Assembly (NCBI GenBank): GCA_002794735.1
Contig: NBAZ01000007.1
Span: forward strand, 1,240,001-1,304,000
From: Pyrrhoderma lamaoense
Lineage: Eukaryota > Basidiomycota > Agaricomycetes > Hymenochaetales > Hymenochaetaceae
Direction of reading: 5' to 3'
DNA length: 64,000 nucleotides
Below, in pieces: positions 1 through 64,000 of this stretch. Each line of letters begins with the position of its first letter. Positions within the stretch are counted from its first letter, which is position 1. Under the pieces are notes generated by a model. It did not search any database. It saw only the letters and a list, made by a program, of their open reading frames with translations, and had not been told where the DNA came from. Made by a program: the position numbers and the translations under genes.

Positions 1-404
1 CAGTGAAAGTGAGGTTTGTAGGGAACGCAATATTAAACTAGAGGAAAGATGAGTGAGGAATGCGGCTCGCGCTTGGGAGAGACAAGTCGTTGCTGTGCAG
101 ACACGTTCCAGTTCGGTAAGGGCGGATCACCACAGCCCTACTAGTGCCAGTAATAGTGCTTATACCCAATTTGGCAGTAGTTACTTTCCCACGAATACAA
201 TAAATTCTTATATAATTTACAAGTACACGTTATGTAAGTAATACATGCCATGTACTCTATACGATAATAAGTAGAGATGTGTATGAAAAGTCTATTACAC
301 GTTTTTTTAATCAAAGGGGGATGATGAAGAAAATCAATGCTACGGACCAGACCGTTTTTAGTTATCAGAAAGCGCCTTCCGGAGAACTTTAACCTGGCGA
401 GAGA
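1..404. other. flank downstream of argininosuccinate lyase
   Basis: No supported gene. A 62-codon reading frame at 53-241 has no recognisable content. The stretch presumably holds the 3' UTR of the minus-strand lyase gene and is AT-rich around 180-310. Confidence 0.5.
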
Positions 405-2371
<1,967 letters not shown>

Positions 2372-2880
2372 GCTGGAATCTGGATAGTTTCAATAAGAAA
2401 CGATGTTCTTCGCCTAGGCAATGCCGTATTTTAGCAGTACCCTTTCAATGAGTCACTAGCTTGAACTTTTTATCAAATTTCCAATTAAGGAAGTCATATG
2501 ATTCAATTTATCGTTGGCAGCTTGTTTCCAACTCGTGGAACTCAAACACTTAGGAAATTTTCGAGACGGTAAGAAAATCGTATAAACCAGGTCATTCCGG
2601 AATCAATTACAGTGGTAACTAAGGAAAACTCAGGAAAAATGGTATCAAAAGTTCCAACACATGGAAAAAGTAGAGATGGGGTGTATTAGAGAACGTAATG
2701 AGGATGTGAAAAAAAAAAAATTGGCTAGATGCAACCATGCTAACACTGAAAAACCAACATCATGGGGCGAAGCAAGAAAAAAAGAGCGAGAAATCATAAC
2801 AATAGGGAAGAGACAGACAGAGGGGGAGACGTAAGAAACGTAAAAAAAACTCGTCCAAATGTAATCGAGCATCGCTTCAT
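2372..2880. other. intergenic, promoter side of ARG4
   Basis: About 500 bases between two minus-strand genes, so it holds the lyase promoter and the 3' end of the gene upstream. I see no coding signal and no site I can name with confidence. Confidence 0.5.
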
Positions 2881-4148
2881 TTACGCAGCAGCCGCTACAA
2901 CAGGTGCAGGTGTAGGCTCTGCGGGTTTGGTCTCCTCGGTTACAGCTGGAGCGGCCTCTGATTCTGCAGCGGGAGCAGCAGCTTCAGTCGCCGGGTTCTC
3001 AAGAGGAGCAACCGGAGCGGGTTCGTCGATCTTTGGCGGGTTCTCATCAACCTTTGCGGGGTGGGAGATCTCATCTTTGGGCTTTGACTTGAAGAGAGCG
3101 CCAACACGAGCAGATAAGCGGCGTCCAACCTTCGCGGCCTTGATCTTATGCTCTTCCTCCTGCAGAAAATCAGTAAAACAATCTAATAAATATACAAGGA
3201 GATAAAAGTATACCTTCTTCTCCTCTTTCTTTTCCTCCTTAGGTTCTTCCTTCTTCTCTTCCTTTACCTCCTCCTTAGCGGGTTCAGCCGAAGTAGTGGC
3301 CTCTTCAGCGGGTGCGGGTGCAGCCTCACTATTGAAAATTAGATTATATTAGACAATCAAATAAATTAATACTTACGCCTCTGCTGCAGGCTCTGCAGCA
3401 GGAGTTTCCTCAGTCTTTGAGGGTTCTTCAGGAGCAGCTTCCTCTTTGGCGCCCTCCTCAGCAGCGGGAGCAGCGGGCTAAATCATGATCATGAACATCA
3501 TATTCCATAAAGTATATATTTTAAGTGTATGAAAAACATACCTCAACCTCCTCCTTCTTTTTCTCTTTCCTTGGGCTCTTAACCTTCAAATCTTTGAAGG
3601 GTGCCAGGATCTTAGAAAGAATGCTGGGGCTCTTTGGCCTGTCTTCCTTCTTGGTTTCAGTACCTTCAGCCTAAGAGAGGAAATATCAGTTAGCCAAAAA
3701 AGGAAATCCAGCTCTATTCAGAAGTTGCTACTTACGGGTGCAGCCGCTTCTTCTTTAGCAGGCTCCTCAGCCGCCTATTCAACCATCAGACATATGATCT
3801 CATGATCATTTGGATACGCCGGAACTTACAGGAGCAGCTTCAGCAGCAGGTTCTGCAGAATCAGTAGCAGCTGGGGCAGCAGCCTCCTTTTGGAGATGTA
3901 AGAACGGAAGGACGCGATGGAAAAATGTGGCGCCGCGTACCTCTGCCTTCACCTCCTCCTTCGCCGCCTCCTACGGATTGGTATAAGCTATGATACTCAT
4001 TTACTCAGATAGTGATTAGTACGCACAGGGGCAGGAGCGGACTCCTCCGCGTTGGTTTCTGCGGGAGCAGCCTCAACGGGGCGGGGGTAGTCTCCTCAGG
4101 CTTCACCTCCGGGGCAGGGGCAGCAGCGGTCTCAGCAGGAGCGGACAT
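2881..4148 (-). CDS. Ala/Glu/Pro-rich low-complexity protein
   Basis: Function unknown. The reading begins MSAPAETAAAPAPEVKPEE at an ATG at 4146-4148 and ends in VVAAAA with TAA at 2881-2883. At least eight exons are joined by short canonical introns. Exons 2-5 are phase 0 at both ends and encode 10, 19, 13 and 43 codons of Ala/Glu/Pro-rich sequence. Two more ordered patches stand out: PSILSKILAPFKDLKVKSP in exon 5 and GRRLSARVGALFKSKPKDE in the last exon, followed by DENPPKIDEPAPVAPLENP. I recall similar uncharacterised proteins in other basidiomycetes but know of no assigned role. The protein is predicted disordered, with basic patches that could bind acidic partners or membranes (inference). 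The frame slips by one base in the G run at 4078-4081, which the continuing Ala/Glu composition argues is an error. Confidence 0.75.
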
Positions 4149-5636
4149 TACTAGTGCAAGAAACTAGGGAGAACAAGAAGGAAAAAAGAGAGAGAACACG
4201 TCAATAGGAGTGAAAGAAAAAGGAAATAAAACGCGTGATGAAGCGCGTCTGAACGCGGTCGAAGATTGAAAGCAAGCAGGGAGCGAATGAAAAGGGATTG
4301 ATAACATACCTAGAGGATAATATTAGGAGGAAGGAAGGGGGCGCGTCGACGCAGCCTTAGTGTATGAGAGAGAAAGAGGGGTTGATAGCAACTCGAACGA
4401 GGGCTCGGCCATTTTAACGGCGGCTAGGAGGGTGAAAATAAACAAGGACAAACTGAGTAATCGAGCTATAGGGCTAGGGCTTCTCCGCCTAAATGGAGGA
4501 ATTCTTTATTATCCAAACCAGCATCTCACGCCACACAGTCGCCCTCTCCTCTCCTCGATAGTACATTATTATTTTATATTCACCTCTCTCTGCTCATCTG
4601 CCGTCTGTCTGTGCGAGATGTGCTGTGCTATCTTGTCCCTCTTCCCCCCTCCTGATATCAGCTGGGCATTGCATCAATCTTGACTCAATTTATTCATTTT
4701 TTCCATTTCACTTGGTCAAGGGACCTATAGCCCCTATCGACCTGCGTTTCCCACGGGGGGCCATTAGCCGACCGCAAGAACGCCTAAGTCGGAGTTCAAA
4801 TCACCTCATCGTATACATTCCACGCAGAATCCTCTATTTGTTACGCGCTTGCGCTAGATCTCTCCTTCTCTTCTCCCACCTGCTTCACTTCCGTATGTGC
4901 ACATATCTTTCTGTGCTCATGCTCGTGTGAGCTCTCAGCTCGAAGAGAGGGCTGTCTCAGGATGCATACCGTCTCCGTGCCATCCTTCACCGCTTATATA
5001 CTTCTTTTTCTCCTGAATTCCGAGGAGGACATCGATACTAGCCAAGACCGTTTCAGGTTCACCTTTATCTCTCATATGGATCGTCTTCAATTTCTTCTTC
5101 TTCCGCCGATTTGCCTTTCTTTTTCCATCGATCTTCTCTTCCGAACGATTATACCATCCGTACTCTGTTCTTTTCTCACTCATCTTTCCTTTTCCGTCAC
5201 AAACTCTTCTCTCTTACGGTATAAATAAAAATTAGAAATGAATAGAAAAAGTACAGACATGAAACAAAGCAGCACATCTGTTCTCTAGACCAGTTTGAAC
5301 TAATGCTATTCCACCTTTCCACTTTAATTGTGATTAAATGCCAATCCACACCTCAGCCGCCACTCACCTATTCTAAGAGGTGCACTTTGCATTCAAACTT
5401 TGCAACCTTCGTCTCCTCTCAGTCTCTTAATCATGACATGTGCAATGTCTGCCGCAAACTACTTCCTCATAGCACTCTCGTGCTGTCCTGTTCCGTTCAC
5501 GATTTCACCTGTTCCTCCCGTAAAGATCCAAACAGCGCGTGAACTGAACAGAGTCAGCCAAGTCGACCCAAATTTTTTGTGCGGTCCTCGTATCAAACTG
5601 AATCGGAAGAAAAACAAAAAATTTGAGATTACATGA
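4149..5636. promoter_or_regulatory. divergent intergenic region upstream of the Ala/Glu-rich and palI genes
   Basis: About 1.5 kb between two divergently transcribed genes. It holds no supported ORF. The plus strand is strongly pyrimidine-rich from about 4,520 to 5,210 and again near 5,350-5,530, as is common upstream of fungal start sites. A possible 5'-UTR intron of the minus-strand gene may lie near 4,145-4,310. An out-of-frame ATG at 5633 overlaps the palI start at 5637. Confidence 0.5.
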
Positions 5637-8600
5637 ATGAAACGAAAAACCTATCATCTCTATGGAGCGCTCGTGGCACTCTTTATCGCCTTTCTGCTCC
5701 TCTTTATAGCTTGTATATCTGTACCGTTCGCCCAGTCAGTCCGTCTATTTACCTTGAAAGATCACCGTACGGGAGGGTCGATCAGGTTCGGACTTTGGGG
5801 ATATTGTTTAACGTATGTTAATCGTCCTTTATTTTTCTCCCCGTTGATACGCTTCTGATTGAATTCCTTTCGTAACTACTATATTTATCAATCAATGATC
5901 TAGAAATGAATATGATGGTTACCCTCAATGTACCACGCCGGAAATTGGTTGGACATTTGATAATGTGTGAGTTTTTTTCTTGGAGTTAGAACTCGGTTTA
6001 ATATGAGATAAAACAAATGTCTGACATGACATATATTCTCCGCACAACAAGTCTTTCTTTGAGTGGCCTTGACGGAGCAATCTCTTCTTCATTAACTGGG
6101 ATATTAGTCTTCCACCCTTTGGTAAGTGAAAAGCCGTTGATGTATATGCGTTTATGCTTGTTTATAACAACACCTTTTTGTTGATATAATAATAATCACA
6201 CGATCATAATCTATGACAACAGTGACCGCATTGACTTTCGTCATTTTTCTTCTTTGCGGAGCTTTAACTCTAAAGCCATCTATACAACATTCTGCGGCCA
6301 TCAAACTCGGACCAAAGTTTTCAACTCTCTTTGTTCCAATTATACTGACTATTATAGCCGCGATCTTCACTACGATTGCATTTACTGTAGACGTAGTCGT
6401 TGTTAGCATCGTAAGGGCGCGTGTAGGAAAAGCCGCCCTTAACACAAAAAATTTCACAGCAGACGTCGGGACAATCGTGAGTAGTTTCCTTTAAAAAAGA
6501 ATATCTGATACTGATTAACGATGCTACATTCAACAGCCAGTTATTGTCTGTATCGCTGCACTAATTTTATGGATAATTACTATCGTATTATTCATATTCG
6601 ATATCAGGTATTCTCTATCAACTTTCTTCGTTAGAAAATTCAGCTATATGTTCTAACTTTTGAATAGGAACCGGAAGCAACGTCAACGAGATGATGCTGC
6701 ACAAGAGCAGCCATACAGTTACGTTTCCGACCATGAAGAGCCATCTCGAAGTCTGCTACAATCCGATCCGGGGGATCGTCAGCAGGATGTTTACTCAATG
6801 AGCACTATGGCTAACAGATCAAACAGCTCGTTTAGGTCGCGAATTAAAAGTGGGAGCATGCGCTCAAGAATAAGTGGGAGTCAGGTAACGGGTGCTGTGG
6901 ATGACGAGGGAGCGTGGCGTTCGCGGTCGGCTGAGTCCTTTGCATCAGTTCTTGACTCTTATCCACCTTCAGCAGAAAATAGAAACGTAGACCGGTATAT
7001 AACGGAGGAACACCCTCGTACTGTAGATTCTTACCCTCCAACTGAGAGGGGTTATTCAAGAGACCCAGAATCACCAGTATCCGCTAGATCGTTTGATTCG
7101 GAGTATGTTGAACCGGTGAGTGTTTGTGGGAGAGAACTCACGCCAGAGTACTCTCAGGATGTGTATGATGAAGAAGTTGAGCCTGATCGGGAGCCTGTCG
7201 TGGTTAGTAAAATAGAATTTTGATATTTTTATATCTACAAACTCATTAACTTATACAGGAAAGAAGTCTGACTCCCGGATACACTGAAAATGTAGACTAT
7301 ATTGAAGAACCGGTGCATTCGGATCCTCATTCCTACTACGAAGATGATTACAGGGATAGGTCCCTTACTCCACAAGAACCTGCTGAGGAATACATTTCAA
7401 ACTATGATGAATATCCCCTGAAGAAGCCACATGATGACCGTGCGTTGACGGAAGAGATTTATGATGAGGTCCCGCCATCAATTTCAGAAAGGGTATACAC
7501 TGAACAAGCTGACCCTCAATCATACTATGAGGATGAAGTAGGAGAAAGTCTCTTCCTCCCAGACACCTGTAGATGATTATGTTTCTCAGTACGATGAATA
7601 TCCTCCTGAGGAGGTTACAATGATCGTGCATTAACGGAGGACGTTTATGACGAAGTACCGCCTTCTAATAGAGATCTGACTCCTATCGAAGAGCGAGGCT
7701 ACACTGAGCAAGTCGAGCCAGAAGCTTATTATGAGGATGACGTAGTAGATAGATCTCTCTCCCCTCAGGAACCCGTTGACGAATACTATGACGAGTATCC
7801 CCCCGAAGAAGTTCCCAACGACCGTGCATTGACAGACGAATACTACGATGAGGTCCCCCCTGTAGTTGATCCCATTACGGAACGGGGTTACACCGAGCAG
7901 GTCGATCCTGAACCTTATTATGAGGATGAAGTGGTGGATAGATCCATCCCGCCACAAGAACCCGTTGATGAATACGTTTCGGAGTATGACGAATATCCTC
8001 CTGAGGAAGCTCCCAATGATCGAGCACTGACAGAAGACTATTATGATGAGGTTCCTCCTGCAGTCGATCCCATCACAGAACGGGGCTACACCGATCAAGC
8101 TGACCCCCAATCATACTACGAGGATGAAGTAGCAGAAAGATCACTTCCCCCCAGACGTCTGTAGATGATTACGTTTCTCAGTATGACGAACTCCTCCCGA
8201 AGAGGATATCAATGAACGTCCATTAACAGAGGACTATTATGAGGAGGTTCCCCCTGTAGCCGATCCCATTACGGAACGGGGTTACACCGAGCAGGTTGAT
8301 CCTGAACCTTCTTACTACGAGGATGAAGTGGTGGATGGATCCCTTCCCCCACAAGAGCCCGTTGATGAATACTATGACGAGTATCCTCCTGAGGAGGCTC
8401 CTAATGACCGTGCATTGACTGAAGACTATTATGACGAGGTTCCCCCGTAGTCGATCCTATATCGGAACGGGGCTATACTGAACAGGCTGATCCTCAGTCA
8501 TACTACGAAGATGATCTGGCGGACAGATCTCCTCCTCCTCCTCCAATAGATGACTATGTCTCTCAATACGATGAGTATCCGCCTGAAGAGGATATCGGCA

Positions 8601-11600
8601 ACCGTGCAATCACCGAGGACATATATGATGACGTCCCAGCGGAGATTCCACCAGAAAGGGTTTACACTGATCAGGGTATCTATGACGAAGAAGAACCAGT
8701 CTTGGAGGATCGTTATGAGAGTTTACCACCTGACCCTCAATCGTACTACGAAGATGACTTAAACAGGTCTATTACACCTCAAGCGCTTACAGATGATTAT
8801 GTTCCGGAGAACGTTCCTGAGGATAACTATAATGACCGTGGGTTCGACGAGGAGGTATATGACGATGTACCTCCTGAAATTCCACCTTCTCCCGCACCCT
8901 ATACGGAGCGAGGCTATACCGAACAGGAAGACCCTCAATCTTACTACGAAGATGAAGTGTTAGACAGGTCTCTTCCCCCAGAAGAGCCTATTGACGACTA
9001 TATCTCCGAATACCCTCCTGCTGAAGAGAATCCTGCTTTGACTGAGGTGTACGACGAAGCTCCAGAACAGATCCCTGAGGAGCCTGCACCGTTATCGGAA
9101 AGAGGCTTGACCGAGCAAAGTGATTTGGACGAGGGCCCACTTCCCGCCGAAGATGATCAATACGAAGAAGTTCCTCCTGCTCCTGCATCATACTACGAAG
9201 ATGATGTACAAGAAAATGTTCCCGAAGAGGACTTTGATGACCGTGGGCTGACTGAAGACGGATACGACGAAGCTCCTGAAGAAATCCCACCTTCCGCGGA
9301 ACCGGAACCCCTTACGGAGCGGGGAATCACCGAAGAAGTCTTTGAAGACGATCCACCACTTATCAATGATGTTGATCAGAGCGTACCAGATGAGTTTTAT
9401 GAAGAAGATCCACTTGAGGACCCTGAGGAAGAAGATCGAGCCTTGACGGAAGTTCAGGAACAGCAGCCATTGGAAACAATACCTGAAGAGTATACGGAGG
9501 AAGAACTTGCGGAAGAAGTACCGCCTTCTGAGCTACCACCAGATCAACCAGTGGTAGAATCGGTTTATGATGAGGAAGTACCATTATCGGCAGAGCCGGA
9601 AGGGCTTGATGATGATAGGGAATTGGAAGAAGAGCTTGAACCCCCTCTGACTGAGATCCCTCCTGAAGATATAGTGGAGGACGAAAGCTTACAGGAAGCT
9701 GAGCTGACGCCCGAGGGTAGCTTACAGCCTGAGTTGGAAGAAGAGGAAATTCCTATTGAAGAACTTGAGCCTGAGCCGGAACAGGAACAAGAGCTTCTTG
9801 ATGAAGTCACAAGCCCCGAACCCGAGATTACAGAATTTGTTGAGGAGAGTGGTCCAGAAGACCGTGATCTGGGTGAAGAAGGACTTGAGGAAATCGAGCC
9901 TGGGGAACTCGAGCCGCCTTTGACTGAACCCGTTGAGGAGCAGCCTGTCACCGAGGTATCTGATAGGGAACTGGAACCTGAAGAAGATATCGAGGGAGAG
10001 CCAGAGGAAATAGTAGAGGGAAGTGTTACTCCACTCGAAGAAGAGCTTGAAGGGGAGTCTAGGGAACCTTCGCAGTTTGAGGATGAAGTGCTCGACAGGA
10101 GTCTACCTGAAGATGACTTAGGGGAGGTTCCACCTGAAGAACCCGAGGAAGGACTTGAAGCCCCTTCACAGGTAGAAGAAGAGGTACTTGAAGAAGAGCC
10201 ACCCATCTCAAGGGACTTGGAAGAGGAGCTTGAGAACCCTTCACAATTTAGTGAGGAAGCACCTGAGGAAAACTCTTTCGTTGAGAACGAATTTGAGGAG
10301 GTCACGCCTAAAGGATCTGAAGAAATTGTGGACGGATCTGAGTACACTCCTGAAGAATTACACGAGGCTCGTGGACTAGACGGTGTCGAGGAAGATGTTC
10401 TTACCCCACAACAGGAGGAATTCTTGCCGGACTCGGTTGTAGAGGATGTCTCCTCCGGAGCCAGGTCCTTGGAAGGCGAAGATGGATCCCATCTCGAAGA
10501 AGATCCTGAAGAAGTAAAAGACCGTAACCGTTTGAGTACTATCTTGGAGGTTAGTGAAGAACCTACGATGAGCTCTCGTGGTTCAAGCGCCGCAGTCTCC
10601 GAGCTCAATGAAGACCCGTATACGCCTGAGGATCGAGAAGTTCTTGATGCTCTGGATGAAGCTCCGCTATCTGAACATGAGCAAGATCCAGAACTCACCC
10701 TTCAAGTCTTGAGCCAGAAGGAGTGACAGGCGGGATGACTTGACTCCATTGCTACTGAGTTTGCAGACGAGGGTCCAGATGCCGAGCTTGGTACTATAGA
10801 CCGTGACTTAAGCAACGACGATGCTAGACAAATATCCTTCGAACCGGGAAGCCTTGGAAAACTATCAACTGGAGATAAAAGCCTGTATTCAAGTGGAGCT
10901 GCAATATTCGGTGACGGCGAGTCTGTTTCGAATGAATCACAAGAACAAGAAGAGACAGAGCCGAAAGAGAATGAAGTTCCCTGGACACCTTTGAAAGATC
11001 GGTTGACCACAATTCCTGAAATCTCTGAGCTTGGTACAACTAGTTCTCTCGCCTTCAATAGCCAAGATCGATCTCTTACCCCCTTGAGTGGGGAACCGCT
11101 TATGTCTGAACCTGGAAATCGAGACCTGACTGAAATTGCGCCGGAAGAGTATGGATCAGAGCCTTTGCCAGCAGACGAGGAACCTATTGAGGATTCCTTT
11201 GTGGACTCTGTGCTGCAGGAGGAGGATCCCGGGACGCCTAGAGAGGACTCCTTAGATGACGCTTTGCCAGACGGGTCCATTGAGAGTAGTAGGATCGAAT
11301 CAGCAGTCCCAGCCAGTGATCTCAATTCACAAGAAAGGTCTTTGCAGCCGGAAGAATCTCTGTTAGAAGAGCTCGAAAATGAAGAACCAGAATCAGAAGA
11401 TGAAGTTCCCGCGGACTCAGAAGTTCAAGAGGAATATACTGATCTCGATCAAAGTCGGTCCCCACTTGAGGTTATACCTGAGGAGGAAGAATTACCTACT
11501 GAAGAAGGTGAACTATTAACTGAGGAAGGAACTCCACTTGAAGAAGATATCTCACAGGAAGAAGAAGTGCCACCTGAGCTGAGCCCGGAAGATGAATTAT

Positions 11601-14600
11601 CTCAAGAATTGTCCAGTGAACAGGCTCGGGAAGGACTATCTACCATTCACGAGGAGGAGGAACCACTGGACTCAAGGCTTGAAGAAGAAAGAGTGCTTTC
11701 TGAGGTAGAGGAACCCATAGAAGAAGGTTCGTTGGAGCCATCGCAAGTGGAAGAGCTCCAAACTCCTATTGAAGAAGAGGATGAGATCATCGATGAGATT
11801 CAACCTGAGGCATCCGAAATCATAGATGAAAATTCACAGGAAGATGAACAAGACCAAGAGCTCTCCATTCCCGAGGAACAATTGTCAGTGATACCGGAGG
11901 AGGAAGAACCACTTGTATCACAGGTGGGGGAACCATCCCAACTTGAATCTTACATCGAGGAAGAAGTACCGGAGGAGATTGAACCGGAGCCATCTAGCGT
12001 AGTACCTGACGGTGAAGATCGATCTCTCGAAGAAGTTGTCTCAGAAAATCCCGAGCTTGTTACCTCAGAAGAAAACTTGGATCCAATAGAAGAGATAACT
12101 CCTGAAGATGGACTGTCTACGATAGAGGAGGAACAGACTCTTGAACCCGAGCCTGAGCCTGAACTTCAGGACATAGCACCTTCCATTACTCCAGATTCTT
12201 ACCTAGATCCAGATGAGCCCACACAGGACGAATCCGGCGCTAGGTCCTTGACTCCCCAAGACGAGTACATCGAGGACGATCCGCTAATGGACGCCTTGCC
12301 CTCTCAGTCGAGAGGGCTAAGTGAACCAGATGCTTTGACTCCAGAGGCGTCAATTCCGGAGTCAATTTACGACGAGGCATCACTCGAACAAGTTGAAGAG
12401 ACTCCGCTTGTACCTGAGTCCATCATTCCTCAGAGTTTTGTAGAGGAAGACGGGGGAGTCGACTGCTCACCTGTATACGACAGTGAACTCCAAAGTCAGA
12501 TTGGGGAAAGGTCTGAATCTATTCATCCAGATTATGTTGATGAAGTGCCTTTGACAGAGGAACAACATGAGGGTGTTGAGGAATTGAGCCCCGTTCTTGA
12601 GCCTGAAAGCTTTGTAGATGATGCTCGAAGTATCACTCCAGAAGAATTCCTTGAAGAACCATCTGAGCTTCAGGATGAATTACCTACAGAGCCTTATGAA
12701 GAGCCTTATTCTGAACAAGAGCCTGTTTTATCTGAAAGAGACGGAGTGAATGATGAAGACAACTTGCCATCTGCTACACAATTCTACGAAGAGGAACCAC
12801 TCGAACCAGAACAGCTTTATGAAGAACAGTCCCTTGAACCAGAACGGACACTTGACGAAGAGGAGCCCTTTGAACCGTCCGCTTTGTATGAGGAACAACC
12901 TCTTGAGCAGGAACAATCGTTTGAACCATCTCAGTCGTACGAAGAACCTCTTGAGCAGGAGCAGCCGTACGAAGAGCAGCCCATTGAGCCGGAGGAACTA
13001 CTTTACGAGGAACCTGTCGAACCATCACTGTACGAAGAATCAGGGCAGTCCCTCGTACCACAACAGTCACTTTACGAGGAGGATCCGCTTGAACCGTCTG
13101 CATTGTACGAGGAGCCGCCTCTTGAAGAAGAAGCTCGTGAACCAGAACAAGTCTACGAAGAAGAACCTCTCGAACCAGAGCAATCATTCTACGAGGAAGA
13201 ACCTCTTCAACCATCGTCCCTTTACGAAGAACCAGAGCAGCTGATAGAACCGGGGCAATCGTTCTACGAAGAAGAGCCCCGTGAACCGGAGCAGCTTCTG
13301 GAAGAGCAACCTCTCGAACAGGGACGGTCTCTTTACGAGGGGGAACCCCTAGAGCCATCTGAGTTGTATGAGGAACAACCTCTTGAGCAGGATCAGCCTT
13401 ACGAAGAGCAGCCTCTTGAACCGGAGCAGCCATTCTACGAGGAGGAACCTCTTCAGCCATCCTCACTGTACGAGGAACCAGAACAGCTATATGAAGAGCA
13501 GCCAATAGAACCGGAGCAATCGTATTACGAAGAAGAGCAGCCCCTCGAACAGGATCGATCGCTTTACGAGGAGGAGCCCCTTGAACCGTCCGCAGTGTAT
13601 GAGGAGACACCTCTTGAACAAGAACAACCCCTTTATGATGGTTCTCTTGAACCGGAACAGCCGTATGAAGAGCAACCTCTCCAGCCGGAACAGTCAATAT
13701 ATGAAGAGGAACCTCTTCAACCATCATTGTACGAAGGATCAGAGCAGCTTCTCGAGCCTGAACAATCACTTTACGAGGAAGGACCTCTAGAACCATCAGC
13801 GTTGTACGAAGAGCCTGCCCTCGAGCAAGAGCAACCACTCTACGAAGAAGAACTCCGTGAGCCATCCCAACTATACGAGGAAGAGCCCCTTCAACCGAGG
13901 CAATCTTCTTACTATGAGGAGGAACCTCTCCAACCATCCTCCCTTTATGAGGAACCAGAGCAACTATATGAGGAGCAGCCGATAGAACCGGAGCAATCAT
14001 ATCTCGAAGAGGAACAACCTCTCGAACAGGGACGGTCGCTCTACGAGGAGGAACAACCTCTTGAACCGGAGCAGTCATTCTACGAGGAGGAACCTCTTCA
14101 GCCATCCTCACTATACGAAGAGCCAGAGCAGTTATATGAAGAGCAGCCTATAGAACCGGAGCAATCGTTCTACGAAGAAGAGCAACCCCTCGAACAGGGT
14201 CGTTCGCTTTACGAGGAGGAGCCCCTTGAACCATCTGCAGTGTACGAGGAGACACCCCTTGAACAAGAACAACCCCTCTATGAAGAATCCCTTGAACCGG
14301 AACAGCTGTATGAAGAGCAACCTCTCGAACCGGAACAATCGGTGTACGAAGAGGAGCCCCTTCAGCCATCCTCACTGTACGAAGAACCAGAACAGCTATA
14401 CGAAGAACGGCCCCTGGAGCCAGAGCAGTCGTTCTACGAAGAAGAGCCTTTTGAACCGGAGCAGTCACTTTATGAAGAGCAACCTCTTGAACCATCCCAA
14501 CTGTATGAAGAGGAGCCCTTCGAACCTAATAATGAACAACCTCTTGAACCGGAGCAGTCATTTTATGAAGATAGGTCCCTTCAGCCTTCCCCGCTGTACG

Positions 14601-17600
14601 AGGAGCCGGAACAATTGTATGAGGAGCAGCCTCTTGAAGAGGAACAACCACTCTATGAAGAAGAGCCCCTCCAGCCGTCTCCACTGTACGAAGAACCTGA
14701 GCAAATTTATGAAGAGGAACCCCTTCAACCATCTTCACTGTACGAGGAGCCAGAGCAACAGTATGAGGAGCAGCCCCTTGAGCCATCTGCGCTGTACGAA
14801 GAACCGGAGCAACTGTATGAACCGGGGCAGCAGTATGAAGAGGAGCCTTTATACGAAGAACCAGAACAACTGTATGAAGAGGAGCCTATTCAACCATCCC
14901 CGGTTTACGAGGAACCAGAACAGTTGTATGAGGAACAGCCTTATGATTCGGAGCAGGTCTATGAGCCGGAGCAGTCTTACGAACCAGAACAAGTATACGA
15001 AGAGGAGCCGTTATACGAGGAACCGGGACAGTTGTACGAACCGGAGCAGTCGTATGAACCAGAACAGGTGTACGAAGAGGAGCCGTTATATGAAGAACCA
15101 AAAGAGCTGTACGAAGAGGAGCCTATTCAGCCATCCGCGCTTTACGAAGAACCAGAGCAGTTGTATGAAGAAGAGCCTCTATACGAAGAACCAGAGCAGC
15201 TGTATGAGCCAGAACAGCAATACGAAGAGTCCCTTCAGCCATCTCCTCTATACGAAGAACCGGAACAGTTTTACGAGGAACAGCCGTATGATTCGGATCA
15301 ATTGTACGAACCGGAACAGTCTTATGAACCGGAACAGCTGTATGAACCAGAACAGCAGTACGAAGAGGAGCCTATCCAGCCATCCGCACTTTACGAAGAA
15401 CCAGAGCAGTTGTACGAGGAACAGCCATATGACTCAGATCAATTGTACGAACCAGAGCAATCATATGAACCAGAACAAGTGTACGAAGAGGAGCCACTAT
15501 ACGAAGAACCGGAACAGTTGTACGAACCAGAACAATTGTATGAAGAAGAGCCTCTTTACGAAGAACCAGAGCAGCTGTATGAGCCAGAACAGCAATACGA
15601 AGAGTCCCTTCAGCCATCTCCTCTATACGAAGAACCGGAACAGTTTTACGAGGAACAGCCGTATGATTCGGATCAATTGTACGAACCGGAACAGTCTTAT
15701 GAACCGGAACAGCTGTATGAGCCAGAACAGCAGTATGAGCCAGAACAGCAGTACGAAGAGGAGCCTATCCAGCCATCCGCACTTTACGAAGAACCAGAAC
15801 AACTGTACGAAGAGGAACCTATTCAGCCATCCGCGCTTTACGAAGAACCAGAGCAGTTGTATGAGGAACAGCCATATGACTCAGATCAATTGTACGAACC
15901 AGAGCAGTCGTATGAACCAGAACAAGTGTACGAAGAGGAGCCACTATACGAAGAACCGGAACAGTTGTACGAACCAGAACAATTGTATGAAGAAGAGCCT
16001 CTTTACGAAGAACCAGAGCAGCTGTACGAAGAGGAGCCTATTCAGCCATCCGCGCTTTACGAAGAACCAGAGCATGTATGAGAGACTCTATACGAAGAAC
16101 AGAGCAGTTGTATGAGGAACAGCCATATGACTCAGATCAATTGTACGAACCAGAGCAGTCGTATGAACCAGAACAGGTGTACGAAGAGGAGCCGTTATAT
16201 GAGGAACCGGAACAATTGTACGAGCCAGAGCAATTGTATGAAGAAGAACCTCTGTACGAAGAACCGGAACAACAATATGAACCGGAACAGCTGTATGAAG
16301 ACCCAGAACAGTTGTACGAGGAACAACCATATGATTCGGAGCAGTTATACGAACCGGAACAATTGTATGAACCAGAGCAGTCTTATGAACCAGAACAGCC
16401 TTATGATCCAGATCAGTTGTATGAAGAGGAGCCTCAATATGCACCAGAGCAACTGTATGAAGAGGAGCCTCAGTACGAACCAGAACAACTGTACGAAGAG
16501 GAGCCGCTATACGAGGAACCGGTAGACGAGCCAGAGCAACTTTATGAACCGGAACAACTCTATGAACCGGAGCCTCAATATGATCAAGAGCAGTCCTATG
16601 AACCAGAGCAATTATACGGTGAGGAGCCATATGGACTAGAGCAGTCTTATGAACCGGAGCAGCCCTATGATCCAGATCAGTTATATGAAGAGGAACCACA
16701 ATACGAACAAGAACAAGTATATGAACCAGAACAAAATTATGAACCGGATCAGTTGTACGAAGAACAGCAATACGAACCAGAGCAATTGTACGAAGAGGAA
16801 CCCACAGAACAAGAGCAGTTATATGAACAATCTTATGAACCGGAAAACTTATACGAGCAAGAACCTGGAGAAGTATATCCTGAGGAATACAACGAAAGGC
16901 TTCCTGAAGACTCTCAAGCAACAAACATAGCTGAAAATGATGCTTTCCCATATGAAAGTGATAATCAGGGCGAGGGGTATGAAGAAGCACCCCAAGCATA
17001 TGCTCCTGAGGAGGAGAACCAGTTTGAAGAAATCCCTCTAGAAGAGAACTACCTTGAAGAGGAACCCGAGGAAGAGAACTACTATGAAGAGGATCCACGA
17101 GAAATTATTGAGCAATATGAGCCTGGAGAGGATATACTTGACGACCCCTTGTTGGATGATTATTATGAACATCCTCCCAATCCCAATGAACCCGTTGAAG
17201 ATGTAGAAGATGAATATGCGTATCATCCTGTTGAAGGGGAGAGCCAGGATCCCATACAACATGAAGGACCTTTTGAAGAGAACTCAGAAGAGTATGAGAC
17301 AGAAATCCCGCAAGATAGAGATCAATTAGACGAAGATCTTGCAGCTGCACTACCACAACAGCAGGATGAGTACGATTCATATGACTCTGCTGTTCCAGGC
17401 TCTTCTGTTGAGACCCAGATGGCTTCAAATGATATATTCTCATATGCTTCAGAAGAAGATGTATACGAGCCTATAGTAGATGAAATTAGAGAGGGTGTTG
17501 TTGAAGAGGAAGTGGTAGAAGGTAGAGCTCTTTACAATCATTGTGCTTCATTTCCTGAATTACTGATTTTCTGTTTTTATAGCTTGTGAGAGTTGTGGAT

Positions 17601-17764
17601 CAGTGCACCCGGGCTTCGTGCCCATGGAAAACAATAGTAGTGCATTCAGGTCCATATTTGCTGATACTCTTACAGGGGAAATGAACGAAATTCCACAGAT
17701 ATGTGATCGTTGTGGAGCCTACATATTCACAAATTATACTAATCCTCAACAAGTGGATTCTTAG
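5637..17764 (+). CDS. palI: PalI/Rim9-like membrane protein with giant acidic repeat tail and C-terminal zinc ribbon
   Basis: PalI/Rim9 proteins are four-helix, claudin-like plasma-membrane partners of the ambient-pH sensor PalH/Rim21. Eight exons are supported (5637-5812, 5904-5966, 6052-6121, 6223-6476, 6537-6607, 6668-7202, 7259-17521, 17583-17764). Exons 1-5 give TM1, the extracellular signature FGLWGYC with a second Cys in YPQC, then TM2-TM4 ending LILWIITIVLFIFDI. Everything after exon 5 is a cytosolic tail: a Ser/Arg/Glu linker; 63-68-residue repeats (about 7,480-8,930) with YTEQ, SYYEDE and NDRALTED; a long Glu-rich part with recurring RSLTP; a YEEP/EQLYEP tandem array (12,780-16,870); an acidic spacer; and a final exon with CESCG and CDRCG. 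If frame is continuous the protein is about 3,870 residues, far longer than the few hundred usual in the family. Frame is broken at about 7,555-7,615, 8,155-8,450, 10,724-10,738 and 16,075-16,110, and a base seems missing at the exon 3/4 junction. Pathway role is inferred from the membrane domain only. Confidence 0.85.
7480..8930 (+). repeat. tandem repeat, 63-68 residue unit, palI tail
   Basis: Seven to eight consecutive copies of a unit whose TAC/TAT codon of YTEQ (or YTDQ) falls at 7496, 7700, 7889, 8087, 8283, 8474, 8663 and 8915, so spacing is 189-204 nt for most copies. Each unit reads roughly YTEQ-DP-SYYEDEV-DRSLPP-DEY-YPPEE-NDRALTED-YDEVPP. Copies differ at many synonymous and some coding positions, so this array is older than the YEEP array downstream. 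Several copies contain one-base gaps that break the frame. Confidence 0.85.
12778..16870 (+). repeat. YEEP/EPEQ short tandem repeat array, palI tail
   Basis: About 4.1 kb coding for some 1,360 residues built from 6-8 residue elements such as EEPLEP, SLYEEPEQ, LYEEQP, SYEPEQ and QPYDSDQ. Units combine into higher-order blocks. In the last third copies are nearly identical at the DNA level: one block at about 15,196 recurs at 15,571 (375 nt later), and another at 15,435 recurs at 15,882 (447 nt later), pointing to recent unequal exchange. The composition also creates long spurious reading frames on both strands. Confidence 0.9.
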
Positions 17765-18106
17765 ATGATCTGGTCTCTATTCTCCTTATGACTTCTAGTT
17801 TGTTGATAGTACATTTTGGTCTATTCTCACCCCTTCTTTCGATTATATCTTTACTTTTTAGTTTACACGCGCTTTTCTCATTTTTTCTATTTTAGAGTGA
17901 TGTATAGGAGTACTGAAGTTCAGAAAACGTATTGTATACGATATGATACTTTTACTACTTAAGCAAAGAGAAAAAACGTACTAATACAAAATTACTCGAA
18001 CACGACTCCAGTGGTCTAATTTTGATAAAATTCCCAGAATGGAGGAAGTACAGAAACTTAGAAAGGTAATAACTGAACGAAGAATGAAAATCAACTAATC
18101 AAGATA
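17765..18106. other. convergent intergenic region palI / NOP2
   Basis: About 340 AT-rich bases between the stop codons of two converging genes. It contains only 3' UTR sequence as far as I can see; no gene is supported. Confidence 0.55.
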
Positions 18107-20585
18107 TTAACTGATACTTTTGGTCACCGTGTTTTTGGGTGGGACTCGCAGCCCTTTTGCCTTCATTTGTCGACGTTTGTTGGCTTTTGAACACAACCAT
18201 TAGCGTACTCATCGTATGAGCATATTGTACCGGACTATATACTTACCTTCGAGGAAAGGCTGATCTTCTTCTTCATCGAATTTGATGTCGTCTTCAATTA
18301 TCGACTCATCCTTTTTATCCGTTTTATCTGGTTTAGTCTTCATCTTCACCTCGACTTCTACATCTGATTTCTTCGGACCCTTTTTTGGCTTTCCAACCTT
18401 GAGTTTCGCGACGAAAAACCCATCCATGTTATGTACATGAGGATAAAAACGTCTTGTCAGTTTCACACTCGGATCGAATACCTTCCCACGGAAGCTAGTA
18501 AAGCCCTCACGTCCAAACGCAAGACCAGTATCTAAGAGCTCGACATGAGGTCGTTTACGTAATGCGTAATCGATAACTGCTTCGTTTTCGTCAACCGTAA
18601 CGGAACAAGTAGAATAAACAACTATTCCCGGGGAGGTAGCCGAAGCGGGGGTGACACTATCGATTGCACAGAGGATAAGTTGTTTTTGAAGGTGGGAAAG
18701 TAAGGCAAAATCACGAGCGGTCTGTGTCATAAGGAGCAAGGTGAGATAACAGCTTGTATTGTCCACTTATTGCAACAGGTTTCACCTTGTTAACTTTAAC
18801 ACTCGCATCTTTGCTTATAACACCCGTTCCACTACATGGAGCATCAAGTAGAACCCGGTCAAACCCTCCAAGAACCTTTGGGAATTCTCGACCATCGTAG
18901 TTACATACAACAACGTTTTTGCACCCAAGCCTATGTACGTTAGCAATCAAACTCTTTATTCGAGCCTTGTTCGCATCATTAGCAAAGACAACACCCGTAT
19001 TCTGCATCAATGCAGACACATAAGTTGATTTCCCCCAGGAGCTGAAGCCATGTCGAGAACTCGTTCATTTGGCTCAGGGGAAAGAGCCATGACGGGTAAG
19101 AATGATGACGGTGCTTGAAGCATGTAGTGACCTGCAAGGTACTCTGGAGTTGCACCAACTGGAACCGCAGATTCGAATATTTGGAGACCAACATTCGTCC
19201 ATTTCCCTATCGGCTCAAGTGAGACTCCTCTAGCGATAAGGGCCTGAGCAAGATCCTTTCGTCGCGTTCGTAAAGTATTGGTTCTTATTGTTACAGGTCG
19301 CGGAAGCTCATTAGACTCGAAGAATTCGATAGCCTGTTAATTTCATAATGTCAGATGAAACCTAGTCTAGCCAGACCTTGACTGGATTAAGTCTCATACC
19401 TCAAGAACAGGGAATAACTGAAATAACTTCTCCACAAGAAAATCATTGTAGCCATAGTAGCTCGCAATGTCAGCTAGTAGTTGTTCAACATACTCTGACC
19501 GAGACCTACAATACCATGAGTCTACTAGATATTTAAAGATAAAAATAAGATATTAAACCTGTCTTTAGCTCCAAGTCGTTTGAAATTTGAAAGTACACGA
19601 GCACAGTGTTTCATCCTACGATGCACCATATTCAAATCCTGAGCTCCCGTTTTCCGTTCTTCTTCACGTTCTTCAGCGGTAGGAAGCACAAGTCCATCGC
19701 CATCGCCTTCTCCCGCCTCATCCATATCTACATCATTTTCTCCTACCACTTCATCATCGTCTGATCCTTGAGCAAGTGCTGCTTGTCGCAGCTCTTCAGC
19801 ATCAAGTTCAGCGTCAAGGATTGCCTTTTCATCCAAAGCACGCGCTCGGGCCTCGAAGTTAGCCGCAGTTATGCGTTCCTCATCTGAATCTTCATTTGAA
19901 CTCGATTCTGAATCCGATTCTGTATCCTTGGATGCCTTAGAAGGTTTTCTTGGGAGTTTTATTTGCGCTTTCTTCGGAGAAACGTTTGATTCGTCACTAT
20001 CTGAAGAACCTAAATCTAGTTCCTGAGCATCCCATTCTACCATAATAATGAATTCAGTATAGTATTTTATTCAAAATAGTTAGAGGGAATAGTGTTAGAC
20101 TCACTGGGATAGAGAAGCTAGGAGTAAACAGGGATTACTTTATACAGCGTGGTAACGATATATGCACAAAAACTTACTCATCATCTTCCCCACTCAAGTC
20201 ACCTAAGTCGCCGACAAACCCAGACTTTTCTTCGTCACTATCATCGAAGAGTGTTCTGAAGTTATAAAGATTGTGAATTGTCGTTATATCAGAATAACAT
20301 CAGTACACACCTCTTTTCTGCATTGAGACCCTCCTCATCTTCTACATCATCCCAGCCGCTACCTTCCCCTTCACTATCATAATCTTTTAATTCCTTCCTT
20401 TCGACCTTTCCCAACTTGTTCCGCGAATTCCTCGAGGAGACACTCTCCTTGGCTTTCACTTTCTTCGAAGGTCTAGTATCATGGACTGGCTCTTGCTTTC
20501 GCTTACCAAGCTTTTTGTCAGAGAGAGATGCTCTCTCAAGTAGTGGTTCTGGGGCTGCTTGCTTGTTTTTCGCGCGACGACCCAT
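18107..20585 (-). CDS. NOP2: Nop2, 25S rRNA (cytosine-C5) methyltransferase
   Basis: Nucleolar m5C methyltransferase needed for 60S subunit assembly. Starts [14 protein letters not shown] at 20585, followed by a Lys-rich then Asp/Glu/Ser-rich N-terminus. The conserved core includes [22 protein letters not shown], the SAM loop DMASAPGG, then DAPCSGTGV (motif IV) and [12 protein letters not shown] (motif VI) with the two cysteines used by this family. The last exon is joined by a 63-nt intron with a clear CTAAT branch site and ends [16 protein letters not shown], stop at 18107-18109. Just after the SAM loop the frame needs one more base (T run on the plus strand at 19029-19031). The junction to the exon starting [10 protein letters not shown] near 20,035 is also one base off. 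Since the gene is essential I take both as sequence errors. It diverges from the eL8 gene. Confidence 0.93.
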
Positions 20586-21106
20586 AGTCAGAACCTGTAC
20601 TAAAAGCTACTTATGACTTTTGTACTCACATATTTCAGCATAATTTTTGGATAGCAAATAGCCGACATGTATTACATAACGAGATGATCGACAATCTAAT
20701 TTTCTTCTCAGAGCATCCCTCCCATCCTCATCTCGTTCGTGTACTTCATCCTCAAGACCTCGAGACAGCCTCAAAAATGGTAAGCATACACCCAAGACGT
20801 TGACAAGACGAATTGGAGCTCGTATAACCAGTGAGATGTGATCTTGCACACCACGACGTGATGGATGGTAGGTGACTAGTTTGGATGTCCCTTTATACAT
20901 GACTAACTCCTATCTCCAGATTCTGTATCATTTTGACACTCACATCTCTGCGTTGAAGTTTGATTATATCAGACTAATGATACGTATACGCTGGGTCCAT
21001 AACCTTGATGGTTTGGACGTTAGAGCTCCGAGTCGTTTTGTCATGTCATGGCCTATATAATTATAGTGTATAGTTGACACTGACCACTTCTCGTCTCAAT
21101 GACCAG
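20586..21106. promoter_or_regulatory. bidirectional promoter region NOP2 / RPL8, with RPL8 leader
   Basis: Separates two divergently transcribed ribosome-biogenesis genes. It must also contain the first exon of RPL8, since the eL8 protein starts MPPKGKK and exon 2 begins at CCTCCC (21107) after a CAG acceptor. Two candidate ATG|gt donors are visible: 20865-20867 followed by gtaggt, and 21008-21010 followed by gtttgg. I cannot choose between them from sequence alone. Confidence 0.55.
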
Positions 21107-22020
21107 CCTCCCAAAGGAAAGAAGCCTGCTCCTGCTCCATTCGGAGCATCAAAGGGATCTAAAACCCAAAAGAACCCTCTTTTCGAGGCTACCCCAAGAA
21201 CTTCGGCATTGGTAGGTTACAATTGTTTCCTATCAATCAAATTTAATTGTTACAGTATATTTATTCTGCACTTTTCAGGCCAGAACATTCAGCCTAAAGC
21301 AGACCTCACTCGATTTGTCAAGTGGCCTGAGTACATCCGCCTTCAGCGCCAGAAGGTTATCTTAAGACAGCGTCTCAAGGTTCCCCCGCAATCGCCCAGT
21401 TCTCCCACACTCTCGACAAGAATACGGCTACTCAGCTTTTCAAGCTTCTCAACAAATACCGTCCCGAGACTAAGCAGGAGAAGAAGGCTCGTCTCGCCGC
21501 CACTGCTGCTACTGCTGCTGAAGGCAAGGAGCAGAAGGCAGACAAGAAGCCCTATTTTGTCAAGTACGGCTTAAACCATTGTGTTGCTCTTATTGAAGCA
21601 AAGAAGGCTTCTCTCGTTGTCATTGCTGATGATGTTGACCCTATCGAACTTGTCATCTTCCTTCCGGCTCTCTGCCGTAAGATGGGCGTGCCATACGTCA
21701 TTGTAAAGAGCAAGGCCCGTCTCGGCACTGTCGTCCACAAGAAGACCGCTGCCGTCCTCACCCTCCAGGAAGTCCGTTCTGAGGATCAGAAAGAACTCAA
21801 CACCCTTGTCTCTGCCGCCAAAGCCAATTTGTAAGTCATTTACGGTAATTTACTTTATCACATCGCCTAATTAAAATACATGATCAGCTCTGACAAGTAC
21901 GAGGATGCTCGTCGTCAATGGGGTGGTGGAATCCGTGGCAACAAATCTACCCAGATGCTTAAGAAGCGTGCTAAGGCTGCGGGTCAGACCCTCACCGCTG
22001 CCGCAGCAAGCAAGCTCTAA
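21107..22020 (+). CDS. RPL8: 60S ribosomal protein eL8 (L8/L7a)
   Basis: Large-subunit ribosomal protein, L7Ae/L30e family. From 21107 the product reads [19 protein letters not shown], then [89 protein letters not shown] and a C-terminus [15 protein letters not shown] with TAA at 22018-22020. The initiator codon lies in a separate upstream exon. Two introns interrupt the body (near 21,213-21,279 and 21,831-21,887). Two single-base deletions break the frame: one in AA at 21199-21200 (needed to read PRNFGIG) and one in the C run at 21383-21387 (needed to read [13 protein letters not shown]). A ribosomal protein gene cannot plausibly be broken twice, so this is the strongest case for assembly indels in this window. 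Confidence 0.95.
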
Positions 22021-22264
22021 GATGATTGTCTTGCAAAAAGTATCAGTTGTATCACCTTCACTAACAAGGAAAGTGAAGGCATCTAGTCTTAGTGTGTTCG
22101 AACATTTAATGTTTGTCCTCATCTGTGTTGTATGCAAACATTATGTGTATGCCGATATTATGTGTCATATGCGTGTCCCTTACTATTCCTGGGTCTCATC
22201 TGTACATTATTCACATCATTTTTCTAACTCTTTCACTATGATGTAATGTGAGTGTGATTTGCAA

Positions 22265-23165
22265 CTATCCTATACGAAGACCAAGTGCCAACCCAGCGAT
22301 GAATGTTGCACGAGGGGGGAAGTCAGCTGTAAGGAAATCTATGAGCCAGCGTATCAGTGCATAGGCTGTCGGGGATGCTGGGCTTCCTTGCCGGAGGCAT
22401 CAACTGATTTTGAGTAGAACCTGTCCGCGAATTGTGTTTCAGCCCGAGCCCAATCAACGCGAATAATACGCAAGGAAGCGAAGTACTATGAATTAGATGA
22501 TATCAATTTATATCTAGTTAGTAATTGTTTATTCCTCAGGTAAAACAGAGAAAGATCCAGTTAGCTTACTTGAAGAAGGACAAAAACGCCACCAACAACA
22601 AAAGCAATTGCTTTAGCGCCCTTCTTGATGAATACACCAGCACATATTCCCGTAACAGTCCCGAATCCGAGTTCGTATAACTTGAGCGAAGATTGCGGGA
22701 CAGAAGGTAGTGGAGGCAATTCTGGTATTTCTGATGGCTTTGTGTATCTTGCTTGTGGAGGAGCTTAAAACAGATGTGAAAAAAAGCCCCATCATCATCA
22801 GTATCTGAGAATCATAGACTTTAGCTTTAATGTTTAAATTAACCTTCGCACTGGACAACAGGTCGCGTGTAGACTGCTAAACCTACTCCCAAACCAATTG
22901 CAGACAGTACTGATGCACCGGCCGTACCAGCTCTTGGCACCCACCAAGACCCAAATTTGAAGTGGTTCACAGTTCTAGGTGACGAGGCATTCGACGAATT
23001 TGTAAAGGTCCGAGCGTTCAAAGCAAAGCTAGCACCGCCATTATGATTTCCTCCTCGAGGACGCGCGGTATGAAAGTTTCCATGAAATGATAGACTATGT
23101 ATATTACCCCTTGTTCTGGGATTCTTGATGCATAGACGCTGGAATTGTCCGAGTAAGGAATTCAT
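22265..23165 (-). CDS. FUN14 domain-containing mitochondrial membrane protein
   Basis: FUN14/FUNDC proteins sit in the outer mitochondrial membrane; the mammalian member is a mitophagy receptor and a role in lipid handling is known for yeast Fun14. Start ATG is at 23163-23165 (MNSLLGQFQRLC). A basic, Ser/Arg-rich presumably targeting N-terminus is followed by a helix at AGTAGASVLSAIGLGVGL, then in exon 2 the domain core ELGFGTVTGICAGVFIKKG and AIAFVVGGVFVLLQ. The last exon reads YFASLRIIRVDW, then, after restoring one base in the G run at 22380-22382, a segment ending LALGLRIG with TAG at 22265-22267. Three exons in all. The gene diverges from the AIG1-like gene with about 280 bases between starts. 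Domain call is firm; the mitochondrial location is inferred from the family. Confidence 0.85.
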
Positions 23166-23443
23166 TTCTGGTATTTTCTTCAACTTTCAAGATCTCTTAT
23201 AAGAAGATGAGACGACGTCGAAGTCTAAAGCTGAGATGCGACAAGAGAGATCTTTGTTCTGCAATGTGTGTATGATGACATCATGTTGGGATAGCGATCT
23301 CTACCGGTACCGCGATGACAAGGTCTCTATTACTTTTGGGGTTTTTCTTATATTCATCAACAAGGCCTCCCTCAATCTTTACCCCATTTGCACCTTGCTT
23401 TTATACCTCCATCATTAGATTTCAACCGCTATAGTTGCTACTC

Positions 23444-24423
23444 ATGTCTGCGAGAAGAATCTTTGCAGTCGTTTTACATGCTTCAGCTGTAGCCATATTA
23501 TCTTATGGATACTTGGAGCTTGAAAAGACTGTTCTAAACTCATATATCATCACCCAGCGTGGCGGGCACAGCCAATTCTTGACGATTCAAGCGTAAGTAG
23601 ACTCACAAGACAACCCCTAGCAAGAGATCTCACAAATATACTTATGAATTTGTCTGAATGTTCATTATGCAGACTAATAATTACATGGTTCACGATGCTT
23701 GTCAGCATGTTCTGTGATATGTTCCCCAGATTCCAAGGTAGGTGATATTGCTCAGTAGAAAACTAGAAGTATATATGAGCAACTTTAATGATCCGTTAAT
23801 GCAGGACTTAAACTTATAAAAAGGTCATTTTTCTTGATTGCGATGCCTGTAAGTTCCTCTCTATCTTCTCTTCCAACTAAACACATGTTTAAAGTAAATG
23901 CAGTTAGCTGTAGTTGTTACGACCATCTATTGGTCTCTCCTACTCTTCTTCCCGTCCCTAATCCTTTCAGCCGTCCCTTCTTCTCCCGGATCAGCCTCCG
24001 AGCCTTCTTCCTCCCCGAAGTCCCGGCCCTTCTTAGACTCCCCTCCGCCATGACCTCTCTCTACACGCTGCTCCCGCTATCAGTCTTCTCCTCGACTTTT
24101 TCTTGCTAGAAAAGAAGTATGGTCCGAGTGCTGCGAGCTGGGGTGCAATGATTACGAGTATAATGTTTGGGACTTGGTATTCCATCTGGGTCGAGTGGTG
24201 TGCAGCTGCGAATGGACATTGTAAGCTTCTCTATACTTTTGATTATTGTTTTCTTCTAATGAGAATCATTGATTTGAATCACAATATTGATCTTTTTTGT
24301 TCCAATATAGTCCCATACCCCTTTCTCACTGTCAATGAATTACCTGGACGGATTGTCATCTATACTATTGTGACAATAATTGCATTCATTTCATTCCGAG
24401 GACTCAATGCTTTACACAAATAG
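23444..24423 (+). CDS. FAR-17a/AIG1-like integral membrane protein
   Basis: Multi-pass membrane protein of the FAR-17a/AIG1 family; the human members AIG1 and ADTRP hydrolyse fatty-acid esters of hydroxy fatty acids, but a fungal substrate is unknown to me. Begins MSARRIFAVVLHASAVAILS at 23444, with later segments HSQFLTIQA, LIITWFTMLVSMFCDMFPRF, RSFFLIAMP and VVVTTIYWSLLLFFPSLIL, then DLSLHAAPAISLLLDFFLLE carrying the conserved family His, WGAMITSIMFGTWYSIWV, and a C-terminus IVIYTIVTIIAFISFRGLN. Five to six exons with short introns. The frame needs one extra base in the C-rich stretch around 24,038-24,052; before it reads SPPP then stop, after it the conserved core resumes. Confidence 0.8.
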
Positions 24424-24722
24424 CTTACCGGAACAAATCTGTCAAGGCCAAAAGACCGTAAACATGTTATAATCATATAGATATAATACTGTTATATTGT
24501 ATATAAAAAATCACATCCTAATTCTAAATATGAGGGGATATAATATGAAATGCAGTGTACAGGAAGATGAGGGGACTACTGGTACATGTAGATGATAAGT
24601 GAGGAATCTAAAGTTACACATTAAAAATATTGCGAATTGAGGTATTCGAAAGTATATAACAAAAAAACAAACGGATGTCCTGAAACGTTTTTCTCACTGA
24701 ACTTCTCATGCAAACAAAATAA

Positions 24723-26456
24723 TCATACTCGTCCTTTCAAGCGCCTCCAAAGGAGAGCACTAACAAGCAAACTGAGAACTGCAGAACCAATGGCCACTCC
24801 AAACGTTCCGCGCCAGCAATTCGTACCAAGACAGACCTTACCGGATCCATCATCTTTTCCGCTATGTGCCTCAGCTCCAAACGCATACAGGTACGAAAAC
24901 AAAGGGGTGCCGAGGAACGGTGCATATGTGATAACACCAAAGTTGCGGCCGAGGTTTGACAGACCCCAGACACTGGAAACAATCCCTGGTAGTGCGGTAA
25001 AGTACATGCCATATGCGACACCTGTTCCCACACTCAAAAGCCACAGGTCTGATCGCTTTGTAACACCAAAGACAGTATATGTATATGTGGACACGAGTAG
25101 TAAACTGGCGAGAAAGATGAAGGCTACGCGACTGATGTGGTGTTTACGGGAGAAATAAATCGTTCCGCATGGAAGGTAAGATGCAACTGGAGATACAAAA
25201 TCCGCAACTGGACCAACAAGAAGACGGGATATCGTGTTTGAAAGAGAAAGAAGGCGCACTTGAGTGGAGGTTGCAGCATCGTCAGATGAAGAGAAAATAG
25301 AAAGTGCAGGAGAAGAGGAAGGGGGAAGAGAAGTTACTATTGACCCGATATTGCTGATAACCATTTCACTCTAATTTGTGTTCAACGTTAGAATGATACT
25401 GTCAGAATTAGTCTTTGAACTTACTGATCCAAGGCATACAAGTGTCGCTAGTCCAAGAAGCCAAAAATTTGGTTCCTTAAGTAAGTCGAAAACAGTTTGT
25501 TCCTCGGCAGGTACGACAGTAACTTGTACTCTTGACTGCGCCTTTCCCGCAAGAAGGGGCGTCCTCTCAGAGGATCCTCCGTGGGGTGTTGCAATACTCT
25601 CTTCATCTACTTGTGTTTCTTCTATCTCTACAGCTGGTGGTGGCGTGGGTACTCTAAGATTGAAGGCTCCAACTAAGTTAACTAATCCTGTTAAGACAGC
25701 TAAAAAAGCTACGAAATTCTGAACGTCTAATCCATCTACTTCGGAAGTGAAGTATGATGAAGCGAGCAACGAAAGAAACAAAGGAGATAGACCAAAAAGG
25801 GCCATGCTTGAACCGGAGGCTACGCCGATATAATCCGGGAAATTCTTTGAAGCTGCAAATAGCGCGGAGAAATACCTATATAATGATGTTGAGAGAGATG
25901 CATGTCCATCGTACAGAGTAAGAAAGCATACGATGCAACTGTCCCCAGACCACCCATGAAGAAGAAAAAGGTAAGCCGCTCAAACGACGACTGGGACGGT
26001 AATGTGATATCATCCGGAGTCTTGGCAATTTCAAAAGCGAAGGCACCAAACCCAACAGAGAATAATAGTGAAGCAGCCAAAGAGCAGGCCCAAGGACCAT
26101 GATGATCGATAGCCTTTCCTACAATCGCCGCAAAGGGGTACTGTCCAACCATTCCGCTATATAGGTTATGAGACTCAAGAAAAAGTTGTAAATATGAGTT
26201 GTATGTAACACGATACATACGCAAGGACAATGGTAGTTAGTTGTGGCTGGGTGAGCTTGAGGTACTTAGCGAGATTTGGCGACAGTAGAGGAAAAGTGAA
26301 TATGCCTCCGGCACATAGTCTGTGAAAACGCATTAACAAAAACATATGATAAGATCAAGAGCTTGATTCCTACGCATTAGCCACAATAGAGACACAAGTG
26401 AGAGTGAGTTGGAGACGCTGGAGCAGACTACCTTTGCTCTGTACATCGGAACTCAT
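24723..26456 (-). CDS. MCH1: MCH1-like major facilitator transporter
   Basis: Major facilitator superfamily protein resembling fungal Mch1 (monocarboxylate-permease homologue of the vacuolar membrane in yeast; substrate unknown). Starts MSSDVQSKGSLLQRLQLTL at 26456, with the first helix continuing TCVSIVANALCAGGIFTFPL. The N-terminal half holds QYPFAAIVGKAIDHHGPW and GGLGTVASYAFLLCTMD. A hydrophilic central loop contains SERTPLLAG, a pattern common to the loops of vacuolar transporters, followed by NFWLLGLATLVCLGSSEMVISNIGS. The C-terminal half includes RLLVGPVADF and YGMYFTALPGIVSSVWG, ending LLWRRLKGRV with TGA at 24723-24725. At least five exons, all in frame with no indel needed. Shares a 219-base divergent promoter with PRP28. 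Confidence 0.8.
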
Positions 26457-26675
26457 GGCTAACAAAAGGAGAGATGGGTGCACGCGCCCAAAGAGTGTGG
26501 GCACGCACGTCCACTGATGAGGGTGGCTAGTTAGTTACTGACTCAATACTAGTCCTAAAGGCGTCATCATCAATGATCGACGCTTCCAATTTTGCACGCC
26601 AGTGCTAACTGTAACGTTGTCACCGCAGGATATATACACCTTCATCCGGTGATCTCAGCTCGACTACTTGCCATT
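26457..26675. promoter_or_regulatory. short bidirectional promoter MCH1-like / PRP28
   Basis: Only 219 bases separate the two divergent start codons (26456 and 26676), so both core promoters must lie here. No site can be named with confidence. Confidence 0.55.
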
Positions 26676-29588
26676 ATGAATAAACCCGAGCCGCTTTCGA
26701 TCGAGTCTTTACTTGAGAAGCAAAGAGCAGAGAGAGAAGCTGCATCAAAGGCTAGTATCTACTACACTATACAATGTTAACATATCTTAACATGCTTATT
26801 CTATAGCCAAAGTTTCTAACTAAGGAGGAACGTGCAAAGATTGCTATTGCTAAACGAGCTCAAGAAATCAAAGAGCAAAAAGAGAAAGAAGAATCTCAAA
26901 AGAGGGATCGTGAAAGGCTCGAACGAGAGGCGGAAGAAATCCGCGCAAGAGAAAGAGCGGAGGAGGGAAGAAGCAGGTATGGCAGAGGCAGTCGATGTCA
27001 GTGAACAATCATCTCATCTTCTTTTAGATTACGTAGTAACATTGTGACTTTTATCTATAACAGATGACGACAGAAACATAGACAGGGAAAGGGATAGGCA
27101 TGGTGGTCGACGTGGAGGGAGGAAAGGAGATAGAGACAACTATAGAGACAGAGATGGTCCACCTTCGTCATCGTCTGCACCTATTAATGCCCCCTCAGGA
27201 CCCAGAGCAGACAGAGAAAGAAACTCTTCTACCCCTTCGTCTTCAGCTATGCCCCCTCCTCCCCCGCCACAAAATAGCACTAGTACTTCCGCAATTGCTG
27301 ATACATCTACGAACTTCGTTCCCCAAATGAATGATAGTGACCTGAATGCCATTCGCTCTCGTTACCTGGGTGTCGACAAAAAGAAACGGAAGATCCGAAA
27401 AATGAATGACCGCAAGTTTGTTTTCGATTGGGACGAACAAGATGATACACTAGTAGAAGATTCACCTACAGCTGCGGGTGCAAATAGACAAGGTGCTCAA
27501 ATCATGTTTGGACGTGGGCATCTAGCCGGGATGGATGATGGAGGTTCTGTAAGAAGAAGCTCAGGAGCTGGTGAAGCGAAATTCTCCGATGTCTTGGAGA
27601 GGAGAAAAGCTGCAAAATCTGGAATTGACGAGCGTCATTGGACCGAGAAGCCGTTAAGTGAGATGAAGGAAAGGGATTGGCGTATCTTTCGGGAAGATTT
27701 CAGCATTGCCGCAAGAGGTTGGTATATTTACTACTGTGAGAGAGTATCGATTGACTGATAACTGATAACCTGGACTCTTAGGTGGACAGATTCCTCACCC
27801 ACTTCGCTCATGGGTTGAATCTGATATTCCCCAGCCAATTCTGGATGTTATTGAGAAAGTAGGCTATAAGGAACCATCGCCCATCCAAAGGCAGGCAATT
27901 CCCATAGGTTTACAGAACCGCGATCTTATCGGAATAGCTGAGACAGGTCAGGGGAATTTCTTGGTTATACTTCCTACTCTTTTAATACTCATGCTACTAT
28001 TATAGGATCTGGGAAGACGGCGGCTTTTGTCATCCCAATGTTGACTTATATCTCCAACTTGCCTCCTCTTTCGGATGACAACCGGCACTTAGGACCGTAC
28101 TCGCTGATTCTAGCGCCTACTCGCGAATTGGCACAACAAATTGAGTCGGAGACGCGTAAATTTGCAGCGCCTTTAGGATTCCGATGTGTCTCTATTGTTG
28201 GTGGAGTATGTTAAATTAAATTATCTGTGCTATTTTCTTTCGTTAATGACTCATTCTTCCCAAAATAGCGTGCAGTTGAGGAACAACAATTCAACCTCCG
28301 AGAAGGAGCTGAGATCATCATAGCAACACCGGGTCGGTTGAAAGATGTAATTGAACGCCATGTTATTGTGCTCTCGCAATGTTCATACATTGTTATGGAT
28401 GAAGCTGATCGGATGGTGAACCTCGGTTTTGAAGTTGATCTCACGTTCATTCTTGACAAACTCCCCAACGAGACTTTGAAGGGAGAGGATGAAGGTATGA
28501 TGATGGATATTGACGGTGAACTGATTCGTAAGGGGAGAACACGAGTTACAACTCTATTCTCTGCGACGATGCCTCCAGCGGTTGAAAGGTTGACACGAAA
28601 GTACCTAAAGAAGCCCGCTATTGTGACCATTGGTGAGGCTGGTCGGGCCGTTGATACAGTCGAACAGCGCGTTGAGTTTATAAGTGGAGACGAAAAGAAG
28701 AAGTTCGTTTTTTACTTTTCCCCGAATATGTACAACGTGGCTGATTCCGCTTACTATTTTCTAGACAACGCATGATTGATATTCTCCATAACGATGGATT
28801 CCCAGCTCCGATAATTGTGTTCGTTAACCAGAAGAAGACAGCCGACATGGTTTGTAAAGACATTCAACGTGCTGGGGTTCGTGTCTTTAACATTTTATTT
28901 TACGTATTGTTTTTGATTTGTCTTTTGCGCTATGTTTTGTCTATTTTTAGTTACGCGCTACTACATTACACTCAGGTAAAAATCAAGAGCAGCGTGAAGC
29001 CGCCTTGCAGTCCTTACGGAATGGTGATTCTGAAATTCTTGTGGCTACGGATCTTGCGGGTCGTGGTATCGATGTGCAGGATGTCAGTTTGGTCATCAAT
29101 TACCAAATGGCTAACACAATTGAAGCTTATGTACATCGTATCGGTAAGATGACAATTCATTTCGCCAGCGCTAAAGGTTGAGATAGATGAGCTTATTTGG
29201 CTTCTTAGGTCGTACTGGTCGTGCTGGAAAAGTCGGTACCGCCATAACCTTCCTTACCAACGATGACGATGAGGTTATGTACGACCTTCGGCAAGGTTAG
29301 TACTTTTTTCTGTGCCGCTAGTTTGATCTTCTCAAGATCTTCTGATGTTAAATTTAATAGAAATCTCGAAGAGTCCAGTCTCAAAGGTCCCGCCGGAATT
29401 AGCGAAACACGAGGTCCGTATCCTGTTTTAGCTTTACTTATTCTCTTAAAATTTCTTTTTTACTTCCGGGAACCTGTGACACTGACTTTTTCTTACTCAA
29501 ACACCGTTTCCAATTCTCACTACAGGCTGCACAAACCCGTGTATCACGAGAAATGAAGAGGAAGCGGGATGCAGAGGATCAGGGCTGA
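26676..29588 (+). CDS. PRP28: Prp28, DEAD-box pre-mRNA splicing helicase
   Basis: ATP-dependent RNA helicase that swaps U1 for U6 at the 5' splice site. Starts [20 protein letters not shown]; a Lys/Arg/Glu-rich N-terminal arm is followed by [19 protein letters not shown] and [11 protein letters not shown], typical of Prp28. All helicase motifs are seen: AETGSGKT (I), PTRELA (Ia), TPGR (Ib), DEAD (II), SAT (III), [10 protein letters not shown] (V) and YVHRIGRTGRAG (VI). The C-terminus ends [15 protein letters not shown] at 29586-29588. The reading frame is intact across about ten exons. Two introns use a GTTCGT donor, near 28,699 and 28,877; only with those donors do the flanking segments read KKQRMIDIL and [11 protein letters not shown] in frame. 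Confidence 0.95.
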
Positions 29589-32500
29589 TGAACACTGGGA
29601 GAGGTAAATTTCTAGTGGGTTGGTGTGTATGTGTATATTGTACATGTACATACACTTACGCTTTCCTTATGTACTTCCCCTCCCACTCTGCTTCTAGTGT
29701 GGGTATTGGGGAGGGGCAAACAATGAAGCAGAACTAAAATAATTATGCTTTAACCTTTCACTAAGTTACTTGCTTAAGGTTTGGAAGCGGCAAAGGATTT
29801 GTAAAGAGAAAGCCCGCCAAATATCCGTTATCCCCCGTTCGTCCGACGATTAGAAAGGTAAAGATGTTCCTTTTTATTTCATGCGAATTGCGGCACGGGT
29901 AAGGGGAATAAGTGAGAAGTAAGACGAAGGACTAGAGCAAACTTTGACCCTTGTGAATGAAATGGTGGCACATGGTTTGAATTGACGGCATCCACATAAC
30001 TTGTTGTTAATACATTCGTATATTAGATACCTTGACCTAGATTGATCATATGACATATATGACGAACAAGTGAGGGTAATTTCGGCAGGCTCTTTGATAT
30101 TGAGGACGTATTGCATTCTATATGATGAAACGGACACAGGGCTATTGAGAGAGTTGTGCTTCTTTGGAGTTATAAAGATAGATTAAACTGAGTATAGGGT
30201 ATAGGGAGGAAACGGACGAGCCAAATTTAGTTTGAGGGTTTTATATTTATAGGTATGGTCCTTTTTGCGCTATGATGCGGAACAAAGATAGAAACCTTCT
30301 CATTAATAGTGAATATTGAAGAGAAAGGATAGTGTATGTACTTAGATCGAATATATGAACAGACGGTAGTATTTAGTCTGTTTATAGCTTGAAGCAACAC
30401 AGTCTTATCATAGCTATCACCTGTTGCTTGATACAAAGTACCACCACAAGGAATGGTGATGTTTGAGACCGAAGGCATGAGATCAATGAATTGAATTGCT
30501 TTTTTGAATTAAAAAGATAAAAGATAAAGATAAAGACCGGTGTGGCAATAAGCTTTTCTTACTTAGTTCTGGCGCTATCTTTCATCTCCCCATGTGTCTG
30601 TATTCATATGTAAATCACACCTCAAATAGTCCATTTGTAGTACAAACCGAGGATCTAAAGTTTTCGTCCACTGTTGTATACTAACTTAGCTGTGTTATTT
30701 TAGTAACCTTATATTTGGGCATGTGTACAGGCGAGGCTAACGTGCAACTGTATTAATAGGATATGGTTGGGATCGATGAAGAGATCCGAGGGGGTGAAGG
30801 ATTCCAATCCCTAGTCAACTCTAAATTCCCGGATTGTAATGATGTTTGCTTGTTTCAACTCTTAAGAAATTAAAAAACACCTTTTTCTAGGATGAGAGTG
30901 GGCTAAAGGATTCAGTAACGAAGGCAAGAGCTAGGGATAAAAAAAGGGGGTGTTCTTATCAGTCAAAGCAATCTCATCATTGGCAAACCTGCGATATATA
31001 CATGTTGGATGATAGATCATTGCTCTTTCAATAAGATTCAGATCGGGTGATGCTAATTTTGAATGAAGTTTTTTTGGGGAAATTCATATGTATTTGCCCA
31101 CTCGCCCATGGGCAACATATGGAGTTGCTAAGGGCAATAAAAATATATGTAAAGGTAAAGAGAAAAAAAAGATGGGGGAGGAGAGGAGAAAGAGGGGGTG
31201 GGATAAGAGATTAAGTTGTTTGTATAAGAATACGATACAAAAATTTCGGGTTGAATGGTTTGTACATAAGTAAAGTGAAGATGGATCTAACTGAAACGGG
31301 GGAGAGGAAAACGATAGGAAAGTAAATGAATTGCAACGTATGGATTTGGAAGATCGTACCTGGAGGGATGACGCTCCCGGGTTCGCGGGAAGAACTCGGA
31401 TGAATGGAGGAGGTTCACAAACTCTAGATAGATCTCTCTGTATAGTTTTTTTTTTCTTGTCAATGTCTTGTTCAAAAAAATTGTTTGCAGTTTACAACTG
31501 TGGCGGGCCGAGGAAGATGGTCATACAACCCATTCATCATTCTTTGCATTCCCATACTAAATTTCTTGGGTTTGCGCTTTGAAATCTTGGTCATATCTCT
31601 ATCTTTTTTGGATGATGCGATTGAGCACAAGCCTTATGGTCAAGAGGGGGATTTTAATTTGAGTTTTGGATAATTGAGGCTCGCTTATCCGTGTCGGACC
31701 TGTCATTTACCTTTATAGGCAATATTATGTCATTTGAAATCGGTAGTTAGGCTTATAGGAACTCGGGACGGACGCTTGCCCGATTATGCGCGGTGCTCCA
31801 AAAACACAGAAAGCCTCCTCGGTCAGTTATTAGTTAGCATTGCAGTGCGAGGAGAGATTGGAGTAATAGTATACTAGCAGTAGTGTTACTAGTAAAATGG
31901 AGTAATGGTATGAATCATACGCAATGATGTGTAAGCAACGTTTCAAATACGGGTCTTGCCCCAAGGTACGTCGGCATCGGAGTACGCTCCTCAACACATG
32001 TAATGATGCCCAAATATTCCAGTTCTCCTCTGATCTTGTTAACCTCGTGGCACATGTGTCACCATAGCATTTTAGTATAGTAATAGAGCTAAGATGAGTG
32101 CTGCGGGTTTGTGAGTAAAGTCCCGGACAAGAGAGACTTCTTAGGGGGGAACCCCGAGACATCTACTTCGTCATTCTTTACTTTCAGCAAGTTTGAGTAG
32201 GGCGTTTCAGGAGAAATGCACAAGTCCGAGCGTGAGTAATGCTTGATTGCTAAAGCGGATTATTATTTAGTCTTGAAGACATTGACAACGCAACGCGGGT
32301 TGCGGTTGCAGAGACGGAGTTCGGAGGATTAGGTTTGTTCGGTCAGTAATCATCCTATATGTTTTCTCTCTCTCTTACATACTTGTCTCGGACTACTACG
32401 TCCGTGAATATACCACTTCAAGGAATGTCCTCCCGTTCGGCATCAACACCTAAATCTACTTTATTTTTTAATTCTTATTAAATTCAATTTTACTTATATC

Positions 32501-35500
32501 TTGTTTGGAAAGATATTCGCAATCAATTAATTTTCTATACACATCTGTTTAGTAATTCTCTTTTAAGCTTTTCGGCCGAGGCTCACCTTCAGGTTCAGGT
32601 TATCTCTGTACCCTGCATTGATAAACCTGAAGAGACTTGTGGAAGGTTCGATTAGGGGGTAATGGGATTTTTTAAATCGCAAATTCGCCAAAGCACACAT
32701 TTCTTATTAATTTATGTGCAGATTAAGACATACATGGATATTAGAGACGTCCGTCTATAGTTAAAGCTGATAGTGAATGCCTTGATTTGCAACCATGAGA
32801 GAGGTGAAGAGGTACAACCCTGAGAGGATGAGCATGAGACTCCATGCTTTCTTTTCTTCAGGATACTCAATTGTGACCCAGACGAAAGAATGGAAAAGGG
32901 GGGGGGGAATAAATCAATCATATTAAATGTGATTAACGGTGGATTAAGTTTGCTCTTGTTTGTGGCTTGGCTGATATACTATCAATTTGCACACATGCGC
33001 ATACATCCAGAAAAAGATATGACAGCGATGAAATAGGTTGTGTGAGAGAGTGACAGATTTCGATGGCCAAGAAAACTAAGAAGCAATCCTCGTGTAGGTC
33101 CAGTCTGTAAGGTGTTTGAATATTATGCTCATATTGGGGGAGTCGCATGAGAGAAACTAATATATACAAGAAGGCCGGAGAATGTGAAAGCCAGTACTAG
33201 CTTGGAAAAGGGTTCTAAAAAATGTGAGTCAACTTCTCTTCTTTCATCTTGAACTTTCCGGACTCCCTTTGTCCGCCCTTCTCCAATTACAGACGTCGGA
33301 CAGGGCCACCGATTAATGAACGGCGAGCCACTACCACCGCCTACCCAGTAAGACCCAACTTTATTTCGTAGACACTACGCTTGGCCGGTCAAAGGTTTCT
33401 ATCTTCTCTTTCTCTTGAACGCCTTCCTGATCGGGGTCTGATGTGAGAGCCCCATTGAAATATGCTTAGAAGCGAAAGAGAGCATCCCGACGACCCTCTC
33501 GGGAGCTTTTCATAGTTATCTCTTTGCGAGACACATGATAAACCTTACACCATTCAAAGGCTAATCTACAGCCTTCGTATAAAAGAGAGAGTTTGTTTAT
33601 GTGCTTGTCATGGGTCCTGGGAAGCCTGGTTTAGTCTGAGCTGTGAGGCTGTTGAACAGCGGGGATAAAATGATTATACGAAGATTTTGAAAAAAATTTG
33701 CGCTACCGCTCCAAATTAAACAACAAATAGAGATCTAGCTATTAGTAATATATGTATACCCTTGATATGGTAAGTATGCAGAATTATAAAAATTGAAGTC
33801 GATGACTCAGCCGAAGCCGGAGAGCTTAGCCGGTATGTCCGCATGCCGAGGGGGTGTTTTTTATCATATCAACTACGGCAAAGAGTATCATCCCTGATGA
33901 CCGACCTCGTGTGTAAAGAAAAAATACGTGAAACGAAAGTTCGGAGTGTATGTCATTTCGCTACAGTAACTATCATTTCAGGCTACTTGTTATATAGGAA
34001 GATGGGGGCTAGCTGCTCATTGTAATGAGGCGGGTGTTTGGGGTTTATTACATGTAAAAGATCTATTTTTAGTTGTACCTTGGAGTGATAATCGAAGTCT
34101 ACTACTAGTGCGTCGATTATGCACTAGGTTAGCTTGCGGACACCATGCGAGGATTTGCGCGCCTCAAAACGTCGTTCTCCGAGGGTCGGCTAGCACACTT
34201 GTCGGTCAAAAAGGATCAGGAATCGAAATATCGGGGTGCACGGGAAAAGGCTTATTAATATTTTTAGTTATAGGTATCAAGTCAGTCAAGATAGTACGGC
34301 AAGTTCAGTTACCGCGGAATAAGAAGATCAAATATGAACATGATATCTATCTGTAAATACTGAACTGGTGATAATCATACGAATGACTGGCATGAAGGGA
34401 GTGGCTAGAACATGACAAGTAAGCGTGGTTGTACTTTGCCAAGAAGTATGTATTAATATACAGATACTAAAAGCGCACGGTACTATAATTATTACTGGCT
34501 CGTGCCAATGCCAGTCACCGCAGGACACAAAGTATTGGTGGGTAACATAGGAGAAATTAGTGGGCGTTAGAGTGGATTCCCACCCGACATTGTGACCGAC
34601 GACGGGCCGAGCCTTTCTTACAGGACGCAGAGCTTCACGATGTACACACACACACAGATACATACACAGCCTTTCCGAAAGTAACAGGAAAACAAGAGGA
34701 GGAGAACAAAAAGGAAAGCTATCCGCGGGCTAGCTATAATTATTATATTTATGAAGCTGTAACAGCTTTGAAATTCGAGAAATCGGGGTTGTGAATGCGC
34801 GCAAAAGAGAGTAGGAGTTTCCTTTTAGCTTCTGGAGAAAGCCGATTGGACGGTGGCTTGGGAATAGATAGAGTGGAAAGCTTAGTCAGCCCGTAGAGAG
34901 GGATAAGGAAGGATGCCACATGCTATTGTTTAGTGATCGGGCGCCGAGAAGAATTATTCGGATGTGGAATAAGAGAGTCAACGAGGAGAGGGTAGAGAGT
35001 AGTAGAATGTGAGAGTATGCGTGTTATAGTTACCTGTACATGTAAGAAACAAGATAGGGAAAAGACGGAAGTATGAGCAGAGCAGTGGAAGAAGTAGAAG
35101 ACGAAAGAGGAAGAGAAGACGTCGGATCATGAGCAGTGCGAATGCGGGGAGGAGTTGGATGATGGGATGGGGAGGCACGTCATGGGCGCACACATAATCT
35201 GAATACTTGTACATATTCCCAATCATAAGCAACAGAGACCAGTGCGGTGTTTTGTGTGGAATTTGTGACACTCTGTGATCGCGAATTGAGCGCATCTACA
35301 AAGACAATATGCAGCAGGAAAGCTGGTACTGACTGCCGGGAGAACAGAGACCTGCAACAAGTCATCGGGTCGCTGGACAGTGAGCCCTCGTAGGCGTGAG
35401 GTGGTCACCCAGTGCTTTCTTGAGGGGGTTGGTGTGCGTATAGAAGGACGGGCCGAGGACCGAGCAAATAAGGAGAGCAGCGATGCCGAGTCGGCGTGGG

Positions 35501-35728
35501 GTATGGAGAAATAAATAATAAAAAATGAATAAAAAATAGTTTTATACTTCCATATTTAGACGTCGGCACCATTCTCCGACTGAGGCCTGCGCCAGGGACC
35601 TCTCTGGACTGGAATAAGATAGTCTCTCAGTCTATCCTCTCTCCTTTCTCTCTCCATCATTCCATCCCCGTCCTCCTCGACGTTGCCTGCATTCCTAGAA
35701 GCAGCCCCGCTCTTCGAGCTTTCATCTC
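29589..35728. other. 6.1 kb gene-poor region
   Basis: No convincing protein-coding gene. Reading frames on either strand are under 112 codons and lack recognisable motifs, and I could not assemble multi-exon genes from them. Minor features: a TG/CA-rich inverted sequence near 29,622-29,657; a short inverted repeat TTGCCCA/TGGGCAA near 31,093-31,114; a run of ten G at 32,898-32,907; a short CA repeat at about 34,644-34,656. The last few hundred bases before 35,728 are pyrimidine-rich and act presumably as the kinase promoter and leader. Non-coding RNA or decayed transposon sequence is possible but not shown. Confidence 0.5.
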
Positions 35729-38700
35729 ATGCTTTCAGCAAAACAAATGGAGCCCGTCGCGGTCACCTTCCCGTCGGTGTCTCCCCTCTGCTCACATGCT
35801 CCAGTGCATGAACAGACCCCAGCGGCTGGCACCGCAAACAGTGAGCAGTGTAATGTCCTTACCACCGCAGCAGTCCCGTCTTTTCCGTCAAGTGGTCCGC
35901 CACGTTCTCCATCCAAAAGTATCCTCGCCGAAGATACTCCATTGACTGAATCGCAAAGCCGTTCCTCTCTCTCGTCGGAGCAGTCATCGAATCGTAGAGT
36001 AGCTTCTCAATCGAATTTGCTTGCTGTTCCTGAAGTGGATGATCAGAATCGTGCACTAGAGGACAAGGTAGGTCTACTCTTTATTCATTTGCACTTCACA
36101 AAGCCCGTATGTTTTGGATTGCACACCCATTCGCTCTCGCTTATTTTGTTCCTTCTGTCATTGCGACTTATGTCATCTCCCACCTTACATTGCGTGCCCC
36201 GTTGCATCTTGGTATTAAATTCACACTTCTTTCTACTAGGCACCGTCCAATCCCTCCCGTTCCCGCAATTTGTCTATATCTCTTCCCGCCTCCCCTCCTA
36301 CTCTGTCTCCCTCAGCCCCGCTCTCTCCTGCTTCTCTGACGCCCGCCGAGCAGCCGACCACAAGCCCTTCAAGGCCTGCCCGTCCGCCTCGGCGGCGTAG
36401 CCTCTTCGGGTTCAACTCCCGTTTTCCCAATCTGCAGATAACTCACCTCCAGGGGAGCAAGCAGGAGTTCCAGCTTCATCATCTGAAACTAGTATGGCGT
36501 CCTCTTCTACTGTTACAGTGAAGCAACAGAAGCAATTTGGACCATTACATGAGCTTAAGCGTTTCTTAAATCATCATATTCAACATAGTAGTCAAGGACA
36601 CCACATACTTCCCCATCACCACCGTGCAGCTTCGTCTTCATCCTCCGGTAATAACTCAAAGGGAGGTTCAAAAATACAAACACCCGCGGAACCACACGAG
36701 ACACCCGCAAACCAAGTGCGTGGTTCAGAGTACCAAAATACTGAGATCCACGTCGATGGCGGTGATACGCCTCAACAACGTCCGTTACCTATGTCGAATG
36801 ACTCTCCGTACAGCAAGCACGAGCGTAGAAATTCTAGACATCGTATTGTTTCGGCCTTATCTCGGAAGGATGTCACAAACGTTTCCAATGAGAAGATAAG
36901 TGATAAAGATATTCCCGTGACGCAAAACGCCGTTCGGCACGCAAAGGGTAGACCTGACGATAGCTCAGTCATCGATGAGTCCGCTTCTGTCGAATCAGCA
37001 CGAAAAACCAGGTCATCTGGGTCAACTAGTGCATCACACAAAGGGAATGTACCCGCATCTAATTCTGGGCGAGATTCGCCCTCAGAATCTGGACACAGCA
37101 TTATCAGTATTCATCTACATAATGCATTTCACCCCTCAGACAAACATCATCATGCACAGAATACTCATGGCCATAACCCTATACTATCCCTTTCAGATGC
37201 CACGCAAGCACATTTGTCAAAGAAGTATGGGAAATGGGGCCGTGTTCTAGGCTCTGGAGCTGGTGGAACCGTACGCCTGATCAAGGCTTCGAATAAGAAT
37301 GGCGGTCGTATATACGCTGTAAAGGAGTTCCGTCCAAGGCGTACTAATGAATCTGAAAAGGACTATGAAAAGAAGGTCACTGCCGAGTTCTGTGTAGGCA
37401 GCACTTTGCATCATCCTAACATTATCGAGACTGTAGACATTGTTAGCGATCATGGCCATTATTATGAGGTTAGTGCAAATTATCCTGAATCTATTCTTAG
37501 CATTGCCTAATTTGGCATGATCACTTCTTTTCTTGTCCACTAGGTCATGGAATATGCACCATTTGACCTTTTCACCGTGGTCATGTCCGGGAAGATGATT
37601 AGACCTGAGATCTATTGTATATTTCGCCAAATATGTGACGGTGTCGAATACCTGCACTCGATGGGCTTGGCACACAGGGACCTGAAACTCGATAATTGTG
37701 TAATGACCGAGGGCAACGTTGTCAAGCTCATTGATTTCGGTACGGCAACTGTCTTTCATTACCCTGGGAAACAGCAGATCAAAGCTACTGGTGTCGTTGG
37801 CTCAGATCCATATCTCGCGCCGGAAGTACTCAGTGATGAAAGCTATGACCCTCGAAAGACAGACGTCTGGAGTGTTGCTATGATTTTCCTTTGCATGATT
37901 CTGAGGCGGTTCCCTTGGAAACTTCCAGACCCCAAAGTTGATCCAATTTCCGTAGCTTTATTAATTCTCACCCCGACCTATGTGTAAAGCCTACACCGAA
38001 GAAAGAAACTGCTAGCAAAGGACTAAAAGAGGCAGGTGTCTTGCGTAAAACTTCTCGTTCTGCTAGTGGCGGGTCCGCGGACATAGACTCAAGTGTCGCG
38101 TCATCTGATACTTATGGGTCATCATTATTGGCTCATAGTGATGCTGGCTCAGTAACAAGTGTATCCACCTCGGAATCTAGAAGTGGCTCTAGTAGTAGTG
38201 ATGATGCACGTTCAATGTTCAAGAACAAATACCTTGACGCTCAAGCTCATTATCCTCATGGTTCTATTACCACTCTTCCGGCAATGCTTGTCCAGATGAA
38301 CTTATCTCTCAAATTGATAGCCCGCGTGAGCTTGATCAATCTGATTTGCGATTTGCTCGCCCTTCCGAGATGACTGAGTCTGCACCGGCGTCGCCTGTTC
38401 TGCAGCCAAGGAAGTTTGATGGTCCTCCAATGGATGACCCATCGACATGTACCCTAACACCTCCACTTGCAACGCCTAAAGCGGAGCGTCCGCCACCTCG
38501 TTCGTCTTCTACTCCCATCACACCATCGACAAACTCACCTTCAACAATTCGTCGTGCACCATGGCAAGATACTAGCCCGACCCAAGGCCCACTGCGGTCA
38601 ACGGAAGTGAGGGTGTCTCGCACGTTCGCAAGAGGACAGATAGTGTCGTGACGACTGCAAATGGCGGAGCTGATTCTATCTTCAAATTACTCCCCGAGAG

Positions 38701-39015
38701 ACACGTCCTGCTATTATGCGAATGATGCACGTCGATCCTGAAGCACGGTGCACTCTTACAGACCTGCTAAATGGCGTAGGAAAGCATAGCTCGCTTCTGT
38801 GTGGATGTCCCATTGGTCAGACTTCGGGTATTGATAGTCCTTCAAAGCATTGTAAAGATCACTGTGCCGAACCAGAAGAAGAAGACGATGGTGATGAATG
38901 GCTGAAGAGCATTGTTCCTTGTTCAGCTCTCGCAAAGGGGGAGAAGGCGTCGCACCAGCATGTAAAGATTGAGGCCGAGCCGAAGCCGGTCAAAAAACGT
39001 TTGTTTCAACATTAA
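35729..39015 (+). CDS. HAL/NPR-family serine/threonine protein kinase
   Basis: Fungus-specific kinase of the group that includes Sat4/Hal4, Hal5 and Npr1, which regulate plasma-membrane transporters and ion tolerance. Starts [16 protein letters not shown] at 35729. A long Ser/Pro-rich disordered N-terminus precedes the kinase domain: [12 protein letters not shown] (P loop), YAVKEF (ATP lysine), HRDLKLDN (catalytic loop), IDFGTA (metal site), LAPEVL. A Ser/Thr-rich insert of roughly 200 codons lies between the large-lobe residues and the closing segment [17 protein letters not shown], followed by the family tail [12 protein letters not shown] and [13 protein letters not shown], stop 39013-39015. 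The frame is one base short at about 36,426-36,428, 37,945, 38,270-38,280, 38,525-38,600 and 38,692-38,695, mostly in C or A runs; correcting them gives continuous family-like sequence. The exact HAL subfamily is not certain. Confidence 0.85.
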
Positions 39016-39958
39016 GCGGTTCTGTCCACACCAACAATGTATCGTCGAGATTTGTACGGCGCTGCTAATATTGCATATCCCCCCTCTCCACATAATGTGT
39101 GCGACTTAGTAGATTACGGATAACCCCTACGCTATACATACCCAATTTTACTTCCCCTACCCTCTTGTTTCGCTTTCTAGTTTCGCTGTTCATCACCTTA
39201 CTCCGCCCTTATTTTCCTTCCCAAATCCGTATACATGCGCGGCATCCCCCTCTCCACCCCTCTTTGATTCATGTTAAATCTCTTTTCACTTTCCCACCAC
39301 TTTTGTCTACCATTACGGCTCTGTATACAGCAAGCACACAGCATACTTCTATGCCCATCGCACCCACTCTTTTCTCTTCTCTTGCTTGCCTACCCAGCAC
39401 ATTCTTTCATTTTCCCCACTAATTATTTTTTGTGTTAGTGGCGGGCGGGCAAGATCATGCATTCTCTTACGAAACTTTATCTATGTTCAGACGGCAGGAA
39501 GGAAACTCAATTACAAATTATCTAAAGAAAGCGAAAAGACAAATAACCCTGCTGTTTATTATTTGTGGATGTAGAAGAACAATTTCCTCTTATCTTTTTG
39601 TCTCGCTGTAATACTAACGCATTTGCTTACACGCGCATTTTTTTTTCTCCCTTCGACGACCCAACATTACATTTTGTTTCTCTTTACTATTAGCTTTCTC
39701 CCTTTTTTTCGTTGTTTAGTTATACTAAAGTATTTAGTTATTTGGACAATGAAAAAAAGAAAAACCTAGCATATGGAAAACTCAATGTTTTATTACAATA
39801 CAAAGTGGTGTGAAAACATTGGACGTGCATTCTTGTTAGTGTAATAGGGTAAAAGAAGGTTTGTGAGTAAATAATTTATAGGAGGGGCAGTTCCTACGTG
39901 AGATTACGAACCGCGAGTACAGAAAGCGGAGAGAAAGCGCTAGAAGAAAGGATAAAGT
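39016..39958. other. convergent intergenic region kinase / YOS9
   Basis: About 940 bases between converging stop codons. Pyrimidine-rich on the plus strand at 39,130-39,420, then AT-rich with T and A runs around 39,630-39,770. I see no gene; 3' UTRs are expected. Confidence 0.5.
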
Positions 39959-42275
39959 CTACAACTCGACATGCTTCTGGGACCCATCTCTTCTCTTTTC
40001 AGACTCTTTAGATGGCGAAGTATCAGAATCATCAGAACTAGCAGTATCTACATTCACACCTCCATCCTCATCTTTGTGCTTGAGGTTGGAAGTAGCCCTT
40101 TCCTCTGCATCGACAAGATCCTGAAGTTTCTGTTCCGCCTTCTGGATCAAGGTATCTATCTGAGCGAATATTTCCTCTGCGTCGCCCCAGTTGCCTAGCT
40201 TTATGTCGATAAGGAAATCTCCGTCTTCCCCATCACCTATCGCGACGTTGAAGGCCTCATCAATTTCAAAATCGGTTGAGTGGTCAGCACCATCAACAAC
40301 CGACCTATCTTCTCCTTGGACAACAGAGGGGTCAGCGACCCGTTCGTGGGCCTCTACTTGCTGCTGTTGCTGTTGGTGGTCTAGGGGGCGGTTGTTCTCG
40401 TTACCTTGTCTATTCCCATTTTGATTTTGATTTTGCTTCGCAAGCGGAAGTCGGCCACCCAAAAGTGCTTCAAACGCGGCAAGTATTTCTTCCTTTTTCT
40501 TCCCCCAATTACGACCTGTTGTTGTTGAGCTGGAGGGGGTTGCTCCTTTGCTTCCGGGGGAGGAGGAATACCTAGAGCCGCGCGTCTTTTCGCCATATTC
40601 TGGCGCACGGGAAGGGGGTAAGCTGACTCTGCTTGTTGTGCAGCTACTGCCTGGTCTGGGTCGTAGGCAGCTGCATAGTCTTCCGGGGATAGAACTTCAC
40701 GGCAGCGAATTGGCGCTTCTTCACGTTGCTGAAGTCTCGTCTTGAATCCTGGTTCGCCACAGAGCCTGGGAGTATGTATTACCATGATGTAATGGCATGT
40801 TGAGGTTTCCTTTACGAAGAAGATAGAATCGGTCATCGCTTGAGAACAGTGGAACTGGTGAGGTGTTAGAATACGTCGGGTAAAGTAGAACAGTAAAGAG
40901 CACACGGGATGAATACACGAGAATAGAATAAAGGAATGGAAGAGGGAAGGATAATAAGTAAATTAGTTGTGTGTAAAAACCCGTTGTTGTTGTCGACAGA
41001 AGATTAATAAATTGTCGAGTAAATGGTTCGTAGTTCATTTGATAGTGTAGATATGAGATAAAAATGGGATAATACGGGTTTAAAAGGAGTCAGAAGAACG
41101 AAAGTACACGAATTTCGGTTGAAACGGGCTGACCTGGACCTCTATGTCGCGTGGTTTACCTGTCATATCGCAGATGGTACCATCCCCCATTTCTGCACGA
41201 GGTACCGGTGGCCAGCTGTACGAACGACCTCGACGTTGTTCACTAACGCTTCCTGTTGGGCGAGGGTGAGTTCTTGCCCTTCATTCCCTGAAATTGGAGA
41301 TTGTCCTAGAGTAAATCCGTCGAACTAATGGAAATTAAGTTTAGAAAATCAGTCAAATGTGTTAGGGCTATTACTACTTTCGCAATCTTCAGTCAGATAT
41401 ATCAAGCAACTCCTTACCTGAGTATCTTCCTCAGGTACGTATCCTATAAAGTCCGGGTGGAGGGCAGAGAAAGTTAGTTAACGCCGGGGAAATAAGCAGA
41501 GTTAGCTTTCTATAGTTAGAGGAAGATACTCGCCTGCATGATGAGGGTGTGCATGAGGCATCTCACGGAATTGTCGGACGAGATTATTGTGACAATACTT
41601 GTATGTGAACCATCCTTGTCTGTGCTGTGAGCGAACCCGAAAAAGGGGATTAAGTTTTTCAAGTAGAATTATACCAAAGAAGAAAAAGAAGAGTGATAAA
41701 GGGGGACATACATAGATGCATGTGCCGGACAGTGGCTGGAGAAGGCTGAAGCTCTGCGCCGCGGTGGCTTCATTGCTTGGTTCTTGTACGGGTTTTACAT
41801 GACTCTCTACTGGAGGAGGGATTAGGCATATGTAAGAACTTTTTGGGTCTAGTTTCATCCGCTGTAGTTGATATCGTTGCGAAGAAGACTGGTTGAGAGG
41901 TTGCTGTAGCGGATCTGACTATTGTTCATTTGATTATTATATTGGATTAGATTCGGGATTGAACTTTATTCGCTACTTTTTAGTAAAGGCTTCTAAGAGA
42001 CTCACAGTCTCGCTTTCAGAGCCCCCGATACTTTTCAGACCGGACTCAGATATGGGATCCTGTATCTCCCATGGTTGATCGAGGAATTCTCGTTCCCCTC
42101 CCTTTAATCCATAGTCAAGCCAGCCTTGAGCAGTATCATTGGAAACAGGAAGACCATTCAAGAAAGAAACACGATATTTTGGGAATGCATAAGGATCTTC
42201 TGATAGAGACCAGTGCGGCCCTGCCGCTACCAAAGAGACTGAAAGAGCCAGCAAATGCAACGGTAAAAGATACAT
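39959..42275 (-). CDS. YOS9: Yos9/OS-9 homologue, ER quality-control lectin
   Basis: ER-luminal lectin that hands misfolded glycoproteins to the Hrd1 ubiquitin ligase for ERAD. Starts at 42275 with signal peptide MYLLPLHLLALSVSLVAAG, then DPYAFPKYRVSFLNGLPV and GGEREFLDQPWE, characteristic of OS-9. The MRH (mannose-6-phosphate receptor homology) domain follows: LLQPLSGTC, HRQGWFTYKYCHN, VRQFREMPHAHPH, GYVPEEDTQ, WGDGTICDMTGKPRDIEVQ, FHCS and TSTCHYIMVIHTPRLC. The tail is Gln-rich with short Q runs, then acidic, ending KHVEL with TAG at 39959-39961; the terminal VEL may be a variant of the fungal HDEL retrieval signal (inference). One intron (41533 down to 41444) starts with GC instead of GT. 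One-base deletions occur in the runs at 41184-41188 and about 40,494-40,498. Diverges from an AT-hook gene. Confidence 0.9.
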
Positions 42276-42999
42276 GGCTGCTAGCCGAGAAGTTGCAAGC
42301 CTTGCAGAGTCGGATACCCAAAAAAGTGACGTGTTAGTATCAACTTGTAAGTCTACCAAATTAAGAAATGCCGATCGGTGTGACTGATAACGGAATTTGA
42401 ACTCCGCGTGAGGCCGCTTATGGCGAGTTGTGTATATCAATATTTGTTAGGCCGGCAGCAATTTGTTCGTTTGTTCAAGAGATCTGAGTTATCTGAGGCG
42501 TTGGCCTCGCTTTATTCTAAAAGAATCCCTTCGAAACGTCACGAGGAAGGCAGAAGAGCGAGACTTGCGATGGCAACTCGTTATTGCAAATTTAAGGCTG
42601 ATGCGAGGCTTCTCTTTACACTGACTGTGGGAGCGAATTGGATTCTGAACAAACAGGGGTAGAGGCAGAGGCAAGGAAGATTATATGCCCAGTGACTACG
42701 GGAGATGAGGATTATCAGACAAATTCGGACAAGTTCGCTAGGTTAGAAGGGCAAAGTCGAGCGTCAATTCTTTCCAATGTGCCCTGTGCCAAAGAATTGC
42801 CCAAATTTTTCCCTTTTTTTTCAATTATTCTTTTTAATTTTATTGAATAATTCGAGGGAAAAGAACTCGCTTTTCGGGGTCTCTATTATCTTATAAGTAA
42901 AATGTAAATAAATAAAGACTCTTCTTATTCTTTAGTCGTTTCCAACCATCCCCCGCTTTCCTCCCTCCTCACTCCGCTCTCGTCGTCTAAGAGTGCATA
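42276..42999. promoter_or_regulatory. divergent intergenic region YOS9 / AT-hook gene
   Basis: About 720 bases between two divergent start codons. Small ORFs here are short and unlike any family I know. The 150 bases before 43,000 are T- then C-rich, as expected near a fungal transcription start. Confidence 0.5.
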
Positions 43000-43600
43000 A
43001 TGTCAACATCGCCAACTGCCGCAAACGATCAAACGAAACCGACAAATACCGAGGCCAGTGGCTCAAATCCTGAACAAGGTGGATCGTAATTCACTCTCTT
43101 ATCGTGATCCACACTCCTCACGCGTCACTCTCACAGGCGTCCCCACTACTCAAAAGCGCGGTCGGGGTCGTCCCAAGGGGTCTAAGAATAAGACCAAAAC
43201 AGAGAACGCACCTGCGGTTCCTGCAGACTCCGGCGCTGGAAGGAAGCGCGGGAGACCTCCCAAGGTAAGAATAAGCGATCGACATTGGACTCACAATTAT
43301 CCATCCCTCCCTTGTCCACGCATATATTGAACAAAAAATCAAACATCAATCGACTTGTAATTTTCAATTTTCTGACTTTGCTTCCCTTGTTTTAAGAATC
43401 GGGACGGTGACCAGCCCAAGATGAAAAAGCCCCGGGAAGGCCTAAAAAGCAAACTAATAAAGTGGATCAGAATGACGAAGAGGAAGATGTGGAGGAGCAG
43501 CCGACGAAGAAGGTGTGTGGGTCACACGTATGTCTTATAGTGCTAATCATACAATTAACTGCCCGATTTTCCCCCATAGCGCAGTAAGGCGACAACCTGA
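43000..43600 (+). CDS. AT-hook (HMGA-like) DNA-binding protein
   Basis: Small chromatin protein with AT-hooks that bind the minor groove of AT-rich DNA. Four exons: MSTSPTAANDQTKPTNTEAS from 43000, intron 43078-43136, then the hooks KRGRGRPKGSKNK and RKRGRPPK, an intron, a third GRPKK element and an acidic stretch NDEEEDVEEQPTKK, an intron, and a six-residue final exon RSKATT with TGA at 43598-43600. The third hook reads properly only if the A run at 43424-43428 is one base longer. Total near 110 residues, the usual size for HMGA-type proteins. Target genes cannot be told from sequence. Confidence 0.75.
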
Positions 43601-44244
43601 TATTTATCCACAGATTGAAGGGACTTCGTTTGCCATCATTCACCAATTCACCCTTTAACACCTCGGACTTTATGTTGCAATACCCGTCTTTGCCGATTTT
43701 TCTACCCACCGTTGACGATACCTTTTTGGTTTTATAGCTTTATTACCCATCTCATGACAAGCCTGTTTAACTCCGTGTAGCCTTCTTCATTATTTTTTTA
43801 TCATTTCTTGCTTTAAACTTGCTATGATCCAAATCTTATATCTCCTAGCCAGAAGTATACTCAATAACACTGGACCAAGGTTATGCAATCTACTTATTTC
43901 TACATGCGAATTTATGGAATTAGATCTTATGCCTTTATTCCTCTGATCACGGGTTTGTAATTGGTTCTCTTAGGACTGTGGTTTTATAGACAAATACCAC
44001 AAATTTGGAACAAACAATACACTTCAGAACAAATACAGTACTACCATCATAATCTCAATGACCCCTTTTCTTCCGTGAGTCACCCAGCATAGGTCCATCG
44101 ATTTACAATTTTACAACAATTAAATACCGCGCCTTTCATTTATAAGGATTCTGTCTTCTCTATAGCCCTCTGTAAGCGATATGTTCCGATATTATTAAAC
44201 CCCTGTCTTTTCCAATCCAGTCTGTATGGCTTCTATTTCTTAAT
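43601..44244. other. convergent intergenic region AT-hook gene / BNA4
   Basis: About 640 AT-rich bases between converging stop codons with no supported gene; expected to be 3' UTR on both sides. Confidence 0.5.
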
Positions 44245-46334
<2,090 letters not shown>

Positions 46335-49124
46335 TAAGGAGCTGAGGTAGTTAAAAATGTATGGCTGATTCTTCAAGTTAATCGGCAACCCTTGCCGATA
46401 TATTTTTATTTTATTTGTGTGTGTATACCCTTTTTACAACATCAATTAGATCAGCGGGTGGGCGGGTTATCACGTGAAGCAAGAGAAATCATGAACTCTC
46501 GGTGTTCAAGTTGGGATAACATAACATTGATGTAAAATCTATCCCAGAACTGCAAGGAATATCGTAAGAGATCAACTTCCATTCTGTTTATGACTATTTT
46601 AGCCGATAAACAAATATCATTGCCTATCTTAGTACAGAATATCATCTTGTTCATGTTGTACGCGCATGCACTTATTTGTTTACATCGACTGACTGATTGT
46701 AAGCTCTTTTTCATTTTACCTCGTTCGTCTCAATTGCTAATTTGTGAGCCCTCTGGCTTCTGTTATAGCAATATCATGGAGCTAGTAGTTACTTTGTCTG
46801 AAGTGTGGAAATGTGTCGCCTATTTTGGGCAATCTACTTTGCCAATTTTTAAAATTTTTTGAATTAACTTCCGCGGCTGCTGATTAATACTCCGTGTGGC
46901 TCATTCGCGTATTGATTCCACAAGGGATATATTTCCAGATTAAAGCAGAAAATTAATGAAAGCAGACTTCAAGGCCCTGTCAAAAGTTACTCTTACAACT
47001 AGTAACCCAATTACACGGTGCGTCAATGTGACGACTGCTTTCATTGTCATTAGGGTTTGATTGCTTACAAGTGATATATCTTATTTAGGGGGCGCATTTC
47101 CCCAGAGTTTTGTATTGGTTGATCATCTCCGTTGATTTACGCTCATCTTGCATTTATACACTGTAATACTGTTTTATTCTATCAGGATAATGGATCTGAG
47201 ATATATTTACTGGGCTCACAAGTAGGAAGCAAGGCCATTTATCGGTGAGTGAGGCTAGGGAAGAGACACAAATACCTAATTATCTCACCTATTCTGAGTA
47301 TATAGGGATCTAATTATAGTCCGTCTAAAGAAATTTTAAATGAAACAATACCTTTTTCCTACATCAGGCGATACTCTTTCAAACCTTCTTGGGTGCTGTA
47401 CTAAGAGAAATAATTTAACCTCCTTCTATTTCTCTCTCAATCAGCTTCTTGCACTCTGAATTTAGTTCTCAGACGCAAGCTTACCGCTGTATTTGATATT
47501 TAATATGGGCTTTACCGGTAATTAAATGCGACACGAATAAACTACATTGTCTCCATTTTCAGCTCAAGAACCTATTTCACTTCTAACGAAGTTACGCAGT
47601 TGAACGGCGAGTATCACGCGCGATGAAGAGATATACCAATTCAATACAGAAGCTAAGAAATGTCCCAATATGCCGTTTCTTGATTTCCTTTTCATCCAGT
47701 GTTTCTGTTCCCCGTGCTCATCCTATATTGGCACTAAATGTCCCTTTGGTTTGTATTCCTAGGAAACTCGTGGAATGCCATACTTGAACTTTGTATGTAC
47801 TGACTAAGCTGAATTGAAAAGGTGCTGATACACACACGAGCAAATGACACGTTCAAGTCGCACTGCTAAAGCCTATGCAAGCCCACTTAGATAGGAGGCC
47901 CTCCGCACTCTAAACTCGCCAGATTTACATGTACCTCTCGCTCGCCATGAATCCATCTCTTGTAGGTCTAAAATTGACCAAACAAGGCCGGAGAAACCGA
48001 GGTAAGCGCGGCTCTCCTCCATTCTCATACCTATATCTTATCCTCCCCTGATGGTCTTCTATCTTTCTTTCCCATCTTTCCAAGTTGCATCGATGCAACT
48101 AGTTCCCAAACTGTGACTTACGACACCGCTTCTTATAGGAGGTATATACTTGATTATTTTCCTATTCTTTTGGGTTACTCTGTATATCCCCCGTTTTTTG
48201 AGTTTCGTAATTGGGGTCAAACCTTTATTTCGCGTATTAGTTAACTCCTTTTCGGAAGAATATAGGCACACCGGACATCTAGGCCTCAACAGAGTATAAT
48301 AAAAACCCTCCCCATGCCTTACAGTAGTATCCACATCCTCTTGATCTACCTTCTCTACCCTCCAACGCGGAGCGTCTCTAACCTGTCAACATTTCTCAGA
48401 ATACCAGCGTTATTCCACTACTGATAGGTTGCAATGTGTGTAAGCTAATTTGCACTCCATACACATAGTAGGAATTGTGCAGGACAATTTTCTAATGGTC
48501 CCGCCTCTCTTTCAAAGTAGGTAGTAGCATTCTATGTGGTATAACCTCAGGCTGAAGTCGGACAACCAGAGAAACCTGGTAGGGGCGCTCCTTATTGTTA
48601 CGGCGTGTTATGAGTCCGAATAATGGGTTGTCTAGTACCAGGTTAGTTTCAATGTCTGCAACACCCTACAAGTTCTCTTCCAAACTCCGTCTATCGACGT
48701 CCATCCCTTCTGCCGCGAAGATTTCCATATAAATATTCGCCACCCAGTCAGCTTACAATTTCTCATATCATATAAGACTAGGTAGTCGACCCCCTTGTTT
48801 TACTTAGCGGGTGGCTTAATCTCCGTCCATGAAGCCGGCTTAGCCTGGCATTTTAATGTACAGGGCTGAGGGATGTTACAGGTTCATCAAGATTGTGTGA
48901 AAATGCGCTGAGATAAGCACAAACATAACTACTCCGAGAGATGGACGTATTTTGGAGCAGGGGCAGGAGTGTCTAGTGCCTATATTGATTATGCTGAAAG
49001 TGGAGATAACTCTCTCCCTCTCTCGCGTTTTCAGTCTCATGAGACTGCTTCTTGATGCAGAAGTATATAGTATTAAAAATATTCTTTTATTCATCTACTA
49101 ACTTGTTCTTGATAAGTACTAGTA
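46335..49124. other. 2.8 kb gene-poor region between BNA4 and the formamidase-like gene
   Basis: AT-rich, with no reading frame over 92 codons and no recognised motif on either strand. Contains the BNA4 promoter (including CACGTG near 46,471) and the 3' UTR of the gene at 49,125. I found no tRNA-like fold. Confidence 0.45.
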
Positions 49125-50342
49125 TCAATGGAAATGGAGGCTGTTGATGAATCCCCCAATTAAGTCGCTGTACTGATGCGTCTTTAGCATATCGTTATGC
49201 TCCGAGGTGATGGTCGTATAATCTTTCTGTATTGTGTCACCATGCAGGCTGTGTTTCGCTGCCGTAAGGCTTACTAAGTGTTCGTAAAACGCCTCAGATT
49301 GCTTAACGTCAACTAGGGTATCACAAGGAGAATGAACTATGAGCCAATGTATCCGCTCTGCCCCGGGCCGCATAGGATACTTTGTAACAGAGAATTCCTC
49401 GTAGGAATCTTTCTCCCCAAAAGCAGATGCAATAAACCAATTACGATAAGACGGAAAGGAGGAAAGGAGCAAGTCAATATCATAAATTCCTTCTGAGAGC
49501 ACTACCCTCGAATTGCAGTGAGAACATTCAAAGGTGGTGCAATGCTTTTTTCGGGGGAAAATAAGGTTATACTCGAAAGGATGTGCGCGCCACAACTATG
49601 CCCAATCAGAAAAACTCTTCTGGGATCGTAAGCAAACGTCGACGGCACGGTATCATTATCTGTGGCTTCAGTTTCAGACTCAGCTTCTGATTTCGTTGTT
49701 GATTCTGATCTCGATTCTGCATATGATGATTCTGAACCAGTGATCAAAAAACAGAGCGCCCTAAGTATATCAGATGTGTGTACCGGGTGACGGAGTGATG
49801 ATGCTTCTGGGTCACATTCGGGATCTTGAGGCGTTAGTCGGTAATTAGGAACGGCCACTGTACAATGAGTGCGTAAGGCCAGTCGCAATGCCAGATCTCT
49901 GTGATCTGCTTTATCTTCTCTTATTATAGTGACCACATCATCCATGATAATTTGTTTGGTCGTTGTGGAGCATTGTTACGTTGTAACGTGCAAGGCAAGG
50001 AATGAATTGATCGGCATGATACAATTTCGAATGTATTGCCATAATTATGGCATGGAGTATATTGGATGCAGCACAGACCGCAGTCAGTAAGAATACAGAG
50101 CATTGAAGCACCAGGACCGATATAGGCACAGCAATCATGCACAGTTGAGTGATTTACTTGTAATAATATTGACTGAATACTTACGAACGCCAAGCACCTC
50201 CATGAACGAAGACCACGAGGGGAAGTCTACTATCTACACGCTGAGCACGAGCAATGCCTGGAACATAAATGTCCAGTTTATGAGCCGCTAAAGGGCTATA
50301 CTCAACGTCTAGACTGCTCTCAATATGACCTTCACCACTCAT
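49125..50342 (-). CDS. BNA7: kynurenine formamidase-like alpha/beta hydrolase
   Basis: Probable arylformamidase, which hydrolyses N-formylkynurenine to kynurenine, the step after tryptophan dioxygenase and before BNA4. Starts MSGEGHIESSLDVEYSPLAA at 50342. Motifs: VVFVHGGAW (oxyanion-hole HGG-W typical of the family), then after a 263-nt intron VAVPNYRLTP, the nucleophile elbow GHSCGAH (GxSxG), VVLSEGIYDID and FIASAFGE, an acidic residue in HSPCDTLVD and a His in SEHNDML, which would complete the Ser/Asp/His triad. Stop at 49125-49127. The frame is one base short in the run at 49505-49507, just before VVLSEGIYD. An Asp/Ser/Glu-rich insert lies between the strand YRLTP and the nucleophile. It could be another esterase of the same fold; the neighbourhood of BNA4 favours formamidase. 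Confidence 0.72.
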
Positions 50343-50585
50343 CTGGCTACTGACTTGTCGATTGCGATGCGATGGCTGTGAGCAAAAGAGGTCCACGGAG
50401 CCGCTCTGCCGAATAGCCTAAACCAGTGCCTGTTTCTCACGCCATGCAAACCCATCGTAAATGCGATGATGTCATTAATGCATACCACCCCAGTCCGTTG
50501 GATTTGCCGCAGCATATAAAACTACATTTCTTGTTAGGATTATGCTCTCAGTCTTCAACCATATCATCCATCTTTACATCTCAGA

Positions 50586-51032
50586 ATGCCGTTCACAACC
50601 TCAGATCTTTGTAAGGCAAGTTGACTTCAACCATACATCATCCAGCTGATGCTAACTCTACCTTTTTCGTTCTTTAGATTCTGTACGTCCATTTCTGCTC
50701 TCCTCTAGTCTAAGTAAAGAGACTGACACTCTTCATTCCAAAGTATCGCCATTTTCATCCCACCATTAGGTGTTTTCCTAGAGCGAGGGTGTAATGTGGA
50801 CTTTGTAAGTACCTCCATTCCTTCCATAAGCGCTATGACTAACATCTCGTATCTCTGCCTCGTCACTCATTTCCTGTTGTATAGCTGATCAACATCTGTT
50901 TGGTGAGTAATTTCTATGGTTCACTTGCCAAGACATTGAGCCACACGCTAACGATGCTTCGATTCTGCTTAGACAATTCTCGGTTATCTACCAGGAATAA
51001 TACACGCGCTGTATATCATTTTTAAATACTAG
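50586..51032 (+). CDS. PMP3: Pmp3 plasma-membrane proteolipid, with 5-nt micro-exon
   Basis: Small hydrophobic protein of the Pmp3/UPF0057 family that affects membrane potential and cation tolerance. The 57-residue product is assembled from five exons: 50586-50615 (MPFTTSDLCK), 50678-50682 (ATTCT only), 50744-50804 (IAIFIPPLGVFLERGCNVDF), 50885-50902 (LINICL) and 50973-51032 (TILGYLPGIIHALYIIFKY, stop TAG). Intron 1 has a GC donor (AAG|GCAAGT) and a GCTAAC branch site; introns 2-4 are GT-AG. Without the five-base exon the frame does not connect, and with it the protein matches the family along its full length with the usual two helices. No ORF longer than a fragment exists here, so ORF callers miss it. 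Diverges from the formamidase-like gene, 243 bases apart. Confidence 0.9.
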
Positions 51033-51347
51033 CACGACGCTAGCTCAGCCGCCTATTAGTTGCAACCGAGTTCATGATCCTGATGCTTTAACGAGTTTAT
51101 CTTTCTTCAAACTACCATGTAATGGCAATTGCTCCAATGCTCTGCATTCGGAATGGACAGCGATAAATTGTTTCTGTGCTACATGTATTTTACATTACGA
51201 TACAGCGTAATACAAAGAAGATGATACCATAATGATTGCTAAGAGTTGCTGCGTAATCTTACATGTAAATTTGATACAAATAATCTGCTACATAAACAGA
51301 GCTACTTTTAAATGGTTATTATGAACATGTGTTTTATTTTAAACATC
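51033..51347. other. convergent intergenic region PMP3 / GCD6
   Basis: About 315 AT-rich bases between converging stop codons; 3' UTR only, as far as can be seen. Confidence 0.5.
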
Positions 51348-54055
51348 TCACTCGCTCTCATCATCTCCTTCACTGCCTTCATCGTTGTCATCATCTTCTT
51401 CACTTTCACTTTGGGCATTAAGCTGTTCAATCATTTTGCTTCCGACTGTCCAGCACCTGTGCATATTTTCTGCCGCAGCACCTTCGCCAAGTCCTCGTGA
51501 CTCCGGCATGGCGTGCCACGCTCGGATATCGTCTTCTTCCACAATGTCGCTTTGATACAAGGCAGCCAAGATCTGGCCGAATATACCAAGGTGAGAGGAT
51601 TGAGCACAATGCTCCTGTGTAATGTAAAGAAAACATCAGCATGCTGTCTCCTGAAACATTACATGGCTTTGAAAAAGTAAAGAAGGTAAAATAAATTGTA
51701 AAATCAAGCTCTGCGAGGCTGGAAGAAGAAAGATGAAGTACAAGACACCTTTACTAACCTGTAATACGGCAACAGTCTCCACAGCATCCGCGCCACCAAT
51801 CAAATTTATGAGTTCTCCCCAACGCTTTATTACTTTTGCTATTTCTGCTCTTTGCCTCGCCGGTGAATCATTAATGAGTGGTATAAGATCCACTATACCG
51901 GCTACAACAGCTTCTCGCACACGACGAAGTGGCACATTGCTTGCCATCCGGAGCGTTTTGAGCTCCACAGCGGCGTTGTCAACGCTATGATCCTCTGAAA
52001 AGGCACGGGCAAGTGAGGCTGATACTTCAGTTTGGAATTCACGTTCTGCCTGAGCATCTGCAAGTAGTGAAACAGAAACACTCGACAAACCGGTACCATC
52101 ATGGAAGATGTTAGATGCGGATTTGCTAAGAGAAAGACCCAGGACATTATCGAATTCCTCTTCAGAGTCCTCCGAACTTTCAGACTCAGATGAGGTAATT
52201 GATCCACGGTCGGATAGATCAAGATCAGACGCATTATCACCTGTAAAGTGCATAAGTACCTAAGACACAAAAACAACGAGAAGACTTCTAACCTAAACGA
52301 AGTAATCGTTGATTGATGCGCTCGTTTGCTTCGTCTTCATCTTCATCAGAGTCTGGAGGATTATCTGGCCATAAAATTCCGTTCGATTCCACCCCGAGAC
52401 ATGCTCGAAGTTCATCCGTTTGTGCTGTAATAAATGCCGCGTATTGAATACTAGAACCAAGAATCGTCGAGTATAGATAATAATTTACCAGCTTCTGCAT
52501 CTTCATAATCTGAGTCCTCTTCCTCTTCTTCTCCTTCCTCAGTAAGCGGGCCTCTTTTCTTGGAGACCTTTGTCAGTTTGCGTAAATGTGCATCCGGACC
52601 TATGATCACACCATCTGCAATTAGGCATCCACGTTCCACTCGCGAACCGCGTAATACAGTAACATTTTTCCCGAGAACACTGCCTTCAATCACTGCACCT
52701 TCTTCTACACGAACTCCATCCCATAAATAACTATCTAAAACGACCACGCCTTGTTCAAGCACACAGTTCGTACCAAGAACAGAACCTGACACACGAGCAT
52801 CTGATGCGATAGATGATCCCGGTCCAAGTAAAGTCATGGGTCCCACATGAGAAGCACGCGCGAGATGAGGGGGGTTCTCAGTCGAAAGGTATCTATTACC
52901 CCGAGAATGATCGTAGGATGTTGTAACAGAACCAGGATGATTGTCGTCTGGTACAAGGGGGAACGTCCATCTAGATAGGATATCTTTGCTAACTGAGGCA
53001 TAACTTTTTGTATCTTTGACACGGGCCGCATATCCATCAGTTATTACATGACAATGTATATTTTTCATGAGGAGATCGGAGGTCAAGACACCCTGAACGA
53101 AATCACTTCGAATGTCCTGATAGTCGAAATTATCCTGAATAGTGATGGGACCTATTTTTATGCATCAAGTTACTCTCCATATTCATAATATGGCTGCAGA
53201 AGTATACGTACCTCTACCGAGCAGATATCGATACCACAGTCAATGAGGTCATTTCGGATTTCGAGGTCTGCATGTTTAGCGAGAATCTCTCGAGGTATAT
53301 GCGCAAGAGGTTGCGGTGGATATCCTTTGACAGGTTCGTAATGCAAGCATTCCTGGGTTTTTGAATCAACGACAAAGATAGCGGTTTCCCCACGAGGTCT
53401 GAGTGATATTTATTAAGTGATTCGATGATAAACGACGAATAAAGTAACAAAATCGGAAGGTGTGAGCAACTCACCTCGTTCTATGATTTACCCCAGACTC
53501 TTTCACAACCATGGTCATAATTATATCTCGGTTAGAGCGTCGACGTTCCTTGTGTAGCTTAACAACTTCATCTATCCGTACGTTGCTTACGAGGTCGCCT
53601 TGGACGAGGACAAAGTCTGAGGAGATTATACCATGTGTGTAGATATCACGCATGGCATCTCCTGGAGAGAATGCTTCTTTTGCAGTCACAATTGGAGTAA
53701 TTTTAATACCCGTATTTGGTCGAGACCATTTTGAGTTTCTAGATATTTACATCCAGAAGTTCAATAATATGCTAAAATTGAGCGGAGAAGACAGTGGCGT
53801 ACGCAATAGCTGCCTTCACCTTTTCAGCATGTGAACGGCAAACAACGAAGATTTCTTTTACGCCAGCAAGTGCTAGACTCTCAAAAGTCCAATCAAGCAG
53901 GGGAGCGTTGCACACTGGCAGAAGGCATCGGGGCTTGTTAGTAGTTAGCGGCTTAAAACGATTGTTAAAGCTGTCTGCGAGAATGACGGCTTGAAGAACG
54001 TCCTCTTCCTCGCCCGCTCCGAATGTATTATCTTCCCGGTTGCCTTTGGACCCAT
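51348..54055 (-). CDS. GCD6: eIF2B epsilon, catalytic subunit of the eIF2 guanine-nucleotide exchange factor
   Basis: Recycles eIF2-GDP to eIF2-GTP for translation initiation. N-terminal nucleotidyltransferase-like domain: EEEDVLQAVILADSFNNRF, KPLTTNKPRCLLPVCNAPLL, VLVQGDLVSNV. Then LIDCGIDICS, DIRSDFVQGVLTSDLLMKNI, and hexapeptide left-handed helix sequence such as GSSIASDARVSGSVLG and GAVIEGSVLGKNVTVLRGS. An acidic linker (GEEEEEDSDYEDAEA) leads to the C-terminal W2/HEAT domain with VIKRWGELINLIGGADAV and the acidic-aromatic end ESEEDDDNDEGSEGDDESE, stop at 51348-51350. The start is set at ATG 54053-54055, which would give MGPKGNRE if one base is restored at 54048-54049; no other in-frame ATG precedes the conserved part. 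About nine exons. Confidence 0.92.
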
Positions 54056-54393
54056 CTAAGTAGTGAATATCAGTACCTTCAAATAGCACTAACATTATAG
54101 CTGTAAACTCACTTTCAGCATATAAGTGAGTCACGTTCAAGAGCCTTAGATCCTATTTTAGACGATCGGGTGTCGATCATCTTTAGAATTTTGTCACGTG
54201 GCACGTGGCCGTGTCTGATTTCTGAATCCGATATGTTTTGCGATAGAAAGCAACTGTAAGCTAGTTTTCAGTCAACGCGTCAACAGAAAACATCAAACAG
54301 TCCTCTGCTCGTGTGGAACAGCAGGGTATACAACTTGAATACATAAACAATCATCATAGAGATCAACGTTCACCAACACTACTCCTGTAACTA
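54056..54393. promoter_or_regulatory. divergent promoter GCD6 / unknown gene
   Basis: 338 bases between divergent starts. It contains overlapping CACGTG-type sequence near 54,195-54,207 (gtcacgtggcacgtgg), a possible E-box pair that could serve either gene; no other site can be named. Confidence 0.45.
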
Positions 54394-55389
54394 ATGTCTA
54401 GTCACTATACCAATGTTCTTGACTCCGACTTTTATGATCCATCACGCATGCAATCCCCTCGTCCTGAGACGCCAGAGCCATATGTCCGGCAAGGTAGGAG
54501 AAATGCAACCTCAGGGGTACAGTTGCTGAACGACGAGGGGGCTATAAGTGAGAAGGTAGGTTTTTTATGGCACGCTCTCAAACGACTCAATAAAAATCAT
54601 ACGTATACTCTTCAAATATGTTAAACAGCTTGAGCGATGCTTGAAGCATATCTTTGCGAAATACTGTACTCCACGACCTACTACAATACACTATCCCCCA
54701 AAACAGAATGTAGCTCTTGATGATGATGACATCTCTATGGAGCCTCCTTCTGAAAATGGGGCAGACGCGCAGTTACTTGTCCCACCGCCAGGTGCCTACT
54801 TTACCGCCTCTGCCTTAGACCAATGGGCTACAGACACAAATGGCACCCCTCTTCCTAAAGAGGCGAAAGAGGAGCTAGAGCTACTTGATGTTACTGAGGA
54901 GGGAAATTTAACGTTAGTATTTATGTCATTCATCATATACTTCTCTAGTAACTGATCAGTAAAATTCCAAATCTGGCCTTATGTCAACCTCAACACTTTT
55001 GCTTGAACTAGATTTCAAGGTTTTCTACAAATATACCAACTACAGACTGAAAACGACGAAGAGGAGACATGGAGAGATCTTGTACGTTACGTTCACGTTT
55101 ACACCAAAGCTCTTGGAACTCAATAAAAATATAATAACTTTAGTCGACTCATGGCTTCGATCGTGCCTTGACACTAGTGACGACTAGAAGGGAGGATATG
55201 GAAGAAGACTTGTATGTATCTTCCGCTGTATAAAGATTGTGTTGTGTACCTGGGACTGATGCACCCTTCCTTTTGTTCAGAATTAATGAGCCAGCAGAGA
55301 AAGCACGCCTACCGCGGAGATGGGATACAAAACAGTTTCGTCATAAGGTCGTTCTAGCAACAGAACACCCATCTTCCGTCTTTTTGTGA
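54394..55389 (+). CDS. conserved-looking protein of unknown function
   Basis: I do not recognise the family. Five exons: MSSHYTNVLDSDFYDPSRMQ from 54394 to a GTAGGT donor near 54,556; then LERCLKHIFAKYCTPRPTT through DDDDISMEPPSENG, PPPGAYFTASALDQWATD and EAKEELELLDVTEEGNLT; an intron of about 100 nt; FQGFLQIYQLQTENDEEETW; an intron; STHGFDRALTLVTTRREDME; and a last exon INEPAEKARLPRRWDTKQF ending with TGA at 55387-55389. Introns have proper donors and acceptors and the frame holds throughout, so this is a real gene of roughly 220 residues. It is acidic, with a Trp-containing C-terminal half and no signal peptide or membrane segment. The name of a relative would need a homology search. Confidence 0.75.
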
Positions 55390-56111
55390 CATTGTACTTT
55401 TCATTCAACTCGCCATACCTCACCTTACGTACCCCCCTTTTCTTTCTGTGCAACTTTACGGGCAAACAAAACACTTCTTTTATCATATTGTTTGGAAATG
55501 AATGAACTTACATGTGTTACTGCTTTACCAACTCTCTTCTCCCCTCCCTTCCTATGGCGATTCCTCCCCAAATGTTTTTACTTCTCTAGTCATTTACTCC
55601 ATTTTCCCTTCTTCCCCCTTTCATCTTATGCTCATCACATCAATTGTTTCCACATAACGACTTATATGACATGCCCCTCCCCCCCTTTCTAATGATGAAA
55701 GTCCAGAGATGACCAATGAGTGCATCTGCCTTGTGTAACCACCCACCGTTGTATTCATTTGTCCCTGTTACCCATCCAAGTCTATTTTTATTTACATATT
55801 TCTCCCTCTTAGAGCAAAATTGAAAATCGAATGTGCCCTGTGATATTCTTTTTTTTTTTCAAAGAAACAAAGTAGACTGAGAGTTGTGCAGTGGCAGAAG
55901 AATGAGATCGTCTGTCTTTACTCCCTGTAGGTCCTACTGATAGCTCGGCATACATGTTCTAGATCAAGAGCATTTGAGCAAGCAAAATACATACAACGGA
56001 TGGAATTAATCAACTTAGCCGCCGATATTATCCTTTGTTCTCTTGCTCGATAGGTACTCTCTGTGGGTGGGTTTGTGGTGAGAGCTTCACAAGCGTTGCT
56101 TTGATTCCATA
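55390..56111. other. intergenic, pyrimidine-rich
   Basis: About 720 bases without a supported gene. The plus strand at 55,500-55,690 and 55,840-55,860 is strongly pyrimidine-rich, including a run of T. A minus-strand frame at 55,918-56,139 has no recognisable content. Confidence 0.45.
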
Positions 56112-56438
56112 TCAAACGAAATAGAAGGCTCCTAACCAAGCTACTGCTATCACTGTTTCAAACGGCCAATTACTATGTGACTCAACTTCTAGACCACTTC
56201 CATGACAAGTTAAGGGGTCGTACTTTCCCTGATCTACGACGTCAACAACTCTTATTTCAACTTTTTCTCCCACATGAATGAACTTTAGATCCCTTACCTT
56301 TTTGATCGTTGTCTTGACATTAGACCCTGGAAAGATCATGCTCTTGGTCAGACGCATTGAGTTAAGCTGTTTTGCCTTAGATCTCAAATCTTGGGAAATC
56401 AATTTCCTTGCCTCATAGTGTACATCATATGATGACTA
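56112..56438 (-). CDS. possible small protein or terminal exon, unknown
   Basis: An open minus-strand frame runs from a TTGTAG acceptor-like site near 56,439 to TGA at 56112-56114. It reads SSYDVHYEARKLISQDLRSK, then MRLTKSMIFPGSNVKTTIKK, VRDLKFIHVGEKVEIRVVD, and ends in a hydrophobic segment PFETVIAVAWLGAFYFV. The amino-acid usage looks coding and the end could be a membrane anchor. The only in-frame ATG (at about 56,360) would give an 82-residue protein; otherwise it is the last exon of a gene whose earlier exons I could not find. It lies directly downstream of the methyltransferase gene on the same strand. No family recognised. Confidence 0.4.
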
Positions 56439-56542
56439 CAAATCTTTTGGATGGGAAAAATACTATAAATTTCGAAGATCCTTTCGACAACTGAATTATG
56501 CATTACACTAAGAGGCGAGAGAACAAAGGGATAAGTCAAGTA

Positions 56543-58782
56543 TCATTTCTCGAGTGCGTCTATCTCTAGATGCAGCTGCCAAATCTCAACCCCTTCCCAA
56601 TCTTCTCTTCCATAAGCATCTTCCGTTCCTTCTCGATCTTCTTCCCCCTCTTCTTCTTCCTCCACGTCACACTCGTCATCGCTACCAGCTCGCTTTCTTC
56701 CTCCTCCTTCTCTACCATTGACAGCTGACCTAGACTCTAGTTGTCCGGTCCGGGAATTCGTACTGTATGTTTTACCCCAAGCCCTGCCCGGGCCATTGCT
56801 TTCCAAACCTTCCGTGCAGGCACCCGTTTGGTGATGAATCCCCACTGATCTCGAGCCTGGGAGAAGAAAGAAGCTATCTGGGTGGGATCACGAGTCTCAA
56901 GCCCGATGTAAACAAGACACGACTTCGTCTTCTTACTAGACCGGGCCGGGGACTTACTGGATTCTTGTCACCTTTGGTACTAGTACTAGTAGGGCGTTTA
57001 CGATCGTCATGTGAGATAAAGGGTTGGAAGAGGTAGTAGACTGAGTAGGAAGGGGACGAGAAAGGGGCGGAGAGAGAGGAGACAAAGGTGGTAGAGAGAA
57101 CGGAGGAGAGGTGTTGTCAGAGATGGATCGTAAACTGTGTCAGCAGTAATAATTAAGTCGAATGGAGGGCCTAATAGTTCCATTGAGTTATTTCCAGAGC
57201 CTTGTTTTTGTCTTTGCTTTCCTTACTCCGATCCTTGTTGTTGTTGTTCCTTTTCTTCTTTTTGCCGCCTTGATAATTGTGATGTTGATACTTCTCTTTC
57301 TCTTTGAGGCATACTCCGAGCTCAACTGAGCCTGAGAGTTTAACAGGTGTTCCTTTCAGCAAACTAGGTTTAATTATTTGCTTTCCCTCCTCCTTCCTTT
57401 TTTTCGAGCTTCTAGATGGAGCACTAGAATCCACTGGTGGAAGAGGCCGATCCTTGATACCATTATTACTTTTACTATTATCTTTCAACAAGGTTTCTCC
57501 TCCTGCACTTTTAGACTCTAGTTTCTTATCAACAATATTTTCAAAAGTGAATCTTTGTCCTTCTGTTGGTCCTGTGATATACCTTTCATCGAACCAAATC
57601 CATTCTTCAGGAGGAACAGTCCAATCGAGGGCACGCACTTGGATAGTTCCGGAGCCAGAAGTTAAATTTACGTTGACATTGTTTTCGATGTTTTTACTGA
57701 GCACTGAAGAGATGACAGCTTGCAAGTCGGTCGCAAGAACATCGTATCCCAAGGATGCCAAAGCAAGTCTATTATGACTGTCAGTAAAACTTTTGCTTAT
57801 TCATTGGAGAATAAGAAACGAGGTGGGTATGATACGGAAGTAGGAGAGGGAATCAGACGTTTGCCATTGAGTCCTTCGGGCTCAGTTGGAAGGAAGCCTG
57901 ATGGTAAGGCGTTTAATTATAAATCTGATATTGGGGAGAAAGAGGGGAATGAAAGGGGATATAGCGTAAGAAAGAATAGACTAGCACAATCTCTTGACGA
58001 ATACTGAATCTTCTAACGATACGGTTATTTACCATGACAAATTGAAGGCTTACGGTAAACACATGCGTGATTAGGGGGAAGAGATTTAGTGCAGGGATAT
58101 GACCTACGCAGAAAGGCCGATGCCACTGCCGAGTTCAATGGCTCGGGGGCGGCATGATGAAGGAACATGCGGCCTGTGTATATCGGTCGTATCCTGTTTC
58201 AATATCGATGAGCTGGCGATACGTTGGTGTGGATCTTGATGGCCTGTTATAGAATAACTTTCAGGATTTGTTTTACGCTTTTGGATGATTAATGGATTTG
58301 ATGTTTCAACATTTTCAGAATACGGAAATTTGGCTGAAGATCCACATAGAAGGATGGTGTGATGCGAGCTGAGGTTCCTAATATCATAACATATTACCTT
58401 GAGGATTAGTAGTACTAGTAGAAATGCCATGACTACATGTAGTTTGAGTTTGAGAACGCGAGGTTTCCGCGTGTCTGTTATCTGCACGCCTTTCGGCCGG
58501 TGACGTATCTATACAGGCACGGCGCTGCGGACGCAGAGGCTAGTAAGTGAGCGAGAACAAAAGAGAGAGGAAAAGTAAATTTTCATCGGTAGATAAAATA
58601 ACGCACAGCCGATAAAGAGAGTTGTATAATAAAAAAGCAGAAAGGACCTGAGCAGCTAGCCAGAGAGCCGTGCCATTTGAAGAGCCATTGTTCTTCTGTG
58701 TGAGATCAAAGAGGGAGTTGTTAAAGGGATATGAAAGCAGAGGCTGATGCTTTGTTTTGTGAGCAGGATGAATCGGATGCAT
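56543..58782 (-). CDS. class I SAM-dependent methyltransferase, METTL21-like
   Basis: Probable protein-lysine methyltransferase of the seven-beta-strand family 16 (METTL21/Efm type). Starts MHPIHPAHKTKHQPLLSYPF at 58782, followed by SNGTALWLAAQVLSAFLL, which resembles the W-x-A region preceding the SAM fold. Motif I is RAIELGSGIGLSA, joined across an intron of about 330 nt to LALASLGYDVLATDLQ (motif II acid). A Lys/Ser-rich insert follows (near 57,180-57,440), then IITADTVYDPSLTTPLL (motif IV/post-I region), YIGLETRDPTQIASFFSQA and an acidic end EDWEGVEIWQLHLEI, stop at 56543-56545. The frame is one base short in the run at 56752-56754. The second exon (58,390-58,490) is poorly constrained. 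Substrate cannot be told. Confidence 0.7.
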
Positions 58783-59193
58783 TGATGTCAAATATAGGCG
58801 TTGTCAACGCGCAACGTTTCGCAACGACCGGCAGTGAGAAAGTACAAGAATTCCTTCGGGTGATGAAACAGCCAAACTTCTGGGAGATTGCAAAGCAGTT
58901 GCGCCAACAAACGGCGAGGGCGGGTAGATTGTCTTTTCATCGTGCACTCATAAATATATACATATCAGTATGTGTAGAAGCTAAGTGTAAACATGTTTGT
59001 GTTACATAATCTAATGGCATATTAGTAATCATAACACATTGTTACTCAACTTAGTATTTTCACGGCTATTTCACAGTCAGTTGATAGTGCACGCGGGCAA
59101 CGTCTCTTCCTCCTCACCCCATTCTTCCCCGCCCCCCCTCCCTTCGTCGTCACATCCATTAACGACGCTTGCGCTCGCTGCGCCAATCCTCCG
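58783..59193. promoter_or_regulatory. divergent promoter methyltransferase / RhoGEF
   Basis: 411 bases between two divergent starts. C-rich just before the RhoGEF start (59,105-59,150), typical of a fungal leader. A 92-codon plus-strand frame across 58,731-59,009 overlaps the first methyltransferase exon and is judged spurious. Confidence 0.5.
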
Positions 59194-62100
59194 ATGATGA
59201 AGGCTCTTCTTCAGCGATTTAAGAAGGAGAAGGAGCACAGCAACCGTTTCCTATCCCCCTCCGACCCTACTGTCAACACCATAAGGGACAGAGAAAAGCT
59301 TGAACTTCCCCCGCTCCGCCAGTGGCCTCCCCATCCAACCCAGACCAAACCACTTCCTCCAATAGACCATTCCCCAGTAAATATCTCTATCACAAGCTCC
59401 AACTCAAGTTCAGATGATCGCTCTTCAACTCGAACGCCTGTTCCAAACCCGTCTCCTTCCCCTCACCGGTGCTTCAAAGACTTTCGAGCAGTCAGATCTC
59501 AACAGAAGATCGTGCTGGTACTCTCACTGGCTCAATCAATCAAATAAAATCTGCAACCGTAACAAGAACTGAACTCCCTCATCCTCGGCACGACTCATTA
59601 GATAGTGCCTCATACACTCCTACGCGTAGCTCCCGCAAAACCACTGACACTGGCGTAAATATCTCTCCCTCACATACCGACGGCACAGCTCAGAAAAAGG
59701 TTGCCTTCATATCCCCCCTCCAACACCTGCGCCTCTTCAACGTGCATTTTCCGAACCAAAGTCAGATTCGGGTCGTGCAAATGGTTCCGCGGCCGCCGAG
59801 AGCAATCTCAACAGCTCAATTACGATTAACAATGGATCCCCACACTCGAGCAATGGAAGTAATTCAAATGTGAACGGATTCAACGAGACGGTTACTAAGA
59901 CTCCGGCTGGGCCGTTGAAAACGAACGTCTCACGTTTTCAGGCTACTCACGGCTCAGAAAGTCGTGGGTCAAACAATGCATCCTCTTCCAAAGTCAACGT
60001 TTCAAAGAGTGGGTCAGGATCCACCAAAACGGGGGTACCTTCAACACGAACGGCGATTTCACCTACCTCACAGAAAACATTTGCGGATAACATGAGCATG
60101 AAAAGTTCAATGAGGTCGAACACACCCTATTCCCAAGCTAGTCAGTCTTCAAGCCGTATCCTTGCCACTGCCTCTTGGAGCGAAGCTGCCGAGGAAGAAC
60201 TTGTATCGAATATCGGGGCTCGCGAGCGCACCAGACAAGAGGTGTTGTGGGAAATTGTCGCTAGCGAAGAACGGTATAATCTTTGTCCTGCTTTGTGCCT
60301 TTCTCGATATTTACGCGAACATCTATTCATAGCTATGTTGTCGAGCTTACAAAGCTCAAAGAGACGTTCATTGAGCCTCTTTTACATCCCTTTGCACCCC
60401 TCCCTATAACTTCTCCAACGCCTGTGGAAGATGAATATTACGCTCGTGCTGGCGCGTCGCGAGAATCTATTGAGCACCTACCAATTGCCTCTAGATTTCT
60501 GTCTCCAACACCTCGTCCGGAAACTCCCGTAACAAAGAATGGTACGCCAAATATTGATGGCGAGTCGCAGGAGACAGACGAAGACGAAGCAAATGATCAG
60601 CTAGGCCGAGGCTTTTCTGAAGGAAATACTCCCCGTCGGGAAGGTGGGGCACGATCGGCAATTGCTGCAGCTGTTGCAAAGCTCAATCATCCTCGTTCAC
60701 CGTATAACACGTTGTCACAACGGGAGAAGCGGGCAAGCAAGGAGAAGCCACCTTTACCTTTCCCTTCTCGTTCCCACCAGTCTTTGCCACCGCCTCCAAG
60801 GATGAACGCTCAAGGGTCATCGGCTTCTCTAGGCCGTCAGTCTTTGTATACCTCTGAGCAACGAGAATTATCGTATGCTCCCACACATCATACTTCGCAG
60901 ACAGAAAAAAGCACGCCTTCCCGTATACTGAAAAAGATCAGGAGAACAACTCCTCAGCCTGATTCTCTTATTGGGATGCCGTTCCTCCTAATCAACTTCC
61001 TGAAGACTTAAGGAGGTGTCTTGAGGTACTCGAGGATGGTATATACAATGGCCATGTGACACTAAGCGAAAGCCTGAGGAAACGTTATGAGGAACAATAT
61101 CCCCTTGTGCGTAGTCTGGCAGACGTTTTTATCACCAATGTAGGGTTTTCTTCCTTTCATATATACGGTCCTGAATTAACATGATCGATTTAGTCATCTA
61201 TCCTCCGCGAGTATGCTACGTTCATCTTGCACTTAGAAAGAGCATTGGAACAGGTCGATAATGCATTGTCTACAGTATCAGATTCAAAGAAACCGAAAAA
61301 CCAGGATGCAGCTATGTGGGTAAAGGTTTGCAAGACTCTTCAAAGGCTAGAACAAGAGGCTGTGGAAAAGGGCGAAACTGGATTAGCCATATCGCTCTCA
61401 AAACCTTTTCAAAGATTGCTTAAATATCCTCTACTATTCCAGAACTTACTATATCAGACGGATCCTAGTACTTTCGAGTATGAACATACCTTGCAAATGG
61501 TTGCCGAGGTAGAAACTATAGTTCGGAGTATCGAGGACGAGAAGATTCAAAAGGAAGAACGAGACCGTACAAGAGATGCTCTTGCACGTATTGATGGTCT
61601 TGAAAAGGTTAAACAGCTAGCAGCACCAAAAGCATCTCGATTACTTGTAGAAGAACGACAGCTTGTGCCGCCACCTTCTCAGACTCAAAGCCAACCAATG
61701 CGGTCAGCAGCTTCATCATCACCTTCGAAAAATATACGAGGTCGCTCTTCGTTCCGTAAACTTGGTGAAGTACTACAACAAAATAGCTATGGTTTTGGAA
61801 AGAAGGATCTCTGGCTTGTCAGCTTCAATGACGTTGTGCTCAGGTGTCAACGTACTGGAATCACTTCTCTTCCGCTTGTATCATCAACCACATCAAGGAC
61901 AAACTCACTTCCTGAGTTGCAAGCCAAGGCGAAATATGCCACTACTGGTCGTAAGGGGACGAATACTAAACCTCGTAACCTATATAAATTTATCAAGGCA
62001 AGTGTATTATTTATTCATCGCAAATTTATAGCTCAACACTAACTCGTAAAACTCATCTTTCTCAATCCATAAGATTGAAAACTGGGTAATTGCAGGAACA

Positions 62101-62906
62101 CCTGACCCGAAACAAGGCGTCGTATCAATGGACGAGTTCGTATCCACTTATAAGAATAACAGCGCGAGGGGTATATCTGACTCTTCTGGTAGTGTTGTTC
62201 GTTCTCGTGCTACAGTTCATTCAATGGCACCTTCAGCTAGTACCGGTCGCACGTCTCTCATGCCCCGGAAGAAGAGGACGATGGAAACGATTCTTCAGAC
62301 TCTGACCGCAAGAGCAAGATGAGCTTCTCATACTGGGGTGCGGATAAAGTGACGATCCACAAGCCTGTTCCAAAGTCTCGGACATCGTCTGCGGCTGGTC
62401 ACTCAACTTCGACTGCGGTTACGAGGAGGACCTCTAGGTCAGCTACTCCACTTGGCTATGGCCGTGAGTCGAGTGCAAATGCGAAATTCGGTACCAGGCT
62501 TGTCGCAAGTCCCGAGCCCCACTCTCACCATCGAGAGTACACGCCTCACGTGCGACCTGCGAGTCGACGAACTCAGGCAACGCCGACAAGCAGTTCTCGA
62601 AGAAGGGATGTACTCCATTCTGAAGATGGACACGGTAGGGTAACTCTGATCAGTGCTGGTGGAGCGGCCTCTCCAATCGGTGGCTTGAAGCCGGCTTGGG
62701 ATGGAAGTACACGTTCTGCTGGGACGACCACGCCGACATCAGTAAGAACAAGAGCACGAAACGTCTCGCAAACAAGTGGCATGCGAAGGCCTACTACCCC
62801 AACATCAAATGCGGCTATGACGAACAAATTACTAGCTTCTCCTGCCCCTAGTGAGGATTCGGGCGTGGGTTTGTACCGTCAGTTTATTGCACAGGACTCG
62901 CCTTAA
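59194..62906 (+). CDS. Rho guanine-nucleotide exchange factor (DH-PH)
   Basis: Activates Rho-family GTPases, so likely acts in polarity or cell-wall control. Starts MMKALLQRFKKEKEHSNRFL at 59194; a Ser/Thr/Pro-rich disordered N-terminus runs to about 60,170. The DH domain begins RERTRQEVLWEIVASEERYV, is interrupted by a long disordered insert (about 60,400-60,960), and resumes with YPLVRSLADVFITN, EYATFILHLERALEQ and the hallmark SLSKPFQRLLKYPLLFQNLL. A PH-like region follows with FRKLGEVLQQ, KKDLWLVSFNDVVLRCQRTG and NLYKFIKIENWVIAG. The tail is Ser/Arg/Pro-rich, ending GLYRQFIAQDSP, TAA at 62904-62906. One intron (61998-62073) has a GC donor. One-base deletions occur at 59459-59462, 59713-59718, near 60,966 and at 62263-62266, mostly C runs. 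The insert inside the DH domain is unusual. Confidence 0.88.
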
Positions 62907-64000
62907 TAATAGAGACCTTTCTAGTCTTTGTTGGTTGATCCGTCAAAGCGTACTTTGCAGCTAAACGCATCGTATCCAGTATCTTCTCTTGCTTATCCCC
63001 TTTTGCGTAAACCTTCTCGCTTTCTTTTGTCCTCTCATATCCATCCGCGATCCCTAATGTTTTATGTTTTCTTAGCTCTTCTTTTTCGTTTTCTCGTTTC
63101 AGTTGTGCTTTATCTCTTTATCCATGCTTTGTGACATTACTTCTTTTCTGAATTTGACCCTGATTTGCCTTAAAGCCGGTCCAACTAATCGATCTGTTTA
63201 GATCTTGTTTTGTTCTTCCCTTTTTCGCTTGCTTTTCCTTTCGTCCTCTTGTAAATAACTCGATATCATCCCTCCTTTTTTCATACACACTTCCAACATC
63301 CGACTCAGTCAAATCGGCCCTTATACTCAAGGAAGAAAAAAGATCTTATTTACCTGCAGTCAATTCCCGTATACCAATCACCAATACCCCAACTACTTCA
63401 CGTTCATTGAAATTAGCCAGAATTTTGTTCACGACTTTGTTACTGCCCTTGCCACGCTCGTTCAAATACGTTTCTTCTTTGTCATTCATCCAAACATCTC
63501 CTTAACCTTTACTAGCATCTGTATCTTTGCAGTCTTCCGTTTTACTATTAGCAATTATTATCTGATTTCCCTTGTCGATGTACGTATCTGATCCCTCTCT
63601 TTTTAAACATCCTCCGATTTGTCTTTCAATGGGTCTTATAGATGGGATGGTTTGCCTAGCTTTCTCCCTTTATTTTCAAATTCGCATCCTTTCTCTTCCT
63701 CTAAGCTTAGGCTACAAGAACGCAAACTTTACTTAGTAAGAAGCCTGGACTCTCGGAAACATTTCCAGAGTACCTCATTGTGTTTTTGTCCATTCCTCCC
63801 CCTGTCTACTCTTTCTCATTCCTCCTCCCTTCTTTTTCTTCCCCCTCACGGACATATCTTACTTACTATTTTATCTATGCTATCACCGATTCCCTCCTCC
63901 AAGAGGTTGTCCAACTCTTGTGCGTCTGTCTAAGCTAGTCAGGTTAGATACTTAAAAAGCTTTTAATATGTATTATCACGAATATGGAATATCATATTTC
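62907..64000. other. downstream flank, pyrimidine-rich
   Basis: About 1.1 kb to the end of the window with no supported gene. The plus strand is rich in T and C over long stretches (63,000-63,560 and 63,780-63,900), which could be 3' UTR of the RhoGEF gene followed by the promoter of a gene beyond the window. A 104-codon frame at 63,619-63,933 is Ser/Leu/Pro-rich as expected from such DNA and is not called. Confidence 0.45.

Follow-up and report, generated by a model that had tools for sequence, protein, structure and literature searches.

A predicted eight-exon gene on the forward strand of Pyrrhoderma lamaoense DNA, spanning positions 5637-17764 of the window (the whole 64,000-nucleotide stretch analysed, C7:1240001-1304000), joins a SUR7/PalI membrane module to an acidic, repeat-rich tail of 3,562 residues and a short C-terminal exon bearing two CxxCG motifs. 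The best reading of this architecture, held tentatively and with somewhat less than even confidence, is a flexible two-ended tether similar to the leashin of ascomycetes, with a membrane anchor fused on. The exon model rests on GT/AG splice sites, every one of them predicted, and the full chain computed from it has ~3,830 residues, a mass of 445 kDa and a pI of ~4. The features, in window coordinates, are:

5637..5812, forward strand: exon 1, predicted first transmembrane helix (a hydropathy peak) and the FGLWGYC loop
5904..5966, forward strand: exon 2, first loop with its second Cys
6052..6121, forward strand: exon 3, whose join to exon 4 needs either a frame change or a weaker donor 4 bases downstream
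6223..6476, forward strand: exon 4, second and third transmembrane helices predicted from hydropathy
6537..6607, forward strand: exon 5, fourth transmembrane helix predicted from hydropathy
6668..7202, forward strand: exon 6, start of the tail, 179 residues
7259..17521, forward strand: exon 7, acidic Pro/Tyr/Gln-rich tail, ~3,380 codons with five frame breaks inside
7259..9000 (approximate limits), forward strand: repeat family 1, unit of ~66 residues or 198 bases
13000..16900 (approximate limits), forward strand: repeat family 2, YEEPEQ/YEEEP/QPSxLYEE units
17522..17582, forward strand: predicted last intron, GTAGAG...TTTATAG, 61 bases
17583..17764, forward strand: exon 8, the last 60 residues, containing CESCG and CDRCG (predicted zinc knuckles), and the stop

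The product of exons 1-5, queried with one residue typed in at the exon 3/4 join, matches the Pfam family SUR7/PalI (PF06687) over residues 12-199 with an E value of 4.2e-15 and a score of 56.4 bits, above the gathering cut-off of 29.6. Four hydropathy peaks are found at residues 11-29, 97-115, 139-157 and 190-208, and the first loop is the Cys-containing FGLWGYC...C, as is typical of the family. The PalI membrane module of FGLWGYC and four helices described in an earlier note on this DNA is therefore upheld. What is common to this protein and to family members such as Sur7 and Rim9/PalI is the four-helix module with its LWGYC loop; what differs is the strongly acidic tail of ~3,560 residues.

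Summed over its open pieces, the tail consists of 26.4% Glu, 13.3% Pro, 8.4% Leu, 7.9% Gln, 7.9% Tyr, 7.2% Asp and 4.4% Val, with Lys at 0.3%. Its 1,194 acidic and 108 basic residues give a net charge of about -1086 (NCPR about -0.31); the first 300 residues are 23% acidic, and only 15 Lys/Arg occur in the final 1,500. Charge-hydropathy analysis places the tail on the disordered side and no stretch resembles a transmembrane segment, such that this giant polyanion would be expected to be disordered. Two tandem-repeat families are present, one with a ~66-residue unit at ~7.3-9 kb and one consisting of YEEPEQ, YEEEP and QPSxLYEE units at ~13-16.9 kb, while the tandem-repeat search lists nothing in the acidic part between them. 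The description of an acidic tail of ~3,600 residues with two tandem-repeat families thus proved accurate, and the tail does follow the module, although it begins in a separate exon (exon 6, 6668-7202). None of three tail pieces matched a Pfam family, and 667 tail residues searched against the genome, with 9 candidates scored, had no match other than themselves at E <= 0.001.

That the tail carries a coding signal beyond chance is confirmed by two observations. When repeat copies from four stretches were compared, using pairs selected on nucleotide identity and on spacing in phase, pN/pS in the read frame was 0.33 (4 pairs), 0.19 (330), 0.24 (23) and 0.14 (9), values drawn from overlapping, non-independent pairs and, in two of the four stretches, from fewer than 10 of them; the other two frames gave 1.10-2.56. 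Most differences between the copies are thus synonymous, and this in the read frame only. Furthermore, the open tail pieces contain 3,383 stop-free codons, 1,714 of which are one substitution from a stop, a count that bears on substitutions and not on indels, as the pieces were cut at the frame breaks, where stops occur in the shifted frames.

Exon 8, which follows a 61-base intron, is predicted to add 60 residues containing CESCG and CDRCG, and was not mentioned in the earlier note, nor was the intron. This is the sole CxxCG pair within ~55 residues among all open frames of the window, and an open frame with at least two CxxC motifs arose in 4 of 20,000 dinucleotide shuffles. The two CxxC knuckles of a zinc ribbon are both present, and the motif is the sole basis for predicting zinc binding. 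Exon 8 matched no Pfam family above the cut-off, a sequence search of the PDB returned one match with an E value of only 0.92, a single-sequence fold model had low confidence (pLDDT 51), and a genome search at E <= 1 found only the exon itself.

Relatives were sought in several ways. When the module was scored against 5,606 candidates of ~379-1,206 residues at E <= 1e-3, one match was found: the 972-residue Coniferiporia weirii protein M0805_006061 (P0001), whose module is 51% identical over 187 aligned residues and which also has a long repetitive tail. This tail, taken from a gene model that may be incomplete, has 757 residues, is 18% Ser, has a net charge of -73 and an NCPR of -0.10, against -0.31 here, and contains no CxxC. 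Residues 409-766 of P0001 comprise its own, unrelated repeat of 89-90 residues, equal-length units of which are 71% and 78% identical, and the tails of the two species have no convincing sequence in common (best E 0.044). Long repetitive tails are thus present in both gene models, whereas the extreme charge and the knuckles have so far been seen once; among related basidiomycetes, the one relative found has a tail that is repetitive, but far less acidic and without the knuckles. A search at the length of the whole gene (~2,080-6,630 residues), in which only exon 4 was scored, gave nothing at E <= 0.01 among 17 candidates. One using the module plus the C-terminal exon (7,560 candidates of ~612-1,948 residues) gave nothing at E <= 10 and also missed P0001, the positive control; homologues of ~1,200-2,080 or <379 residues, and separate proteins with the C-terminal exon, fall outside the informative searches.

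Within the genome itself (30.65 Mb, 72 contigs), the PF06687 profile gave nine matches at eight places, none of them in the window owing to the short exons there. Frames of at least 80 residues were listed for eight regions, namely seven of these eight places (all except C2:0.166 Mb) and a weak match at C8:0.317 Mb; none resembled this tail, their acidic fractions being 0.01-0.21. Apart from the module's own exons, a search with the module protein picked up C1:3.212 Mb at 29% identity (E 1.5e-5), two pieces of C3:0.280 Mb at 29% and 31% identity (E 6.7e-4 and 0.007, respectively) and the weak match on C8 just mentioned (E 0.09). Among the titles and opening lines of abstracts listed, no SUR7/PalI protein with an acidic repeat tail was found, nor did any appear among those listed for septal pore caps, for disordered tethers at basidiomycete septa, or for SUR7/PalI proteins with claudins or eisosomes, although absence is not proven by these surveys.

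Under the tether reading, the SUR7/PalI module would anchor the protein at the plasma membrane, the charge of the tail would keep that tail disordered and extended, and the knuckles at the C-terminus would engage a cytoplasmic partner. In favour of this reading are the family match of the module, the charge and predicted disorder of the tail, the selection indicated by pN/pS, the CxxCG pair and the likeness to leashin, together with the dependence of yeast Sur7 on its cytosolic C-terminus (PMC10702824). Length would set the reach: simple polymer scaling for an unstretched chain gives an end-to-end distance of ~67-168 nm, with a contour of ~1.28 um, and this reach of ~70-170 nm may be set beside the 100-200 nm reported for Woronin bodies tethered by leashin. 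The septal pore rim or hyphal cortex would be the first candidate site. Counting against this reading, neither the extreme charge nor the knuckles were seen in C. weirii, the sole relative found, a zinc-ribbon fold was not supported by the single-sequence model or by the Pfam and PDB searches, and the frame breaks described below could reflect decay.

The foremost rival, possible but on balance doubtful, is that the tail acts locally as a polyanion, forming a charged brush that shapes or crowds a membrane domain or retains basic proteins or cations, without a second end that binds specifically. The net charge and the scarcity of Lys/Arg towards the C-terminus would suit such a role, as would the divergence from the C. 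weirii tail, which is expected if only bulk matters. There is also a precedent in the family: the available text of one report describes the cytosolic C-terminus of yeast Sur7 as necessary for function, shaping membrane domains and affecting membrane topography (PMC10702824). By contrast, that the C-terminal exon is distinct hints at a second functional end, and the low pN/pS values point to selection on residues, although selection on composition alone could give the same result.

Alternatively, the tail could be a decaying or fast-drifting repeat expansion of little function, a reading which is unlikely but is raised by the frame being broken at six places and by the lack of conservation with C. 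weirii. One of these breaks falls where exon 3 meets exon 4; the other five are in the tail, at ~7.55-7.62, 8.15-8.19, 8.44, 10.71-10.76 and 16.07-16.10 kb. Compared with neighbouring repeat copies, those at 7.6, 8.2, 8.4 and 16.1 kb resemble small base losses; the break at 10.7 kb has no good repeat copy for comparison. In two repeat copies the frame is lost at one and the same homologous position, which could be caused either by the copying of a real change, as decay would have it, or by a sequence-specific error. At the exon 3/4 join, the alternative is the weaker donor four bases on, which adds a residue, but a frame change is favoured because the module with one typed residue, the version that was aligned, matches the C. 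weirii protein there without gaps. By eye, 10,706-10,759 could be read as a 54-base in-frame intron, but its donor is weak and a repeat-like coding motif crosses it in a neighbouring frame, making this less likely; the stretches at ~7.54-7.59 and 8.13-8.19 kb have intron-like ends by eye, yet frame breaks persist downstream of both.

While such breaks could mean decay, conserved genes in this assembly break in a similar manner. As a control, the families Cpn60/TCP1, HSP70 and RsmB-F were sought across this genome, and one additional NOP2 piece was placed; the first two had been picked beforehand as conserved families, and RsmB-F because its NOP2 case was noticed first. To be counted, a join had to link consecutive matched pieces no more than 400 bases and 25 profile positions apart (for Cpn60/TCP1, one of the 21 skips a short piece), and 10 of 33 changed frame with no space for an intron: 4/21 in Cpn60/TCP1, 5/9 in HSP70 and 1/3 in RsmB-F. 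Eight of the ten fit a loss of exactly one base, and the remaining two were shifts of +2 and +17. The assembly thus looks unpolished, with single-base losses being common, and as conserved genes break likewise, the same origin is most likely for the breaks in this gene. The stop-free open pieces of the tail also argue against decay.

Individual frame changes of this kind can be located. The next gene in the window, at ~19,030, encodes a NOP2-like methyltransferase with a frame change at 19,020-19,095 (minus strand), inside the conserved domain and with no space for an intron, where Pfam pieces 1-22 and 21-106 abut in two frames. Chaperonin and HSP70 genes have intronless breaks, mostly with one base missing, at C1:3672-3673.8 kb, C2:319.4 kb and C3:310 kb, and further sites at C3:1058.9 kb, C7:657.9 kb and C7:809.9 kb.

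The earlier note described known PalI/Rim9 proteins as partners of the pH sensor. On that view the protein would be a Rim9/PalI-type helper of the ambient-pH sensor with an overgrown tail, a moderate one of a few hundred residues not being matched by the 3,562 residues and NCPR of -0.305 found here. This reading, which is weak and draws on the family name, remains improbable despite the SUR7/PalI match and the FGLWGYC motif of the first loop. Ascomycete PalI starts in the manner of MKPATP, as does another locus in this genome, the SUR7/PalI gene at C1:3.21 Mb, which has no acidic tail. Downstream frames in that region (C1:3206500-3213500) are Ser/Tyr/Gly-rich. Published evidence, from the available portions of two papers, is divided: a triple mutant of all three SUR7/PalI proteins in Cryptococcus neoformans is described as wild type for Rim101-dependent phenotypes, and elements of the membrane complex as missing or dispensable in Ustilago maydis (PMC4393102), whereas a later paper counts Rim9/PalI as conserved in basidiomycetes (PMC11481519). 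The normal Rim101 phenotypes leave the link to the pH sensor unsupported. Neither PalH nor Pil1 was matched in genome searches in which no control gave a signal.

A pair of adjacent genes, one for a SUR7/PalI protein that ends at ~7.2 kb and another for the acidic repeats, is highly improbable, since RxLTP motifs flank intron 6, acidic residues already abound in exon 6, and exon 7 keeps the frame across an intron whose ends are consensus-like. A separate gene start inside the tail was likewise rejected on the grounds of composition and frame; the predicted reading frame passes through 8.7 kb and 10.9 kb, where new starts had been contemplated. Of the proposal that the same gene runs for ~11 kb almost uninterrupted, the single composition-consistent frame stands, but not its continuity, given the five breaks in the tail. 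Elsewhere in the window, open frames at 27048-27755, 36401-37507, 52454-53164 and 61194-62039 match DDX23-like, protein kinase, EIF2B epsilon and RhoGEF domains, respectively, and 6 of 10 neighbouring frames scanned had no domain match.

For the tether reading, the closest working analogue is ascomycete leashin. The available text on the Neurospora crassa protein predicts it to be the largest of that genome, at 10,821 residues from a locus of two transcription units, with acidic repeats in which Pro, Leu, Asp and Glu abound, a charge calculated as -1088, and conserved ends flanking a poorly conserved linker; its authors drew a comparison with PEVK and proposed an elastic tether, the length of which may set spacing, Woronin bodies in most Pezizomycotina being tethered at 100-200 nm (PMC2690989). 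The tail described here is likewise a giant linker of acidic, Pro/Leu/Glu-rich tandem repeats with a nearly equal charge and a poorly conserved sequence, and membrane attachment and binding parts at both ends, proposed here, would be common to the two. Their arrangement differs: in the accessible parts of the relevant reports, Lah, of which a membrane-spanning segment is required for septal targeting in Aspergillus fumigatus (PMC5345055), has one such C-terminal segment and binds a separate Woronin body membrane protein, WSC, whereas here the N-terminus carries a fused four-helix module of the SUR7/PalI type. In addition, the tail here is Tyr/Gln-rich, and the likeness is physical, with no sequence relation claimed. 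As leashin and Woronin body genes are reported to be Pezizomycotina-specific in the available text of PMC10023807, the cargo here would be something else.

A bolder version, which is rather unlikely, would make the protein a basidiomycete counterpart of leashin that arose by convergent evolution: a tetraspan anchor, an entropic polyanionic spring and a zinc-knuckle hook, all within a single chain of ~3,830 residues that would tether a structure at the hyphal cortex or septum of a fungus expected to be without Woronin bodies. Were this true, a common membrane family would have become a giant elastic leash independently of leashin, at nearly equal bulk charge, and a physical rule, namely the charge and length needed by a cellular tether, could be put to the test. 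It would also offer a starting point for learning what is kept in position at the septum or cortex in this fungal group, and would move basidiomycete SUR7/PalI proteins further from their namesake pH pathway.

The PEVK region of titin is Pro/Glu-rich, expected to be disordered and extensible, and also Lys- and Val-rich. The first of these properties is found in the tail and the second expected of it, but with Lys at 0.3% and Val at 4.4% it is a polyanion and not a polyampholyte, and it is attached to a membrane module. Even for Lah, parallels with titin were termed speculative in the available text of a later note (PMC5745230). Of the elastic, PEVK-like tether put forward in the earlier note, the tether or spacer thus stays the best option, while the likeness to PEVK is loose and leashin appears the nearer comparison.
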